Source of the DNA: Chamaesiphon minutus PCC 6605
GTDB taxonomy: Bacteria; Cyanobacteriota; Cyanobacteriia; Cyanobacteriales; Chamaesiphonaceae
Length of the DNA: 64,000 nucleotides
Assembly: GCF_000317145.1 (NCBI RefSeq)
Contig: NC_019697.1
Location: 2,294,001-2,358,000 of the forward strand
Direction: 5' to 3'
Positions 1 to 64,000 of the stretch are shown one piece after another. The stretch's first letter is position 1; every line of letters starts with the position of its first letter. The notes below the pieces were generated by a model, which had not been told where the DNA came from, did not search any database, and was given only the letters and a program-made list of their open reading frames with translations. The translations under genes and the position numbers were made by a program.

Positions 1-1
1 T

Positions 2-115
2 GGACTAATGCTCGGCGATCGCGAACTCTCGGAAGCTGACTTGCTCTCAGTCGCTGGTGGGGCGATGGGTATGTGCTGTGCCATTGGGGGGACACGGAGC
101 ACTAAGCCAGACTAG
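2..115 (+). CDS. Lanthipeptide precursor, 3' part (5' end outside window)
   Basis: An open frame entering from the left edge ends at a TAG at 113-115. Its last residues read LSEADLLSVAGG followed by a 17-residue tail with adjacent cysteines (MGMCC) and Thr/Ser. The acidic L-S-E-A-D-L stretch ending in AGG matches the leader end of the two precursors at 3934 and 4354 (L-x-D-A-D-L-N-x-V-A-G-G). It is therefore most likely a third substrate of the LanM encoded just downstream. The start codon and most of the leader lie outside the window. The core differs completely from those of the sister precursors. Confidence 0.72.
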   Translation, partial: GLMLGDRELSEADLLSVAGGAMGMCCAIGGTRSTKPD

Positions 116-250
116 TACTGAGAGGCACAAGTTTAGAGACTATTTCTAGATAGCTCTTTACGAGTGCCAATCCTGCTTGGTGAAACGCACGCTGTAGGCG
201 AGCGAAGCGAGACGTGCCGCTAGGCGGGAACCTCAGCGCGATTTCATCCG

Positions 251-284
251 CAAAATCCAAAATCCAAAATCCAAAATCCAAAAT
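251..284. repeat. Heptamer tandem repeat (AATCCAA)n
   Basis: Nearly five consecutive copies of the heptamer AATCCAA lie upstream of lanM. The same heptamer array recurs at 49043-49081. This is the short tandemly repeated repetitive type common in cyanobacteria. It is not CRISPR because there are no spacers. The rest of 116-356 shows no gene. Confidence 0.85.
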
Positions 285-356
285 AAAATGGTACCTGGAT
301 TTACGCCGCTCAGTACTAGTGAGGGCTAAAAAACAATTTAGGCGAGAATATTACTT

Positions 357-3300
357 ATGATGATGTCTCACAGATCGATCGCGCCTCAAATCAACTGCAC
401 TCCAGAGCTAGCCTCGATTGTTGCTAACGCCAGCTTCCTCTGGGAACGCCTCGATTCAGCGCGTTTTACTCCAGATAACCAACCCAAAAGCGAACCAGAA
501 ATCGATCGTCGCCTCGAGCGTTGGTGTCACGTTGTCGCACAGGACAATTGGGACACCTTGCAGAAGCGGTTAGAGTGGGCAGGATCGAACCTCGATACGG
601 TTCGTCCGTTGCTGGGAACTGTCCGATTGACGATCGCTGAGCCGTTGCCAGAATGGGCAGAAACTTTACAACAAATCATCGAAACAGCGACAGATTTTAC
701 ATCTGCATCCGCATCATTTTTGCCAATTGAAGCAGACAATCCAATTGTGTTCGAGGACGTTCTCTTACCTGCCATTATTGTTGCCAGACAGCAACTTTTG
801 ACTCGGCTTGGCGATCGACAACTCACAACAGATAGCCTGCCTTTATCGATGCTCTGTGCAGATGCTTATCGTGCTTTAGAGCGCAGCTTATTGCAACGAC
901 TATCAGAACTTTGCGCCAAGACACTAAACTTTGAATTTTCGCAGGTTCGTCCTTTTGGTGAGAACTTACTCAATTTGCTAGGGCTAGAACCGGAAACAAG
1001 CAATAACAAAACTCACTATACTCAGTTTGTCGATCGACTGCGGCAAGATGGACTATTGACTTTATTTCAAAAATATGCAGTCATGGGTCGATTAGTGGCT
1101 ACGGCAGTCAATTTTTGGGTCGAGTTCGCGGTAGAGTTCCTCCACCGATTAGATCGAGATAAACGAGACATTCAAAGAGTTTTTGGCTCGACAACCGTTC
1201 GATCTGCCCCAAACAAAGTTACTGATATCCAAACATCTCTTTCCGATCCCCACAATCGCGGACGAACCGTTATTTTGCTCACCTTTGAGTCTGGGCTAAA
1301 ACTCGTCTATAAGCCCAAAGATTTAGGATTAGAGGTGGCATTTAACCAATTGTTGGACTGGTGCAACCAACACAGACAGCTCTTGGATTTCAAAATTATC
1401 CAAGTGCTGAACCGGAACGATTACGGTTGGGTGGAATATGTAGAATATCAACCTTGTGTGGATGGAGCGGCGGCGGAACGCTTTTATCAGCGAGCCGGAA
1501 TGCTGTTGTGTCTGCTTTACACGCTCAGAGCCAACGATTGCCACGACGAAAACTTAATTGCCAGTGGCGAATATCTAGTGCCGATCGATCTGGAAACCCT
1601 AATGCACCACGAAGCAAATCCGATCGAAAATTCACCCTTTAGCCAAGAGTTTGAAACCACCGCAATCCAACAATTTTGGGACTCGGTACTCCGCACTGGA
1701 ATGTTACCTCGGTGGGATTTTAGCAGCGATCGTCGCAGTGCTTATGATATCAGCGGTTTAGGCAGTGGCAACGATCGACAGATTGCTAGAAAAGTGCCGC
1801 GCTGGCAAGCAATTAATACTGACAATATGCACCTGCGGTACGAATTTGTGACATTACCACTAGAGCAGAATGTGCCGCGCTTGGGTGAAATTGCGCTGTC
1901 TGCCAATGATTATCAGAGCCAAATTGTGGCTGGATTCGAGCAGATGTATCGTTTCCTGATGGCAAATCAGGATAAATTACTGGCTCCAGATAGTCCACTT
2001 GCCGCGATGCAAAATCGACAGATTCGCTTTATTTTCCGCGCTACCCAAATCTACGGTACCATTTTGCAAGACACCTGGGTACCCGATCGCCTCAAACACG
2101 GCGTAGACTATAGTATCGAACTCGATCGCCTCTGTTGTGCCTTTCTCATTGCACGGGAGAAACCACCTGCGTGGTCGATCCTGAGTGCGGAGCTACAAGC
2201 TATGGAGCAGTTAGACATTCCTTTGTTCGCAGCTAGTGCCTCCAGTGACGAACTCACTGTGAGCGGACATCCATCGATTCGGCACTACTTTAAGCAACCC
2301 AGTTACCAGCAGGTGCTGAGCCAATTGCAAGCCCTCGATGAAACCGATCTGTCTCGACAAATCGCGATAATTCAAGGCTCCTTCTGCGCTAAACTGGCGC
2401 AAACCTCCAGCCAAGATCGCGATCGATGGGATGCGGAATCGTTACCGTTGCTAAATTCGACAGAACTGATTGAGGCAGCACGGGAAATCGCCTCAGAAAT
2501 CGCAATTAAAGCTATTCCAGACCCCAACGATAGCGTCAACTGGATTGGCTTAGGCTATGAACTCAGGGCAGAAAGATTCCAACTCCAAGTGTTAACTGAT
2601 AGCCTTTATGACGGACGTTGTGGGGTTGCTCTGTTTCTGGCGGCACTATCTCAAGTCGATCGCGATCCGCGTTTGGGCAATCTGGCATTGCAGGCGTTAC
2701 AATCCCTGCGGCGGCAGATCCACACTCTCGATCTTGAATCTCAGCAGCGCACGGCTCGCCTCACTGGAATTGGCGGGGCAGCAGGTTTAGGTGCCACAAT
2801 CTATACCTTCGTCAAGGTGAGCCAATTTCTAGGCGATCGAACACTCTTGCAAGATGCGCTAGCCTTATCCGCTTGGATCTCACCAGAATCGATCGCTGCC
2901 GATCGATATTTGGATATCATTCATGGAGCTGCTGGAGCCATGTTAGGGCTGTTGTCTCTCTATGAAGTAACCAGAGAAACAACGGTATTAGATCGGGCGA
3001 TTGCCAGTGGAGAGCATTTACTCGCCCACCAAGTCAGCCATAAAGGTGCTCCTAAAGCTTGGCGAACCGCTGGTGAAATTCCGTTAACGGGTTTCTCTCA
3101 TGGAGCCGCAGGCATCTCCTACGCGCTGCTGCGACTTTACGCTGTTACCCAGGAGCGCAACTACTTAGAAGCTGCCCAAGCCGGAATTGAGTATGAGCGC
3201 AACGTTTTTTCGGCCTCCCATGCCAACTGGCCAGACTTCCGCGAACTAGAACACACCGGACAACCTAACTTTCTGGTTCATTGGTGTCATGGTGCAGCGG

Positions 3301-3680
3301 GAATTGGTTTGGGACGCTTGGGCTGTTTCAACATTGCAAAAACGCCAGAGCTTGAAAGCGAAATTGAAATTGCGCTGCAAACAACTCAGCACTATGGTTT
3401 GCAATCGATCGATCATCTCTGCTGCGGCAATATGGGTCGAGTTGAGGTGCTGTTAGTCGGCGCTCAACGCTGCTCCCGTGCGGATTGGCATCGAGTTGCT
3501 TTGCACAATGCTACCAATGTTGTGGCTAAAGCCAAGCATACTGGCGCATATCAACTGTTTTCTAACTTACCTAATTCTGTCTTTAATCCTGGCTTTTTCC
3601 GAGGTACTGCCGGAATTGGTTATCAGCTCCTGCGTCTAGCACAGCCCGATCGATTACCTTCAGTGTTGTTGTGGGAGTAA
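357..3680 (+). CDS. lanM: Class II lanthipeptide synthetase LanM, CCG (three-cysteine zinc) type
   Basis: A bifunctional enzyme expected to dehydrate Ser/Thr in precursor cores by phosphorylation and elimination, then to form thioether rings with Cys. The N-terminal DUF4135 dehydratase region shows the kinase-like motifs YKPKDLG (Lys319) and NDCHDEN (393-399) followed by PIDLET. The C-terminal LanC cyclase (about 740-1100) shows WCHG (Cys977) and CCGN (Cys1022, Cys1023). In most cyclases the third zinc ligand is His in a CHG motif. The Cys-Cys-Gly here is characteristic of the ProcM-like clade, known for substrate promiscuity. At 1107 residues it is of normal length. Three ATGs in a row open the gene, so the exact start is uncertain by 1-2 codons. 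It is flanked by three precursor genes with one shared leader type and unrelated cores, which fits a promiscuous enzyme. No dedicated transporter is visible nearby. Confidence 0.96.
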   Translation: MMMSHRSIAPQINCTPELASIVANASFLWERLDSARFTPDNQPKSEPEIDRRLERWCHVVAQDNWDTLQKRLEWAGSNLDTVRPLLGTVRLTIAEPLPEWAETLQQIIETATDFTSASASFLPIEADNPIVFEDVLLPAIIVARQQLLTRLGDRQLTTDSLPLSMLCADAYRALERSLLQRLSELCAKTLNFEFSQVRPFGENLLNLLGLEPETSNNKTHYTQFVDRLRQDGLLTLFQKYAVMGRLVATAVNFWVEFAVEFLHRLDRDKRDIQRVFGSTTVRSAPNKVTDIQTSLSDPHNRGRTVILLTFESGLKLVYKPKDLGLEVAFNQLLDWCNQHRQLLDFKIIQVLNRNDYGWVEYVEYQPCVDGAAAERFYQRAGMLLCLLYTLRANDCHDENLIASGEYLVPIDLETLMHHEANPIENSPFSQEFETTAIQQFWDSVLRTGMLPRWDFSSDRRSAYDISGLGSGNDRQIARKVPRWQAINTDNMHLRYEFVTLPLEQNVPRLGEIALSANDYQSQIVAGFEQMYRFLMANQDKLLAPDSPLAAMQNRQIRFIFRATQIYGTILQDTWVPDRLKHGVDYSIELDRLCCAFLIAREKPPAWSILSAELQAMEQLDIPLFAASASSDELTVSGHPSIRHYFKQPSYQQVLSQLQALDETDLSRQIAIIQGSFCAKLAQTSSQDRDRWDAESLPLLNSTELIEAAREIASEIAIKAIPDPNDSVNWIGLGYELRAERFQLQVLTDSLYDGRCGVALFLAALSQVDRDPRLGNLALQALQSLRRQIHTLDLESQQRTARLTGIGGAAGLGATIYTFVKVSQFLGDRTLLQDALALSAWISPESIAADRYLDIIHGAAGAMLGLLSLYEVTRETTVLDRAIASGEHLLAHQVSHKGAPKAWRTAGEIPLTGFSHGAAGISYALLRLYAVTQERNYLEAAQAGIEYERNVFSASHANWPDFRELEHTGQPNFLVHWCHGAAGIGLGRLGCFNIAKTPELESEIEIALQTTQHYGLQSIDHLCCGNMGRVEVLLVGAQRCSRADWHRVALHNATNVVAKAKHTGAYQLFSNLPNSVFNPGFFRGTAGIGYQLLRLAQPDRLPSVLLWE

Positions 3681-3746
3681 ATTGCTTGGATTAAGTAATA
3701 AATAATAAGTAATAAGTTCTTTTTGAAAATTCATTTCTTACAACGC

Positions 3747-3773
3747 ATCGCCTTCTGATAGAGGGCGATTTTG
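3747..3773 (+). terminator. Probable terminator after lanM
   Basis: Short hairpin with arms ATCGCC and GGCGAT separated by about 11 bases and followed by TTTTGTT, 66 bases after the lanM stop. The stem is only six base pairs, so confidence is moderate. Confidence 0.45.
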
Positions 3774-3933
3774 TTGATTGTTGTTTGAATTAATTCGGTT
3801 GGCTTAGAATTGACAAACAATTGGAAGACTACCCAAAAGTGTGAGTATATTCAATTCGTCATTAATTAGAATAGAGCAAAGAGAGCAATTTCGATCTCTT
3901 TATCTAAAAACACAACAATCATAGGAGAAAATC

Positions 3934-4125
3934 ATGTCTCACGAGAATATAATTCGGACTTGGAAAGATGAAAACTTTCGTAATAGCTTAAGCAAAAAGG
4001 AACGTGCGCTACTGCCAGCAAATCCTGCTGGTTTAGTCGAACTGTCTGATGCCGATTTAAATGCTGTTGCTGGTGGTGCTAAACCTAAAAGCACAAGTCC
4101 TTGTTGCACGCATGCCACAAAGTAG
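3934..4125 (+). CDS. lanA: Class II lanthipeptide precursor (mersacidin/lichenicidin-type leader)
   Basis: A 63-residue precursor. Its leader opens MSHENIIRTWKDENFR and ends DADLNAVAGG, the layout of the mersacidin/lichenicidin-type leader family. Cleavage after the Gly-Gly would release a 15-residue core, AKPKSTSPCCTHATK, which holds two adjacent Cys and four Ser/Thr, enough for two thioether rings. The start is well supported by AGGAGA at 3922-3927, seven bases before the ATG. It lies 253 bases after the LanM gene on the same strand, probably with its own promoter. The leader is nearly identical to that of the disrupted precursor at 4354. Confidence 0.93.
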   Translation: MSHENIIRTWKDENFRNSLSKKERALLPANPAGLVELSDADLNAVAGGAKPKSTSPCCTHATK

Positions 4126-4165
4126 TTATGCGCTGTACGGCAGCTAATAGTTATTTGTAAGTCTC

Positions 4166-4205
4166 CGCTCTTCAGTAGTAGCTCGCCTGTTACTGCTGAA
4201 GAGCG
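4166..4205 (+). terminator. Hairpin between precursor genes
   Basis: Perfect 10-base arms CGCTCTTCAG / CTGAAGAGCG around a 20-base loop, 40 bases after the precursor stop. No clear U-run follows, so it may be a weak terminator or an mRNA-stabilising stem between two precursor genes. Confidence 0.45.
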
Positions 4206-4415
4206 AAATTAGATCGTTCTGCGATCGATAGAATAATTACAAAATTACTCAAAGGTGTAGCGTGCATCTACTAGATATTAATTAAAATAGGATCGGAAAG
4301 TTATTTACTAAGTAAGTTTCCGAGAGAAAATTTAACAATAACAGGAGAAAAATATGTCTCACGAAAACATTATCCGCGCTTGGAAAAATGAAGGCTTTCG
4401 CCAAAGCTTGAGCGA

Positions 4416-5839
4416 CAGCAATTCCAAATTCAGATTTTGACAACTTGGTAGGGTGAGCAGGAGAATAGAGAGACTTCAAAAAGAGAAGCAGAATGGAGCC
4501 AATGAAGCTGAGTTTTGGGGTATTGATAGTCTATCTGAACCGAGCAATTCTTCAGATGAAAGATCCGCGCCTTGCCAGCAATGGCACTAAATACACCATC
4601 AGAGATGCTGTGTTGGGAGCATTTTCGATGTTTTTCATGCAAAGCGAATCCTTTTTAGAACATCAGCGGCACATGAATAGCAATCAGGGCAAAAGCAATG
4701 CTCAGACACTGTTTGGCATGATTAAAATCCCAACAGTGCCGCAAATTCGGAATATCCTGGATGAAATTTCAGCCACAGCACTATTTGGAGTATTCAATCA
4801 CGTCTATCAGTCTTTAAGACGAGAAGGTCACTTGAAACCGTTTGAATATCTCGGTGGATTACTAGTTGCGCTGGATGGAACTCAGTATTTTGACTCGCAC
4901 AAACTCAACTGTAAATGCTGTTCGAGCCGTACCCACAAAAATGGCACAGTAACTTACTTCCACAGTGCCATTTTGCCTGTAATAGTTGCGCCTGGGCAAT
5001 CTCAAGTAATTTCCTTAGCTCCAGAATTCATCACACCTCAAGATGGTCACCAGAAGCAGGACTGCGAAGTGGCAGCAGCTAAACGATGGCTCAAAACTCA
5101 TGCCCCAGAATTCCAAGGACAAGCAATCACTCTACTCGGAGATGACCTCTACAGTCACCAACCAATGTGTGAACAGGTGATAGCGTCGGGAATGAACTTT
5201 ATCTTTACCTGTTTAGAAACGTCTCATACTGCTGTTTATGATTGGTTGAAATACTTGGATGGTATTGGCGAGGTGAAAAAGCTAGAAGTGAAACAGTGGA
5301 ACAGCAATTCAAGCGAATTATATAGCTATCAATATGTGAATGGAATTCCTCTAAGGGACTCCCAGCCAGCAATGAAGGTCAATTGGTGTAAACTAATCCA
5401 TACCCGCCAATCAGATGGAGAAATATTATATGAAAATTCATTTATTACCCGCCATGAATTAAACGAACAGAGCGTACCTCTGGTTGCTGCGGCTGGTCGA
5501 TGTCGTTGGAAGACCGAAAATGAAAATCATAATGTGCTCAAAACAAAGGGATATCATCTGGAGCATAACTTTGGGCATGGTCAGCAGCATTTAGCTGCTT
5601 GTTTATTGACGCTGAACCTGTTGGCATTCCTTTTTCACACTGTTTTGCATTTAACAGATCTTGCATATGGACAGATTCGTCTCAAGCGTGTTACTCGTAA
5701 AGGCTTTTTTCAAGATATCCTCAGTCTTACCAAATATTTACTCTTTGAGAGTTGGCCTTCTTTGATTGATTTCATGCTTTACGGCTCGGCTTCCACTCTG
5801 GTCGCCAACTCTTCCTAGATTTTTGAATTTGGAATTGCT
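4416..5839 (+). mobile_element. Insertion sequence, about 1.42 kb, inserted in a lanthipeptide precursor gene
   Basis: Terminal inverted repeats AGCAATTCCAAATTCA (4417-4432) and its exact complement (5824-5839) are 16/16 identical. The flanks are direct repeats GCTTGAGCGA at 4406-4415 and 5840-5849, giving a 10-bp target duplication. One DDE transposase gene fills the element. Both ends are intact and the transposase frame is open, so the insertion looks recent. The exact left edge may be 4416 or 4417. Confidence 0.93.
4493..5818 (+). CDS. DDE transposase of the 4416-5839 insertion sequence
   Basis: A 441-residue transposase. Candidate catalytic acidic residues lie in LVALDGTQYFDS (about 127), ITLLGDDLYSHQ (about 220) and RWKTENENHNVLKTKGYHLE (about 345). 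The Cys-Cys pair in KCCSSRTHKNG is a recognisable feature of the group. A central region between the second Asp and the Glu resembles the IS4-type insertion domain. I could not assign a family with certainty; an IS4-superfamily or unclassified (ISNCY-like) assignment is likely. It ends 21 bases before the right inverted repeat. Confidence 0.85.
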   Translation: MEPMKLSFGVLIVYLNRAILQMKDPRLASNGTKYTIRDAVLGAFSMFFMQSESFLEHQRHMNSNQGKSNAQTLFGMIKIPTVPQIRNILDEISATALFGVFNHVYQSLRREGHLKPFEYLGGLLVALDGTQYFDSHKLNCKCCSSRTHKNGTVTYFHSAILPVIVAPGQSQVISLAPEFITPQDGHQKQDCEVAAAKRWLKTHAPEFQGQAITLLGDDLYSHQPMCEQVIASGMNFIFTCLETSHTAVYDWLKYLDGIGEVKKLEVKQWNSNSSELYSYQYVNGIPLRDSQPAMKVNWCKLIHTRQSDGEILYENSFITRHELNEQSVPLVAAAGRCRWKTENENHNVLKTKGYHLEHNFGHGQQHLAACLLTLNLLAFLFHTVLHLTDLAYGQIRLKRVTRKGFFQDILSLTKYLLFESWPSLIDFMLYGSASTLVANSS

Positions 5840-6000
5840 GCTTGAGCGAAAAGGAACGTGCGTTACTACCAGAACATCCTGCTGGTTTAGTCGAACTGGC
5901 TGATGCCGATCTAAACACTGTTGCTGGTGGTGCTCCGCCAATCCCTTCACGCGCCTGTAGCTATAACCGGGAGTGCCGTTAATTTAGACAAAATTCAGCC

Positions 6001-6024
6001 AGAGGTGAGCGAAAGCTCACCTCT
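6001..6024. terminator. Bidirectional terminator hairpin
   Basis: Perfect 10-bp stem AGAGGTGAGC / GCTCACCTCT with a GAAA tetraloop, between the convergent precursor remnant (ends 5982) and the LuxR-type gene (ends 6030). TTAATTTT follows on the plus side. Confidence 0.8.
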
Positions 6025-6029
6025 GAGTG

Positions 6030-6689
6030 TTAATTTTGATGCTCGAAATACATAATTTGTTTTTCTTCAAAAGTGCAACGCTTCTTGTTATAGATATTTT
6101 TGGCATGAAACTTGACAGTATTAAGGCTAATTTGGAGCGAATTGGCAATCTCTTGATAGGAATAAGTTTGGAGTAATAACTGCCATATTTCAACTTCCCG
6201 ATCGGTTAGATTGTATTTTAGTTGTTCGATCTTTAAGTCTTCTTGAAAACTAGCCGATCGATCTTCCAGAAAAATGAGCAGATAAGGGCAATCGCTCTCT
6301 GTTTCCTCTAAGAAACCTTTTAATTCATCTGGTAATCTACAAGCTCGAATCCGAATCTTCTGCTCTGGTGTAAGTTGACACTCGACGATCGAGATCTTCT
6401 GTTCGTGAATCTGTCTGAACCGACGCGATAGATCGACGATCGCACTAGTTAATTTTTCTGAGCGATCGAGACTTTCCCCAAGCATTTTGTAGATTTGTTT
6501 AGCCTGATGATTTAGATAGATTAGATTCAGTTGAGTAGAAACGACGACGACTCCTTCTTTCATGAACTCCATTAGTCGCTTCTGGAAATCATAAGATCTT
6601 GATAAGGATTGGATACTTTCCTGCGCGATCGAGTCATCTATTACTTCTAATCTTCTAAATTGAGATCGGTGCCGATCTAGTGGATGCAT
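6030..6689 (-). CDS. LuxR-type transcriptional regulator with PAS-like N-terminus
   Basis: 219 residues. The C-terminal third carries a GerE/LuxR helix-turn-helix: LTDREVEIWQLLLQ, then YSYQEIANSLQISLNTVKFH and AKNIYNKK. The N-terminal part (about residues 30-80: GVVVVSTQLNLIYLN, then a Q-x-x-I-Y helix) looks like a PAS fold. There is no receiver Asp, so this is a stand-alone regulator rather than a phosphorelay response regulator. It faces the lanthipeptide precursors across a shared terminator and is the only regulator near them, so control of that locus is a reasonable inference, unproven. Confidence 0.85.
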   Translation of the reverse strand: MHPLDRHRSQFRRLEVIDDSIAQESIQSLSRSYDFQKRLMEFMKEGVVVVSTQLNLIYLNHQAKQIYKMLGESLDRSEKLTSAIVDLSRRFRQIHEQKISIVECQLTPEQKIRIRACRLPDELKGFLEETESDCPYLLIFLEDRSASFQEDLKIEQLKYNLTDREVEIWQLLLQTYSYQEIANSLQISLNTVKFHAKNIYNKKRCTFEEKQIMYFEHQN

Positions 6690-6830
6690 TAGTTCTCTAC
6701 CTCTATTTTTCCAGTGGATAATTTCTATTCTCGATAGATGGATGAATCACTCCTACTTAGACTCTAAGCACGAGTTTTATCATCAACGCTCGGAACAACG
6801 CTTGTTGACAATCTCGGCAGGAGTTGCCAC

Positions 6831-6986
6831 CTAATATCTCTAGAATAGGCTCCCCTAGCTAGTTTGACAGCCAGAAAAGATCGGTAAAAGTCTGCTGTTG
6901 GCGATCGGAAAAGATCGGAAAAGTCGATCGTAATTTACGAATTATTCTGACTAGAATAAAGATAGATTCTGGCAGGATCTTTGCCA
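6831..6986 (+). promoter_or_regulatory. Promoter region of WD40 gene 1 (copy 1 of a triplicated leader)
   Basis: A conserved block shared with 23177-23331 and, in part, 35296-35420. It contains TTGACA at 6864-6869, two copies of GAAAAGATCGG (6874-6884, 6908-6918) that could be operators, and a TAGAAT -10-like box at 6952-6957. The conserved GGCAGGATCTTTGCC just before the ATG supplies an AGGA ribosome site. Confidence 0.6.
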
Positions 6987-9900
6987 ATGACAGCAGATGA
7001 AGCCCTAGCATTACTCGATCGACTACTCCAAGAACAGAGTCTCCGAGATCTTCAAGAGCAAGTGTTTCGTCACGCTTGGGAAGGTTGCACCTACCCCAAA
7101 ATGGCCGAGCTAATCGGTTATGACACTGGATACATCCGCGATATCGGTTACGAACTGTGGCGACAATTAACTCAGGTATTGGGCGAACCCGTCACCAAAA
7201 ATAATTTGCAAGCGGTACTGCGTCGCCAGCGAGATCGTTCGCCTAAATTAGCTATGCCAGAAGTTACCCCAGCTTCGCCCCCAGATCGAGATTGCTATTG
7301 GGGCGAGCAGATCGATGTTTCTAGCGTCATTGGGCGCGAAAATGAACTCCAGCAGTTGGCACGATGGCTGGATGATAATTCTGATGTTAATCCCCTTGAG
7401 CCACGTTGTCGGCTGATTTCGATCGTCGGTATGGGTGGCATGGGCAAAACATCAATTGCCGCTAAACTCACTCAAAAGTTAGCAGCCGAGCGCAAATTCG
7501 AGCGCATTGTCTGGCAATCCTTACGTAATGCCCCACCGTTGGATAAAATTCTCTTTCAACTTATTGCCTTTGTCTCCCACCAACAACAAACCGAATCTGC
7601 GGATACTGTGGATGCGCAGATCTCGCAATTGATGGCATATTTACGCACTACTCGCTGTCTGATTGTCTTCGATAATTTTGAATCGATTCTCTCCCATGGC
7701 GGTTATCGGGAAGGTTATGCTGGGTATAGCGAACTCCTCCGCCGGATTGCGACCGAACATCATGCTAGTTGTTTGATATTAACCAGTCGGGAAAAACCCC
7801 GAACTTTGATTCATTTAGAAGGAGAATCTGGGGCAGTTTGCACGTTGGATTTACTTGGTTTGAGCGAAATAGAAGTAGCCGAGATCGGTTCTGTGAATGG
7901 TTGTCATACAGACGATTCCAGCGATTGGCATCAGTTACAGCAATCTTACTCTGGCAACCCGCTAGCGATTAAAATTGCGGCGACGACCATTCGGGATTTA
8001 TTTGACGGTAGCGTGAGCGCGTTTTTAGAACAGGGGGTAATTCTCTGCAATGGGATTGAGGCTTTACTGGCACAGCAATTCGCTCGATTGTCCGAGATCG
8101 AGCAACAGGCACTGTACTGGTTGGCGATCGGTCGCGAAGCTGTATCGATTTCGCAACTATTAGCAGACTTTATTCTCAGCGGATTTAGATCTCAAGTTTT
8201 AGCCGCATTACAATCGTTAGATCGGCAAAGTCTAATCGAAAAAAGTTCGGGCTGCTTTACTTTGCAACCCGTAGTGATGGAGTATGTCACTGCACAATTC
8301 ATCGAGCGAATATGCGAAGAAATCACCACGTTAGATGTAGCGATTTTTAATAGCCATGCGTTGCTCCAGGCTCAGGCTCAAGACTATGTGCGCGAGAGCC
8401 AAGTGCGGATGATTTTAGTGCCGCTGGTCGAAAGACTCATGGGTAAATTGAGATCGAAATTAGAGATTAAACACCAACTCGATCGATTATTAGTGAAACT
8501 GCGATCGGAATTTGCTGGTACCGACGGCTATGCAGGTGGCAATTTAATTAACCTGTTGCGGCACTTGCACATCGACTCGACTGGCTACGATTTTTCCGAG
8601 TTGTGTATTCGGCAAGCCTATCTGCTCGGCATGAATTTACACGATACTAATTTTGCAAACACCGATTGGGCCAACTCAGTTTTTACCGAAACCTTCGGCA
8701 GTATTCACTCTGTCGCCTTTAGTCCAGACGGTCGCTGGTTGGCTAGCGGTGATTTTAACGGCGATATTCGGTTGTGGGATGCCCGCACACATCAACTGCG
8801 ATCGATCTTGCGCGGTCACACCAATTGGTTACGAGCGTTAACTTTCAGCCCCGATAGTCGAACGCTAGCCAGCGGTGGTTTTGACTGCACCATCCGTCTC
8901 TGGGATGTTAATACTAGTGAGTGCTTGCGGACATTTGCCGATCGGACACAGGCGATCCGATCGCTGGCATTCAGTCCCGACGGCAACATCTTAGTCAGTG
9001 GCAGTGACGATATGTTAGCCAGCGGTAGCGATAACTGCACCGTGAGACTCTGGGATGTTAATACTGGTGAGTGCTTACAGAAATTCGCCGACTCTACCGA
9101 AGCAATCTACTCAGTAGCATTCAGTCCTGACGGTCGAACCATTGCCAGTGGTGATACCGATTCAAACATTCGGCTTTGGAATATCCACAAAGAACGATGC
9201 GTTGGAACATGGGAGACTCATCAAGGCAAAGTCTTTGCAGTAGCATTTAGTCCAGATGGTCGAACCATTGCCAGCGGGGGGGATGATGCTACCGTCAAAC
9301 TCTATAATACCAGTAATGGCGAGTGTTTGAGAACTTGTTTGGGACATAGCGACGGATTGAAGTCGGTAATCTTTAGTCAAGATGGCCAAACGCTCATCAG
9401 CGGTGGCAAGGATCGCAACATCAAGCTGTGGGATGTTGGGACTGGACGGTGTTTGAAAACGCTGGTTGGGCATGAGGATTGGATCTGGTCGATCGCTTGC
9501 AATTCGGCTCATCAGATCGTGGCTAGTGGTAGTGAAGATCGCACGGTGAGACTCTGGAGTCTGAGTACTGGCAAGTGTCTGAGAGTTTTTCAGGGCTACG
9601 CAAATACGATCTATGCGATGGCTTTTGTCCCCCCACCTCTACCAGATATTGCCGCTCCTCAAGCGGTGCTAGCCACTGGATACTTTGGCGGAGCATTACG
9701 ACTCTGGAATATCCAAGACGTTGGCGTAGCCTCCCCTTCGGGGAATCGATCTACGAGTTTGAGCGGTCATAATAGTTCCATCAGAACGGTAGCCTTCAGT
9801 CCAGATGGTCAACTCCTTGCTAGTGGGGGGAACAGTGACAACCCAATTATCAAACTTTGGCGCGTCCGGGATGGCCAGTGCTGTCACATTTTAACTGGAC

Positions 9901-10643
9901 ATACCGATGGCTTGTGGTCGGTGGCATTTAGCCCCGACGGTCGAATCCTGGCCAGTAGTAGCCCAGACCATACAATTAGACTGTGGAGTACTTTGACTGG
10001 TGAGTGTCTCCAGATTTTAGCAGGGCATACAGATTGGGTCACATCGGTCGCCTTTATTGCCTCACCACCGATGCTGGTGAGTGCTAGTCGCGATCGCACG
10101 ATTAGAATTTGGGATATCCAGACGGGTGAATGTATGCGGACTTTACAGGGGCAGCAGCTAGCGCTTGTGTCGATCGCGGTGAGTCCTAATGGCGATATTT
10201 TGGCTAGCGGTAGTGTCGATCGTACCGTGGCTCTTTGGAATATTAATACTGGTGAATGTTTCCAAGTTTTGCCCGGTCATCAAGCGTTCGTTTGGTCTGT
10301 GGCTTTGAGCACCGATGGACGATGGTTAGCCAGTGGTAGCTATGACGGTACCGTCAGGCTTTGGGATGTGCATAGCGGGAAATGTCTAAGGATCTTACAG
10401 GGGCATACGCATGGTGTTTTCGCAGTGGCGTTTGTGCCACACTACAGCGCGGATTTTGCCAATCGGCAGTTGCTTGCTAGTACTGGTACTGATGCCACTA
10501 TTAGATTCTGGGATGTTGCTACGGGTGAATGCGTCAAAATCATTCGATCGCCGCGACCCTATGAAGGAATGAATATTCGGGGCATCCAAGGATTGACTGC
10601 TGCCCAGCAGGAAAATTTAACAGCTTTAGGAGCAATTATATAG
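6987..10643 (+). CDS. NB-ARC NTPase with C-terminal WD40 repeats (paralogue 1)
   Basis: A 1218-residue STAND-type signalling NTPase. An N-terminal helix-turn-helix-like domain (MTADEALALLDRLL to about residue 85) is of the kind seen on vWA/MoxR-associated and NB-ARC proteins. The NB-ARC core has Walker A GMGGMGKTS (about 150), Walker B CLIVFDNFES (about 225), a TSREKP sensor and a GNPLAIKI motif. About 14 WD40 blades follow from AFSPDG near residue 575 to the end, enough for two seven-bladed propellers. The start at ATG 6987 is chosen because the paralogue at 23332 begins identically and both share the upstream AGGA. A TTG two codons earlier is possible. A palindromic repeat encodes VGVASPSGNR inside blade 8. 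Such proteins are usually sensors in defence or regulated cell death; that role is inferred. Confidence 0.93.
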   Translation: MTADEALALLDRLLQEQSLRDLQEQVFRHAWEGCTYPKMAELIGYDTGYIRDIGYELWRQLTQVLGEPVTKNNLQAVLRRQRDRSPKLAMPEVTPASPPDRDCYWGEQIDVSSVIGRENELQQLARWLDDNSDVNPLEPRCRLISIVGMGGMGKTSIAAKLTQKLAAERKFERIVWQSLRNAPPLDKILFQLIAFVSHQQQTESADTVDAQISQLMAYLRTTRCLIVFDNFESILSHGGYREGYAGYSELLRRIATEHHASCLILTSREKPRTLIHLEGESGAVCTLDLLGLSEIEVAEIGSVNGCHTDDSSDWHQLQQSYSGNPLAIKIAATTIRDLFDGSVSAFLEQGVILCNGIEALLAQQFARLSEIEQQALYWLAIGREAVSISQLLADFILSGFRSQVLAALQSLDRQSLIEKSSGCFTLQPVVMEYVTAQFIERICEEITTLDVAIFNSHALLQAQAQDYVRESQVRMILVPLVERLMGKLRSKLEIKHQLDRLLVKLRSEFAGTDGYAGGNLINLLRHLHIDSTGYDFSELCIRQAYLLGMNLHDTNFANTDWANSVFTETFGSIHSVAFSPDGRWLASGDFNGDIRLWDARTHQLRSILRGHTNWLRALTFSPDSRTLASGGFDCTIRLWDVNTSECLRTFADRTQAIRSLAFSPDGNILVSGSDDMLASGSDNCTVRLWDVNTGECLQKFADSTEAIYSVAFSPDGRTIASGDTDSNIRLWNIHKERCVGTWETHQGKVFAVAFSPDGRTIASGGDDATVKLYNTSNGECLRTCLGHSDGLKSVIFSQDGQTLISGGKDRNIKLWDVGTGRCLKTLVGHEDWIWSIACNSAHQIVASGSEDRTVRLWSLSTGKCLRVFQGYANTIYAMAFVPPPLPDIAAPQAVLATGYFGGALRLWNIQDVGVASPSGNRSTSLSGHNSSIRTVAFSPDGQLLASGGNSDNPIIKLWRVRDGQCCHILTGHTDGLWSVAFSPDGRILASSSPDHTIRLWSTLTGECLQILAGHTDWVTSVAFIASPPMLVSASRDRTIRIWDIQTGECMRTLQGQQLALVSIAVSPNGDILASGSVDRTVALWNINTGECFQVLPGHQAFVWSVALSTDGRWLASGSYDGTVRLWDVHSGKCLRILQGHTHGVFAVAFVPHYSADFANRQLLASTGTDATIRFWDVATGECVKIIRSPRPYEGMNIRGIQGLTAAQQENLTALGAII
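9719..9748 (-). repeat. Palindromic repeat inside WD40 gene 1
   Basis: Copy of the window's short palindromic repeat, read in frame as VGVASPSGNR where a blade normally ends in a G-x-C-L turn. The same insertion is present in paralogue 2 (26076), so it predates the duplication. Confidence 0.8.
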
Positions 10644-10712
10644 AATCCATTGGCAATCTTTGAGGGCGATCTTCAGCTAGAAACGTTTATGCTACATCTC
10701 TGTTATTAGACT

Positions 10713-10774
10713 TTACATAACCAACCGACGATCGCCATACCATTGACTCAATTCCTGTTCGATTCCATCCAGGA
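10713..10774 (-). pseudogene. Detached 3' end of the nucleotidyltransferase gene
   Basis: Reading leftwards from the target duplication CATCCAGGA, the frame of the truncated nucleotidyltransferase continues here as ILDGIEQELSQWYGDRRLVM and then TAA at 10715-10713. The insertion sequence at 10775-12258 separated this tail from the rest of the gene. Confidence 0.85.
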
Positions 10775-12258
10775 CATTCGTGACAAGTTAAGAAAATCAG
10801 AGATTTGTCAAAAGGGTAATAAAAAGATGCCAAACTGTTTCTAGTCAAGAGTTTGAGGGAATAGAGGCCTGATGACCAGCCGCCGAAGAAGTAACCGCGA
10901 CCACGCCAAAAAGAACCACCAACCAGGTGTGGAAGATGAGATCATCGCCGCTCAAGTAGAGGCTTTATTGACACCAGCAATTTTCAATCAAAGTCATTAC
11001 TACCGACAATTAGGGCTGAGAAATCGGCTGTTAAATTTACCCTTGATGATGGCAGCAGTGCTGACGCTACTGTGGCGGAATGTGCCAGGAGTCAGAGAAC
11101 TAAGCCGAATGTTAGGGCGAGAAGGATTTTTGTGGTGTGAGCCAACACAAGTAAGTCAACAGGCGATTGCACAAAGATTTCTGACCTTTCCATCTGAGTT
11201 ATTTGAGAGAGTGTTTAAGGAATTACTGCCAGAATTTAGAGTGAAGTGGCACCAGAGAAAACAGCGATTGTTGCCACAAAGCATTGAATTTGCTCAAGCA
11301 AAATTTGAGCGGATTTGGGCATGTGATGGCTCCACATTGGAAGCGATATTCAAGAAATTAGATAGCTTATCTGATGTGCCAATCGGACAACTAGCGGGAA
11401 AAATGGGAGTAGTCATAGATTTGGTGACGAGATTGCCGATTGAAATCTGGTTTAGAGAAAATCCCAAAGCTTCAGATGTTAATTTTGAGAAAGATATCCT
11501 GAATTTAGTAACATCGGGCACTTTATTGCTCTTGGATCGAGGCTTCTATCATTTCCAATTTTGGCAAGAATTAATTAACAGAGATATTCATTTTATTACT
11601 CGATTAAAAAAAGGTGCATCGCTACAGATAGAGCGAGTATTTAGCAATAGTTATAGTATCCGTGACCGAATAGTGCGGATGGGGTCTGGCACCAAAAAGA
11701 CTCCATATATAACTGTAAGATTAGTCGAAATTAAAGTGGGTAAAGTCTGGTATTCTTATCTAACTAGTGTACTCGACCCATTGAATCTTCCTCCCTATGT
11801 AGTCGCCGATTTGTACGGAAGACGGTGGCGAATTGAAGAGGCTTTTAATACTGTTAAACGATTGCTCGGGTTGAGTTATTTATGGACTGGTTCAGTTAAT
11901 GGAATTAAATTACAGATGTGGGGGACTTGGCTGTTTTATGCAGTTCTAGTCGATTTAGGTGATGCTGTAGCTGATGAATTATCTCTCCCATTCGACCGCA
12001 TTTCTTTAGAGATGATTTATCGAGGTCTTTATCACTTTCATGTAGCTCATCATAAAGGTTTAGCTGCCAATCCAGTCACCTATTTTGCTGCCCCAGAGAA
12101 TCAAGATTTAGGTATTGTTAAAACTGTTCGTAAACCTAATGTTAAGTTAATTATTGCACCTTTTCCTGATTCTATGAGTCGAACAGACAATTTTTTCTTC
12201 GACTCATCGCCTCAAGCCCGCTTGACAAGTGCGATCGCTTCTTAACTTGTCACTAATG
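10775..12258 (+). mobile_element. IS4-family insertion sequence, 1484 bp
   Basis: Left end CATTCGTGACAAGTTAAGAA and the complement of the right end CATTAGTGACAAGTTAAGAA match at 19 of 20 positions. A 9-bp direct repeat CATCCAGGA flanks it (10766-10774, 12259-12267). It holds a single transposase gene and is apparently intact. A 199-bp element with the same ends lies at 53257-53455. Confidence 0.94.
10872..12245 (+). CDS. IS4-family transposase
   Basis: 457 residues. The DDE pattern is visible: WACDGSTLE (first Asp), LLLDRGFYHF (second Asp) and YGRRWRIEEAFNTVK, an exact Y-x2-R-x3-E-x6-K signature of the IS4 family. The stop lies 13 bases before the end of the element, overlapping the right inverted repeat. 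The start ATG at 10872 follows a GAGGCC stretch. Length and order are usual for the family and there is no sign of decay. Confidence 0.95.
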   Translation: MTSRRRSNRDHAKKNHQPGVEDEIIAAQVEALLTPAIFNQSHYYRQLGLRNRLLNLPLMMAAVLTLLWRNVPGVRELSRMLGREGFLWCEPTQVSQQAIAQRFLTFPSELFERVFKELLPEFRVKWHQRKQRLLPQSIEFAQAKFERIWACDGSTLEAIFKKLDSLSDVPIGQLAGKMGVVIDLVTRLPIEIWFRENPKASDVNFEKDILNLVTSGTLLLLDRGFYHFQFWQELINRDIHFITRLKKGASLQIERVFSNSYSIRDRIVRMGSGTKKTPYITVRLVEIKVGKVWYSYLTSVLDPLNLPPYVVADLYGRRWRIEEAFNTVKRLLGLSYLWTGSVNGIKLQMWGTWLFYAVLVDLGDAVADELSLPFDRISLEMIYRGLYHFHVAHHKGLAANPVTYFAAPENQDLGIVKTVRKPNVKLIIAPFPDSMSRTDNFFFDSSPQARLTSAIAS

Positions 12259-13063
12259 CATCCAGGATGGCGATCGCATCCGTCATTGATTTTGCCTCAC
12301 TTGCCAACGAAGCAAACACCAACTCAACCCGCTGTTGATAGTCTCGTGGACACAGCGCAAAACTGTTGGCAACTGCGACCGCACCTTTCTCATTCAATAA
12401 GTACTCTTCATTGAGTGCAAATAATACCTGATTCATACAAGCCACACTGCGGAAACAACAACCTGCTGCATAGGCAACATCACCGCGTGCAACAGCCTTT
12501 CCCGCAACGAACAGCGAAAAACTAATTTCCCAGGCAAACTTATTAATTGTTGCTTGTTTAAGCTGACTTGGATAGGGAGTTGTCCTAACTTTTAAACCGT
12601 CTAAAACACTACACGGATCGTGAAGTGGCAGACAAATGGCGACTTCACCCATATAAATAGAGGATACAAAGCCGTGGGGATGACCGGGTTGGTAATCAAT
12701 CGTGATTTGTCCAGCATGGCATTCGTCAATGACACAGCTAACCCGATCGACATCACGAAAGAGAAAATCCACGGGCATATCTTTAATCTTGAGCCAACCA
12801 CCACCATTAATCCATTTTCCCCATCCACCAATTGGTGTAATCAGATTGGGACGATGATTATCGTCAAGTTCGCAAGCAAGTTGATTGAGAGCAATTACAT
12901 CGATGGGATTGTCTGGTAGGTAATAAATTCCTAAATCCACATCTGACTTCGGGGTGTGATTCCCTCTTGCGCGAGAACCTCCGAGTGCTACAGATGCAAT
13001 CCCCTCAATTGACTGCAAATGTTCGACTACATCATGAATAAAGTCAGGTAATTGCTGATTCAT
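12242..13063 (-). pseudogene. Nucleotidyltransferase-domain protein, C-terminus replaced by IS sequence
   Basis: 273 residues with the pol-beta/NTase signature ALGGSRARGNH followed by SDVDLGIYYL near residues 25-48, plus PVDFLFRDVDRV further on. It is similar to small NTase-fold proteins of unclear substrate (aminoglycoside-type or other). The last residues LVTS and the TAA come from the inverted repeat of the IS at 10775-12258, because the insertion cut the original frame after ILD. The lost tail of about 17 residues is still readable at 10713-10774. The missing part is small and the NTase core is intact, so the product could still be active. Confidence 0.82.
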
Positions 13064-13611
13064 AATTAGCTTTACCTCAATTGAGTATTGAGCGTTGAAA
13101 TTACAATTGGAAATCTTAAGAATTTTAACAGTACCCTTTAGGGTTATTTAATTATAAATTTAAAGAGACTTTTCCATTACGTAATTAACAAAACTTTCAC
13201 CCCGACAAGTTACCTCCTGCTTTTGAACAACTGAAAACCCCATGCGTTGGAAAAACGATTTTGCGGTAATACTAACCTCAACAAACAATCTATTTAATGA
13301 CAACTCAACTGCTTTTGCTTCAATTGCTTGATAGATTTGTCTGCCTACGCCGCAACGTTGATAGTTTTTGTGGCAGTAAAAGCAGTCGATATGACCATTT
13401 GGTTCTAGCTCTCCAAACCCAGCAATTACACCCTCATCATCAGCAACATAGGTGAATCGGCTCGAACACACCTCTACCCAGTTTCTAAAGTAGATATTAT
13501 CAGGTGCCCACGCCTTAACCTGTTTGCTTGAGTAATCGCGGACATTAATTTCACGAACTGTTTCATGGAACAGTTGCGCTATTTGTTCGGCATCCTGTGC
13601 TTCAAACAACC

Positions 13612-15041
13612 GGTTCTCCAGTACCTAATGTGCTAATTAAATGAGAATCGAGGCAGTACAAGAGAAAGAAAATAAAATAAATATGTCAAAACTGCTGACG
13701 AGGAGAGGAAAAGCAAGATAATGAAGAGAGGAAGAAATAGTAAGAAGAGCGGCGGGCAGGGCAAGTGGCAACAAAAAAGGAACTCAAGCTACTAACGGAG
13801 CTATTAGGAATAGAAGGAATGCGAGTAGAGTCGCAGCGACAATATGAAGGAATAGGCATCATCTTACAGGTAGAAGCAATAAAGAAAGAAAGCAAATGCC
13901 ATAGATGCGGAACGAAGAGTAGTAGCTTACATCAGAATAATAGATACATAGTAAAAGATTTGCCGTGGGGAGAGCAGCAAGTTCACCTAGAAATAAACAG
14001 AAGACAATTTAAATGTAAAAAATGTCAAAAACCATTTAGCGAACAACTAGAATTTGTTAAAGGCAGAAGAACATATACTTCAAGACTAGCTAAAAAAATC
14101 CTAGCAGAAGCACTAGAAGGAGATATTCAGAGCGTAGCTAGAACAGGAGTAATGACGACAGCAGAAATAGAGAGAATAATTGAAGACGCAGCAGCAGAGC
14201 TAAACGGAGAAAAGCCAACGGATTTAAGAAAACTGGGAATAGATGAAATAGCAATGGTAAAAGGACAAGGAAAATATTGTGCAGTATTAGTAGATATAGA
14301 GCGAGGAAAATTATTAGCAATAATCGAAAGCAGAAAGAGTGAAGAAATAGAGAAAATCCTGAAAGGATGGGGGACAGAGGTACTGGAAAGGATCGAAGAA
14401 GTCAGCATAGACTTATGGAAAGGGTATAAAAGCTTAGCGATAGAAGTGATGCCTAATGCTCAAGTAGTAGCAGACAGATTTCATGTAACAGCGCAAATAA
14501 ATAGTGAGTTAGATAAGCTGAGAAAACAAGAAAAAAGAGCGATAGAGGCTAAACTTAAATCCGCAAAGACATTAGAGCAAAAGAATGAATACACTCGGCA
14601 ATTGGCAGTAATAAAATCGAGTAAATATGCGCTGCTAAAAAATGAAAAAGAGTTAAGAGAGGAGAAAGAACAAGAGAAGCTCAAGCAGGTTAGAGAAGAA
14701 TTTGCCAACATTAGGGCAGCACATCTACTCAAAGAAAAATGGAGAGAGATAATGGAAAAAACAACATCGTGGATGAGAGGACTATTGAAAATTAGACATT
14801 GGCTGGTAAGAGCCAAGCAGCATTTGCCAAATAGTTGTGGCACAATCTCGCGATGGTTAACAGAGATAGTTGCTTACTTTGATGAGCGAACTACTAGTGG
14901 TGTAGTTGAGGGAATTAATAATAAGATTAAGCTCATCAAGCGTACTGCTTATGGCTTCACTAATTTCAACAACTTCCGAAACAGATGCTTGCTAACTTGG
15001 AGATTCAATTATTGATTTAGCACATTAGGTACTGGAGAACC
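13612..15041 (+). mobile_element. ISL3-family insertion sequence, 1430 bp
   Basis: Perfect 25-bp terminal inverted repeats beginning GGTTCTCCAGTACC. The direct repeat AAACAACC (13604-13611 and 15042-15049) is 8 bp, the length typical of ISL3. Inserted in a GNAT gene. Confidence 0.96.
13765..15015 (+). CDS. ISL3-family transposase
   Basis: 416 residues from a GTG start. The N-terminal zinc finger CHRCGTKS...CKKCQKPF is followed by an ISL3-type DDE domain: LGIDEIAMVKG (Asp), VSIDLWKGY with VVADRFHV (Asp), and SGVVEGINNKIKLIKRTAYG (Glu). A lysine/glutamate-rich helical stretch separates the acidic residues. The start is uncertain because no good ribosome site precedes it and upstream in-frame alternatives are not obvious. 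Base usage is AT/purine-rich compared with neighbouring genes, consistent with foreign origin. Confidence 0.93.
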   Translation: MATKKELKLLTELLGIEGMRVESQRQYEGIGIILQVEAIKKESKCHRCGTKSSSLHQNNRYIVKDLPWGEQQVHLEINRRQFKCKKCQKPFSEQLEFVKGRRTYTSRLAKKILAEALEGDIQSVARTGVMTTAEIERIIEDAAAELNGEKPTDLRKLGIDEIAMVKGQGKYCAVLVDIERGKLLAIIESRKSEEIEKILKGWGTEVLERIEEVSIDLWKGYKSLAIEVMPNAQVVADRFHVTAQINSELDKLRKQEKRAIEAKLKSAKTLEQKNEYTRQLAVIKSSKYALLKNEKELREEKEQEKLKQVREEFANIRAAHLLKEKWREIMEKTTSWMRGLLKIRHWLVRAKQHLPNSCGTISRWLTEIVAYFDERTTSGVVEGINNKIKLIKRTAYGFTNFNNFRNRCLLTWRFNY

Positions 15042-15058
15042 AAACAACCGGATCTCAA

Positions 15059-15538
15059 TCATAATCCTACTCCTTTTCTAGATCGCAATTCACGTCGCAT
15101 CACAAGTTCGCCGTTCTCTTCTTGTCCGGTATAAACAAAACCCATCTTTTCGTAGAACGAACCAGGACCACCTTTGGCTGGCACACAACTTGTTTCAACC
15201 GCATCTGCTCCAGGGCGCGTCTTGACGTGTGCAAAGAACAACTCCAACGCCTTTCGCCCGTAACCACGCCCCTGGTATTGTTCGTCTATCATCAAACGCC
15301 AAAGAAAGTACTCTTGCCGAACTACGTCGTCTTCCAACATCAAAAAACCGACTGGCACATCACCAGCGTAGATTGCGCGGAACCAAGCAACCTCTGGATT
15401 AAAATGTGCTTCTGCAATCGACATGGCGTTGGATGCTACGAATTGCTCTTGGGATGGGGCTACCTTTAAGCGGAGGATATCGCGCCAGTTGTCCTTAGTT
15501 ATCTCGCGCAGTGTTACTTCAATGTTGGTCTCGGACAT
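15059..15538 (-). CDS. GNAT family N-acetyltransferase
   Basis: 159 residues from ATG 15538, chosen because AGGA lies eight bases upstream; a GTG five codons earlier is less likely. It has the acetyl-CoA binding motif DEQYQGRGYGRKALELFFAHV and a C-terminal GSFYEKMGFVYTG, in the pattern of spermine/spermidine-type (BltD/PaiA-like) or general small-molecule acetyltransferases. The real acceptor is unknown. It was the first gene of a two-gene unit with the GNAT now split by the ISL3 element: its TGA overlaps that gene's ATG. Confidence 0.88.
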   Translation of the reverse strand: MSETNIEVTLREITKDNWRDILRLKVAPSQEQFVASNAMSIAEAHFNPEVAWFRAIYAGDVPVGFLMLEDDVVRQEYFLWRLMIDEQYQGRGYGRKALELFFAHVKTRPGADAVETSCVPAKGGPGSFYEKMGFVYTGQEENGELVMRRELRSRKGVGL

Positions 15539-15676
15539 ACAGAGTATCCTCACTAATATCGATCGATTTCTACTAAAGAGATTTCAAATGGGTTCTATAG
15601 GGTCAACTAAAACTGCCGAATACGTTGCTTGTGTTAGGCTAGATAGTAGTTTTTCTCCCAAACGCCTCTGAAGTTT

Positions 15677-16069
15677 ATGACTGTTGCTCAAACAACAAGA
15701 CCATCTAGTAGCCCGATTACAGTGACGTTGAAACGCCTTGTCGCGCTGTTGGAAGAAGACGAGACAGACGAGTATGGAGTTCTGCAACCGAGTCAAGCTG
15801 CATTTAAGTTGGCAATGGGATTTGTTCTAGAAGCTTACGATGCAATGGGCGATCGCTTTCCGAAGGCATCGGCTTCAACGGATGAGCAAGGGAGCATTCG
15901 ACTGACATGGAGTAAACTTGAGTCCGACTGCGAAGTTCGGCTAATCTGTCCTGCTCAGAATGACCAGATCGCCTACCTGTACCACGAACTAGGTAACGAT
16001 TATGCTGTAGAACGAGAAGTGACAGTATCCATCCTTTTGTCGTGGTTGGAATGGTTCGGTCGAGCATGA
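15677..16069 (+). CDS. Unrecognised protein, first of a coupled two-gene unit
   Basis: 130 residues. I do not recognise a family. It has a Ser/Thr-rich start, then amphipathic helices (KRLVALLEEDETDEYGVL) and a C-terminal mixed segment ending SWLEWFGRA. There are no membrane spans or signal peptide. Its TGA overlaps the ATG of the following gene, so the two are probably translated together. A toxin-antitoxin or immunity-type pair is possible from size and coupling only. Confidence 0.65.
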   Translation: MTVAQTTRPSSSPITVTLKRLVALLEEDETDEYGVLQPSQAAFKLAMGFVLEAYDAMGDRFPKASASTDEQGSIRLTWSKLESDCEVRLICPAQNDQIAYLYHELGNDYAVEREVTVSILLSWLEWFGRA

Positions 16070-16437
16070 GACAGTTTGAGTCATTAACAGACGACGCGAT
16101 TGTATATCGTTCGATGTTACGCAAGCAATGGATTGATGAGGACACGGGACGAGTAAAAGCAGATGCTTATTTTCTCCGAGCGAATGAGCTTGGACTTTCT
16201 GTAAATTTAGCCACTAAATGTTCTCCGCAACAGTGCGCTGAGATGTTTCGTAAATGTTATGGCGTAGCCAGTCTTCAGGTTGGGGATGTCCGAGAGATTG
16301 GCTTGGATGTGGAACAAGATGCTGTGAATCATGCCAATATTGTGGGTTTGCCATGTCGAGAAGATGACTTAGCCGAGGCGGAACGTTTCGCAGGTTTATT
16401 GGCAAAGCGATCGTACCTTGTCTGGCAACCAGTATGA
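16066..16437 (+). CDS. Unrecognised protein, second of a coupled two-gene unit
   Basis: 123 residues from ATG 16066, which overlaps the preceding stop (ATGA). An earlier in-frame start at 16042 would overlap more and lacks support. It has a compact soluble sequence beginning MRQFESLTDDAIVYRSMLRK, two Cys in KCSPQQCAEMFRKCYG, and AVNHANIVGLP with a His near residue 95. It could be an alpha/beta protein; no domain is recognised. Its co-translation with the gene at 15677 suggests the two act together. Confidence 0.65.
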   Translation: MRQFESLTDDAIVYRSMLRKQWIDEDTGRVKADAYFLRANELGLSVNLATKCSPQQCAEMFRKCYGVASLQVGDVREIGLDVEQDAVNHANIVGLPCREDDLAEAERFAGLLAKRSYLVWQPV

Positions 16438-16488
16438 TTCAGATCGATTGTCTCAAGGTTTCTGTGTAGGCTGTGTGGATGGGTGTTG

Positions 16489-17013
16489 TTAGGCAGCTTC
16501 ATTGAGATTACAGACCATCAGACAAAGCTGTCCGTATACTGGTACGTGATAATCACGTAATACGTGAAACCCAGCCTTGGCATAGGCTCGCTGTGCAAAT
16601 AGATTCTGGACGCTAGAACTTAAGCCCACCAACGGCACATTTCCTCTGTGGCGAAGCTGTGACACCAATAGCAGCAGTGCTTTTGGGCCAATTCCTCGAC
16701 CCACAAATGCCAGATCGCCAATCAACAGATCGACATCAACCGATCCGGCGGGGATCTCGTACAGACCGACTGAATCTAGAACTTCACGCGACACAGACTG
16801 CCATCGAATATAGCCAACCGATCGACCGTCAACGGCGACTAGCGATCGATTTCCACTTGGCGGTGGATTGGCTGCCCAGGCAATGTGGTCTTCAGGTTCG
16901 GGATACCACATAGCGACATGAGGAGCAGTCATCCAATGTCTCAGTAGCTCGACATCAGTGCTGGAGAAGGGAGTTAGGGTGACATTGGATTCCATAAATG
17001 AACGGGTTTTCAT
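16489..17013 (-). CDS. AAC(6')-like GNAT acetyltransferase
   Basis: 174 residues. The fold resembles the aminoglycoside 6'-N-acetyltransferase/RimJ-like group: LTPFSSTDVELLRHWM, HVAMWYPEPEDHI, then DLLIGDLAFVGRGIGPKALL in the acetyl-CoA site and AYAKAGFHVLRDY. These positions are typical of AAC(6')-I proteins, but chromosomal relatives act on many substrates, so drug resistance is not established. The start MKTRSF sits directly behind a 5' leader also found before the genes at 19190 and 22066. A second Met seven codons later is an alternative. Confidence 0.85.
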   Translation of the reverse strand: MKTRSFMESNVTLTPFSSTDVELLRHWMTAPHVAMWYPEPEDHIAWAANPPPSGNRSLVAVDGRSVGYIRWQSVSREVLDSVGLYEIPAGSVDVDLLIGDLAFVGRGIGPKALLLLVSQLRHRGNVPLVGLSSSVQNLFAQRAYAKAGFHVLRDYHVPVYGQLCLMVCNLNEAA

Positions 17014-17050
17014 AGTGTTTGGAATAATGGGAATAGCTAGTTGAAATTAG
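17014..17050 (-). promoter_or_regulatory. Shared 5' leader, copy 1
   Basis: The 37 bases before the ATG at 17013 are nearly repeated before two other minus-strand genes: 19533-19569 and 22258-22295. The minus-strand core reads AACTAACCATT then TTCCAAACACCATG-like sequence. It may be a duplicated promoter/5' UTR. Confidence 0.55.
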
Positions 17051-17127
17051 TAACTAACCTGAGTTCGGGTTAAGAATATTAGCTTCGTTCCAGCACCGCC
17101 GCCGATTGAAATCGGGGCTAACATTAC

Positions 17128-17175
17128 AAAGTCCGCCTTCGCGGACTAATAATTCAGTCCGCGAAGGCGGACTTT
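17128..17175. repeat. Palindromic repeat with 20-bp arms
   Basis: Arms AAAGTCCGCCTTCGCGGACT (17128-17147) and its exact complement (17156-17175) around an 8-base loop. A close relative with the same flanking sequence (GAAATCG-x-GGCTAA before, GCAT after) lies inside the MITE-like element at 60149-60325, and part of it at 43850-43925. The rest of 17051-17298 shows no gene. Confidence 0.8.
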
Positions 17176-17298
17176 GCATCATGAGCAGAGACTTCCAGTC
17201 TCTAGGCTCTTCTTATCCCGAACTGACGTTAACTATAAATCGATTTATAATTACCATCAAATTGAGAAAGATTGAGATCGATCGGATCGGCATTCAAT

Positions 17299-17802
17299 TT
17301 ATTTGCTTGTTGATGACCAAATCTTCATACCTGCTCCAGCAAAACCAATGCCAAAGATTACCCCAGATATGACAAATAACAGGTTAAGACCTGGGATAAA
17401 ATAACCCATGAATCCAACGATCGTCGAAAGTACCCACAAGACCGATACCCAACGGGGAAGCTTGTTGGCGATCCAAGAGCCAACTGCAAACAAGCTCATA
17501 CCTACTGTAAATGTCGATGCGCCGATCGGATATAGATTAATTCCAGAGATCGATCCGGTGCGGATAATTGCAATACCGACGATAGCTAGTAGAAATCCAA
17601 ACAAACCCCACAATCGAGATTCCTGATGCTGAAAACCATAAATACCCATGATGCCAAATAAGAGGAAAATATCGGTCAACAGATAAAGGATAGAGGTCGT
17701 TATATTAGGATTACTACTGGGTAAAAACGAATTTATGCCACGTAAGATTCCAGCAACGATCGCGGCAAGTCCGCCCAATCGAATTAGATTTGTACTAGAC
17801 AT
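17299..17802 (-). CDS. Small membrane protein of unknown function
   Basis: 167 residues with about six hydrophobic helices and short loops: GGLAAIVAGILRGI, ILYLLTDIFLLFGIMGIYGF, LWGLFGFLLAIVGIAII, TFTVGMSLFAVGSWI, WVSVLWVLSTIVGFMGYFI and a C-terminal LLFVISGVIFGIGFAGAGM. There are no charged transport motifs and the family is not recognised. It lies 22 bases before the VOC gene's stop, in the same orientation. Confidence 0.7.
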   Translation of the reverse strand: MSSTNLIRLGGLAAIVAGILRGINSFLPSSNPNITTSILYLLTDIFLLFGIMGIYGFQHQESRLWGLFGFLLAIVGIAIIRTGSISGINLYPIGASTFTVGMSLFAVGSWIANKLPRWVSVLWVLSTIVGFMGYFIPGLNLLFVISGVIFGIGFAGAGMKIWSSTSK

Positions 17803-17824
17803 TTTATCTATCTCCCATCCTACT

Positions 17825-18244
17825 TTATGGAGTCTGTTCTACGGTCAATCCGATTTCTTGTCCGTAAGATAGTTCGAGCGTATGACCGTCTGGATCTCTT
17901 AAAAAAGCCCAGTAGCCAATTGGATATCCAGAATCTTTGGGTGCTTGTAGCAGAAAACCTTCCTGTTTGGCTTTGTCGCATAGAGCATCGATAACTTCCC
18001 GACTCTGACACCCGACTCCGAGATGCGCGAGGGGAGAAAGAACCGACTGCACCGAACTTGTCTGAATCAGCACGATGACAAACGGACGAGTGCGGTCAGA
18101 AAGCCATACCACGGCAACACCTGTTTCTGCATCGATGCGATGATGAATTACTTGCATTTGGGCATAGACAGCGTAAAACTGAATACTGCAATCGAGATCT
18201 GTAACGGGGAGTGCAATGTGAGTTAGTCCGAGATCGATCGTCAT
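17825..18244 (-). CDS. VOC (glyoxalase/bleomycin resistance fold) protein
   Basis: 139 residues forming two beta-alpha-beta-beta-beta modules. The first begins GLTHIALPVTDLDCSIQFY with a His metal ligand, the second ends AFLRDPDGHTLEL with the His/Glu ligand pair. These ligands suggest a metal-dependent enzyme or binding protein; the substrate cannot be named. The downstream neighbour is a membrane protein; upstream is a scar made of hydrolase and NTF2 gene pieces. Confidence 0.85.
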   Translation of the reverse strand: MTIDLGLTHIALPVTDLDCSIQFYAVYAQMQVIHHRIDAETGVAVVWLSDRTRPFVIVLIQTSSVQSVLSPLAHLGVGCQSREVIDALCDKAKQEGFLLQAPKDSGYPIGYWAFLRDPDGHTLELSYGQEIGLTVEQTP

Positions 18245-18272
18245 AATTTACCTCACGCTTTACTGATGTACG

Positions 18273-18358
18273 ATATTTATTTTTGAACGCCAATCTTCTC
18301 TGATTCTTTGTTCTTTAACTTCAGCATCGAATATCCTCAGCAAGAGATTGGGGATTTA
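18273..18358 (-). pseudogene. Fused remnant of hydrolase 3' end and NTF2-like gene 5' end
   Basis: About 59 bases (18273-18331) are identical to the 3' end of the hydrolase gene at 27244-27302 (coding KNKESEKIGVQK and stop). The next 29 match the first codons of the NTF2-like gene at 28388-28416 with a few changes (INPQSLAEDI against MNPQSLAEDI). The intervening 1.1 kb is absent, so this is a deletion scar of a duplicated copy. Confidence 0.85.
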
Positions 18359-18397
18359 TTAGGGGCTTCTCCATAACGATCTGGGAGTGAAAGATTG

Positions 18398-19147
18398 TTA
18401 TGCGGCTCCACGACGACCGACAACAATTGGTTGGTGGAGGATTCCGTCTAACCGTTGGACATGAGTGAAGCCGACCTCTTGGAACAGAAACATCAACCGC
18501 TCGACTGTAATCGCATAGTAGCGATCTAAGCCAGCAGTAACGCTAGCAGGAGTTCCTACCCTCGCCTCACGCACAAAATACATGGCAACATCATAAACAT
18601 CATCGTTCCAATCGCGAGTTTGAAACACGAAGTAACGATCGCTGCCGCGAACGCGGAATCCATAGGACAACATCTGTGGGGACGATCGATCCTCATCCTC
18701 ACGGTAGTCGCGCAGATTGACGATCGCGATCCCATCCGTCCGCAAGCAGTTGTAGAAACCTTGGAGTGCGATCCGGACTTCATCTTCTCCAGGGAGGTGT
18801 GGCAGCGAGTTGTCGGCACTTAACACCACATCAAAGCCGGAACCATGAACTTCGGTACACTGTCGCATATCTGCCACTTTGAATGTCATGTCGAGTCCGC
18901 GTGAGATCGCTTCTGTGCGTGCTCGATCGACTGCTGCTGCCGATAGATCGGATGCCGTCACGGTATGTCCCAGGGCTGCGAGGCCCAGTGCTTGCGTGCC
19001 AATACCGCAAGAAACATCCAGAATCGATCGGGGTGCCGAACCCATTAAAGTAGTGACGACATCGTTCAGTGCGTCTGCCTGCTGTTTAATGGCTTCGTCC
19101 CAGTTGGGATAAATAAGGTGATAAAGACTGGCAATGTCATCATACAT
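18398..19147 (-). CDS. SAM-dependent methyltransferase
   Basis: 249 residues from ATG 19147. Class I Rossmann methyltransferase: motif I SILDVSCGIGTQALGLAALG, motif II TASDLSAAAVDRAR, then FKVADMRQ and VVLSADNSLPHL. The N-terminal YDDIASLYHLIYPNW is typical of the small-molecule methyltransferases related to glycine/sarcosine N-methyltransferase-like proteins. The substrate is unknown. Neighbours give no pathway. Confidence 0.88.
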   Translation of the reverse strand: MYDDIASLYHLIYPNWDEAIKQQADALNDVVTTLMGSAPRSILDVSCGIGTQALGLAALGHTVTASDLSAAAVDRARTEAISRGLDMTFKVADMRQCTEVHGSGFDVVLSADNSLPHLPGEDEVRIALQGFYNCLRTDGIAIVNLRDYREDEDRSSPQMLSYGFRVRGSDRYFVFQTRDWNDDVYDVAMYFVREARVGTPASVTAGLDRYYAITVERLMFLFQEVGFTHVQRLDGILHQPIVVGRRGAA

Positions 19148-19189
19148 AATCAATATATTTTTTAGTCAAGAGATAGTAAGCGATCGCGA

Positions 19190-19516
19190 TTAAAGCCACT
19201 GGATTAGTTGAGATTGCCAACGCCAGTTAAGCGAATGGTGCCGACGATTTCGCAAGGCGAACGCTATGCGATCGAATTGATGTTTTTGAAGTTGGCGGTT
19301 GCCAGTATTTTCCCGCTCGCTAGGAGTTAGAGTCGCAGCATCTGGTTTTAGTTCGGCAACTACTGGCGGATGAGACGTGTGGGTAAAGATATTCCGATGA
19401 ATACCGATTTTGGATAGATCGATTCTCCCGATGGAGAGGCTACGCGCCAACGAGTCAAAATAAAGTTGAATGCGATCGAGAATATTGGTAAATTTGATGT
19501 AGGACTTAGCTTTCAT
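19190..19516 (-). CDS. Hypothetical protein carrying a repeat insertion
   Basis: 108 residues from ATG 19516 (MKAKSYIKF), not recognised. It is basic and without membrane spans. The palindromic repeat at 19420-19452 supplies SLARSLSIGRI near residue 24. The start follows a 5' leader shared with 17014 and 22258. The downstream half (RQLQKHQFDRIAFALRNRR) has low-complexity basic character, so the gene may be decaying. Confidence 0.4.
   Translation of the reverse strand: MKAKSYIKFTNILDRIQLYFDSLARSLSIGRIDLSKIGIHRNIFTHTSHPPVVAELKPDAATLTPSERENTGNRQLQKHQFDRIAFALRNRRHHSLNWRWQSQLIQWL
19420..19452 (+). repeat. Palindromic repeat in hypothetical gene 19190-19516
   Basis: GATTCTCC-type arm followed by GGAGAGGCTACG(CG)CCAACG. 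Translated in frame on the minus strand as SLARSLSIGRI. Confidence 0.8.
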
Positions 19517-19584
19517 GACTGAGATACCTCTCAAAGTGTTTGAAATAATGGGAATGGTTAGTTAAGATTTGGGTGAAAATCGAT

Positions 19585-19830
19585 TCACAAAGATTGCTCC
19601 CAAATTGAGAAAGATTGAGATCGAGTCTCCACAGGAGAGGCTACGCCAACGTAGAGTTCGGTATCCGACAAATTTTCCAAGCAAAAGTGACGATCGGATC
19701 TGGCATAGTAGTCAGCAGTATCGGGGTCTGCGGGATTCCAGGGGTAATCGATCGTGGGTGCTGCCAGCAGACAATTTATTAAGTCGGCTTCGATATCGGA
19801 GATAGATCTGTTTTTATGTGTGGGTGACAT
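19585..19830 (-). CDS. Small hypothetical protein with repeat-derived C-terminus
   Basis: 81 residues. The first 60 (MSPTHKNRSISDIEADL, CLLAAPTIDYPWNP) look like a normal soluble protein. From about residue 62 the frame runs into the palindromic repeat (YVGVASPVETR) and then into sequence also found in the non-coding region at 17258. The original C-terminus has probably been lost. No family is recognised. Confidence 0.45.
   Translation of the reverse strand: MSPTHKNRSISDIEADLINCLLAAPTIDYPWNPADPDTADYYARSDRHFCLENLSDTELYVGVASPVETRSQSFSIWEQSL
19623..19651 (+). repeat. Palindromic repeat at the end of gene 19585-19830
   Basis: GAGTCTCCACAGGAGAGG followed by CTACGCCAACG, near consensus. It encodes YVGVASPVE on the minus strand. 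Confidence 0.85.
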
Positions 19831-20031
19831 GAATTTTTCCTTATACGAACTTAGTTGACATGAGTGAAATAATTTCTCGATTCAAATTTCATAATCGGCA
19901 ATTGATTTAGATTGCTTTTGGCATTAAATGTCGATCGCCGATTTTTGAAACAATTTATTGACAAGCGATCGCTTATCCATTTTTATCAAGTATTTTTATC
20001 TTTTAACACTTCTGCTCCATTACTAATTTGA

Positions 20032-20541
20032 TTAAACTGTTATCGGTTCGATCGAGCAACTGGTAGGTCGCTCGATCGATTCTAGTTTCATGACTTCTAG
20101 ATATTGGGGTGTGAATTCCGGTGGCAGAAATTCAAATAGAATCCGATTCTCGACCCAAAACTCAACTAGACTGAATCGAGCATCTCCCTGTTTGCGAGTT
20201 AATACTCTCCACCCTTCCTGTTGCCCGATCTGCTCGATCTGCTGCTGACTAGTAGGAACTGAAACAGCAGCATGGATAGCCACCAAATTGGTGGGAGTAG
20301 CTTGAATTACTTTCACTGGATCGGCATCAGTACTCGGACTCAATACATTTCCTTCTTTAAATACCACAACATGAGTGCCATAGTCGTCGAAAGGTATAAC
20401 GATATAACTATAACTATTGGAAACTAGGAATTTGTATGCCTTCCCATTCAAGATTTTTGCTAAGACACTAGCTACTCGCAATGGATCGCGAGCGTCGATT
20501 CTCGTTCCGAGAGGCTTCGCCAACGAAATATGATGAATCAT
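20032..20541 (-). CDS. VOC-like protein, paralogue of the gene at 28437
   Basis: 169 residues from ATG 20541, selected because the paralogue at 28913 starts with the same MIHHIS. Shared features: GTHVVVFKEGN / GTAIEVMPKS, a P-T-N-L-V-A-I-H-A-A-V module, GWRVLTRKQGDARFSLVEFWVENRILFEF / GWRAVRCRRG...DLIELWVENQVMLEL. It is probably a binding or enzyme protein of the glyoxalase-like fold, function unknown. A palindromic repeat at 20496-20525 inserts about nine residues (KPLGTRIDA) right after HHISLA, absent from the paralogue. Confidence 0.75.
   Translation of the reverse strand: MIHHISLAKPLGTRIDARDPLRVASVLAKILNGKAYKFLVSNSYSYIVIPFDDYGTHVVVFKEGNVLSPSTDADPVKVIQATPTNLVAIHAAVSVPTSQQQIEQIGQQEGWRVLTRKQGDARFSLVEFWVENRILFEFLPPEFTPQYLEVMKLESIERPTSCSIEPITV
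20496..20525 (+). repeat. Palindromic repeat in VOC-like gene 20032-20541
   Basis: CGATTCTCGTTCCGAGAGG then CTTCGCCAACG. Read in frame on the minus strand as SLAKPLGTRI. The paralogue at 28437 lacks it. Confidence 0.85.
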
Positions 20542-20620
20542 GAGATTAACTCCGTTAGATAAGATCGATCTTTCAAAAAGTTTGGTGATGCTCTCGATCG
20601 CGTGGTGTCCCCTTTGGTGA

Positions 20621-21463
20621 TTAGCGGCGCGACCGAATTCGATCGAATGAATCATTGACAAGCAGCACTTCAGGCAGTTGCTGTTGGCTAGCCTTGGGCG
20701 CGATTCTCCAAAGGAGAGGCTGCGCCAACGATTTGTGGACGGTGCTTTTGAGTCGATCGGGACATTCCTTTTTAATCTGGGCTAAGGACTCTGGCCACCG
20801 AGTCCGATCGATAAATACTGCACCATCAGGACTCCAAGCCGCTTCCAAAATCATGCCACTGTGAGGAGTACGGGTTTGAATGCTCAGTCGGTCATAGATG
20901 TCAATGGCTGTCCCATCTCTAGTGTGAGCGCGACCATTTCCGCAATAATCAGCCCGAACCATGCGAGTACAAGCTTGATGGAAATCTCGCAGCGATCGCC
21001 CCCGAACTGTTTTCCAGGGTTTATAACCAAACCGAACGCATTTGGCTAAAACCCCATTGGTACAAGCAAAGGTAATGCGGCCATTCTCATGGTGTTTACC
21101 CGTTCGATCCCAAGATCCCGAAAGGGGAATTGCTTTAGCCACATTGTGGCGATCTGGTTGGCAGTAATTTTGCCACTGTTCGGAGACTAGATCGCGGTAA
21201 AGAATGGTGTAGAGATAAATCTCCCGTTCGGGATCTTGAGGATCTAAGTCAACATGAGCGATTTTGAGTTGGAGATCTCGCCCACCTTCAACAACCGTTA
21301 GTTCGGTTCCGGCTACATCCTGTCCCTCGATCGTCAGATCCTCCACCGCGCGCCAATTCAGGTTTCTCTGGACTTGAATGGATGCAACGATCGTCAGGAG
21401 ACAGCCCATTGCCAAAAGCCAGGAAGCAGACATTTTTTGTGTAAATCTCATGGCAAACTTCAT
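20621..21463 (-). CDS. Secreted ADYC-domain protein
   Basis: 280 residues with an N-terminal signal sequence (SWLLAMGCLLTIVASIQVQ). The diagnostic motif is ADYCGNG with HTRDGTAIDIYD (about 170-190), preceded by NGRITFACTNGVLAKCVRFGYKPW. These are the hallmarks of the ADYC domain, known mainly from myxobacterial exported proteins of unknown role. Cysteines in FACTNGVLAKC, ACTRM and DYC probably form disulfides outside the cytoplasm. A palindromic repeat at 20701-20730 adds SLAQPLLWRIA near the C-terminus. It is followed (upstream in sequence) by a pentapeptide-type secreted protein, the usual companion region of ADYC proteins. Confidence 0.75.
   Translation of the reverse strand: MKFAMRFTQKMSASWLLAMGCLLTIVASIQVQRNLNWRAVEDLTIEGQDVAGTELTVVEGGRDLQLKIAHVDLDPQDPEREIYLYTILYRDLVSEQWQNYCQPDRHNVAKAIPLSGSWDRTGKHHENGRITFACTNGVLAKCVRFGYKPWKTVRGRSLRDFHQACTRMVRADYCGNGRAHTRDGTAIDIYDRLSIQTRTPHSGMILEAAWSPDGAVFIDRTRWPESLAQIKKECPDRLKSTVHKSLAQPLLWRIAPKASQQQLPEVLLVNDSFDRIRSRR
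20701..20730 (+). repeat. Palindromic repeat in the ADYC gene
   Basis: CGATTCTCCAAAGGAGAGG followed by CTGCGCCAACG. Read in frame on the minus strand as SLAQPLLWRI. Confidence 0.85.
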
Positions 21464-21595
21464 GACAGTTATGGGAGATGGCTCTCTTCAATCGATCGTG
21501 AATACCACCACCTCCAGACCCTCCGCCCTCCTGGAGCCAGAAGCCGCCAATTAGTTTCAGATTGTGGTATGGAGGTTATGGCCGATCGAAATCCG

Positions 21596-21991
21596 TCAAT
21601 CGCTTCTTTTAATCTTGAGCGCAAGTTGGCCGCCTTCTAGATGGAGTTTTGACATGGGCTTTTGGTTAAGAATAGCCGTTACCGAGGTCGGTGAGGTCGA
21701 TCCAAACCTTTTAAAGTGGACTCCGTTCGCACTAAGACCAGTCCCATTCAAGTTTGCTCCATTCAAGCTCGTTCCATTAAAGCTCGTTCCATTCAAGCTT
21801 GCTCCATTCAAGCTCGTTCCATTTAGGATAAGACCATTTTCGTTGAGATTTTTCTCCGTGGCTGTGGTAGCAGGGCGATTACCTCCGGTAGGCTCGCCAA
21901 CGATCTGGATCGCTAAAACTGTAGCCAAGCAGAGTCCTGCTGTTAGGATGAGTTGAGATAGCTTAGTGCTTTGAGTAAGTTGATTTAACAT
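21596..21991 (-). CDS. Secreted protein with NGTSL-type pentapeptide repeats
   Basis: 131 residues. A signal sequence (LSQLILTAGLCLATVLAIQIVG) is followed by about eight tandem pentapeptides of the form L-N-G-[TA]-[SN] (residues about 50-90). A tail then ends GGQLALKI, similar to the start of the ADYC protein's body (GGRDLQLKI). In myxobacteria such NGTSL repeats precede the ADYC domain in one polypeptide; here the two are separate adjacent genes. Possibly a split or duplicated form of one protein. Exported, role unknown. Confidence 0.7.
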   Translation of the reverse strand: MLNQLTQSTKLSQLILTAGLCLATVLAIQIVGEPTGGNRPATTATEKNLNENGLILNGTSLNGASLNGTSFNGTSLNGANLNGTGLSANGVHFKRFGSTSPTSVTAILNQKPMSKLHLEGGQLALKIKRSD

Positions 21992-22065
21992 TGGTAATTC
22001 TCCTGTTTGTAATCTGTGCGGATTTGTAGAAGTTGAGTTTGTGGAAATCGATCGATTGCCAAAAT

Positions 22066-22257
22066 TTAGCGATCTACACTTTCACATTTAGCTGGCTCTG
22101 GAGCGGGTTGCTGTTTGTCAATTGTTGGTTCTTTTGCTTCGAGATTTTCAACGGGTGGCGTTACAGTCCGATCTGTGCTAGATGAATCTTGAGCGTAACT
22201 GGGGAGAGCCGACAAACAGACGACTGCGACTAGAATGATGAATGAATAGTTTTTCAT
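22066..22257 (-). CDS. Small secreted protein
   Basis: 63 residues: signal peptide MKNYSFIILVAVVCLSALPSYA with cleavage after YAQ or just before, then a 40-residue Pro/Glu-rich mature part containing a single Cys near the C-terminus. The upstream leader (22258-22295) is shared with two other genes. Function unknown. It is the outermost gene of the secreted cluster 20.6-22.3 kb. Confidence 0.6.
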   Translation of the reverse strand: MKNYSFIILVAVVCLSALPSYAQDSSSTDRTVTPPVENLEAKEPTIDKQQPAPEPAKCESVDR

Positions 22258-22291
22258 GGTGTTTGGAATAGTGAAAATGGTTAGTTAAGAT

Positions 22292-23063
22292 TTAGTTGAA
22301 AATCGCTCGTGTAATTAAATTACTGATTAAAATGTCATGGTCGGAGATCGCTAGACGATCGTATCGATCGTCTAGATCGCGAGCGTGTTTTTTTGTTGCA
22401 TAGGAGAGCAGCTCGTGCGTCCAAGCTTCAAATAATGCGAAGACTTCATCAACAAGCAATAGGCTATGTGCTTGGGTTGTTTCATCCAGCGAAATTTCAG
22501 CAATCTCAAGGCGATTGCTTCCTGCCGAATGTCCAGACTCCAGCGCAAAATGGAATTCTCCACAATAACGAAGTTCGATTCCGCGTCGGCGTTCGATTGC
22601 CGTTGCCAGATCGAGCATGGTACCAAAGAGTACGTTTCCGGTCTCTTCAATTGCTTCAATGATGGCAATCCGTTCGATTGCACTTGCCCGATCGATTAGA
22701 GCAGCTAGTCGGTAGGTTAGGATGCGGTTTTGGCGGGTCTCCTCACTCCAGAGAAACCGCATCCATGCGGATGGGGTGCAGAGACGATCGAAACCCAACT
22801 TAGCGAAGTCTTCAAGGTACCAAGGCCAGTGTCGATCGTCCTCATAGGTATGGATATTGACTCGCTGTTGGTATCGATCGGTAGTGGGTTCCTCGCGGAG
22901 CAGATACTTGTTGATGTCGCCAAAGCTGAGAATGAAGTGTGCCATGCAAGGATAGAAAGCAAGCCGCGCCTCTTCAGTCAGGCTGGCATCGCGCATATAT
23001 AAAACAATGGCAGATTGGCATAGGCTTGCTTATGTTCTGCGATTTTTCCCAATATGGGTTTCA
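22292..23063 (-). pseudogene. Frameshifted conserved hypothetical gene
   Basis: The main frame (22292-22996) encodes about 234 residues beginning at MRDASLTEEARLAFYPCMAHF. The natural start appears to be ATG 23063, in another frame: MKPILGKIAEHKQAYANLPLF. The two frames meet in a TATATATG run around 22996-23003. Joined, they read like one continuous protein (HKQAYANLPLFY then MRDASL). A one-base loss in the TA run or a sequence error explains this. The body is helical (HFILSFGDINKYLL, ELLSYATKKHARDLDDRYDR) with a His/Glu/Asp-rich pattern like heme-oxygenase-like helical proteins; that resemblance is only a suggestion. Confidence 0.65.
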
Positions 23064-23176
23064 TGACGAGCTGCTCCGTTGTAATTGAATGGTGGTAAAA
23101 CTTTTTGCTTGTAAATGCAATCTGGTTTTCTCCTCTGTCGATAGTGAGTTGGATTGATGTCGGGATCGACTTGCTC

Positions 23177-23331
23177 CATATCCTCAGAATATGCGCCCCC
23201 ACATAGTTTGACAGCCAGAAAAGATCGGAGAAAAACTGCTATTGACGATCGGAAAAGATCGGATCTTCGATTGTAATTTACGAATTATCAGGACTAGAAT
23301 AAGACTAGACATTCTGGCAGGATCTTTGCCG
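23177..23331 (+). promoter_or_regulatory. Promoter region of WD40 gene 2 (copy 2 of the triplicated leader)
   Basis: Aligned with 6831-6986: TTGACAGCCAGAAAAGATCGG, a second AAAAGATCGG, the GACTAGAATAAG -10-like box and GGCAGGATCTTTGCC before the ATG are conserved. This marks the left edge of the duplication. Confidence 0.6.
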
Positions 23332-26300
23332 ATGACAGCAGATGAAGCCTTAGCGTTACTCGATCGACTGCTTCAATCTCAAAGTCTCCGCGATATTCAA
23401 GAGCAGGTGTTTCGTCACGCTTGGGAAGGTCGCACCTACCCCGATATGGCAGAGCTAATCGGCTATGATACTGGTTATATCCGCGATATCGGCTACGAAC
23501 TGTGGCGACAATTGACTCAGGTATTGGGCGAACCCGTCACCAAAAATAATTTGCAAGCGGTATTGCGTCGCCAGCGAGATCGTTCGCCTAAATTAGCTGT
23601 GCCAGAAGTTACCCAAACTTCACCCCCAGATCGAGATTGCTATTGGGGCGAGCAGATCGATGTTTCTAGCGTCATTGGGCGTGGAAATGAACTCCAGCAG
23701 TTGGAACGATGGCTGGATAACAATTCTGAAGTTAATCCCCTTGAGCCACGTTGTCGGCTGATTTCGATCGTCGGCATGGGTGGCATGGGTAAAACATCAA
23801 TTGCCGCCAAACTCACTCAAAAGTTAGCAGCCGATCGCAAATTCGAGCGCATTGTCTGGCTGTCTCTCCGCAATGCCCCACCGCTAGATAAAATTCTCTT
23901 TCAACTTATTGCCTTTGTCTCCCACCAACAGCAGACGGAACCTGCGGATACTGTGGATGCTCATATCTCGCAATTGATGGCATATTTACGCACTACTCGC
24001 TGTCTGATTGTCTTCGATAATTTTGAATCGATTCTCTCCCATGGCGGTTATCGGGAAGGTTATGCTGGATATAGCGAACTTCTCCGCCGGATTGCGACCG
24101 AACATCATGCTAGTTGTTTATTATTAACCAGTCGGGAAAAGCCCAAAACTTTGATTCATTTAGAAGGAGAATCTGGGACAGTTTGCACGTTGGATTTACT
24201 TGGTTTGAGCGAAATAGAAGTAGCCGAGATCGGTTCTGTGAATGGTTGTCATACAGACGATTCCAGCGATTGGCATCAATTACAGCAATCTTATTCTGGC
24301 AACCCATTAGCAATTAAAATTGCGGCGACGACCATTCGGGATTTATTCGACGGTAGCGTGAGCGCGTTTTTAGAACAGGGGGTAATTCTCTGCAATGGGA
24401 TTGAGGCTTTACTGGCACAGCAATTCGCTCGATTGTCCGAGATCGAGCAACAGGCACTGTACTGGTTGGCGATCGGGCGTGAAGCTGTATCGATCGCCGA
24501 ATTGTTAGCTGACTTCATTCCTAGCGGTTATCGAACGCAAGTTTTAGCCGCATTACAATCGTTAGATCGGCAAAGTTTGATTGAAAAAAGTTCGGGATGT
24601 TTTACCCTGCAACCCGTGGTGATGGAATATGTCACTGCTGTATTTATCGAGCAGATTTGCGAGGAGATTACGACATTAGATGTAGCAATTTTTAATAGTC
24701 ATGCACTGATTCAGGCTCAGACTAAAGACTATGTACGCGAAAGCCAAGTGCGGATGATATTAGTGCCGCTGGTCGATCGACTTATGGGTAAATTGCGATC
24801 GAAACCAGAAATTAAACACCAACTCGATCGATTATTAGTGAAATTGCGAACGGAATTTGCTGATACTGACGGTTATGCAGGTGGCAATTTAATTAACCTG
24901 TTGCGGCACTTACAGATCGACTCTAGTGGCTATGATTTTTCCGGTTTGTGTATTCGACAAGCTTATTTACTAGGCATGAATTTACACGATACTAATTTTG
25001 CAAACACCGATTGGGTCAACTCAGTTTTTACCGAAACCTTCAGTAGTATTCACTCTGTCGCCTTTAGTCCAGACGGTTGCTGGTTGGCTAGCGGCGATTT
25101 TAACGGTGATATTCGGTTGTGGGATACCCGCACTCAGCAACTGCAATCGATCTTCAAAGGTCACAGCAATTGGGTACGAGCGATGGCTGCCAGCCCCGAC
25201 GGTCGAACGCTAGCTAGCGGCAGCTTTGGCTGCCCCATCCGGCTGTGGGATGTCGCTACTGGTGAATGCTTGCAGACCTTCGCCAACAGCAACCAGCCAG
25301 TCAATTCAGTGGCATTCAGTCCCGACAGCAACTTATTAGTCAGTGGTTGCGATAACTTCTTCGTCAGTGGTAGCAACAATTGGACGATCGGGATCTGGGA
25401 TGTCAACACTGGCGAATGCTTGAAAACATTCGCCGACTATACCGAGGCAGTTTTTTCAGTGACATTCAGTCCCGACGGTCGATCGATCGCCAGTGGCGGT
25501 GCCGATGCAAATATTAAACTGTGGCATGTTCGCGACGGACGATGCTTTAAAACAATACCAACCCATCAAGGCAAGATCTTTGCAGTCGCCTCTAGTCCAG
25601 ATGGTTCGACCATCGCCAGTGGCGGAGAGGATGCCACCGTCAAACTCTATGATGTCAACACGGGCGAGTGTTTGAGAACTTATGTGGGACATAGTAATGA
25701 GTTGAAGTCGGTCATCTTCAGTCAAGATGGTCAAACGCTCATTAGTAGCGGCAAGGATCGCAACATCAAGCTCTGGGATGTGCGGACGGGACGGTGTTTG
25801 AAAACACTGGTCGGGCATGAGGATTGGATTTGGTCGATCGCTTACGTTGGCGTAGCCTCTCGGAACGAGAATGCGACTCATCAGATCTTGGTTAGTGGCA
25901 GTGAAGATCGCACGGTCAGGCTGTGGAGCGTGAGTACTGGCAAATGTTTGAGAATTTTCCAAGGCTATGCAAATACGATCTATGCGATGGCTTTTGTCCC
26001 CCCATCTGCTGATGCTCGACCGATGCTAGCTGCTGGATACTTTGGTGGCGGGTTACGACTGTGGAATATTGAGGACGTTGTCGTAGCCTCCCCTTCGGGG
26101 AATCGATCTACGAGTTTGAGCGGTCACAATAGTTCCATCAGAACAGTTGCATTCAGCCCAGACGGTCGAATCCTTGCTAGTGGGGGTAGCGGTGACGACC
26201 CGATTATCAAACTTTGGCGCGTCCGCGATGGGCAGTGCTGCCACATTCTATCCGGACATACCGATGGCCTTTGGGATGTGAAATTCAGTCCCGACGGTCG

Positions 26301-26994
26301 AATTCTCGCCAGTAGTAGCTCAGACCATACAGCTAGGCTTTGGAATCCCCTGACGGGTGAATGTCTCCAGATTTTGGCAGAGCAAATAGATTGGCTTACA
26401 TCGGTCGCCTTTATTTCTCCAGAGATTTTGGCTAGTGCGAGTCGTCGCACGATCTCGTTTTGGCAGATCCAGACGGGTGAATGTATCCATACTTGGGAGG
26501 AGTACCAGCTAGGGCTGGTCTCGATCGCGGTAAATCCTAGTGGCGATATTTTAGCAAGTGGCAGTATCGACCATACCGTGGCACTTTGGCACGTTAATAC
26601 AGGTGAATGTTTCCAAGTTTTACCCGGTCATACACATTTTGTGCGATCGGTGGCATTTAGCCCTGATGGTAAAATCCTTGCCAGTGGCAGCTATGACAGT
26701 ACCGTTCGGCTCTGGGATGTGCAGAGCGGGAAATGTTTGAAGGTATTGCAAGGGCATAGAGATGGCGTGTTCGCAGTGGCTTTCCTACCGCACTACAACA
26801 AGGATTTTGCCGAGCGTCAGTTGTTAGCTAGCACGGGTACTGATGCCACGATTAGATTCTGGGATGTTGCTACAGGGGAATGCGTCAAAATCATTCGATC
26901 TCCGCGACCCTATGAAGGGATGAATATTCGGGGTATCCAAGGATTGACTGCGGCCCAGCAGGAAAATTTAACAGCTTTAGGCGCGATCCGATAG
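23332..26994 (+). CDS. NB-ARC NTPase with C-terminal WD40 repeats (paralogue 2)
   Basis: 1220 residues and the same architecture as the gene at 6987: HTH-like N-terminus, Walker A GMGGMGKTS, Walker B CLIVFDNFES, GNPLAIKI, then about 14 WD40 blades. The N-terminal and NTPase halves are nearly identical. Differences concentrate in the blades, for example in the loops of blades 2, 3 and 11, as expected if the propeller is the recognition surface. It carries two palindromic-repeat insertions: the old one shared with paralogue 1 (26076) and a new one in blade 7 (25845). The start is placed at ATG 23332 by comparison with paralogue 1. Confidence 0.93.
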   Translation: MTADEALALLDRLLQSQSLRDIQEQVFRHAWEGRTYPDMAELIGYDTGYIRDIGYELWRQLTQVLGEPVTKNNLQAVLRRQRDRSPKLAVPEVTQTSPPDRDCYWGEQIDVSSVIGRGNELQQLERWLDNNSEVNPLEPRCRLISIVGMGGMGKTSIAAKLTQKLAADRKFERIVWLSLRNAPPLDKILFQLIAFVSHQQQTEPADTVDAHISQLMAYLRTTRCLIVFDNFESILSHGGYREGYAGYSELLRRIATEHHASCLLLTSREKPKTLIHLEGESGTVCTLDLLGLSEIEVAEIGSVNGCHTDDSSDWHQLQQSYSGNPLAIKIAATTIRDLFDGSVSAFLEQGVILCNGIEALLAQQFARLSEIEQQALYWLAIGREAVSIAELLADFIPSGYRTQVLAALQSLDRQSLIEKSSGCFTLQPVVMEYVTAVFIEQICEEITTLDVAIFNSHALIQAQTKDYVRESQVRMILVPLVDRLMGKLRSKPEIKHQLDRLLVKLRTEFADTDGYAGGNLINLLRHLQIDSSGYDFSGLCIRQAYLLGMNLHDTNFANTDWVNSVFTETFSSIHSVAFSPDGCWLASGDFNGDIRLWDTRTQQLQSIFKGHSNWVRAMAASPDGRTLASGSFGCPIRLWDVATGECLQTFANSNQPVNSVAFSPDSNLLVSGCDNFFVSGSNNWTIGIWDVNTGECLKTFADYTEAVFSVTFSPDGRSIASGGADANIKLWHVRDGRCFKTIPTHQGKIFAVASSPDGSTIASGGEDATVKLYDVNTGECLRTYVGHSNELKSVIFSQDGQTLISSGKDRNIKLWDVRTGRCLKTLVGHEDWIWSIAYVGVASRNENATHQILVSGSEDRTVRLWSVSTGKCLRIFQGYANTIYAMAFVPPSADARPMLAAGYFGGGLRLWNIEDVVVASPSGNRSTSLSGHNSSIRTVAFSPDGRILASGGSGDDPIIKLWRVRDGQCCHILSGHTDGLWDVKFSPDGRILASSSSDHTARLWNPLTGECLQILAEQIDWLTSVAFISPEILASASRRTISFWQIQTGECIHTWEEYQLGLVSIAVNPSGDILASGSIDHTVALWHVNTGECFQVLPGHTHFVRSVAFSPDGKILASGSYDSTVRLWDVQSGKCLKVLQGHRDGVFAVAFLPHYNKDFAERQLLASTGTDATIRFWDVATGECVKIIRSPRPYEGMNIRGIQGLTAAQQENLTALGAIR
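25845..25875 (-). repeat. Palindromic repeat in WD40 gene 2, absent from paralogue 1
   Basis: CGTTGGCGTAGCCTCTCGG then AACGAGAATGCG inside blade 7, read as YVGVASRNENAT. Paralogue 1 has IACNSAHQ at this point, 24 bases shorter. Confidence 0.88.
26076..26105 (-). repeat. Palindromic repeat in WD40 gene 2, shared with paralogue 1
   Basis: CGTTGTCGTAGCCTCC then CCTTCGGGGAATCG, read as VVASPSGNR in blade 8. Same site as 9719-9748. Confidence 0.8.
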
Positions 26995-27013
26995 AATCCA
27001 TTGGCAATTTTTC

Positions 27014-27215
27014 CGGTGCTTGATGTTGCGTGCCACCGTACCCAAGCAGAGTCAGTGAAGTGATTTTTTGTAAATATGCTTTCTACATAAAGCTTTAGGT
27101 CGAAATGCTCTTCAGTTACATCAGACGGCTCGTTAAAGACTGGAGTGATAGCACTATCGGTGCCTGATGGTGTCATGTAGCCACCCTTTAAAAAAATATA
27201 CTCGTGAAATGCCAT
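27014..27215 (-). pseudogene. 5' fragment of an unknown gene cut at the WD40 duplication edge
   Basis: ATG 27215 opens about 67 codons (MAFHEYIFLKGG, TPVFNEPSDVTEEHFDLKLY, TDSAWVRWHA). The frame then runs into the 20 bases shared by the 3' flanks of both WD40 genes and on into the WD40 gene itself. The piece therefore probably lost its 3' part when the WD40 copy arrived. No family is recognised. Confidence 0.4.
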
Positions 27216-27247
27216 CGAATATAGTCAATCGATCGGAAGTGCTATAT

Positions 27248-27898
27248 TTATTTTTGAACGCCAATCTTCTCTGATTCTTTGTTCTTTAACTTCAGCATCG
27301 AAAGCACAGCATTCTCAACCCGATCGCCAGCTTCAGATCCAGGCGCGATGAGTTCAAAATGGGATGTGTTTTCGATCGCTGCAAAGGTGACATCATCACC
27401 CATCTTCCTGGCTGCCTCCGCATATTTTTGTCCAAACTCTGGAGGGACAAGTTTATCCTGTGCGCCATAAATTAATACCTGCTTCACGCCCAGGGGCAAT
27501 AGATTAGATGGCGATGCCAGTCGATACCGTTCGCGCAGCGTCCCCTTTGGGGAATCGGGCACTTCGGTGGGTGAGCCACCAATGAGCTTTGTAATCACAG
27601 GTTCGCCGCAAGCTTGGTTCTGCATCGGCAGAAATGCTTCAAGATCTACTACTCCTGCCAAATTAACGACCCCGACGACCCGCAACGGCTCTTTAAACAA
27701 GAAGTGACTCCCTGGAGCCTGCGGTAGTCGCAGGTCGCCAAATTGAAAAGGTTCGCTCCCATAGTGGATTCGACGATCGGCTGGTAATGATGGGAGTCGA
27801 TCGATCTGTTGAGGACTGAGAAATTGAGCTTGTGCCATAGCGTGAATTACTCCGATTGCAATCAAAGGCAACATTTTGAACATAGTTTTCCGCACCAT
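27248..27898 (-). pseudogene. Alpha/beta hydrolase lacking the catalytic segment
   Basis: From ATG 27898 a signal-like start (LPLIAIGVIHAMAQA) leads into RIHYGSEPFQFGDLRLP, the usual N-terminal strand of a secreted alpha/beta hydrolase group. The sequence then jumps directly to HFLFKEPLRVVGVVNLAG. About 100-110 residues that normally hold the oxyanion HGG and the nucleophile G-H-S-A-G-G are missing. The acid and His regions remain (YGAQDKLVPP, NTSHFELI). A palindromic repeat at 27528-27557 adds DSPKGTLRER. The product cannot be a normal hydrolase. Confidence 0.8.
27528..27557 (-). repeat. Palindromic repeat in hydrolase pseudogene
   Basis: CGTTCGCGCAGCGTCCCC then TTTGGGGAATCG, variant arms. 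Read in frame as DSPKGTLRER. Confidence 0.75.
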
Positions 27899-27923
27899 CC
27901 CTCCACATCTTTGCAACTGATGT

Positions 27924-28416
27924 TTACTGTGCCGCATGGCGATCGTCAGCACCGCCCAGTGCGAGCGCAGCAGCCTGCTGCAAACCGATCCCGTTCGCCA
28001 GCGGATCGGCGGCGATTCACGAGCTGCCATCGATCCTCTGCACGGCGAAAGACTTGTGTGACCCGCAGCGACCAGTCTTGCTTGGGTAAACCTCCAACCT
28101 CGGCACACACCCGCTCGTTCGCGTAGCGTCGGCTTTGCCGAATTGTCACGAGTACGGCGCAATCTGACGTGGTGTAAGTTGTGACTACCTCTTGGTCGAA
28201 TGTGCCGGAATTGAAGAACCGTCCCATCTCGAACCGTCTCGACAGATCGAAACCGTGGGTCGGCTCTCCGCCGAACGGCGACATCAGCGTGTAGTCCTCT
28301 GCGTGTTGTGTCAGTGCGAGATATCCATCGATGTCACCGCGCATGAGTGCTGCGTTCGCTGCTGCTGTCTGCTGGATCGGGTTGGCAATGTCCTCAGCAA
28401 GGGATTGGGGATTCAT
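27924..28416 (-). pseudogene. NTF2/SnoaL-like (DUF4440) gene with late frameshift
   Basis: From MNPQSLAEDIANPIQQ the frame shows a DUF4440-type domain: AANAALMRGDIDGYLALT, DYTLMSPFGGEPTHGFD and WSLRVTQVFRRAEDRWQLVNR. Near 28005-28015, within a GGCGGC run, the natural frame shifts: the neighbouring frame continues DPLANGIGLQQAAALALGG and ends at TAA 27926-27924. The unshifted frame ends at 27946 with an unrelated tail. A palindromic repeat at 28116-28145 adds RRYANE in frame. It may be a pseudogene, or a one-base sequence error. Confidence 0.7.
28116..28145 (-). repeat. Palindromic repeat in NTF2-like gene
   Basis: CGTTCGCGTAGCGTCGG then CTTTGCCGAATTG, diverged copy read as RQSRRYANER. Confidence 0.65.
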
Positions 28417-28436
28417 CGGGTTTTCTTCGATTGTCG

Positions 28437-28913
28437 CTATTGGGCGGCAGCTAAGTTTTTCAAAAGCGCACTCAAGCTATTGGGTTCCACTGCTGCAAGG
28501 TATTCTGGCATCAGATTTGGCGGCAATAACTCCAGCATCACCTGGTTTTCAACCCACAGTTCGATTAAATCGACCGCTCCGCCTCGTCTACACCTCACAG
28601 CCCGCCAACCTTCACGTTCGGCAATCTCCCAGACTTTTTCTTCGCTCACGGCCACTGCAATATTTGCATGAGTAGCCGTATAGCCCGTAGCTGGCTCAAA
28701 GTCAGCAAACCGCACGGCGGATGTTTCTAACCCTGGCTTCAAAATCAGGCTTTTCGGCATCACCTCAATAGCTGTGCCATACGCATCAAAACGAAAGGCA
28801 ATATAGCTGCCCTCATGAGCCGGAAAGGGCACAGCCCGTCCTTGCCACAACTCGGCAATCACATCAGCCACATGCTGTGGATGGTTAACAGCGATTGAAA
28901 TATGATGAATCAT
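28437..28913 (-). CDS. VOC-like protein
   Basis: 158 residues: MIHHISIAVNHPQHVADVI, YIAFRFDAYGTAIEVMP, ATHANIAVAVSEEKVWEIAEREGWRAV and ELWVENQVMLELLPPN. It resembles the glyoxalase fold and is the intact, insertion-free paralogue of the gene at 20032. It sits 20 bases upstream of the NTF2-like gene and in the same direction, so the two may be co-transcribed. Substrate unknown. Confidence 0.78.
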   Translation of the reverse strand: MIHHISIAVNHPQHVADVIAELWQGRAVPFPAHEGSYIAFRFDAYGTAIEVMPKSLILKPGLETSAVRFADFEPATGYTATHANIAVAVSEEKVWEIAEREGWRAVRCRRGGAVDLIELWVENQVMLELLPPNLMPEYLAAVEPNSLSALLKNLAAAQ

Positions 28914-29040
28914 GTTAGTACCTACTTTAGATTTTTTTCTTAATAAAAACTGACACGGTTGAGTGTGCTAAAGTCGCTATAAGAATTTAGTTCCGATCGG
29001 AATGCGATCGGTTGTTGCGATCGGAGTGTTCTTGAGGAGC

Positions 29041-29070
29041 GATTCTCTTGCTCCAGAGGCTACGCCAACG
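29041..29070 (+). repeat. Palindromic repeat supplying a stop codon
   Basis: GATTCTCTTGCTCCAGAGG followed by CTACGCCAACG. On the minus strand it is read TCGTTGGCGTAG, giving the final SLA and the TAG of the GNAT gene at 29060. Confidence 0.8.
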
Positions 29071-29539
29071 ATTGAGGTATCCATCTTAAAAAACATCGAT
29101 TTTCGTGCTGCTCGGTAATTTCTGCGCCCAAGCGATGATAGAAAGCAAGTCCGCGAAGATTACGAGCATCGGCATTCCAGGCAAGATGGGTGCAATCATT
29201 TTCTCTGGCAATTCCAGCGAGCTGCTCCATTAATGCCGCTCCTGCGCCTTGACTTCGGCGATCCTCATCTACATAAAGATCGTCGAGCCAAATACTTGGC
29301 TGACCGACAAATGACGAACACCTAAATCCATACAACGCGAACCCGATCGCACGTTCTGAATCTTCTGCAAGCAAAACGTAAGAAAAGGGGATTTTACCGA
29401 AAAGTGTTTTGCGTGTTTTTTCTTCAGTTGTCTGCAAAATTCCAGAAAATGCGCCAATATTGCAATCGAATTCTGCTTTCTTGTAGATGAATGAGAAAAT
29501 GAGAGATACATCATCAGGATTAGCAATTCTAACTTTCAT
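29060..29539 (-). CDS. GNAT family N-acetyltransferase (diamine acetyltransferase-like)
   Basis: 159 residues: MKVRIANPDDVSLIFSFI, AIGFALYGFRCSSF, then WLDDLYVDEDRRSQGAGAAL (acetyl-CoA loop) and WNADARNLRGLAFYHRLGAE. This order, with the F-R/W-L-D-D-L-Y block, is typical of spermidine/diamine-type acetyltransferases. The last residues and stop come from the palindromic repeat at 29041-29070, so the original C-terminus may have been slightly longer. It lies directly after the HlyD-like gene (three bases apart), probably by chance rather than by function. Confidence 0.88.
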   Translation of the reverse strand: MKVRIANPDDVSLIFSFIYKKAEFDCNIGAFSGILQTTEEKTRKTLFGKIPFSYVLLAEDSERAIGFALYGFRCSSFVGQPSIWLDDLYVDEDRRSQGAGAALMEQLAGIARENDCTHLAWNADARNLRGLAFYHRLGAEITEQHENRCFLRWIPQSLA

Positions 29540-29542
29540 TAC

Positions 29543-30076
29543 TTACCCACCTATCCGCATCCGACGTAACAACGAGCGCGCGAGCGACTCCTCCCGCAGG
29601 ACAATATCGAGCTGACCCTGCATCCCCACCCTCACGGAACAGGATTTTGCTGCTTGCTTTAAGGCTAAAGTTTGGGGTTGAATCGTCACTGCATATAACG
29701 TCGGTTGGCTCAACTGTGTCACGTTCGCGTAGCGTCCGCCGTGCGGAATCGAATCAGTCACCATCGCAGGTTGGGTGGCGATCGTGGTTACTTGCCCTTT
29801 TAATGTCCCATACTCACCAGCAGGACAAGCTGTCACGCGCATTTGAGCGATTTGCTGCGGTGCGATTCGATCGATCTCGTCAGCAGGAACGAGTGCTTGA
29901 ATGGTGCGATTGGGAGTAACGATCGCGCTCGCCTGGGTGGTGCTGCGATGGGGGATTTTGGTCGTGAGGGCGATCGTGCCTCCGAGCAAAGCCACTACAC
30001 CAAGGCTGCCAAACCGCGCCCACGGACTGAGTGGTGGTAGCAGATCCTTTAAATTGGGTAATGAATTGGATGTCAT
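29543..30076 (-). CDS. HlyD-like membrane fusion protein, short form
   Basis: 177 residues from ATG 30076 (MTSNSLPNLKDLLPPL). One N-terminal membrane span (FGSLGVVALLGGTIALTT) is followed by periplasmic beta-rich segments: TIQALVPADEIDRIAPQQ, GTLKGQVTTIATQPAMV, and the C-terminal SVRVGMQGQLDIVLREESLARSLLRRM that is typical of HlyD/LktD-like adaptors. The long coiled-coil hairpin of classical HlyD is missing. It lies downstream of the C39 exporter in the same direction and is most likely its adaptor. A palindromic repeat at 29722-29751 inserts DSIPHGGRYANV. Confidence 0.8.
   Translation of the reverse strand: MTSNSLPNLKDLLPPLSPWARFGSLGVVALLGGTIALTTKIPHRSTTQASAIVTPNRTIQALVPADEIDRIAPQQIAQMRVTACPAGEYGTLKGQVTTIATQPAMVTDSIPHGGRYANVTQLSQPTLYAVTIQPQTLALKQAAKSCSVRVGMQGQLDIVLREESLARSLLRRMRIGG
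29722..29751 (-). repeat. Palindromic repeat in the HlyD-like gene
   Basis: CGTTCGCGTAGCGTCCGCC then GTGCGGAATCG, read in frame as DSIPHGGRYANV. Confidence 0.8.
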
Positions 30077-30137
30077 AGAATTAACCTCTAATAGTAAATC
30101 CGGTTTACAAACACTTTTTGTTGCTAGCACAAACCCG

Positions 30138-30263
30138 TTGCCCTCACCCCGCAGTCGCCTCCGGCTCCTGCTCCCCTCTGTCTTGTCTCGCTATACCGTC
30201 GGGAAACAAAGGCGTGCGCGAGCCGCTCCCAAGCTTGGGAGAGGGGTTGGGGGTGAGGGCGAA
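30138..30263. repeat. Imperfect inverted repeat between exporter and adaptor genes
   Basis: GCCCTCACCCC near 30141 and GGGGGTGAGGGC near 30252 face each other, enclosing GC-rich sequence with smaller stems. It separates two genes that would otherwise be adjacent in one operon. It may be an inserted non-autonomous repeat. Confidence 0.5.
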
Positions 30264-30310
30264 TAAGCTGGGTATGTAAACAGGATTTGGTATAACTGGA
30301 TCGATCGCCC

Positions 30311-32497
30311 CTACGGCATCAACGCCAATTCTGGGGTCAAAAACGATCGATGTAATCCTTCCCGTCGCCGCAGTTCTTCCGGTGTCCCTTGACTCACCAC
30401 CTGCCCCTGCTCCAGCATCACCACCCAATCGCAAGCCCCAATTACCTGGGGTCTATGGCTGATTAATATTGTCGTCTGCCCCCGCCGATGCTGTTGCAAC
30501 CGTTCTAATAACATTGCCTCACTCACGGGATCGAGTGCTGACGTGGATTCATCCAAAATCAAAATTGCTGGATTGGCTAACAATGCCCGCGCGATCGCTA
30601 ACCGTTGCCGTTGCCCCCCCGATAGATTCGCCCCAAACTCACCCAACACCGTTTGATACTTGTCTGGCAATTGCTCAATAAACTCATCCGCCCCCACAAT
30701 CTCACAAGCCCGCACGATTTGCTCGAAACTCACCTGGGGATAGCTAAAGCGGAAATTATCGACGATCGATCGACTCCAAAAATGGGCATCTTGGGGCACC
30801 AATACCACCTGCTGCCGCAAACAATCTAATGCCAGATCGCCGCGATTCTCGTGCCGAGACGCTTCGCGAACGTACATCCCATAACGAATATTGCCGGACT
30901 GCGCTTGATACAAGCCCGATAGCAATTTTGCTAACGTACTTTTGCCGCAACCCGATCGACCGATTAACGCCGTCATCCGACCACCTGGAATCGTCACATC
31001 TAAATCCTCTAACAAATCCACTCGTCCCGAATGATGAAATCGCAATTTCTCACAATAAATATCCGCCGTCGCGGATAGCTCCACCCAAGGCTTGTGGGCA
31101 TCTGGCGCGTCTTCTGGAGTCGCATCCATCACCTCACCCAAGCGTTGCAAAATCACCTGAGCGCGAATGAATTCATCCACAATCCCGATCGCGGCTAACA
31201 AGAACCCAAAGAAATTCCCACTCATGCCGCTATAAGCCAACAATTGCCCCACACTCAACCGCTGACTAATCACCAAATAACTGCCCAACCACAACAGCCC
31301 GATACTCACCAAACTCGATAAAATGCCCGTTACTGTGCCGCTATACAGTTCCAACTTCATCGTCCCCCACCCCAAATGCGCCAACCGACTGAAATTCGCT
31401 TGATATTCCTGCCAAGCTTGAGTTGTCGCTTGAGTGGTTTTGAGTACCTGAACGCCTTGCACGGTTTCGACGAGAAAGCCTTGATTCTCGGTACCTTGAA
31501 TAATTAGATCGCGAGTTTTCTGGCGAATCGCTGGTAAGAAGAGAAAATTAACTCCCACCAGCACGGCAAACATCACTGTCGAGGCAATAGTTAACTCCCA
31601 ACTATAAAACAGCATTAATGCTAGCGAAACCACGGCAATAAAAAACTGGCTCGGCAAACCTAACACTATCTGCGCCACTAATGAATGCACCGCCGACACA
31701 TCTGCAATCCGGCTGACTACCTCACCACTGCGTCGCCCTTCAAAATAAGATAGCGGTAAATGTAATAGCTTCTGTCCATATTCGAGTACCAATCCCATCT
31801 GCAACCGTTGCCCAAAATAGCCAATTAACTGCGCCTGAATCAGATTAATGACACTCCGAATCAGCGTCATCGCCACCACACCCAAAGCTACTATCAGCAG
31901 CAATTCCGTATCGCCCCGCACCAACACATCATCCGTCAACAATTGCATCATTAACGGCGAAGCCAATGCCAGTAAGCCAATGACGACGTTTAAACCGATC
32001 GCTTGTATCAACAAACCCCGATCGGGCCACACCCGTTTGACAAACTTGCCAAACCCCGTCACTTTGTCCTCAGTCTGTTGGTAAAACGTCTCCGTCGGCG
32101 AGAGCAACAGCATCGCCCCATTCGTCCAACCCGCCATCAATTCCGCCTCACTGAGATAGCGCAAGCCAATACTAGGATCGGCGACAATATATCGATTGCG
32201 GCGATTTTTGCCGTAGAGAACGACCCAGTGATAGCCTTTCCAATGGACGATCGCGGGCAACGGTGCTTGCGCCAGATTAGCTAAAAGTTGGGGAGAAGCT
32301 TTGACTTGCCGCACTTGGAAACCGAGAGATTGGGCACCTCGTCCGAGTCCGAGCAGAGTGGTGCCGCGCGATCGAGTGCCTGCCAGTTCGCGGATGCGAC
32401 CGATGCTGAAGTTGCGACCGTGGAATTTAGCAACGGTGGCAAGGCAGGCAGCACCGCAGTCTTCTTCGGATTGTTGGAGAATGAGTGGATAACGCAT
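30311..32497 (-). CDS. Peptidase-containing ABC transporter (C39, double-glycine exporter)
   Basis: 728 residues. The N-terminal C39 peptidase has EEDCGAACLA (Cys14), GYHWVVLYG (His90) and VADPS (Asp107), a complete catalytic set. A six-helix transmembrane domain follows (about 160-450). The ATPase has GRSGCGKST, LSGGQRQRLA and ILILDES. It should cleave leaders after Gly-Gly and export the product. The four proteins encoded just upstream all end their leaders in EGG, so they are the obvious substrates; the lanthipeptide leaders (AGG) are a second possibility. A palindromic repeat adds about 13 residues (MYVREASRHENRG) between RYG and DLALD, within the ATPase, between Walker A and Q-loop. Confidence 0.95.
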   Translation of the reverse strand: MRYPLILQQSEEDCGAACLATVAKFHGRNFSIGRIRELAGTRSRGTTLLGLGRGAQSLGFQVRQVKASPQLLANLAQAPLPAIVHWKGYHWVVLYGKNRRNRYIVADPSIGLRYLSEAELMAGWTNGAMLLLSPTETFYQQTEDKVTGFGKFVKRVWPDRGLLIQAIGLNVVIGLLALASPLMMQLLTDDVLVRGDTELLLIVALGVVAMTLIRSVINLIQAQLIGYFGQRLQMGLVLEYGQKLLHLPLSYFEGRRSGEVVSRIADVSAVHSLVAQIVLGLPSQFFIAVVSLALMLFYSWELTIASTVMFAVLVGVNFLFLPAIRQKTRDLIIQGTENQGFLVETVQGVQVLKTTQATTQAWQEYQANFSRLAHLGWGTMKLELYSGTVTGILSSLVSIGLLWLGSYLVISQRLSVGQLLAYSGMSGNFFGFLLAAIGIVDEFIRAQVILQRLGEVMDATPEDAPDAHKPWVELSATADIYCEKLRFHHSGRVDLLEDLDVTIPGGRMTALIGRSGCGKSTLAKLLSGLYQAQSGNIRYGMYVREASRHENRGDLALDCLRQQVVLVPQDAHFWSRSIVDNFRFSYPQVSFEQIVRACEIVGADEFIEQLPDKYQTVLGEFGANLSGGQRQRLAIARALLANPAILILDESTSALDPVSEAMLLERLQQHRRGQTTILISHRPQVIGACDWVVMLEQGQVVSQGTPEELRRREGLHRSFLTPELALMP
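30843..30872 (+). repeat. Palindromic repeat inside the exporter ATPase domain
   Basis: CGATTCTCGTGCCGAGACG then CTTCGCGAACG. Read in frame on the minus strand as YVREASRHENR. Confidence 0.85.
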
Positions 32498-32598
32498 GGG
32501 ACTGGGGGAAGATGAAGGGAATAAAGATAAAGTTGCGATCCCCCCAAATCTATGTTTTTAAGAGAGTTAGGGGGAATTGCCAGCGTTACGATCGGGCA

Positions 32599-33006
32599 TC
32601 AATTATCAGTAACTTTGAACTTCACAGTGTAGTCACCACCACCACGTCTAAGAGAAACGGTTTGATTGATATTATTGGTAGCTACCACAAAACTAAGCGA
32701 CTTAGTACCAGTTGAGCCATTCGGACTAACCAAGGTAACTACCGTTCCGCCGTTGAATACTTTACTTATACCAGGCTGCGACAAAACAGTGCCAGCCCGC
32801 ATACTAAAAGTTTTGTTCTGATTAAATGACTGGCCACCAATGACGAGAAACAATTCATCAGCGAGATCGGGATCGAGTGTTTTATTACATTTAATCTCCA
32901 AAATAGTAACCCGCTTGCCGCCTTCGAGCATTTGAGCCTGGTCTGCTGTCAATTCTGTAAACAGAGATTCTGGGAGCAGGTTGAGGTTGGATTTAGAGAA
33001 AGTCAT
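32599..33006 (-). CDS. Double-glycine leader secreted protein 1
   Basis: 135 residues. The leader is MTFSKSNLNLLPESLF, then TELTADQAQMLEGG, as in three sister genes upstream. The mature part of about 105 residues starts KRVTILEIKC and is beta-rich: DELFLVIGGQSFN, FSMRAGTVLS, VVTLVSPNGSTG, YTVKFKVTDN. One Cys and no ring-forming pattern, so it is not a lanthipeptide. It is the gene nearest the exporter and the most divergent of the four. The start is set by AAGAAAAAAC upstream and by the conserved MTFSK. Confidence 0.88.
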   Translation of the reverse strand: MTFSKSNLNLLPESLFTELTADQAQMLEGGKRVTILEIKCNKTLDPDLADELFLVIGGQSFNQNKTFSMRAGTVLSQPGISKVFNGGTVVTLVSPNGSTGTKSLSFVVATNNINQTVSLRRGGGDYTVKFKVTDN

Positions 33007-33381
33007 GATGTTTTTTCTTGGTAAATGATGGGTTTATTTGTGGAGATCGGACAAAATTAACGAGCGACTAACTCGTAAACTTGTCATTACTCCGATCGCG
33101 TTGGCGTTTAGCCTGCCGTAGCGGCGCGCGTATCTGCTAACGCAGAGGCTGTGCCTACGGCAGGCTACGCCAACGCCAACGGCGGGTGTCCCGCCGTAAA
33201 AAGCGGCGCATCGAACGGGAGGTTCCCTCCCGTTTGTGTGCGACAAGACAGCGCGACAAGACAGGCACAGCATCGGCTGTGCCAAATCGAGCGGAAGATT
33301 GCCATAAAAAGGGGAACTTTGAGCCATCTCTGGTTCCCCCTTTTAAGGGCTAGGACGGATTGCTAGCGTGACGATCGTGTA

Positions 33382-33795
33382 CTAATTAGTGACTTTGTAC
33401 GTCACTTCATACACCGAGCCAGCACCACTAACTCTGCGGGTTCTCGTGCCATTAACAGAATCAATAAAACCACCGATAAAATTAGCACCAATAGCACTAT
33501 TGCCGTCTTTTTCAAACAAGCCAACGTTAGCAGTGTTGCCACTAAAGGTCGTGCCAGCACCAGCATTCGCTACACCGCCCGTCCGGATCGAGATAGGATT
33601 GCCGAGGCGGAAGTTTTGACCGTTGATGGTAAAAAACAATTCGTCAGTGCCATCAGAATCGGCACCAGCTTTAATACAGCGAACGGTCAAAATATCGATC
33701 CGCTTGCCGCCTTCGAGCATTTGAGCCTGGTCTGTTGTCAATTCTGTAAACAGAGATTCTGAGAGAACGTTGAGATTATATTTAGAGAAAGTCAT
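33382..33795 (-). CDS. Double-glycine leader secreted protein 2
   Basis: 137 residues, with the same leader (TELTTDQAQMLEGG). The mature domain starts KRIDILTVRCIKAG, then DGTDELFFTINGQNF, GGVANAGAGTTFSGN, VGLFEKDG, and ends SVYEVTYKVTN. The pattern (one Cys, D-E-L-F-x-x-x-N-G-Q, a central A-N-x-G-x-G, a C-terminal Y-E-V-T-Y-x-V strand) recurs in copies 3 and 4 and suggests a compact beta-sandwich. Export by the C39 transporter downstream is expected. Function unknown. Confidence 0.88.
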   Translation of the reverse strand: MTFSKYNLNVLSESLFTELTTDQAQMLEGGKRIDILTVRCIKAGADSDGTDELFFTINGQNFRLGNPISIRTGGVANAGAGTTFSGNTANVGLFEKDGNSAIGANFIGGFIDSVNGTRTRRVSGAGSVYEVTYKVTN

Positions 33796-34020
33796 GATGT
33801 TTTTCCTGGTAAATGAGGAGTTATTTTGTGGAGATCGGACAAAATTATCGAGTTATTAACTCATCAACTTGTCATTACGCCGTTCGCGTTGGCGATAGCC
33901 TGCCGTTAGGCACAGCTTCGGCTTTGCCGAATCGAGCAGAAGATTGCCACGGAAAGGGGAACTCTAAGTCATCTCTAGTTCCCACTTGTTTTAGAAGATT
34001 GCCAGCGTGACGATCGCACG

Positions 34021-34407
34021 TTAATTGGTAACTTGGTACGTCACATCGTAGGTAGAGCCACCAGCGCTAACACGCTGGGTCTGTTGACCGTTGCTAGAGG
34101 CACTAAAACTGCCAACAGGGCGGCGAACAAGACTATGATTGTCGAACAAGACAACGTTCGCTGTCCCATTGAAGTTCACACCAATACCAACATTGGCAAC
34201 ACTGTCAGTCCGCATAAAGCGACGGAAATTCTGACGTTCACGATTAATGTCGAAAGACAGGTTGTCAGAACCACCACCAGCCTGAATACAGCGAACTAGC
34301 AGAATATTAATCCGCTTGCCGCCTTCGAGCATTTGAGCTTGGTCTGCGGTCAATTCTGTAAATAGAGATTCGGGGAGAAGATTGAGGTTAGATTTAGAGA
34401 AAGTCAT
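34021..34407 (-). CDS. Double-glycine leader secreted protein 3
   Basis: 128 residues from ATG 34407. An in-frame ATG 16 codons earlier exists but the conserved MTFSK start and the upstream purine-rich AGAAAAAAC favour this one. Leader TELTADQAQMLEGG, then KRINILLVRCIQAG, NLSFDINRERQNF, SVANVGIGVNFNG, VVLFDNHS and a YDVTYQVTN end. The same fold as copies 2 and 4 with different surface loops. Confidence 0.87.
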   Translation of the reverse strand: MTFSKSNLNLLPESLFTELTADQAQMLEGGKRINILLVRCIQAGGGSDNLSFDINRERQNFRRFMRTDSVANVGIGVNFNGTANVVLFDNHSLVRRPVGSFSASSNGQQTQRVSAGGSTYDVTYQVTN

Positions 34408-34710
34408 GATGTTTTTTCTTGGTAAATGATGGGTTAATTTGTGGAGATCGGACAAAATTAGGGAGTTACTAACTCATCAACTTGTCGTTACTCCGAATCG
34501 ATCGGAAGATTGCTACCTCTGTCCGCTCTGATGCAGGGTTTAGCCTGCCTTTGGTAGCAATAAAGTGGAGGAAGCGATAGAAACTCCACATCTTGTCGTA
34601 AATAGCGATCGATCGGGTTTGAGACTGTCTGCATCTGTGACATCGCTCTCCTTCGAGATGCAGCAAGGGGACACAACGGTAAAACTCCCCGCCAGTAGAT
34701 ATTTTCGACC

Positions 34711-34739
34711 GATTCTCGTTCCGAGACGCTTCGCGAACG
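34711..34739 (+). repeat. Palindromic repeat between secreted-protein genes 3 and 4
   Basis: GATTCTCGTTCCGAGACG then CTTCGCGAACG in the intergenic region. One of the few copies outside a gene. Confidence 0.8.
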
Positions 34740-34777
34740 ATCGATCCTCAATCGATCTCCAGCGTGACGATCGCACG

Positions 34778-35170
34778 TTAATTAGTAGTCCGGAACGTCA
34801 CTTCGTAGAGTGAGCCACTACCACCAACAAGTCGGGTTTGTGTGCCATTGCTAGAGGCATTAATAATGCCCATAAGGGTATTATTAGAGACCTTCGTATC
34901 AAATAAGCGAACTTCCCCATCTCCGTCGAAGTTCCCACCCACACCAACATTGGCAACACTACCAGCCTGCATACTTATCGTGCGACCGAACATAACATTC
35001 TGGCCATTAACGGTAAAAAACAGTTTGTCAGAACCATTGCCAGCCTTAATACAGCGAGCGGACAGAATCGTAACCCGCTTGCCGCCTTCGAGCATTTGAG
35101 CTTGGTCTGCTGTCAATTCCGTAAACAGCGATTCTGGGAGAAGATTGAGGTTAGATTTAGAGAAAGTCAT
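34778..35170 (-). CDS. Double-glycine leader secreted protein 4
   Basis: 130 residues from ATG 35170, the first gene of the tandem set. Leader TELTADQAQMLEGG, mature KRVTILSARCIKAG, DKLFFTVNGQNVMFG, SVANVGVGGNFDGD, VRLFDTKVSNN, LYEVTFRTTN. The 5' untranslated part (GGAGATC-[TG]-GACAAAATTA-type sequence and two stem-like ACTAACTCAT blocks) is repeated ahead of all four genes, showing tandem duplication of whole gene plus promoter. Confidence 0.87.
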   Translation of the reverse strand: MTFSKSNLNLLPESLFTELTADQAQMLEGGKRVTILSARCIKAGNGSDKLFFTVNGQNVMFGRTISMQAGSVANVGVGGNFDGDGEVRLFDTKVSNNTLMGIINASSNGTQTRLVGGSGSLYEVTFRTTN

Positions 35171-35295
35171 GATGTTTTTTCCTGGTAAATGATGGGTTAA
35201 TTTGTGGAGATCTGACAAAATTAGTGAGCTACTAACTCATCAACTTGTCCTTACTCCGATCTGGTAGAAGATTGCTATGGAAGGTTTAACTTCTC

Positions 35296-35420
35296 CCATA
35301 TCCCCAGAATATGCTCCCCCAAGCTGATTGACAGCCAGAAAAGATCGGGAAAAGTCTGCTGTTCGCGATCGGAAAAGATCGGATCGTCGATCGTAATTGT
35401 TAGATAATTAGGATTAGGGG
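35296..35420 (+). promoter_or_regulatory. Orphan third copy of the WD40-gene leader
   Basis: Aligns with 6831-6955 and 23177-23300: CATATCCCCAGAATATGC, TTGACAGCCAGAAAAGATCGG, CGATCGGAAAAGATCGGATC. No WD40 gene follows. About 30 bases later a short frame (ATG 35450) ends KQDLTALIQ, reminiscent of the WD40 proteins' terminal QENLTALGAI, so this may be what is left of a deleted third copy. Confidence 0.7.
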
Positions 35421-35523
35421 AGGACAGTCCCATTTAGGCTAAATCGCCATGCCACAAGTCCCAAAGCAAGATTTAACAGCTTTGATACAATAAATTAGTA
35501 GAGTCTTTTTCAGGAGATTCAAT

Positions 35524-36121
35524 ATGCGTCAGCTCAAATATTACGTCGCTTGTACTGTCGTTGGCGTAGCCTCTCCCCCTGGAGAATCGATTCATCGCTC
35601 ACCCAGATGGTACGCATGATGGGTTTCTGACCGAAGGAGAGCATTTTGCCGATTTAATTGCGACATTTCCCGAAACCGTTCCAGCACAGTTTCGCGATGT
35701 ACTTGGCATCAGTGGTGAAAACAAGTGCTTTGATACAGTGTTGATGGAACGTAGGACTTATGAAGTGGGGCTAAAGGTCGGTGTCACAAACCCTTATCCA
35801 CAGATGCAACAGTATGTTTTTTTCTCGAACTCTCACAGCAAGTCTAGACCAAAACATCGAGCTAATTTCGACCGATCCTGTGGCAGTTGTCCAAGACTTA
35901 AAGCAACAATAGGGCAAGGATATTTGGTTGTGTGACGGTGGCAATCTAGCAACAACGCTGTTTTCGGAAATCGATGAATTAATTATAAAAGTAAATCCCT
36001 TTCTGCTCGGATCGGGTATTCCCTTATTTGCAAGTTTTTTGAAAAAACTGTGTTAAAACTCACAAATAGTCAAATCTACAACAATGAACTTATGGTGCTC
36101 TACTATCAAGTAAAGTATTAA
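35524..36121 (+). pseudogene. Dihydrofolate reductase-like (RibD C-terminal) pseudogene
   Basis: Pieces in changing frames rebuild one protein: MRQLKYYVACTV, then [59 protein letters not shown] and [13 protein letters not shown]-like [14 protein letters not shown], ending in YYQVKY and TAA at 36119-36121. This is the standard order of the RibD_C/DHFR-like reductase family. The palindromic repeat at 35559-35589 replaces the DG after CTV and breaks the frame. At least two further frameshifts lie near 35815 and 35913. Confidence 0.88.
35559..35589 (-). repeat. Palindromic repeat disrupting the reductase pseudogene
   Basis: CGTTGGCGTAGCCTCTCC then CCCTGGAGAATCG, near-consensus, 12 codons after the start. 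Here the insertion is not frame-neutral. Confidence 0.9.
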
Positions 36122-36413
36122 TTTTCTTACAAGCTTTAATTATGAAGTACTTATTAAGAATACAATTGAATAGTCATTTGTGAAGCGACAATTAACGGTC
36201 TAATCGAATCATGTGTCCACCAATCTCGCAATTCCTAATTAGCACGATTGTTAGAAAAATTATCAAAAGTTAAGATCGAGATCGCGTTTCAATCAAAATT
36301 AAGTAATAACAAATGATTACCTAGATGGGATGGCAGGTATCGGTTCTAACGATCGATGCCAGATTTTCGCAGAAGGTCTAATGCGATCGACAGAAATGAA
36401 TAAGGGCAAAAGC

Positions 36414-37280
36414 TTAAACCGAATCAACCGATCTTGGTTGGGATTGCAATGCCCGCTCCATATATGATGCTAAGGCAGCATCGTTTTCTCCCCAATTGCT
36501 AACTGTATCTCCCCCTTCTTCATACATCTGATTCAAGGCCGCTTCGATTTCGGAATCTCCCCCCGTGAACTCCTGAATTAAAGCTTGCCGACGGCGCACT
36601 AATGCTTGCACTATTTCGCTAGCGGGGTCTGCTCCTCTCTCCATTTCTGCCCGAACTTGGGCAATCAGTTCTTCCCAATCGACTTGTGCTTGTTGCATTT
36701 TCTCTTCTCCCAATAGTTCTTGACGTTGCTTGAGGGTTTCAAGTTGTTCGGGACTATAGTAGTTTTCTAGCATGTCCATAACTTGGATAATCTGGAGAAC
36801 TTCTTCAACAGGAACCGCATCAAGTTTTGCGGTAGTTTGTTCGACGCTTTCTAAGCGTTTTAGAAGCTGTTGAGACAGCTCGATCTGTTTGCGAACTTTG
36901 GCAATATGCAATTGCACCATTTCGGCAAAGGCGCAATCGCCATTATTATCTAAGTAGGTAGGCGCAATTATTTGTAAAATAGATTAATATATTTTGCCTG
37001 AAACCTAGCTGGTGGGCAGTGCCCACCCTACGCAATATCTTATATTTAATTACGCCCATCTACTTAAGCAACTTCGCACATCTTCTAACGAAAACCCAAT
37101 CTGCTTGAGGGTTACGATCTGCTGTAGACGGATGATATCTTGTTTGCCATAAACGCGATAGCCAGATTCTGTCCGATGGGATGGAGATAATAATCCAATT
37201 TCATCGTAGTAGTGTAGCGTCCGGATCGACAAACCAGTTCGTTTCGACAGATCGCCGATTTTAAAGGTGATGGCTTCCAT
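36414..37280 (-). pseudogene. MerR-family regulator split by a small mobile element
   Basis: The N-terminal part from ATG 37280 has the MerR helix-turn-helix (FKIGDLSKRTGLSIRTLHYY, YRVYGKQDIIRLQQIVTLK) and stops soon after GFSLEDVRSCL. The C-terminal part (36414-36950) has the TipA-like effector-side helices (MVQLHIAKVRKQIELSQQLL, QVDWEELIAQVRAEMERG). Removing 36953-37064 plus one TA rejoins the frames as RSCLDNNGDCAFAEMVQLHI. The regulator is therefore inactivated unless the separate halves still work. Confidence 0.9.
36953..37064. mobile_element. MITE-like element, 112 bp, TA target
   Basis: Ends AGTAGGTAGGCGCAATTA and, reversed, AGTAGATGGGCGTAATTA form imperfect inverted repeats. It is flanked by TA on both sides (36951-36952, 37065-37066). 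Its size and TA target suggest a non-autonomous derivative of an IS630/Tc1-mariner-like element. No partner IS is seen in the window. Confidence 0.82.
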
Positions 37281-37307
37281 AGGTGCAACTCCTTTGTGTA
37301 TTCTCAT

Positions 37308-38043
37308 GATTGGGAAATAGGAACTCTCCTATCTTAAAACCCTCACCTAACGTGAGAGTCAAGAGGGAAGGCATCTAAATGCGTTGAGTAAGCTGTCGAA
37401 CATTTAAATCACATATGAGATTTTTTGAAAGCGGGGAACGGGGAGCGGCGGCTCGCGTATCTGTTAACGCTTGGTATCGAGTTAGCGGCGATCGCCAGAT
37501 CGAGGTGGGGTAAGCACTACCCAATTGTTAAAGTAGTAATAAGCAATGTCTAATTTTGTTGCAAAGTAGTCGGCGATACCAAACAAGTATTGGATACTAA
37601 TTCATAGACATCCTCTGCATGTTTTTACACCAAAGTTGCTATCTTCAAAAACTCCCAATCTCTACCTAATTTATCGATTTAAACCGAGCGATTGGATAGA
37701 GAATATCTACCACAGATCGATATTTAGTTGACTAGATAAAGATCGATAACAGAGCGAGCCACGACTAGAGAAACGACCGAAGGAGACACGTCAGAGCGAT
37801 CGACAGTGCAGCATAAATGATATCGGCAATCGAACCTCTAAATTTAAGATAGTAAATCTTAGATGATACGAAGCAAGTTGGGGTTTAGCTGATGAAACGA
37901 TCGGGATCGATCCCGAAGATTTAAAACAGCCCCGAACGCCACTTCTATTTAACTTCAGAACAGCTAGCTTAAACTACAAAGTCCTCCCCTATCTTTGTTG
38001 CTGCCATTACCATCAATCATCATGCGATAAGGGATTGGCACTT
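37308..38043. other. Gene-free stretch
   Basis: No frame longer than about 60 codons looks coding. A GCGTATCTGTTAACGC-type fragment near 37460, related to the repeat near 33130, and a few CGATCG sites are the only structure seen. Confidence 0.6.
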
Positions 38044-38550
38044 ATGATAGTTAATACACTATGGCAGTCTATTCGCAGTAACAAAAATCTTTGGTTTGTT
38101 AGTATTGTAGTAGCAATTTTATGTACCTTTAGCAGTCAGAGGACGGCGGTGGCAAATCTCCTGGAGATCGCGGCTAGTTCCAGTCGAGTGAGTGTCCCAC
38201 CAACTGCAAATGGAATCTACCTCTATGGTGAATCCGATCGACCAAATGTTGTGGGCAAAGAGTATATGGTATTTGAAACCATTGGCACTAAAACTATCGG
38301 TGCTTTTTATCTACCGAACTCGGAGTTTAGTTGCTTTTATGGGAAATTTAGAGGGTCTCGCATGTATGTGACCTTAATTGATGCCTACGATCTGCAAAAG
38401 TACAAATTAACTCTGGCCCTCAATGCCAATGGTTTGACCGCCAGCAAACAGCCAATGATGGGCGAACCTTCCTACCAACCCCTCGGTACAGTTAGCGATA
38501 ATGACTTACAAATTCTCAACACTTGCAAACAACAACTGCAAAAATCTTAG
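38044..38550 (+). CDS. Exported protein of unknown function
   Basis: 168 residues from ATG 38044; a TTG three codons earlier is the alternative. An N-terminal hydrophobic segment (LWFVSIVVAILCTFSSQRTAVA) is a likely signal peptide. The mature part holds GIYLYGESDRPNVVGKEYMVFE, IGAFYLPNSEFSCFYGKF and a C-terminal NTCKQQL with the second Cys, so one disulfide is plausible. The style is that of cyanobacterial periplasmic proteins. It converges with the SWIM gene six bases away. Confidence 0.75.
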   Translation: MIVNTLWQSIRSNKNLWFVSIVVAILCTFSSQRTAVANLLEIAASSSRVSVPPTANGIYLYGESDRPNVVGKEYMVFETIGTKTIGAFYLPNSEFSCFYGKFRGSRMYVTLIDAYDLQKYKLTLALNANGLTASKQPMMGEPSYQPLGTVSDNDLQILNTCKQQLQKS

Positions 38551-38556
38551 TCTGCG

Positions 38557-40587
38557 TCATCGCGCTAACTGACTTAGCACGGTCGCGATCGCCAGAGCTT
38601 CCCGCGCCACTCGTTTATCCCAATCTAGGGTATTAAATTTCTGCGCTAGAGCTTGGGCGAATCGATCGATCGGTCGGACAAAGCGATCGAAGCCGATCTG
38701 TGTTCCCTGTTGTGCCAATCGTTGCCATTGCTGAAGATGGCGGCTGTCAGCCCGATCTAAACCCACCAGCCACAGTTCTTGCAAAGCGGTGGTAAGTTCT
38801 CGCCGATAGTTAGCAATCGGCGAGTTATCCACGATCGGATCGGCACCTGCGAGATCGCCGATTATTTGTGTCTCATGGATCGTCTGAGGCGATGCGATCC
38901 AAGGTTGGAGCATCTGGCGCGCCCCACCAGTTTCAAACACCAGAGCCATCGGTGCCAAGACTAAACTGCGTGCATCTAACGAAACCTGCGCCGAGATAAA
39001 TTTGAGGGTGTCTGGCTGCTGCAATTGACTCAGCATAGATTCTACTCCAAACCGACTGCGATGGGTGTAAGGATGGACGATCTCCGCTTGGCGTCCTAAT
39101 TTATCTGCCACGATCGATCTTACCGTCTGAGTGACCGGATCGAAGTCGATCGAGCGCACCTCACTAATTGCCAATACTTGCAATTGCTCTGTAATGCGGC
39201 GGGGACGAAGTTCGCGCGGCGGTAATTCTTGCAATCTGTCGATTAACTCCCCAAAATCATCTACCAATAGCGGCGATCGCAGCTTTTCCCACTGGTAAGA
39301 TTGAGGATTGAGACTCATCGGACTGCGCCCAGGAATGAGTTGGTAACTGGGCGTGCGTTTGCCGCCTTTAATTAATATCTGTCCCGATCCGATCTCCCCT
39401 AACTGAATCCCTTTACTCATCGAATGCTGCGCCAATTGCCAGCAGGGTTTCGGATCTAGATTGTCATCGGGATTGGCAAAGTAGCGAGACATTGCCACCA
39501 CCGTTCCAGAATCTACATCTTGGAGATAGGCGGTTAATGTCGCTCCAGCAGATTGCAGCATTGCCCCACACCCCAAACCGACGAGTCGAGAGGAACCGAG
39601 CGCAACAATGGTATCTTGGGCACTACCGCGCACGAATAATAAAGGCACGGGATTCTGGACGCGATCGTGATGGCGGATCGCATCGCTGCGAATGAAGATT
39701 TCTGCTAGATAATTAATTACTCGATCGATGTCAAATTGGGCATCGTGTTGTTGATAATAATCGTGCGCTTGCAATAAATCTACTACAATTTCGGCAATCC
39801 AGATGAGTCCATCACTCCGACACCTTTGTTCTAACCGCGCCAAGCGATCGCGCAATACCTGATTTATACCGATAAGACCGACATCCGCGAGTTCTAGCAG
39901 GTGTATTTCTAGCTCATCGAGTAAGGCGGTGGGAACAGAGAGCGGCTGTAATTCGGTCGAAATCAGCCCGTGACGGCGGTCGGCTGGCAGTTGACGAAAT
40001 GCCCAAACCGCTAGCGGCACATGGCTACAGGGAGCACCCTCATCGCAATCACAGTGAATATACCTGATGTCATCGGGTACCAGAAATCGCAAGTTGAGGG
40101 AAAGGCTGTGCAGATGTGCGGTGGGTTTGGTGCCGCAATGTACCCCGATGACTTGTCCCGCGTCGAACTGCGATCGCAATTTAGTTAATGTGGCTTTGGA
40201 ATAATGCTTCTGCAATGTCTCATCCCCGATTGTCGCCGGATTCCACTCGACTATTTGCGGTAGCGACGGTTCGATTCGACTGATAATAGTACTCGTTGGA
40301 GCTGGGATGACAGCGGATTGCGATTGATAAAATAAGACCGATCGCAATAAATGCCGACACAAATTGGTTGCAGGACAGCTACATTGACTCTGAGCAAGAG
40401 TCGTTTTGGCTGGAAGTTTGCAACAAATTTCATCCGACCAATTTGCAGTGATATTACCCGCATCATCTTCGACGATTTCACCTGTTAAATCTGGCGATTG
40501 TAATTCTTGCTGGGCGCGTTTGACTAACCCCCGATTGCTGAGGGTAATGAGATCGTCGATCGTTAGGGCGAGTAAATCTGGGCGCAT
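38557..40587 (-). CDS. SWIM zinc-finger protein
   Basis: 676 residues. The SWIM motif C-x-C-x(n)-C-x-H is visible as CSCPATNLCRH near residue 70, and a second similar cluster CDCDEGAPCSH near residue 185. The rest is helical with no enzyme motif that I recognise. SWIM proteins of this type are found beside MoxR ATPases, vWA proteins and DUF5682 proteins. Here the vWA and DUF5682 genes are nearby, but no ATPase is. It lies downstream of the vWA gene on the same strand, 131 bases away. Confidence 0.88.
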   Translation of the reverse strand: MRPDLLALTIDDLITLSNRGLVKRAQQELQSPDLTGEIVEDDAGNITANWSDEICCKLPAKTTLAQSQCSCPATNLCRHLLRSVLFYQSQSAVIPAPTSTIISRIEPSLPQIVEWNPATIGDETLQKHYSKATLTKLRSQFDAGQVIGVHCGTKPTAHLHSLSLNLRFLVPDDIRYIHCDCDEGAPCSHVPLAVWAFRQLPADRRHGLISTELQPLSVPTALLDELEIHLLELADVGLIGINQVLRDRLARLEQRCRSDGLIWIAEIVVDLLQAHDYYQQHDAQFDIDRVINYLAEIFIRSDAIRHHDRVQNPVPLLFVRGSAQDTIVALGSSRLVGLGCGAMLQSAGATLTAYLQDVDSGTVVAMSRYFANPDDNLDPKPCWQLAQHSMSKGIQLGEIGSGQILIKGGKRTPSYQLIPGRSPMSLNPQSYQWEKLRSPLLVDDFGELIDRLQELPPRELRPRRITEQLQVLAISEVRSIDFDPVTQTVRSIVADKLGRQAEIVHPYTHRSRFGVESMLSQLQQPDTLKFISAQVSLDARSLVLAPMALVFETGGARQMLQPWIASPQTIHETQIIGDLAGADPIVDNSPIANYRRELTTALQELWLVGLDRADSRHLQQWQRLAQQGTQIGFDRFVRPIDRFAQALAQKFNTLDWDKRVAREALAIATVLSQLAR

Positions 40588-40718
40588 GAATATTATTGTC
40601 TATTCTCATTGCTGCTAGCGAAGCTTTTCCCAGCAATAAAAATTATAAACCAGGGTGCGTTTGGTAAATCAAAAGAAGCTCGATGTTTATCTTCTATTGC
40701 CAACTTTAATATTCTAAA

Positions 40719-41915
40719 TCATCGAACTTTTTCCGCCACCCAAGTAGCCAATTCTCCTGGTGTCATCGCCCCCACCTGTGCGCCCAGATTGACCATTCGT
40801 TGGGCAATATCTCGATCGAAATTAGGATTTGCTTGCTCGTCTAATGCCGCCAAACCGAGAATTTTCACCCCGCTTTCAATTAGTTGTTTGGTAACGGATA
40901 ATAGACGATCGACTGGGGCACCTTCATAAAAATCGGTAATTAAAATCACGATCGTCCTGCGGGGATTTTCGACTAGGGTTTGAGCGTAAGCCATCGCCTG
41001 TCCGATATCCGTACCGCCACCCAATTGTACCTTCATCAACGTTTCTACCGGATCTGTACAATCCGCCGTCACATCGACAACCGATGTATCGAACAAACAT
41101 AGGTGGGTTTTCAAACTTTTAATTCCAAAAAAAATGGCTGCGGTGACTGCGGAATGAATCACGCTATCCAACATACTCCCCGACTCATCGACGAGAATGA
41201 TCGACTGCCATCGCTCGACCTGACGGCGGATGCGTGAGTTAAAATAGGGCGTTTGGATGACGAGTTGTTGGCGTTCTTGGCTATAGTGCTTGAGATTGCG
41301 GCGAATAGTCGTCGGCGCGTCGAAGTTTTTGGCAATTTTGATATACGATCGCTGTTGGCGATTGAGACTGCCAGTAAACGGCGATTGCACCTTCTGGGCG
41401 AGTTTTTCAATCAATTCTTCGACCACCTTTCGCACCAAATCCCGCGCCATTGCTAGCACCTGCTGGTTCATCAAATGCTTAGTCCGCAAGACGGCTTTGA
41501 GCAGAGTTTCGCTAGGTTGTGCGCGGCTGAGTAAGTTGGGATTCGTCACCATTTCTTCGAGGTGATAGCGTTCGAGCGCGTCCTTCTCCAGCCGTTCGTT
41601 GGCGAAGCCTTTCCGAAGGAAAATCGTCTTTTGGGGGAAAAGTTCGTGAATGGCATTTATCCAGTCGGGAACGGTCAAATTGGAGGGATCGAGACTACCT
41701 TGGCGTTGGCGTAGCCTCTCCATCGGAGAATCGCGATTATTCCCACCACTATTGCCGCGACTGCGAATATTCTGACCTTGTAATTCTCGATCGTACAAAA
41801 ACCCGATCGCGGTTTCTCGATCTTGCCATTCATCGGGTAAGCCGCCGAGAGTATTTTCAGTAGTTTCGCCTAGTACTAACCGCCAGCGCAATCGGCGTTT
41901 TTGAGAATCGGTCAT
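40719..41915 (-). CDS. vWA (CoxE-like) metal-ion-binding protein
   Basis: 398 residues from ATG 41915, which overlaps the RES gene's stop (ATGA). The MIDAS motif is complete: IILVDESGSM, GGGTDIGQAM, VILITDFYEG. Such vWA proteins normally act with a MoxR-type AAA ATPase. Two palindromic repeats are inserted in frame, giving IFLRKGFANE (41597-41626) and RDSPMERLRQRQ (41704-41733) in the N-terminal half, before the vWA domain. Its start coupled to a toxin gene is odd and suggests that the toxin module landed just upstream. Confidence 0.9.
   Translation of the reverse strand: MTDSQKRRLRWRLVLGETTENTLGGLPDEWQDRETAIGFLYDRELQGQNIRSRGNSGGNNRDSPMERLRQRQGSLDPSNLTVPDWINAIHELFPQKTIFLRKGFANERLEKDALERYHLEEMVTNPNLLSRAQPSETLLKAVLRTKHLMNQQVLAMARDLVRKVVEELIEKLAQKVQSPFTGSLNRQQRSYIKIAKNFDAPTTIRRNLKHYSQERQQLVIQTPYFNSRIRRQVERWQSIILVDESGSMLDSVIHSAVTAAIFFGIKSLKTHLCLFDTSVVDVTADCTDPVETLMKVQLGGGTDIGQAMAYAQTLVENPRRTIVILITDFYEGAPVDRLLSVTKQLIESGVKILGLAALDEQANPNFDRDIAQRMVNLGAQVGAMTPGELATWVAEKVR
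41597..41626 (-). repeat. Palindromic repeat in vWA gene, copy A
   Basis: CGTTGGCGAAGCCTTTCC then GAAGGAAAATCG, read in frame as TIFLRKGFANE. Confidence 0.8.
41704..41733 (-). repeat. Palindromic repeat in vWA gene, copy B
   Basis: CGTTGGCGTAGCCTCTCC then ATCGGAGAATCG, read in frame as DSPMERLRQR. Confidence 0.88.
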
Positions 41916-42382
41916 ACCTTCCACAGCCTCGGATCTAATTCAAATGGTTGCGGCGATTCGATCGTTAACTTGGCGAAATCTGGATGCGACGGATTGACTA
42001 AATAGTTATATTCGATCGGAATTACCACCGAAGGCACTGCTAAAATTGCCGTTCTCCCCGATCTAAACCAGAGATCGCCCATTTGCGCTAAAGCCGATGG
42101 AGCGGGAATATTGCGCCAATTTAGGGGTAATTGCGCCACTTCGAGATAGTCAATCTCAACCTCTATCGGTACGTCTACCCGAATCCCTGCCAGCATCGTC
42201 GCCACATCTTCTACTTCCATGTGAACAAAAACTTCTAATGCTGCCAGTGACAGCGTTCCAGAAGTGTAAACCATCCCCTGTCCGCGAGAATTCCAGCGTC
42301 CGCCGACTCGTCTTGCGCCTTCGCCGCTAAAAGCGGTATCGGCATACTTGCGCTTGGAAATCCGCCACAGAGTGAGGCTCAA
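41912..42382 (-). CDS. RES-domain toxin
   Basis: 156 residues. The RES family signature is seen in LWRISKRKYADTAFSGEGARRVGGRWNS (written here in parts: LWRISKRKYAD, then GARRVGGRWNSRG) and MVYTSGTLSLAALEVFVH. The family's conserved Arg, Tyr and Ser/Glu positions are present. Related toxins degrade NAD. The likely start is TTG 42382, overlapping the TGA of the antitoxin gene. The pair is therefore translationally coupled, and the stop also overlaps the vWA start. Confidence 0.9.
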   Translation of the reverse strand: MSLTLWRISKRKYADTAFSGEGARRVGGRWNSRGQGMVYTSGTLSLAALEVFVHMEVEDVATMLAGIRVDVPIEVEIDYLEVAQLPLNWRNIPAPSALAQMGDLWFRSGRTAILAVPSVVIPIEYNYLVNPSHPDFAKLTIESPQPFELDPRLWKV

Positions 42383-42837
42383 CTGTACACTCCATACTCA
42401 ATCCGATCGAGTAATTCTGTCACCTGTTGCGTCCCTGCATCCGTATCGAGTAAATCGATCGGCGAACTACCATTTAATCCACGATTGGGTCTTCTCAGCC
42501 AGCTAGTCGCCGTCTGCGGACTCTCAAATACTTCCTGTGCTTGAGCCGCAACTCTCGCCAGTCGGTACAATCGATCCGACCAAGTGGCATTAAGCGGTTT
42601 TCGTTCTTTCTGAAGTCTGACAATGGTTCGCAGCGAGGTTCCCAATACCTTAGACAACTGAGCGTCTGATAGTTGGTAGTAATTAGCCACTTGTCTGAAC
42701 GACTCGATCGATAATCCTTGTCGGATCAGATCGGATTCAGAGCGAGTACTAGCATCGCTCAGTTTGGTGGTCGCTAAGGATGAACCTTGAGAACCAGAAA
42801 TCCCCAGAATATCTAATAGTTGTGTTGATGAGGTCAT
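42379..42837 (-). CDS. Xre/MbcA/ParS-type antitoxin
   Basis: 152 residues. A helix-turn-helix (YYQLSDAQLSKVLGTSLRTIVRLQ) is followed by the C-terminal toxin-binding domain (VAAQAQEVFESPQTATSWLRR, LNGSSPIDLLDTDAGTQQV), the standard layout of the antitoxin partner of RES toxins. It normally neutralises the toxin and represses the shared promoter. It is the first gene of the pair, on the minus strand. Confidence 0.92.
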   Translation of the reverse strand: MTSSTQLLDILGISGSQGSSLATTKLSDASTRSESDLIRQGLSIESFRQVANYYQLSDAQLSKVLGTSLRTIVRLQKERKPLNATWSDRLYRLARVAAQAQEVFESPQTATSWLRRPNRGLNGSSPIDLLDTDAGTQQVTELLDRIEYGVYS

Positions 42838-42978
42838 GATTTAACCCGCATTAAGCATTTGTCTTTATTTTAACGCCAAATGTCAAAGCGAACGAGATTC
42901 GATCGAGTATTTCAGATTTAGCATCATAAGTGATGTATAATTAGTCATCATTTAATAGTTGTATATTGGCATCAAAAT

Positions 42979-43254
42979 ATGAGTAATACAACTACCCGCA
43001 CGACGATCGCTTTACCTACGGCGTTACTGGTGGCAACAGATCGAGCCGTTACAGAGGGTAAAGCAAAGAGCCGCAATGACTTAATCGCTAGAGCGATTCA
43101 ACGAGAACTCGCACTGATACGACGGGCAGAAATCGATGCCGATCTCGCCCAGATGGGGAGAGATCCTGAATATCAAGCTGAAGTACTCCAAATGGAAGCG
43201 GAGTTTGCTGTCGCCCAATGGGAAGCTCTACAGACTGTTGAGACACAAACATGA
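42979..43254 (+). CDS. Ribbon-helix-helix antitoxin of a MazF-type pair
   Basis: 91 residues. The N-terminal RTTIALPTALLVATDRAV strand-helix and SRNDLIARAIQREL helix match MazE-like/CopG ribbon-helix-helix antitoxins. The acidic C-terminal tail would bind the toxin. It overlaps the toxin start by four bases (ATGA) and faces away from the RES/Xre pair, sharing a 140-base intergenic region with it. Confidence 0.85.
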   Translation: MSNTTTRTTIALPTALLVATDRAVTEGKAKSRNDLIARAIQRELALIRRAEIDADLAQMGRDPEYQAEVLQMEAEFAVAQWEALQTVETQT

Positions 43255-43625
43255 AACGCGGCGATGTTTATAATGTGAGACTAGATCCGGTAGAAGGTTC
43301 GGAACAAGGCGGATCTCGTCCGGTAATTGTGGTCAGTCGTAACGCGATTAATGCTAATAGCCCGACAGTATTAGCAATTCCTTGTACCACCTATCGCCCT
43401 GGCAAACGAATTTATGCGACCCAAGTACTAATTGCTGCGCCAGAAGGTGGTTTGAGTGCGGATTCTATTGCATTAGCAGAACAGGTGCGAATTTTATCAA
43501 AATCGCGGTTTGGTGACTATCGGGGTAGTCTGTCCATCGAGATTATGGAACAGATTTCCACAGCCTTAGCGTTAGCACTAGATTTACCGACAAGAGAAGA
43601 TTTCGAGCAAATTTATGAAAATTAG
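43251..43625 (+). CDS. mazF: MazF/PemK-type endoribonuclease toxin
   Basis: 124 residues. MKRGDVYNVRLDPVEGSEQGGSRPVIVVS is the family start (cited here as RGDVYNVRLDP and GSEQGGSRPVIVVS), followed by VLAIPCTTYRPG, ADSIALAEQVRIL and a C-terminal helix. These fit the SH3-like sequence-specific RNases. The antitoxin is directly upstream and coupled. The stop overlaps the start of a truncated antitoxin-like frame. Confidence 0.92.
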   Translation: MKRGDVYNVRLDPVEGSEQGGSRPVIVVSRNAINANSPTVLAIPCTTYRPGKRIYATQVLIAAPEGGLSADSIALAEQVRILSKSRFGDYRGSLSIEIMEQISTALALALDLPTREDFEQIYEN

Positions 43626-43809
43626 ACAAGCAGCACTCGAAGCAGCTAAGCAAATGCTGGAAACAGAACGGACGATCGTTTTATCCAAACGGGATGCTCT
43701 GAAAGTCTTCGATCTACTCAAAAATCCGCCTGCACCAAACCAGCAAATTTTAGCTGCTATCGAGAAACATCGTGTATTTATTCGTGAAAATCATCGAGCC
43801 GCTGAATAA
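43615..43809 (+). CDS. Possible truncated DUF1778 (TacA-like) antitoxin
   Basis: 64 residues: IRQAALEAAKQMLETERTIV, LSKRDALKVFDLLKNPPAPN, QQILAAIEKHR. The L-S-x-x-D-x-x-x-x-x-x-x-L-x-N-P-P-x-P-N block is the C-terminal half of DUF1778 antitoxins. The DNA-binding ribbon-helix-helix half and the partner GNAT toxin are missing. The ATG lies inside the mazF 3' end, so it is translated with mazF or is a leftover of an older module. Confidence 0.6.
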   Translation: MKIRQAALEAAKQMLETERTIVLSKRDALKVFDLLKNPPAPNQQILAAIEKHRVFIRENHRAAE

Positions 43810-43946
43810 GTCCCAGAATCGAGGGCAATTCGAGCGAGTGTTACATCCCTTAGTCCGCGCAGGCGACGCGCGCTCCTCGGGTTTCCCGAGGGTTTAGCGC
43901 GTCAAGACAGCGGACTTTGCATCACCAGCAACGATTTAAATCGTTG

Positions 43947-46337
43947 TTACCTGTTTCTAGCATTACCACCCCGAATGCCATAACGATCGAGTAATCCAAA
44001 CAACCGCGATTCAAACGCGATCGCATCCACCGCGACATCGGCACCCAGCGGGATATTTAACAGATCGGCGGTAGATAATTCCCCCGCTTCGGTCGATTGC
44101 ACCAAGGTTTGGGCGATGTTATTTTTCTCGCGGGGGGCGAAGTAAGAAAAGGCTAATCGCAAGGCGGGTAATGCTTCGAGGAATTCATCGTCGCTATAGG
44201 CAAGGAGCAATTCGTCGATGCTCAGAACTAGATGCGAATCTCGTTGGGTTGTCTCTCTGGCTAGCTGAAAAAGACCCGTGAGAAAGTCGCCTAATTTTTC
44301 GGGTTGGGCGTAGTAGCGGAGGGTTGCGAGAATGCGTGCCATCGGTGTTTCGCCGAGTATCCATAAGGCACCAATTGCCCCGCCGCGTATGCTGGGTAAT
44401 TGTTGCACGTCTTGGCTGACTCGATCTAGGATCTGAATAAATTGCGATCGATAGGGCGTGAGTAAATGTCCCGCTCTTTCGTAAGCTTCGAGCAGATTTC
44501 CCAATCCTTTGAGTAGTAAATCTTCCTCTCCCGTCGGGGTGCCCAAACTAGCTAACAGCCACAATCCCCGTCCAAAAGCTTCGACTAGAAGTTCGGCGAT
44601 GTGTTCTTGCTTGGCAGTGCCGAGAACTTCATCGTAACGATAGAAATAGAGTAAGTGATGGAGCGATCGAGCTAACGAGAGGAAATTTCCCTCTTGGCGG
44701 ATGAGTTCGATCAGTTTATCGGAAAACTCCAAACATTCATCAACGCCTGCTAGAGCGGCATCTAGAAGCAAGAGAGTGGCTGTTTCGGCATTGCGTTCGA
44801 TTGAATTGGCGCGTTCTTGGAGTTTGGCGATCGTGGCTTCGATGACGGTTGCGCCATAGATTGAGGCTTCGATGCTGCTAGAGTCAAAATCAGGAGTCCA
44901 ATGAAGTTGCCAGCGTTCCCAGATTTTGGTGAGATCGGTGTGGGTAGTAAAATCGGTACCGTCGGTGCGCCCAATGCCGTGGATTTGAAGCAGGCGGAGG
45001 GAATGGAGTAAGGCGGATTTAGTGCGCTCTGGCGGCGATTCTGCTTGCAGATCGGGAGTCAAATCGAGATCGATCGATCTTTTAGTTGCAGTGGGAAATA
45101 GCTCTAAGGCTTGCAGGCGTTGATGTAAGTCGGTAACTAATGGGGGGAGCGGCGTACCGGGTGCGAGTCTACCGCGATCGCGCCCTCGGAATACTTGGTA
45201 AACTGCTGCTAGAAAGGGATGAGTCCCCGTCTGTCCCATGTCTTCTTTGACTAATCCACCGATGACCCCATCGATCAGATCCGATCTCCAGATTTCGGCA
45301 TGTCCGCGCAAGTCTGATAAACCTTGGGCGAGGGTTTGGACGGCAATTAGATCGGCGGTACTGGCGATTTGTTTTTGCTTGCGGAGGGATTTGACAACTT
45401 GTTGGAGCAGGGTAGCAGCGATGTTTGTCGATCCGGTTTGGCGATGCGCCCAGACAGCATGATAGAAGCCAGGATTGGGCATTCCTGAATTGTAACCAGT
45501 CAGATTGTCCAGTCGATCGTAGTTATAAGGTGTAAGGGCGATGCCTTGGTTGACGATCTCTTTGCTACCAGCCAGCATTTGTGGTAACAAGCCTCGTGTG
45601 GGTGGATTGGCGATCGATCGAGGATCTTTCAAGGCTGCATGGAGTGCAGAACTATGGAAGCCACCAGTAATGACTAGAATTTGACCGGAGTAAAGAGCTT
45701 GTGCCGCCTGAATCTGCTCCACCATAAATGCTTCGCGCTCTAAATCCGAGGTGGAAATGCCCGCATCGGTTTGACGTAGATGCCAACAAAATTGATGACA
45801 GCGTTCCAAATATTGGGCGAGGGTTAAAGCTGGATCGATTTCGCACAGCGTATCCCAGAGCGCGTCAAAATCGGCAACACCCAATTTCTCGCACAGGGTA
45901 TGAATATAATCGCTACGTTTGAGGGCTTCATCGCTGTAGCAATTCTCGATCGTTCTAGCCGTCGTTCGCTCGCTCCAAGGTAAATCGATAAATTTAACCG
46001 GAATATCTAATTCGCTAGCAGTTTGGAGAGCTTGCCATTCGGGAGAATAGATACAAAATGGATAAAATGCACCACGCCGCAGATTATCGGCGGTGTGGAC
46101 GTAACTATAAATCGCGATCGGTAATTGATGGGGCAATAATAGCTCATCCAGGCGATCGTTAAAATCGCTCGGCCCTTCAATTAACACTGCGGTGGGGGGT
46201 CGATTCGGCAGAGCCGACGCTGCGCGATCGATGATTAATTGCCTTACTAATCTGGCCGCGGCGGGGCTGTGGTGCCGCACGGGAAAGAATAAAATTGGGG
46301 CATTAATATCGGTATAAATTTCAGGATCGATCGCCAT
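43947..46337 (-). CDS. DUF5682 family protein
   Basis: 796 residues. The N-terminus FFPVRHHSPAAARLVRQL, AVLIEGPSDFNDRL and IPVKFIDLPW follow the DUF5682 pattern, with a central FMVEQIQAAQALYSGQ, VITGGFHSSAL. The fold resembles TraB/ChaN-type His-containing domains. The C-terminal half is helical. The family is normally co-located with SWIM, vWA and MoxR ATPase genes. Here the TA block 41.9-43.8 kb separates it from vWA and SWIM. It appears intact. Confidence 0.85.
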   Translation of the reverse strand: MAIDPEIYTDINAPILFFPVRHHSPAAARLVRQLIIDRAASALPNRPPTAVLIEGPSDFNDRLDELLLPHQLPIAIYSYVHTADNLRRGAFYPFCIYSPEWQALQTASELDIPVKFIDLPWSERTTARTIENCYSDEALKRSDYIHTLCEKLGVADFDALWDTLCEIDPALTLAQYLERCHQFCWHLRQTDAGISTSDLEREAFMVEQIQAAQALYSGQILVITGGFHSSALHAALKDPRSIANPPTRGLLPQMLAGSKEIVNQGIALTPYNYDRLDNLTGYNSGMPNPGFYHAVWAHRQTGSTNIAATLLQQVVKSLRKQKQIASTADLIAVQTLAQGLSDLRGHAEIWRSDLIDGVIGGLVKEDMGQTGTHPFLAAVYQVFRGRDRGRLAPGTPLPPLVTDLHQRLQALELFPTATKRSIDLDLTPDLQAESPPERTKSALLHSLRLLQIHGIGRTDGTDFTTHTDLTKIWERWQLHWTPDFDSSSIEASIYGATVIEATIAKLQERANSIERNAETATLLLLDAALAGVDECLEFSDKLIELIRQEGNFLSLARSLHHLLYFYRYDEVLGTAKQEHIAELLVEAFGRGLWLLASLGTPTGEEDLLLKGLGNLLEAYERAGHLLTPYRSQFIQILDRVSQDVQQLPSIRGGAIGALWILGETPMARILATLRYYAQPEKLGDFLTGLFQLARETTQRDSHLVLSIDELLLAYSDDEFLEALPALRLAFSYFAPREKNNIAQTLVQSTEAGELSTADLLNIPLGADVAVDAIAFESRLFGLLDRYGIRGGNARNR

Positions 46338-46489
46338 TACTTAATTCCACCAAAAATACGCAGCTCGACCATCACCATCGCCATCATTCTTTTATCTGGT
46401 TGTGTAGTAACTTGTATTTTAAAATTAGCTCATGTATAATTATAGTAGTTTTGTAGTTTTTGCAAAAACTTACGCTGTAGAGGTAAATT

Positions 46490-47422
46490 TTGAGGGCAGC
46501 CGATCGGGATCGAATAGTCAAAATTTTAAATGTCGCAGATCTGACCTCAGAATATGTAAAGTATGGATGTGTCCGGATTCCAAAGCTACTTGATGATGAT
46601 ACAGTTCGATTGCTAGCACAAGAATCGCAAAAATTATTGGTAGGAGAATCGGAGCAGCTCTCGCTCGCTATAAACTTCTTCGAGCGTAAAGAATGGCAAA
46701 CCTTGTTGTGGACAACGCCCCAAAATGTCACGATTTTATATGATATTTTAGGTCAGTCACCTCAACTAGATGCAGCTCTAGAATCTATTCTCGCGCACCC
46801 AATTATCGATCGACTTTTGCTTGATGTGCTGGGGACAGATTATAAAATGTGGCTGCTCCAGATCCGCAGGGCAAATCCTGGCTCGGATTGCTTGCGAATC
46901 CATCAAGATCGTCCGGGGGAGACATGTTTACAAATTCTTTTAGATGATATCCCTTCTCCAGCGGGTAGCACCGTGCTCCTCCCTGGCTCAGATGTATGGC
47001 CGAGGATTATCAACTCAATGCCATTTATCGATCCGAAATATCTCGCTCCGTGGCTGAGATCGTTAACTGGCAAGAAAGGAGATGCTTGGTTATTCACGCG
47101 CACTGTTTGGCACGGTCGTTTGCAGGCTGATTCCAGAAGGTCGCAGACAGTACTGATGCTAAGTTTTCTGCCTTGTTGTGCAAACCAAAATATCGTACTA
47201 CCACCACCTAATATTCTCGAACAGTTAGGGCCAAAGCTACAGGCCGCATTTCATAACAAAATAGATCTATCCGACTCTCACCTTGCTGCCACCCCAGAAC
47301 TCCAGAAACTGCTCGTAGCTAATCCCCGGTTTAAATGGTGGAGTCCATGGCAATTAGCGATCGGATTATCTTATTTTTTCTCTTTGGCTCTATCAGTTTG
47401 GCGATTTTGCAAACGACGTTAA
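46490..47422 (+). CDS. Phytanoyl-CoA dioxygenase-like protein
   Basis: 310 residues from TTG 46490, supported by AGAGGT eight bases upstream; no ATG is available before the conserved start (LTSEYVKYGCVRIPKLL). The Fe(II) ligand pair H-x-D (IHQDRPGET) and a distal His and Arg (VWHGRLQADSRR) are the 2-oxoglutarate oxygenase triad. PGSDVWP resembles the family's loop. A C-terminal hydrophobic helix (LAIGLSYFFSLALSVW) followed by basic residues suggests membrane attachment. Substrate unknown. Confidence 0.65.
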   Translation: MRAADRDRIVKILNVADLTSEYVKYGCVRIPKLLDDDTVRLLAQESQKLLVGESEQLSLAINFFERKEWQTLLWTTPQNVTILYDILGQSPQLDAALESILAHPIIDRLLLDVLGTDYKMWLLQIRRANPGSDCLRIHQDRPGETCLQILLDDIPSPAGSTVLLPGSDVWPRIINSMPFIDPKYLAPWLRSLTGKKGDAWLFTRTVWHGRLQADSRRSQTVLMLSFLPCCANQNIVLPPPNILEQLGPKLQAAFHNKIDLSDSHLAATPELQKLLVANPRFKWWSPWQLAIGLSYFFSLALSVWRFCKRR

Positions 47423-47439
47423 ATTAGTTGATAGTTGAT

Positions 47440-48935
47440 ACTCGATGTTCAAGTTTTTGAAAACTGCTGAAGTGTATGATATGGGATGAAGGATCGGTAT
47501 AGAAAGGTAAAGACATGCTACTCAATAAGCCTTTGCCCTTCATCGAAGACTTTATCAACGAATTGAACAAGGGACTGAAAAGTTACAATCCAGATGGGGG
47601 CTTGAGCAGAATTCAGCGTGGATGGATCGGATTCTGTCTGATGGGCATAATACTGACGAACAGCGTATGCTGGGCAAGATTTGAACGGGTGAGCCTGGGG
47701 AAATACAGCCTGGGAGCCTTATCATGGATGTTTCGCAAATCCAAACTGCCATGGGAGATGATGCTTCAAGTTAGTATAGCAATAGTGCTCAAGCAGTATG
47801 GTATTTCTGGAGGTACTTTGGTGACTGACGACTCAGATCATCAGCGCAGTAAGAAGACACCAAGGTTATTCAAAACCCATAAAATCAGAGACAAAGGTAG
47901 CGGGGGATATATAAATGGTCAAAACATAGTGTTATTAATACTAGTTACTGACAAAGTGAGCTTGCCAGTTGGATTTGAGGTCTATCAACCTGACCCTCAA
48001 CAACAAGCATGGACAAGAGAAGATCAACGTCTGAGAAAGAAAGGTATCGCGAAAAAAAACCGCCCAGAGGCTCCACCCCATAATCCAGACTACCCAACTA
48101 AACCAGAATTAGTGTTGCGATTAATGGAGCAGTTTCGGAAGCACCACAGTCAAATCAAGATCAAAGCCGTCGTTGCTGATGCACTATATGGTCAGGCAAA
48201 ATTCATGGATGCAGCATCAGGCTTATTTGGTGGAGTCCAAGTCATTAGCCAATTGCGTTATAACCAAAATATTCGTTTTCGAGGCCGAAAACAAAGCCTA
48301 AAGCACTATTTTTCAAGTTATCCGGGAGTTCCTCAAGAGTTGAGTATTCGAGGTCAACCTGCCATTACAGCCAATGTTGGAAGTATCAGAGTGGAAGTTT
48401 GTGCTCACGGAAAAAAGCGATTTGTGATTGCGCTGAAGTATCCGGGTGAGCAAGATTATCGATATTTAGTTGCTACGGATCTGACTTGGCGCACCATAGA
48501 TATCATCCAAGCGTATACACTGAGATGGTTAGTAGAGGTTTTCATCGAGGACTGGAAGTCTTATGAAGGTTGGGCGCAGTTGGCCAAGCAAACAGGTAAA
48601 GAAGGGACAAGCCGTGGCCTGACCCTGAGTCTGTTGCTTGACTTATGCCTCTTGCTTCACCCGAGACAAATAGCCCGCGTTGACAGCAAGCTGCCCGCAT
48701 ATACTGTGGGCAGTCTACTCCGCAATCTTCAGATGGAAGCTTTGTTGTTATATTTTGAGCAGTTGCTACAAGCACCTAATCCGGTTGAGCAGTTGAATCA
48801 ATTAAGTCAATCAGTTCAGGAGTTTTTCCTTTTGAGATCGTCTGGTAAACATATGAGTGGTAGAGATTTAGGTCGCTTAGAACCCACTCCCTCCCTCAAT
48901 CGTCGAGCTGTAGCTTAAAAACTTGAACATCGAGT
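47440..48935 (+). mobile_element. IS4-family insertion sequence, 1496 bp
   Basis: Inverted repeats ACTCGATGTTCAAGTTTTT (47440) and its complement at the right end (48917-48935). The target duplication GATAGTTGAT is at 47430-47439 and 48936-48945. The target lies in a small tandem array of TTGATAG units. Distinct from the IS at 10775. Confidence 0.93.
47515..48918 (+). CDS. IS4-type transposase
   Basis: 467 residues: LVTDDSDHQRSKKT (first Asp), VVADALYGQAKFM (second Asp) and YTLRWLVEVFIEDWK, an exact Y-x2-R-x3-E-x6-K signature. A lysine-rich insert (RLRKKGIAKKNRP) lies between the two Asp. It is complete, with the stop touching the right inverted repeat. Confidence 0.93.
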   Translation: MLLNKPLPFIEDFINELNKGLKSYNPDGGLSRIQRGWIGFCLMGIILTNSVCWARFERVSLGKYSLGALSWMFRKSKLPWEMMLQVSIAIVLKQYGISGGTLVTDDSDHQRSKKTPRLFKTHKIRDKGSGGYINGQNIVLLILVTDKVSLPVGFEVYQPDPQQQAWTREDQRLRKKGIAKKNRPEAPPHNPDYPTKPELVLRLMEQFRKHHSQIKIKAVVADALYGQAKFMDAASGLFGGVQVISQLRYNQNIRFRGRKQSLKHYFSSYPGVPQELSIRGQPAITANVGSIRVEVCAHGKKRFVIALKYPGEQDYRYLVATDLTWRTIDIIQAYTLRWLVEVFIEDWKSYEGWAQLAKQTGKEGTSRGLTLSLLLDLCLLLHPRQIARVDSKLPAYTVGSLLRNLQMEALLLYFEQLLQAPNPVEQLNQLSQSVQEFFLLRSSGKHMSGRDLGRLEPTPSLNRRAVA

Positions 48936-49042
48936 GATAGTTGATAATTGATAGTTGATAGTTGGCAGAAGGCACTACCCACCAACTAGTACTAGGCGGC
49001 GGAAATAGAACCAGTATTCTCAAATAGCTATTCACGAATTTC

Positions 49043-49081
49043 AATCCAAAATCCAAAATCCAAAATCCAAAATCCAAAATC
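49043..49081. repeat. Heptamer tandem repeat (AATCCAA)n, second array
   Basis: About five copies of the same heptamer as at 251-284, between the IS4 element and the lipoprotein gene. Confidence 0.85.
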
Positions 49082-49171
49082 AAATAGTGGGTGAATTTCT
49101 GCCGTAGCCTACTAGGTTTCAGGCATTATCATTTTCTATCGAGTAAATAATTACACATACCGACTTAATTA

Positions 49172-50473
49172 TTACCTTTTGACGAGAATATATGCCTTGG
49201 TATATTCCGGTAGCTTGCGAATATATGTTGTAAAATCATCCTTACTATCGAACACTCCCGCCAAGAAATCTAGCTGATGTAAATTGGGTAAAAATGCCCC
49301 ACCCGTATCGGCAATAATTCCCATTCGCAACTGTGGTTTACCATCGATCGAATTCTCCGTTACGACAATTCTACCCAAGCCGATATTTAGCACATCCCCG
49401 GCAAAAGTTACCCCCGGTCTGAGCGAAATTTTAGTCTCGATCGTTTGACCGTAGCCTTTAATTGCCTTGACAGGTTTAAAATACCAATATCTCTTTTGTT
49501 CTGTTGGAGCTAGACCTTTAACATAAGGGATATTATTATTGCGATCGACGTTAAAGAATGCCGATTTACCGTCGGTGAATTTAATTAAGATCGTACCTTC
49601 CATTAAGGCTGATTCCAAACCCTCGCGATCGAGATAAGCTAGCGGTTCTACGGCTCCAAATTCTTGCCCTTCCGGCTCATAGATATTTTTTAAGACATCT
49701 TGTTTGGTATATTTCAGCCGAATGGCATCGATATCGGTACCTGGTTTGAGTGCATAAATTCCGGTATTAAATTCTTTAGTTGGAGTTCGCGAACCTGGAT
49801 GTGTAAATACCGCATATTTAGTCATTCGTACCCGTTTTTGCTCTGTTGCAGTAGGATTGAATGCCGTCCATTGGATCGTGCGAAAATTGGTATTTAAAAA
49901 CTTAGGATCTTGCAGGCGGATCGCTCTTTTGGCTTTGATATCTTGCTGTAATGTCAGCACCATAAAGTCTAAGGTTTTGACAATATCGGCAACAGTTACT
50001 CCTTGCTTGCCCAAAATACCCTCGCGCTGGAGATCTGGATCGCTATCTAAGCTATTTTTAAAATATTTACGAGTACTTTTTAAGACTACTAATAAGTCGG
50101 GGGGATTAAATTTGACTTTACTACTCGGTAGACTTGCCGCTTTCAAAATATCTCGACTCTGAGCCATAAATTGAGGCTGCTTAAACTCATCAATGACTTG
50201 ATAATCGCCAATTTGCGGCAGCATACCCGCAGATGGTAATGGTGCAATGGAGGGAATTGCTGTCGTCGGTACAGTGGCTGCTGATGGAGTGGTGGCAATA
50301 ACGGAATTAGGCAAACTTGTTGCTGTGGCAGTAACACCTGGCGAGGTAGAAACTGTTGGTGTGGGAGTAATAACTGGGGCGGGAGACTGCGGTACCGATG
50401 ATGTGGGTAGAGTGCGGGTACAAGCAGTTAACGCGATCGTGCCAATCCCAATTAGTAATCTAAAATATCTCAC
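49172..50473 (-). CDS. Lipoprotein with 3D domain (MltA-like)
   Basis: 433 residues. The signal peptide ends in the lipobox LTAC (Cys18). A Pro/Thr/Ser linker covers about 20-85. The C-terminal region has RMGIIADTGGAFLPNLHQLD, a 3D-type (Asp-x-Gly-Gly-Ala-Phe) motif, with earlier FTHPGSRTPTKEFNTGIY. The family cuts peptidoglycan glycan strands; whether this one does is not shown. It should be anchored in the outer or plasma membrane facing the wall. Confidence 0.7.
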   Translation of the reverse strand: MRYFRLLIGIGTIALTACTRTLPTSSVPQSPAPVITPTPTVSTSPGVTATATSLPNSVIATTPSAATVPTTAIPSIAPLPSAGMLPQIGDYQVIDEFKQPQFMAQSRDILKAASLPSSKVKFNPPDLLVVLKSTRKYFKNSLDSDPDLQREGILGKQGVTVADIVKTLDFMVLTLQQDIKAKRAIRLQDPKFLNTNFRTIQWTAFNPTATEQKRVRMTKYAVFTHPGSRTPTKEFNTGIYALKPGTDIDAIRLKYTKQDVLKNIYEPEGQEFGAVEPLAYLDREGLESALMEGTILIKFTDGKSAFFNVDRNNNIPYVKGLAPTEQKRYWYFKPVKAIKGYGQTIETKISLRPGVTFAGDVLNIGLGRIVVTENSIDGKPQLRMGIIADTGGAFLPNLHQLDFLAGVFDSKDDFTTYIRKLPEYTKAYILVKR

Positions 50474-50713
50474 GCTGGACTTAAATTAAAGGGTTAGGGA
50501 GGTTACTTGCGGCAAGATGTACATCTCCACATCTTGCGCCATCAATCGAGATCTCTAGTTAAGTAGGGTAAAGGAAAAAGGTTAAGGGGTAAAGGGTAAA
50601 AAATATTAACAGTTAGCCTTTTGCCCCTTCCCACGTTCCCTTTACCCTCACACAACCAATAGTAAAGATATCGTGGTGCAAGATGCAAGCATCTCCAGTC
50701 GGAGTTCGATCGA

Positions 50714-51931
50714 TTATTGCTCTAAAGTTACCTGACAAAAATCCTGATAATCGCTGTGAACTTGCCTAGCATAATTATTAGCATAAATTAGCACATCTTG
50801 TTGCCAATCTAGATTTTCGCCAAAATCGAGTAGCTCTTGAGCGATCGCCGCGCCTAATTTACCACTACTATGAAGCTGTGCAAACGCCGTGACTTCAGCC
50901 ATGGTCGCGACTAATGTTTCGAGTCGATCGATCCCGATGTTAGCATCTTTTAATTCAATTTTATCTTGCGTGGGTTGGAGTTCCCTTAATAAATAGCTAC
51001 TATTATTAAAATCAATTGCAGCGAGTAACGCTGGCGGTGCCGATTGCACTAATTGTTGTACCTTCATGACTCTGGTTGCCGAATTTTCCCACTGGGGTTG
51101 AACGTCACTTAAAAATGTTGGCAAGACATAGAGCGGCTGCTGTTTGAAATCGAGTAGATAGTTGCGCTCTGGCGAACCCTTACCTGCGACTAAAATTAAG
51201 TACCGATCGAGTCCTAAACTCCCGTTACCTGCAACGCGAAATCCGATATCTAAAACTTCAAAAAAATCCGCTCTATCTTGAGTTTGTGCCCAATCAAAAA
51301 TTACCTGACGGACTAGCTCGTATTTATCTCGATCGATCTTTAAGATTTTATCATCATCAAATTTTAGCTGACGCCGATCGCCAATTAACTCAGTCCGTTC
51401 GTCTAATAACTCTTGGCGTTTGCGACGACCGATCTTTTTGAGTAATTCTGCAACAATGCCAAAGGCATTGTCTGCGACGATCGCACGAATACTGCCAGAG
51501 CGAAGTGTCGCCGCATATCTATTCAAATAAACCTCTGCCAATCGCTCGCCCTCGGCACAATCCAATGATAAACTTTCTGCTGCTAAAAATATACTTGTTA
51601 CCAATCGCGCGACATCCCAAGTACAAGGAGCCAGCATCCCTTCATCAAAATCGTTAATACCAAAATAAATTTGACGGTCGTCGCCTTTATAAGCTCCAAA
51701 ATTTTCTAAATGTAAATCCCCACAAATCCATGCATGTGGAGCTAAATTTAGACTAGACGTTACAGGTAAATCTCGATAAAATAGATGGCACGTCCCTCTA
51801 AAAAATGACAAAGCATTTTTACGCATTTTATTATACTTGCGCTCCAGCATCATCGGATCGCGCCCTGCATTAAACTCTCGAATTAATCCCCAAACATCTC
51901 TAGATTTACTATTATCTAAACGATCGTCCAT
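50714..51931 (-). CDS. DUF2252 family protein
   Basis: 405 residues: KMRKNALSFFRGTCHLFYRD, WICGDLHLENFGAYKG, YFGINDFDEGMLAPCTWDVARL and LLRELQPTQDKIEL. The G-D-L-H-x-x-N-F-G and N-D-F-D-E blocks look like a kinase-type catalytic and metal-binding pair, as in aminoglycoside phosphotransferase-like proteins. No substrate is known. It is intact and divergent from coaE. Confidence 0.9.
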   Translation of the reverse strand: MDDRLDNSKSRDVWGLIREFNAGRDPMMLERKYNKMRKNALSFFRGTCHLFYRDLPVTSSLNLAPHAWICGDLHLENFGAYKGDDRQIYFGINDFDEGMLAPCTWDVARLVTSIFLAAESLSLDCAEGERLAEVYLNRYAATLRSGSIRAIVADNAFGIVAELLKKIGRRKRQELLDERTELIGDRRQLKFDDDKILKIDRDKYELVRQVIFDWAQTQDRADFFEVLDIGFRVAGNGSLGLDRYLILVAGKGSPERNYLLDFKQQPLYVLPTFLSDVQPQWENSATRVMKVQQLVQSAPPALLAAIDFNNSSYLLRELQPTQDKIELKDANIGIDRLETLVATMAEVTAFAQLHSSGKLGAAIAQELLDFGENLDWQQDVLIYANNYARQVHSDYQDFCQVTLEQ

Positions 51932-52014
51932 GATAAAAATATTCTCAATCTAATTATCAAAAATAACTCAAAATATCAACTATCAACTATCCACTACTAA
52001 CTATTCACTAGCTT

Positions 52015-52602
52015 ATGCGTCTAATTGGAATTACTGGCGGCATTGGCACAGGCAAAAGTACAGTTACCAACTACTTGCACTCAAGATATCACTTGCCAAT
52101 TTTGGATGCAGATATCTATGCGCGAGCGGCTGTCGCAGTTGGTTCGCCCATTTTAACAGCGATCGGTCAACGTTATGGTGACGATATCTTGAGATCGGAT
52201 GGAACACTCGATCGTCCCCAATTGGGCGAAATTATCTTTAACAATCCAGTCGAGCGGCAATGGTTAGAATCACAAATTCATCCCTATGTCCGCCATTGCT
52301 TCGATCGAGAAATTAGTCGCCTCCAGCCAGATGCCACCGCCGTACTCGCAATTCCATTGCTATTTGAAGCCAAAATCACCGATCTAGTCACAGAGATTTG
52401 GGTAGTTAGTTGCGATCTGTCTACCCAGATCGAGCGGGTGATGCAGCGCGATCTCATCGACAAAACAGCCGCCATCAAGCGCATCGAGAGTCAGATGCCG
52501 CTTGCCGAAAAAATGGCCCTAGCAGATGTTAATCTAGATAACTCAACAAATATAACAGATTTGGAACGCCAGATCGATCTGAAGATATCAAATTCAATAT
52601 GA
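52015..52602 (+). CDS. coaE: Dephospho-CoA kinase
   Basis: 195 residues. Phosphorylates dephospho-CoA with ATP in the last step of coenzyme A synthesis. The P-loop ITGGIGTGKSTV is at residues 5-16, followed by LDADIYAR, the lid-like RVMQRDLIDK and the base-binding C-terminus (DVNLDNSTNITDLERQI). Normal length. The next gene starts on its stop codon (ATGA). Confidence 0.96.
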   Translation: MRLIGITGGIGTGKSTVTNYLHSRYHLPILDADIYARAAVAVGSPILTAIGQRYGDDILRSDGTLDRPQLGEIIFNNPVERQWLESQIHPYVRHCFDREISRLQPDATAVLAIPLLFEAKITDLVTEIWVVSCDLSTQIERVMQRDLIDKTAAIKRIESQMPLAEKMALADVNLDNSTNITDLERQIDLKISNSI

Positions 52603-53108
52603 GTAAGCTCAGAATCGAGCGCGCTATAAATTTCTTAGTATTATTTACGACCTTATTTAGCTCTCTTTCGGCGGCATTTCTCGTACTCAAGTACATCTTT
52701 AACTGGCATTATCCGATCGCAACTTTATATCGAATGTTTGCATACCATAACCAGCATCCATTTCAATACATCGCGATCGTCTCAGTCGCGTTCGGGATTG
52801 TGGGTTTGGGCTGGATCGATCGCTACGGTAGCACCACAAGCATCCAGCAGTGGCGGGAGGTCGCGATGGTCATGCTGCTGACGATCGTTATATCTAGTCC
52901 TTTCGGCGGGGTCCTATGGCAAATCCACGATATGCAGCATGGCTTTATTCCAGAGAATTATTTAGGTAAAATCTTGCAAGGGATGAGTTGGGGATTACAA
53001 TATGGCTGGTTAATTGTCTTGCTTTCAACCCCAATGAATCTAATTGGCTTCACGGTTGGATATATAGTGTTAGCTCGACTAGCAAAACGTTCTAGAACCC
53101 GTAACTGA
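52599..53108 (+). CDS. Membrane protein coupled to coaE
   Basis: 169 residues with four predicted membrane segments: FLVLFTTLFSSLSAAFLVL, YIAIVSVAFGIVGLGWI, VAMVMLLTIVISSPFGGVLW and YGWLIVLLSTPMNLIGFTVG. The ATG overlaps the coaE stop, so it is co-translated. No family is recognised. It does not resemble a coenzyme A pathway enzyme. Confidence 0.75.
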   Translation: MSKLRIERAINFLVLFTTLFSSLSAAFLVLKYIFNWHYPIATLYRMFAYHNQHPFQYIAIVSVAFGIVGLGWIDRYGSTTSIQQWREVAMVMLLTIVISSPFGGVLWQIHDMQHGFIPENYLGKILQGMSWGLQYGWLIVLLSTPMNLIGFTVGYIVLARLAKRSRTRN

Positions 53109-53256
53109 CACTGCCAACTATCGCCGAAATTGCCAAACATATTTTTAAGTCGATCTCCGCTAGCTTAGTAGATCGCTCGCACTCGATTCGATCGCCACAT
53201 TTGTGTCGAGCTTTAGATCGAGATAGTCGGGTAATGGGGTAAATGCTTTAAATACC

Positions 53257-53455
53257 CATTCGTGACAAGTTAAGGCGCGATCGCAATTGTCAAGCACGTT
53301 TGGCGATCCTTCGATCGACCGTTACATCAGATATTCAGAGATCGAATACATTAGCACTATCAATCGAGTTTTTTGATATATAGTGAGACCGAACCAACAG
53401 CCACGCTATATATGGGTGTTGACATTCGATCGAAAACCTTAACTTGTCACAGATG
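53257..53455. mobile_element. MITE, 199 bp, with the ends of the IS4 element at 10775
   Basis: Ends CATTCGTGACAAGTTAAGG and, reversed, CATCTGTGACAAGTTAAGG match the IS4 ends (CATTCGTGACAAGTTAAG). A 9-bp target duplication TTAAATACC flanks it (53248-53256, 53456-53464), the same length as that of the IS. There is no coding capacity. It can be moved only by a transposase supplied elsewhere, plausibly the one at 10872. Confidence 0.93.
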
Positions 53456-53514
53456 TTAAATACCAGATCTCCTGTGACAAACTCAGGACATCACCCAATA
53501 CCCAACAGATAAAT

Positions 53515-53844
53515 CTAGTTGCTGCCAGTAAAGATAACTTCAGGAAACTTGGCTTGAGCTTCAGGTAAGGGACGACCTTTACCTTCTTCTTGCCAGTAAT
53601 TGATCACTTCAGTAGCCTGGTTGAGAATACCCACTCGATCGACTTCTGCGATCCAGTGCTTGGCTTCTAATTCGGCTTTGAGTTGTTCCCACGCATCGTT
53701 GCGAGGCCAGAAAAAATAAGCGGTGAGCGGACTCAACCCTTTTCCAACTACTTGGTCTACGGCTAAAGCAACGTTCTCATCCAACCACAGCACTTTGAGG
53801 ATAAATTTGGATGTTGTTACTGGTAATGTTTCGGTTTCGGTCAT
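53515..53844 (-). CDS. ycf65: 30S ribosomal protein PSRP-3 / Ycf65
   Basis: 109 residues: [40 protein letters not shown] and [10 protein letters not shown] are family hallmarks. It is a small-subunit protein restricted to cyanobacteria and plastids, and so supports the taxonomic placement. Length and ends are normal. Transcribed alone. Confidence 0.95.
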
Positions 53845-54067
53845 ATTTGCTGACTAGTTTGGCACACAATCCATAATTATACCATCTTGTTGCCGATCGA
53901 GTCTCACCTAAATTTATTTTTTAAATAGAGATCGTGCTGATTGCAGTTTTGGCGATCAGTATCCAATAAACAACTTTCTACCTGGTCGCTACAGCACATC
54001 AATCGAGGGTTAATACAAAAAGTATGTGGTTAGAAGCTATCGATCGAGTAACGATTGGGCTGACTTA

Positions 54068-54472
54068 TTACTTCCTTTTAGTCGCAATTCCCATCTTCAC
54101 CCCTGGAATTTGACGAACTCGATCCATCACTGCAACTACTTGTCCGTGACCGACTTTTTCATCCGCATTAATCACTACCAGTGCCCCCTCATTTTTAGCC
54201 CCCAGTGCCTCAATTTTGGGCGTTAAGGTGGCTAAATCTGTCGGTTGACGGTTGAGGGAGATCGCACCTTGTGGATCGATTGTCACGACTATTTTAGTTT
54301 GGTCTTGACTTTTGCCAGAACTCGCACCAGGGAGATTGACTGGCAATCCTTCAGTCCGGCTGAGGAGTAAAGATGTCATCACAAAAAAGGTTAAAATCGC
54401 GAAAATTACATCCATCAGAGGCACGATATTGACTTCGGGGGCACGGTCTTCTGCATCAGTTAGTAAGCGCAT
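54068..54472 (-). CDS. exbD: ExbD/TolR-type biopolymer transport protein
   Basis: 134 residues. One N-terminal span with the key Asp (VNIVPLMDVIFAILTFFVM; Asp near residue 21) and a periplasmic domain (KIVVTIDPQGAISLNR, LVVINADEKVGHGQVV, GVKMGIATKR). With ExbB it forms the proton-driven motor of TonB. It lies downstream of exbB; the 185-base gap holds a hairpin. Confidence 0.93.
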   Translation of the reverse strand: MRLLTDAEDRAPEVNIVPLMDVIFAILTFFVMTSLLLSRTEGLPVNLPGASSGKSQDQTKIVVTIDPQGAISLNRQPTDLATLTPKIEALGAKNEGALVVINADEKVGHGQVVAVMDRVRQIPGVKMGIATKRK

Positions 54473-54587
54473 AATTTCTTATTAAGTAATAATTAATGAG
54501 TAATAAGTTTATTTTGAGATCGAGATTAAATCCTGCTCTTCGATAAATTTATGGTTGATAAAAATAAAATCAAACCTACACTTTTCA

Positions 54588-54625
54588 AAATAGTAGTGAC
54601 AATTTGTAAATTGCCACTACTATTT
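54588..54625. terminator. Hairpin between exbB and exbD
   Basis: Arms AAATAGTAGTGACAATTT and AAATTGCCACTACTATTT pair at 17 of 18 positions around a GT loop. It may attenuate or stabilise the mRNA between exbB and exbD. Confidence 0.55.
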
Positions 54626-54657
54626 GACTACTGCTATTTGAAAAGTATCTTTAATTA

Positions 54658-55290
54658 CTAGCCTGGTTGTTGCCAATTGCGACGGTGAATTAGTTCTAAC
54701 TGACCTGTGGATTCTTGAATTTGAGACAATTGCCGTTGGTATAATGCCCGAAATAAATTTGCACATAGCGACGCAATTACTGCGACGATTACGCCTGTTG
54801 CCGTACTAATTAATGCTTCAGAAATACCACCGACGACGTTATTAGAGCCAGCACCGACGCTTTGACCAATTTTCAGGGAATCAAATGAAGCAATTAAACC
54901 CGTAACAGTACCTAAAAGTCCTAAAAGTGGAGCTAACCCGATAATGGCATCAAACACACTAATAAATCGCCGCAAAATCGGAATTTCGGCATGAGATTCA
55001 CTTTCTAATGCTAACCGAAATTCGTCAGGGGTAGCATCTTTTAATCCAATTCCTGCCATAAAGATTCTGGCGATCGGTAAATCGCGTTCGCGTTCGAGTT
55101 TGTCGAAGACTAACGGCGATCTGTTCTGATATAAATCTAATATTGTCCTAATCATCGGTGTTTGTCTGCGCCCGATTTTAATCCAAAAATTTAGTCTTTC
55201 GATCGCCAGCGCAATGACTAAAATCGATCCTAATAGTAGTGGGTACATCACAAACCCACCTGCATTAAAAATTTTAATTAAATTATCCAT
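54658..55290 (-). CDS. exbB: ExbB/MotA/TolQ-type proton channel protein
   Basis: 210 residues from ATG 55290. Three spans: FVMYPLLLGSILVIALAIER, LAPLLGLLGTVTGLIASFD, and STATGVIVAVIASLCANLF. The GLLGTVTG motif is the family signature. It begins three bases after the stop of the MORN gene, so the two are probably coupled. Confidence 0.94.
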   Translation of the reverse strand: MDNLIKIFNAGGFVMYPLLLGSILVIALAIERLNFWIKIGRRQTPMIRTILDLYQNRSPLVFDKLERERDLPIARIFMAGIGLKDATPDEFRLALESESHAEIPILRRFISVFDAIIGLAPLLGLLGTVTGLIASFDSLKIGQSVGAGSNNVVGGISEALISTATGVIVAVIASLCANLFRALYQRQLSQIQESTGQLELIHRRNWQQPG

Positions 55291-55292
55291 AA

Positions 55293-56330
55293 TTATTGCA
55301 TTTTCCCTGCTTTCCAAGTTCCTTCTATTTTACTACCGTTGGCAGAAGTTAATACTCCTTTGCCTTCTCGATCGCCATTTTTAAATTCGCCAGTAAATTG
55401 TTCGCCGCCTTTATATTTACAGGTAGCTTTACCATTTAGTTCGCCATTACTAAATTCTCCTTCACAACGATTTCCCTCCGTGACAATTATACCTGTACCT
55501 GCAAATTTGCTATCTTTAAATTCTCCGGTATAACTATCGCCATTTTTGAATTTATAGGTACCAGTACCATTAAATTTTCCCGCCGCGAAATCACCGGTAT
55601 AATTATCGCCACTGGCTAGAGTTAATGATCCTTTGCCACTGGGAGAACCATTAACAAAGGTACCAGTATAAACATTACCATTTTTGTACTTCCGAGTCCC
55701 TGTACCTGCAAATTGTCCGGCTTTAAATTCGCCAGTATAGGTACTCTTGTCGGCAAAAGTCATCGTACCTTTACCATCTGGCTTATCATTCGCCAAATTA
55801 CCTTGATAGCTATTGCCATTTTTGTATTCGCAAGTACCAGCCCCATTGAGTTGAGTATTCGTAACTATCCCGGTACAGCGATCGCCATTTTTAAAGGTAA
55901 ATGTACCTTTGCCTGCGGGAGACCCATTTTTGAATTCGCCTTGATAACCGCCACCACCAGCAGCAATATAATTCCCGATACCATTGGGTTCGCCTTTGGA
56001 AAATTCGCCTTCATAGCGATCGCCATCTGGATAGATTCTTACTCCTTTACCCTCAATTTGACCGTCTTTAAATGCGCCTTGATAACTGCCGCCAGCGGCA
56101 AATGTATACTTACCAGTTCCAGAGAATTTACCATCTTTAAATGTGCCAGTATAGGTGTCTTTACTAGCATATTGGCAAGTAGCCTGACCGTTTAAAACTC
56201 CTTTGCTAACTTCGCCCTCACATTTACTCCCATCGGGTAAGGTGATACTAGCAGCGATCGCCAGATGGGTTTGACAAATTGCTGCTGCAACTCCAATTGC
56301 ACCCGTGGTTAATATTCTCAAATAATTCAT
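55293..56330 (-). CDS. Secreted MORN-repeat protein
   Basis: 345 residues from ATG 56330. A signal peptide (ILTTGAIGVAAAICQTHLAIAA) is followed by about 13-14 MORN-type repeats of the form Y-x-G-x-F-x-x-G-x-x-x-G-x-G-x-x-x-F over the whole mature length. Four or so repeats contain Cys (KCEGE, TCQY, RCTG, CEYK), which may pair in the periplasm. It lies between tonB and exbB and is likely co-transcribed. A structural role at the cell envelope is a guess. Confidence 0.88.
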   Translation of the reverse strand: MNYLRILTTGAIGVAAAICQTHLAIAASITLPDGSKCEGEVSKGVLNGQATCQYASKDTYTGTFKDGKFSGTGKYTFAAGGSYQGAFKDGQIEGKGVRIYPDGDRYEGEFSKGEPNGIGNYIAAGGGGYQGEFKNGSPAGKGTFTFKNGDRCTGIVTNTQLNGAGTCEYKNGNSYQGNLANDKPDGKGTMTFADKSTYTGEFKAGQFAGTGTRKYKNGNVYTGTFVNGSPSGKGSLTLASGDNYTGDFAAGKFNGTGTYKFKNGDSYTGEFKDSKFAGTGIIVTEGNRCEGEFSNGELNGKATCKYKGGEQFTGEFKNGDREGKGVLTSANGSKIEGTWKAGKMQ

Positions 56331-56405
56331 ATAATCTCGAAAAATCTTATCAAAAAAATTTAGATCGATCGAATTTTGTTGCTCCAATTATCGCGCTCGA
56401 CTGAA

Positions 56406-57956
56406 TCATAGTAAAATATTTGCCTTGACGACTCGTTCTAATACCTTCCCTGGAGGGCTAAATTGCATTTGTTTGACTCCATCGATCGTGACTCGATCGA
56501 TCGTTGAATTGCCACTAGATTTGACGATACTCGCACTGGTGACATTGCCTTGGGGATCGATGGCGATCTTAATTCGTAATTTATCTTTGCCCCCATCGCG
56601 ATCTTCTAAATCTGTCAATCCGCTAATTTCGCATCTGTTAATACATTGCAGTCCAAATGCTTTTCCACCAGCATCGCCGCTGCCATTGCCAGAATTAGGT
56701 TTTAAGCCAGCACCTGGTTCTGCTCTAGTAGCACGCCAACTATTGCCTTGAGCCACGCCGCTAGGCGCACCATTATTAGCATTATTAGGACTAGAAGTAT
56801 TCCCAGCTAGTCTAGTGCCTAGTTTTCCGCCGCTAGTAGGTTTACCTGCCAATCCTGACTGGTTGTTATTTGCCCTGGCAAAATCGTTATTGGTGGGGGC
56901 ATTAACTTTGCTAGGTGCGATGTTACCAAAGTTATCATCACTGGCAGTATTAGGACTAGGAGTATTCCCAGCGAGTCTAGTGCCTAGCTTTTTGCCGCTA
57001 GTAGGTTTACCTGCCAATCCTGACTGGTTGTTATTAGAACCTGCAAAGTCATCGGTGGTGGGTGTTTTAATTTTGCTCGGTGCAACTTCACCAAAGTTGT
57101 CTTCGGTGGGAGAGCTAGGATTATTTGCCGCCAATTTACTAGCTAATTTACTGCTATTAGTGGGTGTGCCAGCCAAGCCCGACTGGTTGTTATTGCTGGG
57201 GGTAATTTCTTCAGTCGGCGCATTAACTTTGCTCGGTGTCACCTGCCCAAAATCTTGCTCCTGATTCGGTGTCGGTGTATCTGTCGATCGAGTAGCCAGC
57301 TTGCGATTGGGTGAGTCAGTTGCTAACCTCGATCGAGTTTCACTGACGGGCGTTTCTGGTTGAGGCTCTGTGGCTATTTTCGGCTGTTTTGGTTGGGGAG
57401 TCGTAAAAGTAGGCGATTTTGCTACTTTTGGTTTGGGTGTTACTGGCGTTGTCGCTGGTGGTTGCTCTGGCTTGAATAGTTTGTCCGGAAATGCTGGTGG
57501 AGTTACCGCTTTTAACGGTGGTTCGACAGACTTGGGTGCAGGTTTACTGGCAGTTTTGGTGGGGACTCGTTTGACGAAATTATTGAGTGCTGATGCTGTC
57601 TTGACGATCGGGACTGGCTTGGCTGGAGCTGGTTTTGGCTCTAGTGTCGCAGGTACCTTGACGATTGGGACTGGTTTTGCCACCTCTGGTTTTGGCTCTA
57701 CCTTAGCGGGAGTCTTGACGATCGGAGCTACTTTTGGCTGTGGTGTGGGCTTTGCTGGTGGTTTTTCAGTATCGGTATCCACCATCGTAATTTCCATCGG
57801 CTCGTCGATCGCGGCGACAGGTTTCCACCACTGAGCGACTCCCGCGATCGCCACAATGTGGAACACTAGCGAGCCACCTACCCCAGCCAGTAAGATATTT
57901 AGCAGATTTTTGTCGGCATTCTGTCTGGATGTAGCACTGAAACTCAATTGTTCCAT
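56406..57956 (-). CDS. tonB: TonB-like energy transducer
   Basis: 516 residues from ATG 57956. Architecture: N-terminal anchor (LLNILLAGVGGSLVFHIVAI), a long Pro/Lys-rich stretch (about 60-200), then three to four tandem units of about 42 residues sharing NNNQSGLAGKPTS and GTRLAGN, and the C-terminal TonB domain (LRIKIAIDPQGNVTSASIVK, VKQMQFSPPGK). It transmits energy to outer-membrane receptors such as the one at 61414. The repeat number may vary between strains. Confidence 0.9.
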   Translation of the reverse strand: MEQLSFSATSRQNADKNLLNILLAGVGGSLVFHIVAIAGVAQWWKPVAAIDEPMEITMVDTDTEKPPAKPTPQPKVAPIVKTPAKVEPKPEVAKPVPIVKVPATLEPKPAPAKPVPIVKTASALNNFVKRVPTKTASKPAPKSVEPPLKAVTPPAFPDKLFKPEQPPATTPVTPKPKVAKSPTFTTPQPKQPKIATEPQPETPVSETRSRLATDSPNRKLATRSTDTPTPNQEQDFGQVTPSKVNAPTEEITPSNNNQSGLAGTPTNSSKLASKLAANNPSSPTEDNFGEVAPSKIKTPTTDDFAGSNNNQSGLAGKPTSGKKLGTRLAGNTPSPNTASDDNFGNIAPSKVNAPTNNDFARANNNQSGLAGKPTSGGKLGTRLAGNTSSPNNANNGAPSGVAQGNSWRATRAEPGAGLKPNSGNGSGDAGGKAFGLQCINRCEISGLTDLEDRDGGKDKLRIKIAIDPQGNVTSASIVKSSGNSTIDRVTIDGVKQMQFSPPGKVLERVVKANILL

Positions 57957-58301
57957 AATTTTTAGGGATTTACACAGCAGGAATACAACTCTTGAGATAT
58001 TATCATAAATAATTTTGGCTTGGGTCAAGCACTGTCACTTAGTTTCGATTCCACACTAGAATAGCTAAAATGCTTGCCCAGACGGTATTTTATCGATTGT
58101 TTTATCTCTATGATTTGTCATAACTCAGCAATAATGCCGAATAAATAATTGCAATAAATTATCAATAAATTATATCTTACTTGCTATGCTGATTATCAAT
58201 CTAGCTAGCTCGGTAGAGCGCGAGAGAATTTACTTAGCATAGGAAGTGTCAATCGATACCTAATTTCCCCACTTCAGTTGAAATGCTTGATAACCGAGCA
58301 T
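57957..58301. other. Intergenic region upstream of tonB
   Basis: AT-rich with no gene. Several ATTATCA half-sites (for example in GATATTATCATAAATAAT near 57993 and TGATTATCAATC near 58190) hint at Fur binding but do not form a full box. Confidence 0.4.
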
Positions 58302-58937
58302 TCAGTTTGGCTCGATCGAAAGGTACGAAGTAACTTGAGAAATAATTGCTGGAATTTGAGAAATTCTCACATTCCGATAGCTAGATTCTCCATAGGAGCG
58401 GCTTTGCCAACGATTTTCCAGCTCGGAGGCTGCTGCTAAAGAGGTTTTGCCTACAGGTAAAACTACTAAATTAGGAGCTTGCTTGCAGCATTTAAGACAG
58501 CCAGTGGATTTTAAAGTCACACTGTCATTTAAGTCATGGCTATTTAATTGTTCTGCCAAAGCCGAGTATATTTCTTTGCCACCATTGTTGTGACAATGGG
58601 ACTTTTGACAAATGAGGATCTTAACTTTTGGCTCGGTGACAGGAGCTGCGATCGTCGGCAGATCCTCTCCTGCGGAGCATTGAGCGGCACAAGACGCTAC
58701 GCGCTCTACTTTTTCAATTGTAGATGCCTTAAATTTCCCATCTTTTTGGCTGCCTTCACAGCGGAGGCGATCGCCAATGGCTAATTTATACACCAGATCC
58801 ATTCTGAGCTGCTTGGGCACCTTGATGATGACATCTCGATCGGCGGTTCTGAGGCGCAGATATTTGAGCTTGTAACCATCGATCGCCCAAACTCCTAAAA
58901 ATTCACCTTCTAACTGAAAACAAATTTCATTAGTCAT
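58302..58937 (-). CDS. Thioredoxin-like [2Fe-2S] ferredoxin with N-terminal domain
   Basis: 211 residues from ATG 58937, which overlaps the stop of the gene before it. The N-terminal part (about 1-90) looks like a small beta-barrel (GEFLGVWAIDGYKLKYLRL). The C-terminal part has ILICQKSHCHNNGG and TGCLKCCKQAPNLVVLP, i.e. the Cys pattern of shethna-type thioredoxin-like ferredoxins. The palindromic repeat at 58384 adds WQSRSYGES near the C-terminus. Confidence 0.85.
   Translation of the reverse strand: MTNEICFQLEGEFLGVWAIDGYKLKYLRLRTADRDVIIKVPKQLRMDLVYKLAIGDRLRCEGSQKDGKFKASTIEKVERVASCAAQCSAGEDLPTIAAPVTEPKVKILICQKSHCHNNGGKEIYSALAEQLNSHDLNDSVTLKSTGCLKCCKQAPNLVVLPVGKTSLAAASELENRWQSRSYGESSYRNVRISQIPAIISQVTSYLSIEPN
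58384..58412 (+). repeat. Palindromic repeat in the ferredoxin gene
   Basis: GATTCTCCATAGGAGCGG then CTTTGCCAACG. Read in frame on the minus strand as RWQSRSYGES. Confidence 0.85.
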
Positions 58938-59205
58938 AAAGTAGCTCACTGCCATGACGAGCGGCTTGTAAAATCAAACAGCGATCCAACCAATCCACCA
59001 GTTGGCAGCGATCGAGTGATGGTTGTCGTGCCACGTTCCACACTTGAATAGCCGCTGTAGGCGTTTCTACAGATACTGTCAAAGGCTTACCTGTGGAACA
59101 GTTACAAGAAATTTCTAACTCTTGAAGACGATGATAGATCTGCCAGCGATCGCCCCAGGCTGTATCAATGGTGGCGATCCAGTCTGAGTAATTTACTTTT
59201 TTCAT
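58930..59205 (-). CDS. Asr1405/Asl0597-family small cyanobacterial protein
   Basis: 91 residues: DRWQIYHRLQELEISCNCST, PTAAIQVWNVARQ and LVDWLDRCLILQ follow the family pattern. Widespread in cyanobacteria and uncharacterised. The stop overlaps the ferredoxin start, so both are probably made together, which makes an iron-sulfur or redox link plausible but unproven. Confidence 0.85.
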   Translation of the reverse strand: MKKVNYSDWIATIDTAWGDRWQIYHRLQELEISCNCSTGKPLTVSVETPTAAIQVWNVARQPSLDRCQLVDWLDRCLILQAARHGSELLYD

Positions 59206-59609
59206 TCTTAACAGAGAACGATTTGCTTAAATTTAGAATACCCTAAATGATAATTAGAAGCAACAAGCTGGTATTTATACTCAGATCGATCGGGGTTAGT
59301 TCGAGCGATAACTCCCTGAAAGAAGCTAAGGCACCCGATTTTAGACCGCTCGATCCCTGCAATCCTGTTACTAAAATTTATCAATAGCGGACTTACTCGA
59401 TTCCCCACCGGAGCGGCGACACCAAGGCTCAATCGCATCCTGAATATTAGTTGCAATAAGGTTTACAGAGCACTCCTCGACCCAAATCGATCGTGTTAAG
59501 ATCTTGGGTTATTGACTGCTGTTCTAAATCGATCGATAGTGATTGGCTGTAAAAGTATCGAATAGTCTAGTTAAAAATTAACTTTTAAAAAATAGAGAGC
59601 GAGAAATTT
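59206..59609. other. Gene-free stretch before dps
   Basis: No convincing gene. A degenerate copy of the palindromic repeat lies at about 59399-59427. The dps promoter should lie in the last 150 bases; GAGAGCGAG precedes the ATG. Confidence 0.5.
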
Positions 59610-60149
59610 ATGACAACAACACAGAGCTTAATGCGTGGATTTGGTGAAGTAGGAGCTAATGTCGTGGGCTTAGATCTCACGGTAACTGAACCAGTCTGTG
59701 AGGGCTTAAACGTCGCTTTGGCAAGTTTTCAGGCTTTGTATTTGCAATATCAAAAACATCACTTTGTTGTAGAAGGCGCAGAATTTTACTCGCTGCACGA
59801 GTTTTTTGAAGATAGCTATGGGCAACTCAAAAGTCACGCTCATGACGTTGCCGAACGTTTAGACGGCTTAGGCGGAGTTCCGGCGGCGAGTTTTACTAAG
59901 CTGGCGGAACTTTGCTGTTTCACCTCTGAAGCTGATGGTGCGTTTAACTGTCGGATAATGTTAGAAAATGACTTGGTTGCCGAACAAGCAATTATCGCAC
60001 TGCTCCGCAGTCAAGCCAGTCAAGCTGAAAGTTTGGGAGATCGGGCAACGCGGTATCTATACGAACAAATTCTGCTCAAAACTGAAGAAAGAGCTTATCA
60101 TATCGGTCACTTTTTGGCTCCCGATACCTTGGTAAGATCTCTAAATTAA
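59610..60149 (+). CDS. dps: Dps-family ferritin-like protein
   Basis: 179 residues. The ferroxidase helix pair is visible in [20 protein letters not shown] and [15 protein letters not shown], with the His, Asp and Glu ligands of the Dps intersubunit site. It stores iron and protects DNA from peroxide. It lies beside the iron-uptake genes. The stop codon coincides with the target site of a MITE-like element immediately downstream. Confidence 0.94.
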
Positions 60150-60325
60150 CCCAAGTTGCTACCTATAGAACGCCTACGATTGAAATCGTGGCTAATGTTG
60201 CAAAGTCCGCCTTTGCGGACTAATAAACTAGTCCGTGAAGGCGGACTTTGCATTCCGTTCGCGGAGCGTCTGCCTTCGCAGAGGAGCGGTTTATAACCGC
60301 TTAGGTTGTAGGTAGCAACTTGGGT
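60149..60325. mobile_element. MITE-like element, about 177 bp, at the dps stop codon
   Basis: Inverted ends ACCCAAGTTGCTACCTA and its exact complement. Flanking direct repeats TAAATTA (60142-60148, 60326-60332). The interior contains the palindromic AAAGTCCGCC repeat also found at 17128-17175. No coding capacity. Confidence 0.85.
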
Positions 60326-60345
60326 TAAATTAAGAGCTGAAATTT

Positions 60346-60369
60346 AGATGGTGGAAATTTCCACCATCT
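60346..60369. terminator. Perfect palindrome, likely terminator
   Basis: AGATGGTGGAAA and TTTCCACCATCT form a 24-base perfect palindrome between the convergent dps gene and the substrate-binding protein gene. A bidirectional stop is likely. Confidence 0.6.
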
Positions 60370-60396
60370 AGCATACATCGATTAACCGAGCTGAAT

Positions 60397-61356
60397 TTAG
60401 CGATAGATTTGACGTAATTGTTTGGTGGCGCGATCGATCGCGGTAACACTACCAGGATTGACTAATCCGTAATAATCAAATACGTACACCCGATTATTTT
60501 TAGTAGCTTTGAGGTTTTTAAAAAGTGGATTGGCTTTCACCTTAGCAATATCGGTACCAGGCGCATTAATTAAAATAATCACATCAGGATCGATCGTGAC
60601 TACTTTTTCTGGCGAAAGGGTTAAATAACCTGCAAATTGACTTTTTCCCTGAAGATCGGCAATGACATTTTTTACCCCAAATTGAGTTAATAAGTCTCCC
60701 GCCCAACTTTTACTATTTGGGGCGAGTAGCGGCTGGTCGCTAGCTAAAATCAATGTAGAGGCTGTTTTAGTCGGTTTTGGTTTAAAATAACCTTGATAAG
60801 ATTTTAGTAGTGGTGCAGAGTCGGCTTGCAAAGAGCTAGCTAATGTTTTCGTTAACTCTGATAGAGCTTCCCAGCGATCGACTTTAGTTGCTAAGGTGGG
60901 AATGCCACTATTTTGGAGTTGTGCTAAAACGCCATCGTGCATTCCAGCGGCACCAATGACTAAATCTGGTTTGAGGGCGACGATTTTTTCGAGATTGGGT
61001 GGGGTGCGTCCTTCCGCGACGCGGGGTAATTTACTAAAAGCCGGATTTTTTTCGAGCAACGTACTACCCGTAATCCCCACTAGTCTAGTCGGACTCAGGC
61101 GATTGGTAATATCAGCACTCAAAGAGGTAAGTGCGACTACTCGTCGAGCGTTATTGACTTTGGTAATGAGCTGCGGCGGTGGAACTGTGGTTGCGGGAGT
61201 AGGAATTGCAGTGGCAACAGTGGCTTTAACCTCTTTTATCGACGAGCGATTTGAGGTATTTTGGCAACCAGTCAGCCACAATAAGCTGCTTAAAATTAGC
61301 AGTCCACCCATTCCATAGACAGATAAGGAAGTTATTTTTGACACGATCGTATTCAT
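60397..61356 (-). CDS. Metal/siderophore/heme-binding lipoprotein (BtuF/FepB-like)
   Basis: 319 residues. Lipobox LTGC near residue 31. The mature part has the helical-backbone binding fold: RRVVALTSLSADITNRL, KLPRVAEGRTPPNLEKIVAL, PDLVIGAAGMHD and VVTIDPDVIILINAPG. The fold carries iron-siderophores, heme or cobalamin to an ABC importer. It lies 57 bases downstream of the receptor gene in the same direction. Permease and ATPase genes are not in the window. Confidence 0.9.
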   Translation of the reverse strand: MNTIVSKITSLSVYGMGGLLILSSLLWLTGCQNTSNRSSIKEVKATVATAIPTPATTVPPPQLITKVNNARRVVALTSLSADITNRLSPTRLVGITGSTLLEKNPAFSKLPRVAEGRTPPNLEKIVALKPDLVIGAAGMHDGVLAQLQNSGIPTLATKVDRWEALSELTKTLASSLQADSAPLLKSYQGYFKPKPTKTASTLILASDQPLLAPNSKSWAGDLLTQFGVKNVIADLQGKSQFAGYLTLSPEKVVTIDPDVIILINAPGTDIAKVKANPLFKNLKATKNNRVYVFDYYGLVNPGSVTAIDRATKQLRQIYR

Positions 61357-61413
61357 GAGTGATAAGGAGATAGATAATATCGCGATCTGATGAAAATTTT
61401 CCGACTATATTTC

Positions 61414-63687
61414 TCAAAATCTAATTCCCAAACTAGCTGCAACGCTAAACCCTGGCTGAGTATACAAATCTAAGATCGAACTATTTGCCGCTACCCCGCG
61501 CACGTCGGATGCTTGATAATATTTAGTATTGAAAATATTAAATAGCCCAAGATTGAGGGTGGTATCGGGTGAAAAGTTATAATAGCTTAATAGGTCGAAA
61601 TTGGTATAGCCAGGTGTTTTGAATCCGGTGGGCGTAGTATTGCGATCTTTAGCACTAACTAGCGTCGTCACTAATTCAGTCCCCCATCGCTCGTCGCTCG
61701 ATCGATAGCGCAATCCTAACACGGCTTTAAATGGATCGATCGAGTCTAATGGCTGATTGGTTTCGAGATTAGTTCCTTTAATTAAAGCCGCACTCGCCAG
61801 TAAACTAAATCCGCCTGGTTGGGGACTAAATTTATACTCTCCTCTGGCTTCTACTCCAGAAATTTCCGCCCCTTTAATATTTTGAGCTTGAAACTGATTG
61901 AGGGTTTGTCCGCCAATCGATGCAGTCCCAATTTGCACGGTATCGATAAAATTATCGTAACGATTATAAAAGCCAACCACACTACCTTTGAAACTGACCC
62001 CATTTGTCTTCAAACCAATTTCAAATCCGTCCCCAGTTTCTGGTTTGAGATTGGCATTAGGAATCGCAGTATATTGTTGAGCAAAGTTAGTGAATGAAAT
62101 TGCCGCATCATCATAAGGTGGACTCCGAAATCCTCGCGCATATTGAGCGGTAATTGATGTTTCAGGACTGAGTTTATAGACAACACCAATTTTTGGAGAA
62201 ATCGCCGAAGCCGTTAACTCTCTAACCTCATCGACACGCCCACTCAGAACGCCAACCCGCCGAAAATCAGCATCGTTCGAGTTGGGATTGAGGTTGTAAT
62301 AATCATAACGAACAGAAGGAATGATACTCAATCGACCGTTAGCTAACTCGATTTCATCTTGGAGATAGATCCCCAAGCGGGTAGTCTTAGTTGGTGGGAA
62401 AGTCCGATTTGGAAAGGCTTCGCCGCCGACATTTTTGGTTTGGGTAGCTGTAGTGAGGTTAAATTCAGTATTGTCGCGGGATCTAATCGTATCTGTGACA
62501 TTTACTTCTATTCCATACACCAACTTTTGACGAATATCGTTACCACCGAGATTAGTTTCTAACTGAATATCTCCACCCACAATGCCCTGACGGAAGGTAT
62601 TAAATGGCGTGCGTCGCCGCAGTGAAGTTCCGGCGGCACTACTAACCGTCCGCAATTCGGTAGACTCTTCGGTAGTATTGGCATTTTGATAATAGATATT
62701 CGATCTAATCTTCTGAACGCCGCTCCCAGTCGGATTACTATATACATAGCCCAAACTCACGCGCCCGCGAGTGTTATTATCGTCAGCCGTCTGACTCGTG
62801 CGGTTGACTGTTTGCCCCGGCGCACCCGGTAAAGCTCCCAGGCTACTATTAACCGTTGTCAACGTCCGCCTGTCGAATAATTCGCCTGTCAAAATGAGCT
62901 GATTTTGGGGATTGAGTTGATAAGCAACCTTCCCCACCAGATTATTACCCGTCACAGTTTGAGGATTTGCCGCAATATTGCCCAGATTGCTCGTCTCGCG
63001 TCCATCTTGGCGGGTATAACAAATAGATGTGCTAATATCGCCGCGTTTATCGGCGAGGACGATATTTTGACTCAGGTTGCGACTCGCGCCGATATATGTC
63101 GCCTTTACCTGCTGGCTAATATTTCTGCCCTGCAAATAATCTTCAGGATCTTTGGTGGTATAAGCTACCACACCGCCGAGCGCATCGCTGCCATACAAAC
63201 TCGATGCCGAACCGCGTAAAATTTCGATTCGTTTGATACAGTCAAAATCGACTAAATTGCGATTGGTATTCGTCATCCCCAGAATATCTGGCAATCTAAT
63301 CCCATCGACTAACATCAATACCCGATTGCCCTCAATCCCCCGAATATTCACGCTGCCATTGCCAGCTCTAGCCGGACGATTATCTACCGATACTCCTGGC
63401 TCGTACCGGATTGTATCGCCCAAATTGCGAACGAAATTTCGATCCAAATCTTGCCGATCCTGTACCGATACCGTACTGGGGGAATCCTTGAGCGCGCGGC
63501 GGGTACGAGTGCCGATGACGGTGATTTCTAGTTCTGTGTCTGCTTGTGGCTCGACGGTGGCGTTGGGGATATTGACTTGCGAGACTAGTTGGGGTAACAA
63601 CTGAGGCTGAATGGCTGTCTGGCTCAAACCGCTTGGCACGCCAAATAATAGCCAGAGGCTATTGCCAAGGAGTAAATAACGTTTCAT
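61414..63687 (-). CDS. TonB-dependent outer-membrane receptor, heme/hemoglobin-type
   Basis: 757 residues. Signal peptide MKRYLLLGNSLWLLFGVPSG. The TonB box region is at ELEITVIGTRTRR. The plug is at DSPSTVSVQDRQDLDRNFVR, SVNIRGIEGNRVLMLVDGIR and YGSDALGGVVAY. The beta-barrel ends with PGFSVAASLGIRF and a terminal Phe. The plug is closest to the hemoglobin/transferrin/lactoferrin receptor family. With tonB-exbB-exbD and the binding protein nearby it forms an uptake route; the ligand is not certain. Confidence 0.93.
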   Translation of the reverse strand: MKRYLLLGNSLWLLFGVPSGLSQTAIQPQLLPQLVSQVNIPNATVEPQADTELEITVIGTRTRRALKDSPSTVSVQDRQDLDRNFVRNLGDTIRYEPGVSVDNRPARAGNGSVNIRGIEGNRVLMLVDGIRLPDILGMTNTNRNLVDFDCIKRIEILRGSASSLYGSDALGGVVAYTTKDPEDYLQGRNISQQVKATYIGASRNLSQNIVLADKRGDISTSICYTRQDGRETSNLGNIAANPQTVTGNNLVGKVAYQLNPQNQLILTGELFDRRTLTTVNSSLGALPGAPGQTVNRTSQTADDNNTRGRVSLGYVYSNPTGSGVQKIRSNIYYQNANTTEESTELRTVSSAAGTSLRRRTPFNTFRQGIVGGDIQLETNLGGNDIRQKLVYGIEVNVTDTIRSRDNTEFNLTTATQTKNVGGEAFPNRTFPPTKTTRLGIYLQDEIELANGRLSIIPSVRYDYYNLNPNSNDADFRRVGVLSGRVDEVRELTASAISPKIGVVYKLSPETSITAQYARGFRSPPYDDAAISFTNFAQQYTAIPNANLKPETGDGFEIGLKTNGVSFKGSVVGFYNRYDNFIDTVQIGTASIGGQTLNQFQAQNIKGAEISGVEARGEYKFSPQPGGFSLLASAALIKGTNLETNQPLDSIDPFKAVLGLRYRSSDERWGTELVTTLVSAKDRNTTPTGFKTPGYTNFDLLSYYNFSPDTTLNLGLFNIFNTKYYQASDVRGVAANSSILDLYTQPGFSVAASLGIRF

Positions 63688-63815
63688 GATGGAGATGTTG
63701 TTTTTTAGTGCTGGGTAGAGTGCGTTGCCAAAGCTTCCCCAATAGCAAATCTTTGCTCATTGAGTCGAGGTAAGCGATTGCACTGTATCCATTTTTGTAA
63801 TTAGTTTACAGTAGT

Positions 63816-63830
63816 TGCTAATTATTATCA
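63816..63830 (-). promoter_or_regulatory. Candidate Fur box upstream of the receptor gene
   Basis: TGATAATAATTAGCA on the minus strand matches the 7-1-7 Fur pattern TGATAAT-n-ATTATCA at 12 of 14 positions. It lies about 129 bases before the receptor ATG. Confidence 0.5.
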
Positions 63831-63960
63831 AGAAGCCTGTTGTAAATATTTGAATCGATCGCCAGCTAAAAATATTTCAGTCCCTTTGAACGCTAGAGTT
63901 ATTGGCTACCGATCGATCCTTGCCCAGCTCCTCAGTTGCAGGAGGCGAAAGAGCGAATCA

Positions 63961-63989
63961 GATTCTCCACAGGAGAGGCTACGCCAACG
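63961..63989 (+). repeat. Palindromic repeat at the right edge
   Basis: GATTCTCCACAGGAGAGG then CTACGCCAACG, consensus copy. Its genic context lies outside the window. Confidence 0.88.
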
Positions 63990-64000
63990 ATCGCATAGAG

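Follow-up and report, generated by a model that had tools for sequence, protein, structure and literature searches.

Small proteins with double-glycine leaders are common in cyanobacteria and have mostly been filed as bacteriocins. The cyanobacterial bacteriocin clusters of Group III combine a short-type C39 exporter, an HlyD protein and several precursors; in the part of that survey used here, the precursors span 28–164 aa and their core peptides are little conserved (PMC3140520, Wang 2011). In Synechococcus elongatus PCC 7942, EbfG1-4/PteB is a biofilm operon. According to the sections of the two papers drawn on here, the mature EbfG proteins are of 6–7 kDa and without a known domain, and three of the four form amyloid (PMC4997328, PMC9981879).

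We analysed a cassette on the minus strand of a 64,000-nucleotide stretch of the Chamaesiphon minutus PCC 6605 genome (the window). It consists of four double-glycine-leader genes (32599–35170), a C39 exporter (30311–32497) and an HlyD-like gene (29543–30076), with the following parts:

35206..35257, minus strand: conserved, hairpin-capable upstream element of W1 (folding z −3.5)
34778..35170, minus strand: W1, double-glycine leader of 30 aa and C2-like mature domain of 100 aa (profile match)
34443..34494, minus strand: conserved, hairpin-capable upstream element of W2 (folding z −3.2)
34021..34407, minus strand: W2, double-glycine leader and C2-like mature domain of 98 aa
33830..33881, minus strand: conserved, hairpin-capable upstream element of W3 (folding z −2.1)
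33382..33795, minus strand: W3, double-glycine leader and C2-like mature domain of 107 aa, structure modelled
33042..33093, minus strand: conserved, hairpin-capable upstream element of W4 (folding z −4.7)
32599..33006, minus strand: W4, double-glycine leader and C2-like mature domain of 105 aa, the most diverged, structure modelled
30311..32497, minus strand: C39-peptidase ABC exporter of the short type, 728 aa (PF03412, ABC_membrane, ABC_tran; placed in a tree)
29543..30076, minus strand: mini-HlyD, 177 aa, an N-terminal joined to a C-terminal part with the HlyD middle missing

An earlier note on this DNA had described four tandem double-glycine-leader genes beside a C39 exporter, and all were present: W1–W4 have ATG starts at 35170, 34407, 33795 and 33006, and the exporter carries the C39 peptidase (PF03412, E 5.7e-35), ABC membrane and ATPase domains. 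The outer end given there, 35218, fits a longer TTG start of W1 and not its ATG start. The gene for the HlyD-like adaptor was also found in its place, but its product is internally deleted and is no normal adaptor. A fifth paralogue, W5, lies about 8 kb to the left of the window and adjoins a LanM cluster.

As in the Group III clusters, a short C39 exporter stands together with several precursors, whereas the HlyD of those clusters is represented here only by the internally deleted form. Like EbfG1-4/PteB, the cassette has four double-glycine proteins in tandem next to a C39 exporter; it differs in its shortened adaptor and in its larger mature parts, which are predicted C2 domains of 98–107 residues, compared with the 6–7 kDa of EbfG. 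By profile comparison, the mature domains of the window are unrelated to EbfG (hhalign probability 0.05%). The term 'undescribed system' was too strong, because the arrangement of a C39 exporter with tandem double-glycine proteins is in print (PMC3140520, PMC4997328) and the C2 fold is known. We found no report of C2 cargo of double-glycine exporters in the open-access library searched, and a word search of the main text of PMC3140520 gave neither 'crystallin' nor 'C2 domain'. The NCBIfam model NF038167 (CTB family bacteriocin) matched the leaders of W4 (16.6 bits) and W2 (11.7 bits) weakly; W1 and W3 had no match, so that all window proteins were below its cut-off of 32 bits.

The best-known carriers of the C2 fold are animal and plant proteins that bind Ca2+ and membranes. 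The predicted structure of W3 (pLDDT 91.7) was a C2 beta sandwich, and its best match in the PDB was a C2 domain (Z 10.7, 2.3 Å over 99 of 107 residues). All 11 Foldseek matches of W3 at E ≤ 0.001 belonged to C2 domains or to perforin, itself a C2-containing protein; lower rows, at E 6e-3 to 8e-3, include non-C2 proteins (nitric oxide synthase, tardigrade peroxidase). The W4 model had a lower pLDDT (80.9), and its first match was again a C2 domain, with a best E of 1.2e-3, no PDB match being seen at E ≤ 0.001. W1 and W2 were assigned by alignment only. The mature parts of W1–W4 are therefore predicted C2 domains, in agreement with the single fold proposed earlier. No Pfam or NCBIfam family matched them: the Pfam C2 family PF00168 did not match W1–W5, and a single leaderless relative reached E 0.095, below the cut-off. 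A profile search of the PDB gave 0 matches and a fold search of BFVD none at E ≤ 1e-3. The predicted fold is thus that of the C2 superfamily (PF00168; Munc13, perforin, dysferlin and others), and the acidic Ca2+-site pattern of that superfamily is kept in the exported relatives of the window proteins. What differs is that a lone domain stands here behind a double-glycine leader, without a Pfam C2 match, and that the Ca2+ site is gone from most copies of the array.

Many C2 domains have no acidic Ca2+ ligands, and these are not required for membership. We set five ligand columns from what we take to be the synaptotagmin motifs in loops 1 and 3, column 2 being ambiguous by one residue. Acidic residues occupied one of the five positions in W1, W2 and W4, four in W3 and five in W5. 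Among the cassette proteins 7 of 8 had only one or two acidic positions, compared with four or five in 14 of 15 exported relatives. The exported C2 ancestor thus probably had an acidic Ca2+ site, which most array copies lost.

The leaders (residues 1–30) are the same in W1, W2 and W4, and W3 has four differences. At the DNA level, the leaders of the window genes differ at 3–7 of about 20 synonymous sites and at 0–4 of about 70 nonsynonymous sites. By this comparison the leaders are under purifying selection, and mere recent conversion as the source of their identity was rejected because synonymous sites differ and nonsynonymous sites hardly do. The near-identical leaders are thus not due to chance, and neither is the upstream motif, of which the 6.76 Mb genome contains exactly five copies, each ahead of one of the five family members. 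The upstream stretch folded better than shuffled sequences in nine sequences (z −2.1 to −4.7; for X1 the folded stretch was L020:9465-9522, in which the first two bases are absent). Covariation did not support a proven RNA structure, as 0 of 18 pairs had changed on both sides, and the element may equally be a DNA operator. Behind the leaders the mature parts have diverged, as had been noted, with 33–54% identity in 5 of the 6 pairs of W1–W4 and one Cys in each.

Leader-bearing C2 proteins were found in 12 of the 388 genomes searched in the order, 8 of which, C. minutus included, have a C39 exporter next to the gene. One second match of this search (G501 C189) had no locus and was left out. The double-glycine leaders and Sec-type signals of the loci were assigned by visual inspection instead of a profile. 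The earlier note would have been contradicted by an absence of such linkage elsewhere, and 8 of the 388 genomes of the order have it. A search of genome contigs gave one locus, in C. polymorphus, whose Cp1 is the presumed orthologue of W2. A closely similar cassette is also present in a genome of another family, which points to horizontal transfer of the cassette.

In a tree of the exporters, the exporter of L077, an EbfG-type operon, came out as sister to the window exporter (97/92), to which it is 60% identical, inside a group at 99/100. The sister position is less sure because L077 is a long branch; the branch of the outgroup L007 is very long, the root was set by midpoint, and at most two candidates per genome were scored in the search. 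L077 stands in for PteB, whose own sequence is outside the comparison, and was called EbfG-type by three matches to peptides printed in PMC4997328, one of them weak and with no control set. Other exporters of the group adjoin other small double-glycine proteins, two of which are beta/gamma-crystallins (for L073 a label given by eye, with weak Pfam matches to PF03995). The tree label 'CTB_other' was also given by eye, to 18 rows; on scanning, L081 was over the cut-off and L078 under it, and L088 shows no cargo.

We propose, with a probability of about one half, that the cassette exports C2 scaffolds whose role, at the surface or in the matrix, resembles that of EbfG. The leader, the gene order and the family suggest that the adjoining ABC exporter cuts the four precursors behind Gly-Gly with its C39 domain and carries the products out of the cytoplasm. 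Each precursor would yield one C2-type beta sandwich some 100 residues long (by structure prediction for two and by alignment for two). Most likely these domains would adhere to cell envelopes, to the sheath or the substrate and also to one another, in the manner of EbfG. C. minutus is, we assume, an attached, epiphytic cyanobacterium. Most array copies appear to have lost the Ca2+ site and turned basic, and binding to anionic surfaces without Ca2+ would therefore be expected. With a common leader and upstream element in each gene, a shared exporter and shared control could serve fast-changing surfaces. Export is supported by the constraint on the leaders, by the three domains of the exporter and by the same linkage in 8 genomes. 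The sister relationship to the exporter of L077, the other small double-glycine proteins beside exporters of its group and the TPS-domain genes near most of the other exporter-linked C2 clusters speak for an EbfG-like mode; the missing profile similarity to EbfG speaks against it. According to the part of the source used here, an E. coli microcin exporter performs poorly at 116 residues (PMC10231218), a limit that we count against export of the C2 domains.

The shortened adaptor could also mean that the cleaved C2 domains are freed between the two membranes and bind membrane lipids. The mini-HlyD aligns only to residues 6–61 and 338–456 of a 460-aa HlyD relative, has a C-terminal match to TIGR01843, and lacks the part expected to reach an outer-membrane channel. 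About 276 residues are missing in all three such cassettes, yet the gene is under purifying selection (dN/dS 0.25–0.29); HlyD frames are 500–541 aa long in all five of the other C2 clusters linked to an exporter, and the C. minutus genome has no close full-length version elsewhere, all of which speaks for release into the periplasm. We nevertheless consider this unlikely, as more distant HlyD proteins of C. minutus (25–26% identical) could complete the channel, and C. polymorphus has a full-length relative (47%) elsewhere in its genome. Still less likely is a decay of duplicates, with relaxed selection on extra copies giving variability without function. The dN/dS values of the mature parts, 0.76 and 1.34, do not depart significantly from 1 (Fisher p 0.38 and 0.69), as decay would predict, and the loss of the Ca2+ site from most copies also fits it; however, all 9 of the 9 genes in three genomes keep open frames, leaders and upstream elements show conservation, six sequences share 12 invariant mature positions, and the model of W3 has high confidence. 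The fast divergence noted earlier was borne out, with values of 0.07–0.10 for the exporter and a constrained leader in front of mature parts near 1; positive selection in the strict sense was not supported.

The same values near 1 would suit an arms race, in which secreted C2 domains with variable surfaces bind and harm the membranes of competitors. A double-glycine leader with a C39 exporter is the classical bacteriocin route, and less than 40 kb away is a LanM lantibiotic cluster, with LanM genes at the left edge of the window and beyond. We doubt such bacteriocin-like effectors, since the operon served by the sister exporter is of the EbfG type, a clear Ca2+ site is retained in most relatives, and a lone C2 domain is not known to contain a killing part. 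The ORF lists of the three cassettes also contained no further possible immunity gene in common, in line with the earlier note, although immunity could be encoded at a distance. The LanM genes, together with the fifth paralogue nearby, might suggest that the precursors are lanthipeptides modified by the enzymes of that cluster. This is very improbable, as the earlier note had argued: each mature part of the window has one Cys and a predicted folded C2 domain, the cassettes contain no LanM, and the leaders have no Nif11/NHLP match.

A wider and rather improbable reading is that the C39 exporters of the EbfG-type group serve quite generally to display small beta proteins, among them C2 domains and beta/gamma-crystallins. 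The Chamaesiphon branch would then have made of it a fast-diversifying, Ca2+-independent C2 recognition set, exported by a new design with a hairpin-less adaptor and possibly letting attached cells recognise self or partners. EbfG is the only set considered here with a tested role, and that role is in biofilms; predicted C2 and crystallin cargo of one exporter group makes the question of toxins or matrix directly testable. The findings would add a predicted exported bacterial branch to the C2 fold, and the cassette offers a natural experiment on the capacities of an adaptor that has lost its middle part.

A tblastn search of plasmids with a family protein gave no match, and none of nine candidate stretches in viral contigs was confirmed. 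The match in G263 (L032) was taken as chance, its frame holding an internal stop. We noticed no adhesin beside the cassette of the window in the ORF list, in which neighbours were read without a domain scan; a TPS-domain gene was nearby in 4 of the 5 other exporter-linked C2 clusters.

The cassette lies in a host genome of 6.76 Mb, with its genes at the following window positions:

34778-35170, minus strand, W1, double-glycine protein
34021-34407, minus strand, W2, double-glycine protein
33382-33795, minus strand, W3, double-glycine protein
32599-33006, minus strand, W4, double-glycine protein
30311-32497, minus strand, C39 exporter
29543-30076, minus strand, HlyD-like gene

The mature parts matched no family in Pfam or NCBIfam. 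A structure of W3 was predicted from six sequences, four from the window and two from C. polymorphus; the model was all beta (pLDDT 91.7, pTM 0.85). At E ≤ 0.001 it had 11 PDB matches, every one either a C2 domain or the C2-containing protein perforin, and a few non-C2 titles stood further down (E 6e-3 to 8e-3). Structural alignment gave a Z of 10.7 and 2.3 Å over 99 residues, and the majority of the aligner's first 50 rows named C2 domains or proteins in which such a domain is known. The model of W4, the most diverged protein, was weaker (pLDDT 80.9); it had no PDB match at E ≤ 0.001, and its top match (E 1.2e-3) was a C2 domain. A C2 domain is predicted for all four mature parts, from models for W3 and W4 and via alignment for W1 and W2, and the common fold suggested in the earlier note is borne out, confidently for W3 and more weakly for W4.

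Relatives were found in 10 of 386 genomes of a phylum sample (E ≤ 0.001; one judged a chance match) and in 25 of 388 genomes of an order sample (E ≤ 1e-5). Twelve of these 25 had copies with a double-glycine leader, as judged by eye (G000, G386, G091, G125, G488, G556, G568, G612, G658, G660, G664 and G668). A C39 exporter adjoined the leader-bearing genes in eight of the twelve, the linkage that had been set beforehand as a test; in the other four none was seen within 14-18 kb of sequence. Other double-glycine precursors occurred in four of the five exporter-linked C2 clusters outside the Chamaesiphon type, and the cassette itself in 2 of 11 genomes of the family. The remaining 13 genomes had forms without the double-glycine leader, of which L111 carried a Sec-type signal (by eye). 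Another leaderless protein (L114:1009-1788) had a beta/gamma-crystallin-like stretch, recognised by eye, N-terminal to its C2 domain, joining two folds that are each also found behind double-glycine leaders.

In the exporter search, at most two candidates were scored per genome. Beyond the three cassettes, the nine best matches were 60-70% identical, and the eight loci read had one to four non-C2 double-glycine proteins as neighbours. Two of these matched beta/gamma-crystallin (PF00030) above cut-off (E 4.7e-10 and 2.5e-8), and one family was common to four loci, with no Pfam match among the five proteins scanned. The crystallin-like proteins lay at L070, L073 and L075 and the second family, with leaders ending ISGG, at L071, L072, L074 and L076, in each case next to exporters of the same group; a search of the open-access literature listed no paper on either. 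At a further locus (L077, genome G036) three proteins were each the best match for one of the N-terminal peptides of EbfG1, EbfG2 and EbfG4, from the Synechococcus elongatus PCC 7942 biofilm operon, given in PMC4997328 (scores 66, 25 and 38, of which 25 is weak; matches just after the leader). They contain two motifs that PMC9981879 describes, AQNIG and A-x-NI, and this exporter's cargo is, judged by sequence, EbfG-like. In a midpoint-rooted tree of 32 exporters, in which L077 stands in for the absent PteB, the C2 cassettes and the best matches formed one group (99/100), with the C2 cassettes sister to the L077 exporter (97/92), whose long branch makes this placement less sure. By profile, the C2 mature parts were unrelated to EbfG-type cargo (hhalign, 0.05%). 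The ATPase part of the window exporter has an 8-residue in-frame insert (~30855-30872), absent in C. polymorphus and G091; the insert's core recurs at three window places.

On the evidence of the leaders, the gene order and the family, the exporter would cleave after GG and export the mature parts. These would serve at the surface or in the matrix, a reading of W1-W4 to which we give a probability of about one half. That they are bacteriocins seems unlikely: among the exporter's relatives with recognisable cargo, the nearest belongs to an EbfG-type operon, a TPS-domain gene (PF05860, E 1.7e-46 to 7e-62), of a kind known from haemagglutinin-like adhesins, lies near four of the five other exporter-linked C2 clusters, and no immunity gene was seen in the ORF lists of the three cassettes, as at the first reading. 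A surface or matrix role is preferred for these same reasons. The earlier suggestion of an undescribed system goes too far for the arrangement, since an exporter with tandem double-glycine proteins already appears in PMC3140520 and PMC4997328; C2 domains as its cargo are new, as far as the open-access literature shows.

Presumed orthologues were paired on mature-part similarity. Between cassettes, dN/dS was 0.07-0.10 for the exporter, 0 and 0.16 for the leaders, and 0.76 (W2 with Cp1 of C. polymorphus) and 1.34 (Cp2 with X2 of G091) for the mature parts; neither mature value differs significantly from 1. All nine genes had open frames. Ca2+-ligand columns were placed by the synaptotagmin motifs, column 2 being ambiguous by one residue. 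On these columns 4-5 ligand positions were acidic in 14 of 15 exported relatives, including the fifth paralogue W5 (exception G568b, with 2), and 1-2 in seven of eight cassette proteins (exception W3, with 4). Net charge was positive in seven of the eight, X2 having 0, and negative in 11 of the 15 relatives; loops 1 and 3 were shortened in most cassette proteins compared with the relatives. The Ca2+ site appears to have been lost in most proteins of this fast-changing array. C2 domains without Ca2+ ligands are frequent binders of anionic surfaces or proteins.

The near-identity of 5' regions and leaders held on closer comparison: residues 1-30 were the same in W1, W2 and W4 and differed at four positions in W3. 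Pairwise, the window leaders had changes at 3-7 of about 20 synonymous and 0-4 of about 70 nonsynonymous sites, and the leader protein sequence is therefore held by selection. Across nine genes from three genomes the upstream regions aligned over 113 columns, the final 13 of them coding, at a mean column identity of 89%, and the motif TTGTCNGATCTCCACAAA was present in the genome at exactly five places, one ahead of each of W1-W5; with two mismatches tolerated, two further places were found (reversed control, one). A common upstream element is thus present as a separate copy ahead of every gene. The stretch is predicted to be hairpin-capable, and its outer stem, GGAG/CTCC, is complete in seven of nine genes; the nine-gene alignment gave no covariation support.

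G091 belongs to another family, with 81% of synonymous rpoB sites differing from C. minutus (saturated) and 16S 90% identical. The cassette exporters differ at 21% of synonymous sites, and the window shares 12 stretches of 500 bases or more with an 18-kb G091 region, 10 of them 85-95% identical and the other two, in a WD40-repeat gene, 71%. Because exporter and region are similar while rpoB and 16S are far apart, the comparison points to movement of the cassette and its neighbours between lineages. Giant ATPase-WD40 repeat proteins, identified by eye, are encoded three times in the region in closely similar form, at 6981-10643, 23242-26994 and L007:1627-5268; relatives adjoin the C. polymorphus and G091 cassettes, and these genes look like a component of a mobile region. 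At and past the left window edge are two LanM genes, small precursors and an exporter (357-3680, 3934-4125, L007:7926-14080 and L007:14369-15116); a C. minutus PCC 6605 LanM cluster of comparable layout is described in PMC3951391. The precursors are Nif11-type (two by profile scan, a third by eye), and a 201-aa neighbour of this second C39 exporter gave no match in an HlyD profile scan. W5, about 8 kb beyond the window, adjoins a LanM gene and another C39 exporter, 30% identical to that of the cassette. Three transposase-like genes, recognised by eye (4493-5818, 10872-12245 and 13765-15015), separate the LanM cluster from the cassette; the first is followed by a remnant of a short Nif11-like precursor (5842-5982).

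The HlyD-like adaptor noted downstream of the exporter is present in shortened form: its 177 residues match two parts of a 460-aa relative, residues 6-61 and residues 338-456, the middle ~276 being absent. In HlyD this region comprises the lipoyl part and the hairpin. The short form occurs in all three Chamaesiphon-type cassettes (dN/dS 0.25-0.29), and in the five other exporter-linked C2 clusters the HlyD frame is 500-541 aa long. Either another HlyD would complete the channel or the cargo would be freed into the periplasm; C. polymorphus has a full-length relative elsewhere in its genome (47%), and the C. minutus genome has no close full-length counterpart, the best being 25-26% identical. 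The short protein carries an 8-residue in-frame insert (~29727-29750), shared with G091 and absent in C. polymorphus; the insert's core occurs once in the window.
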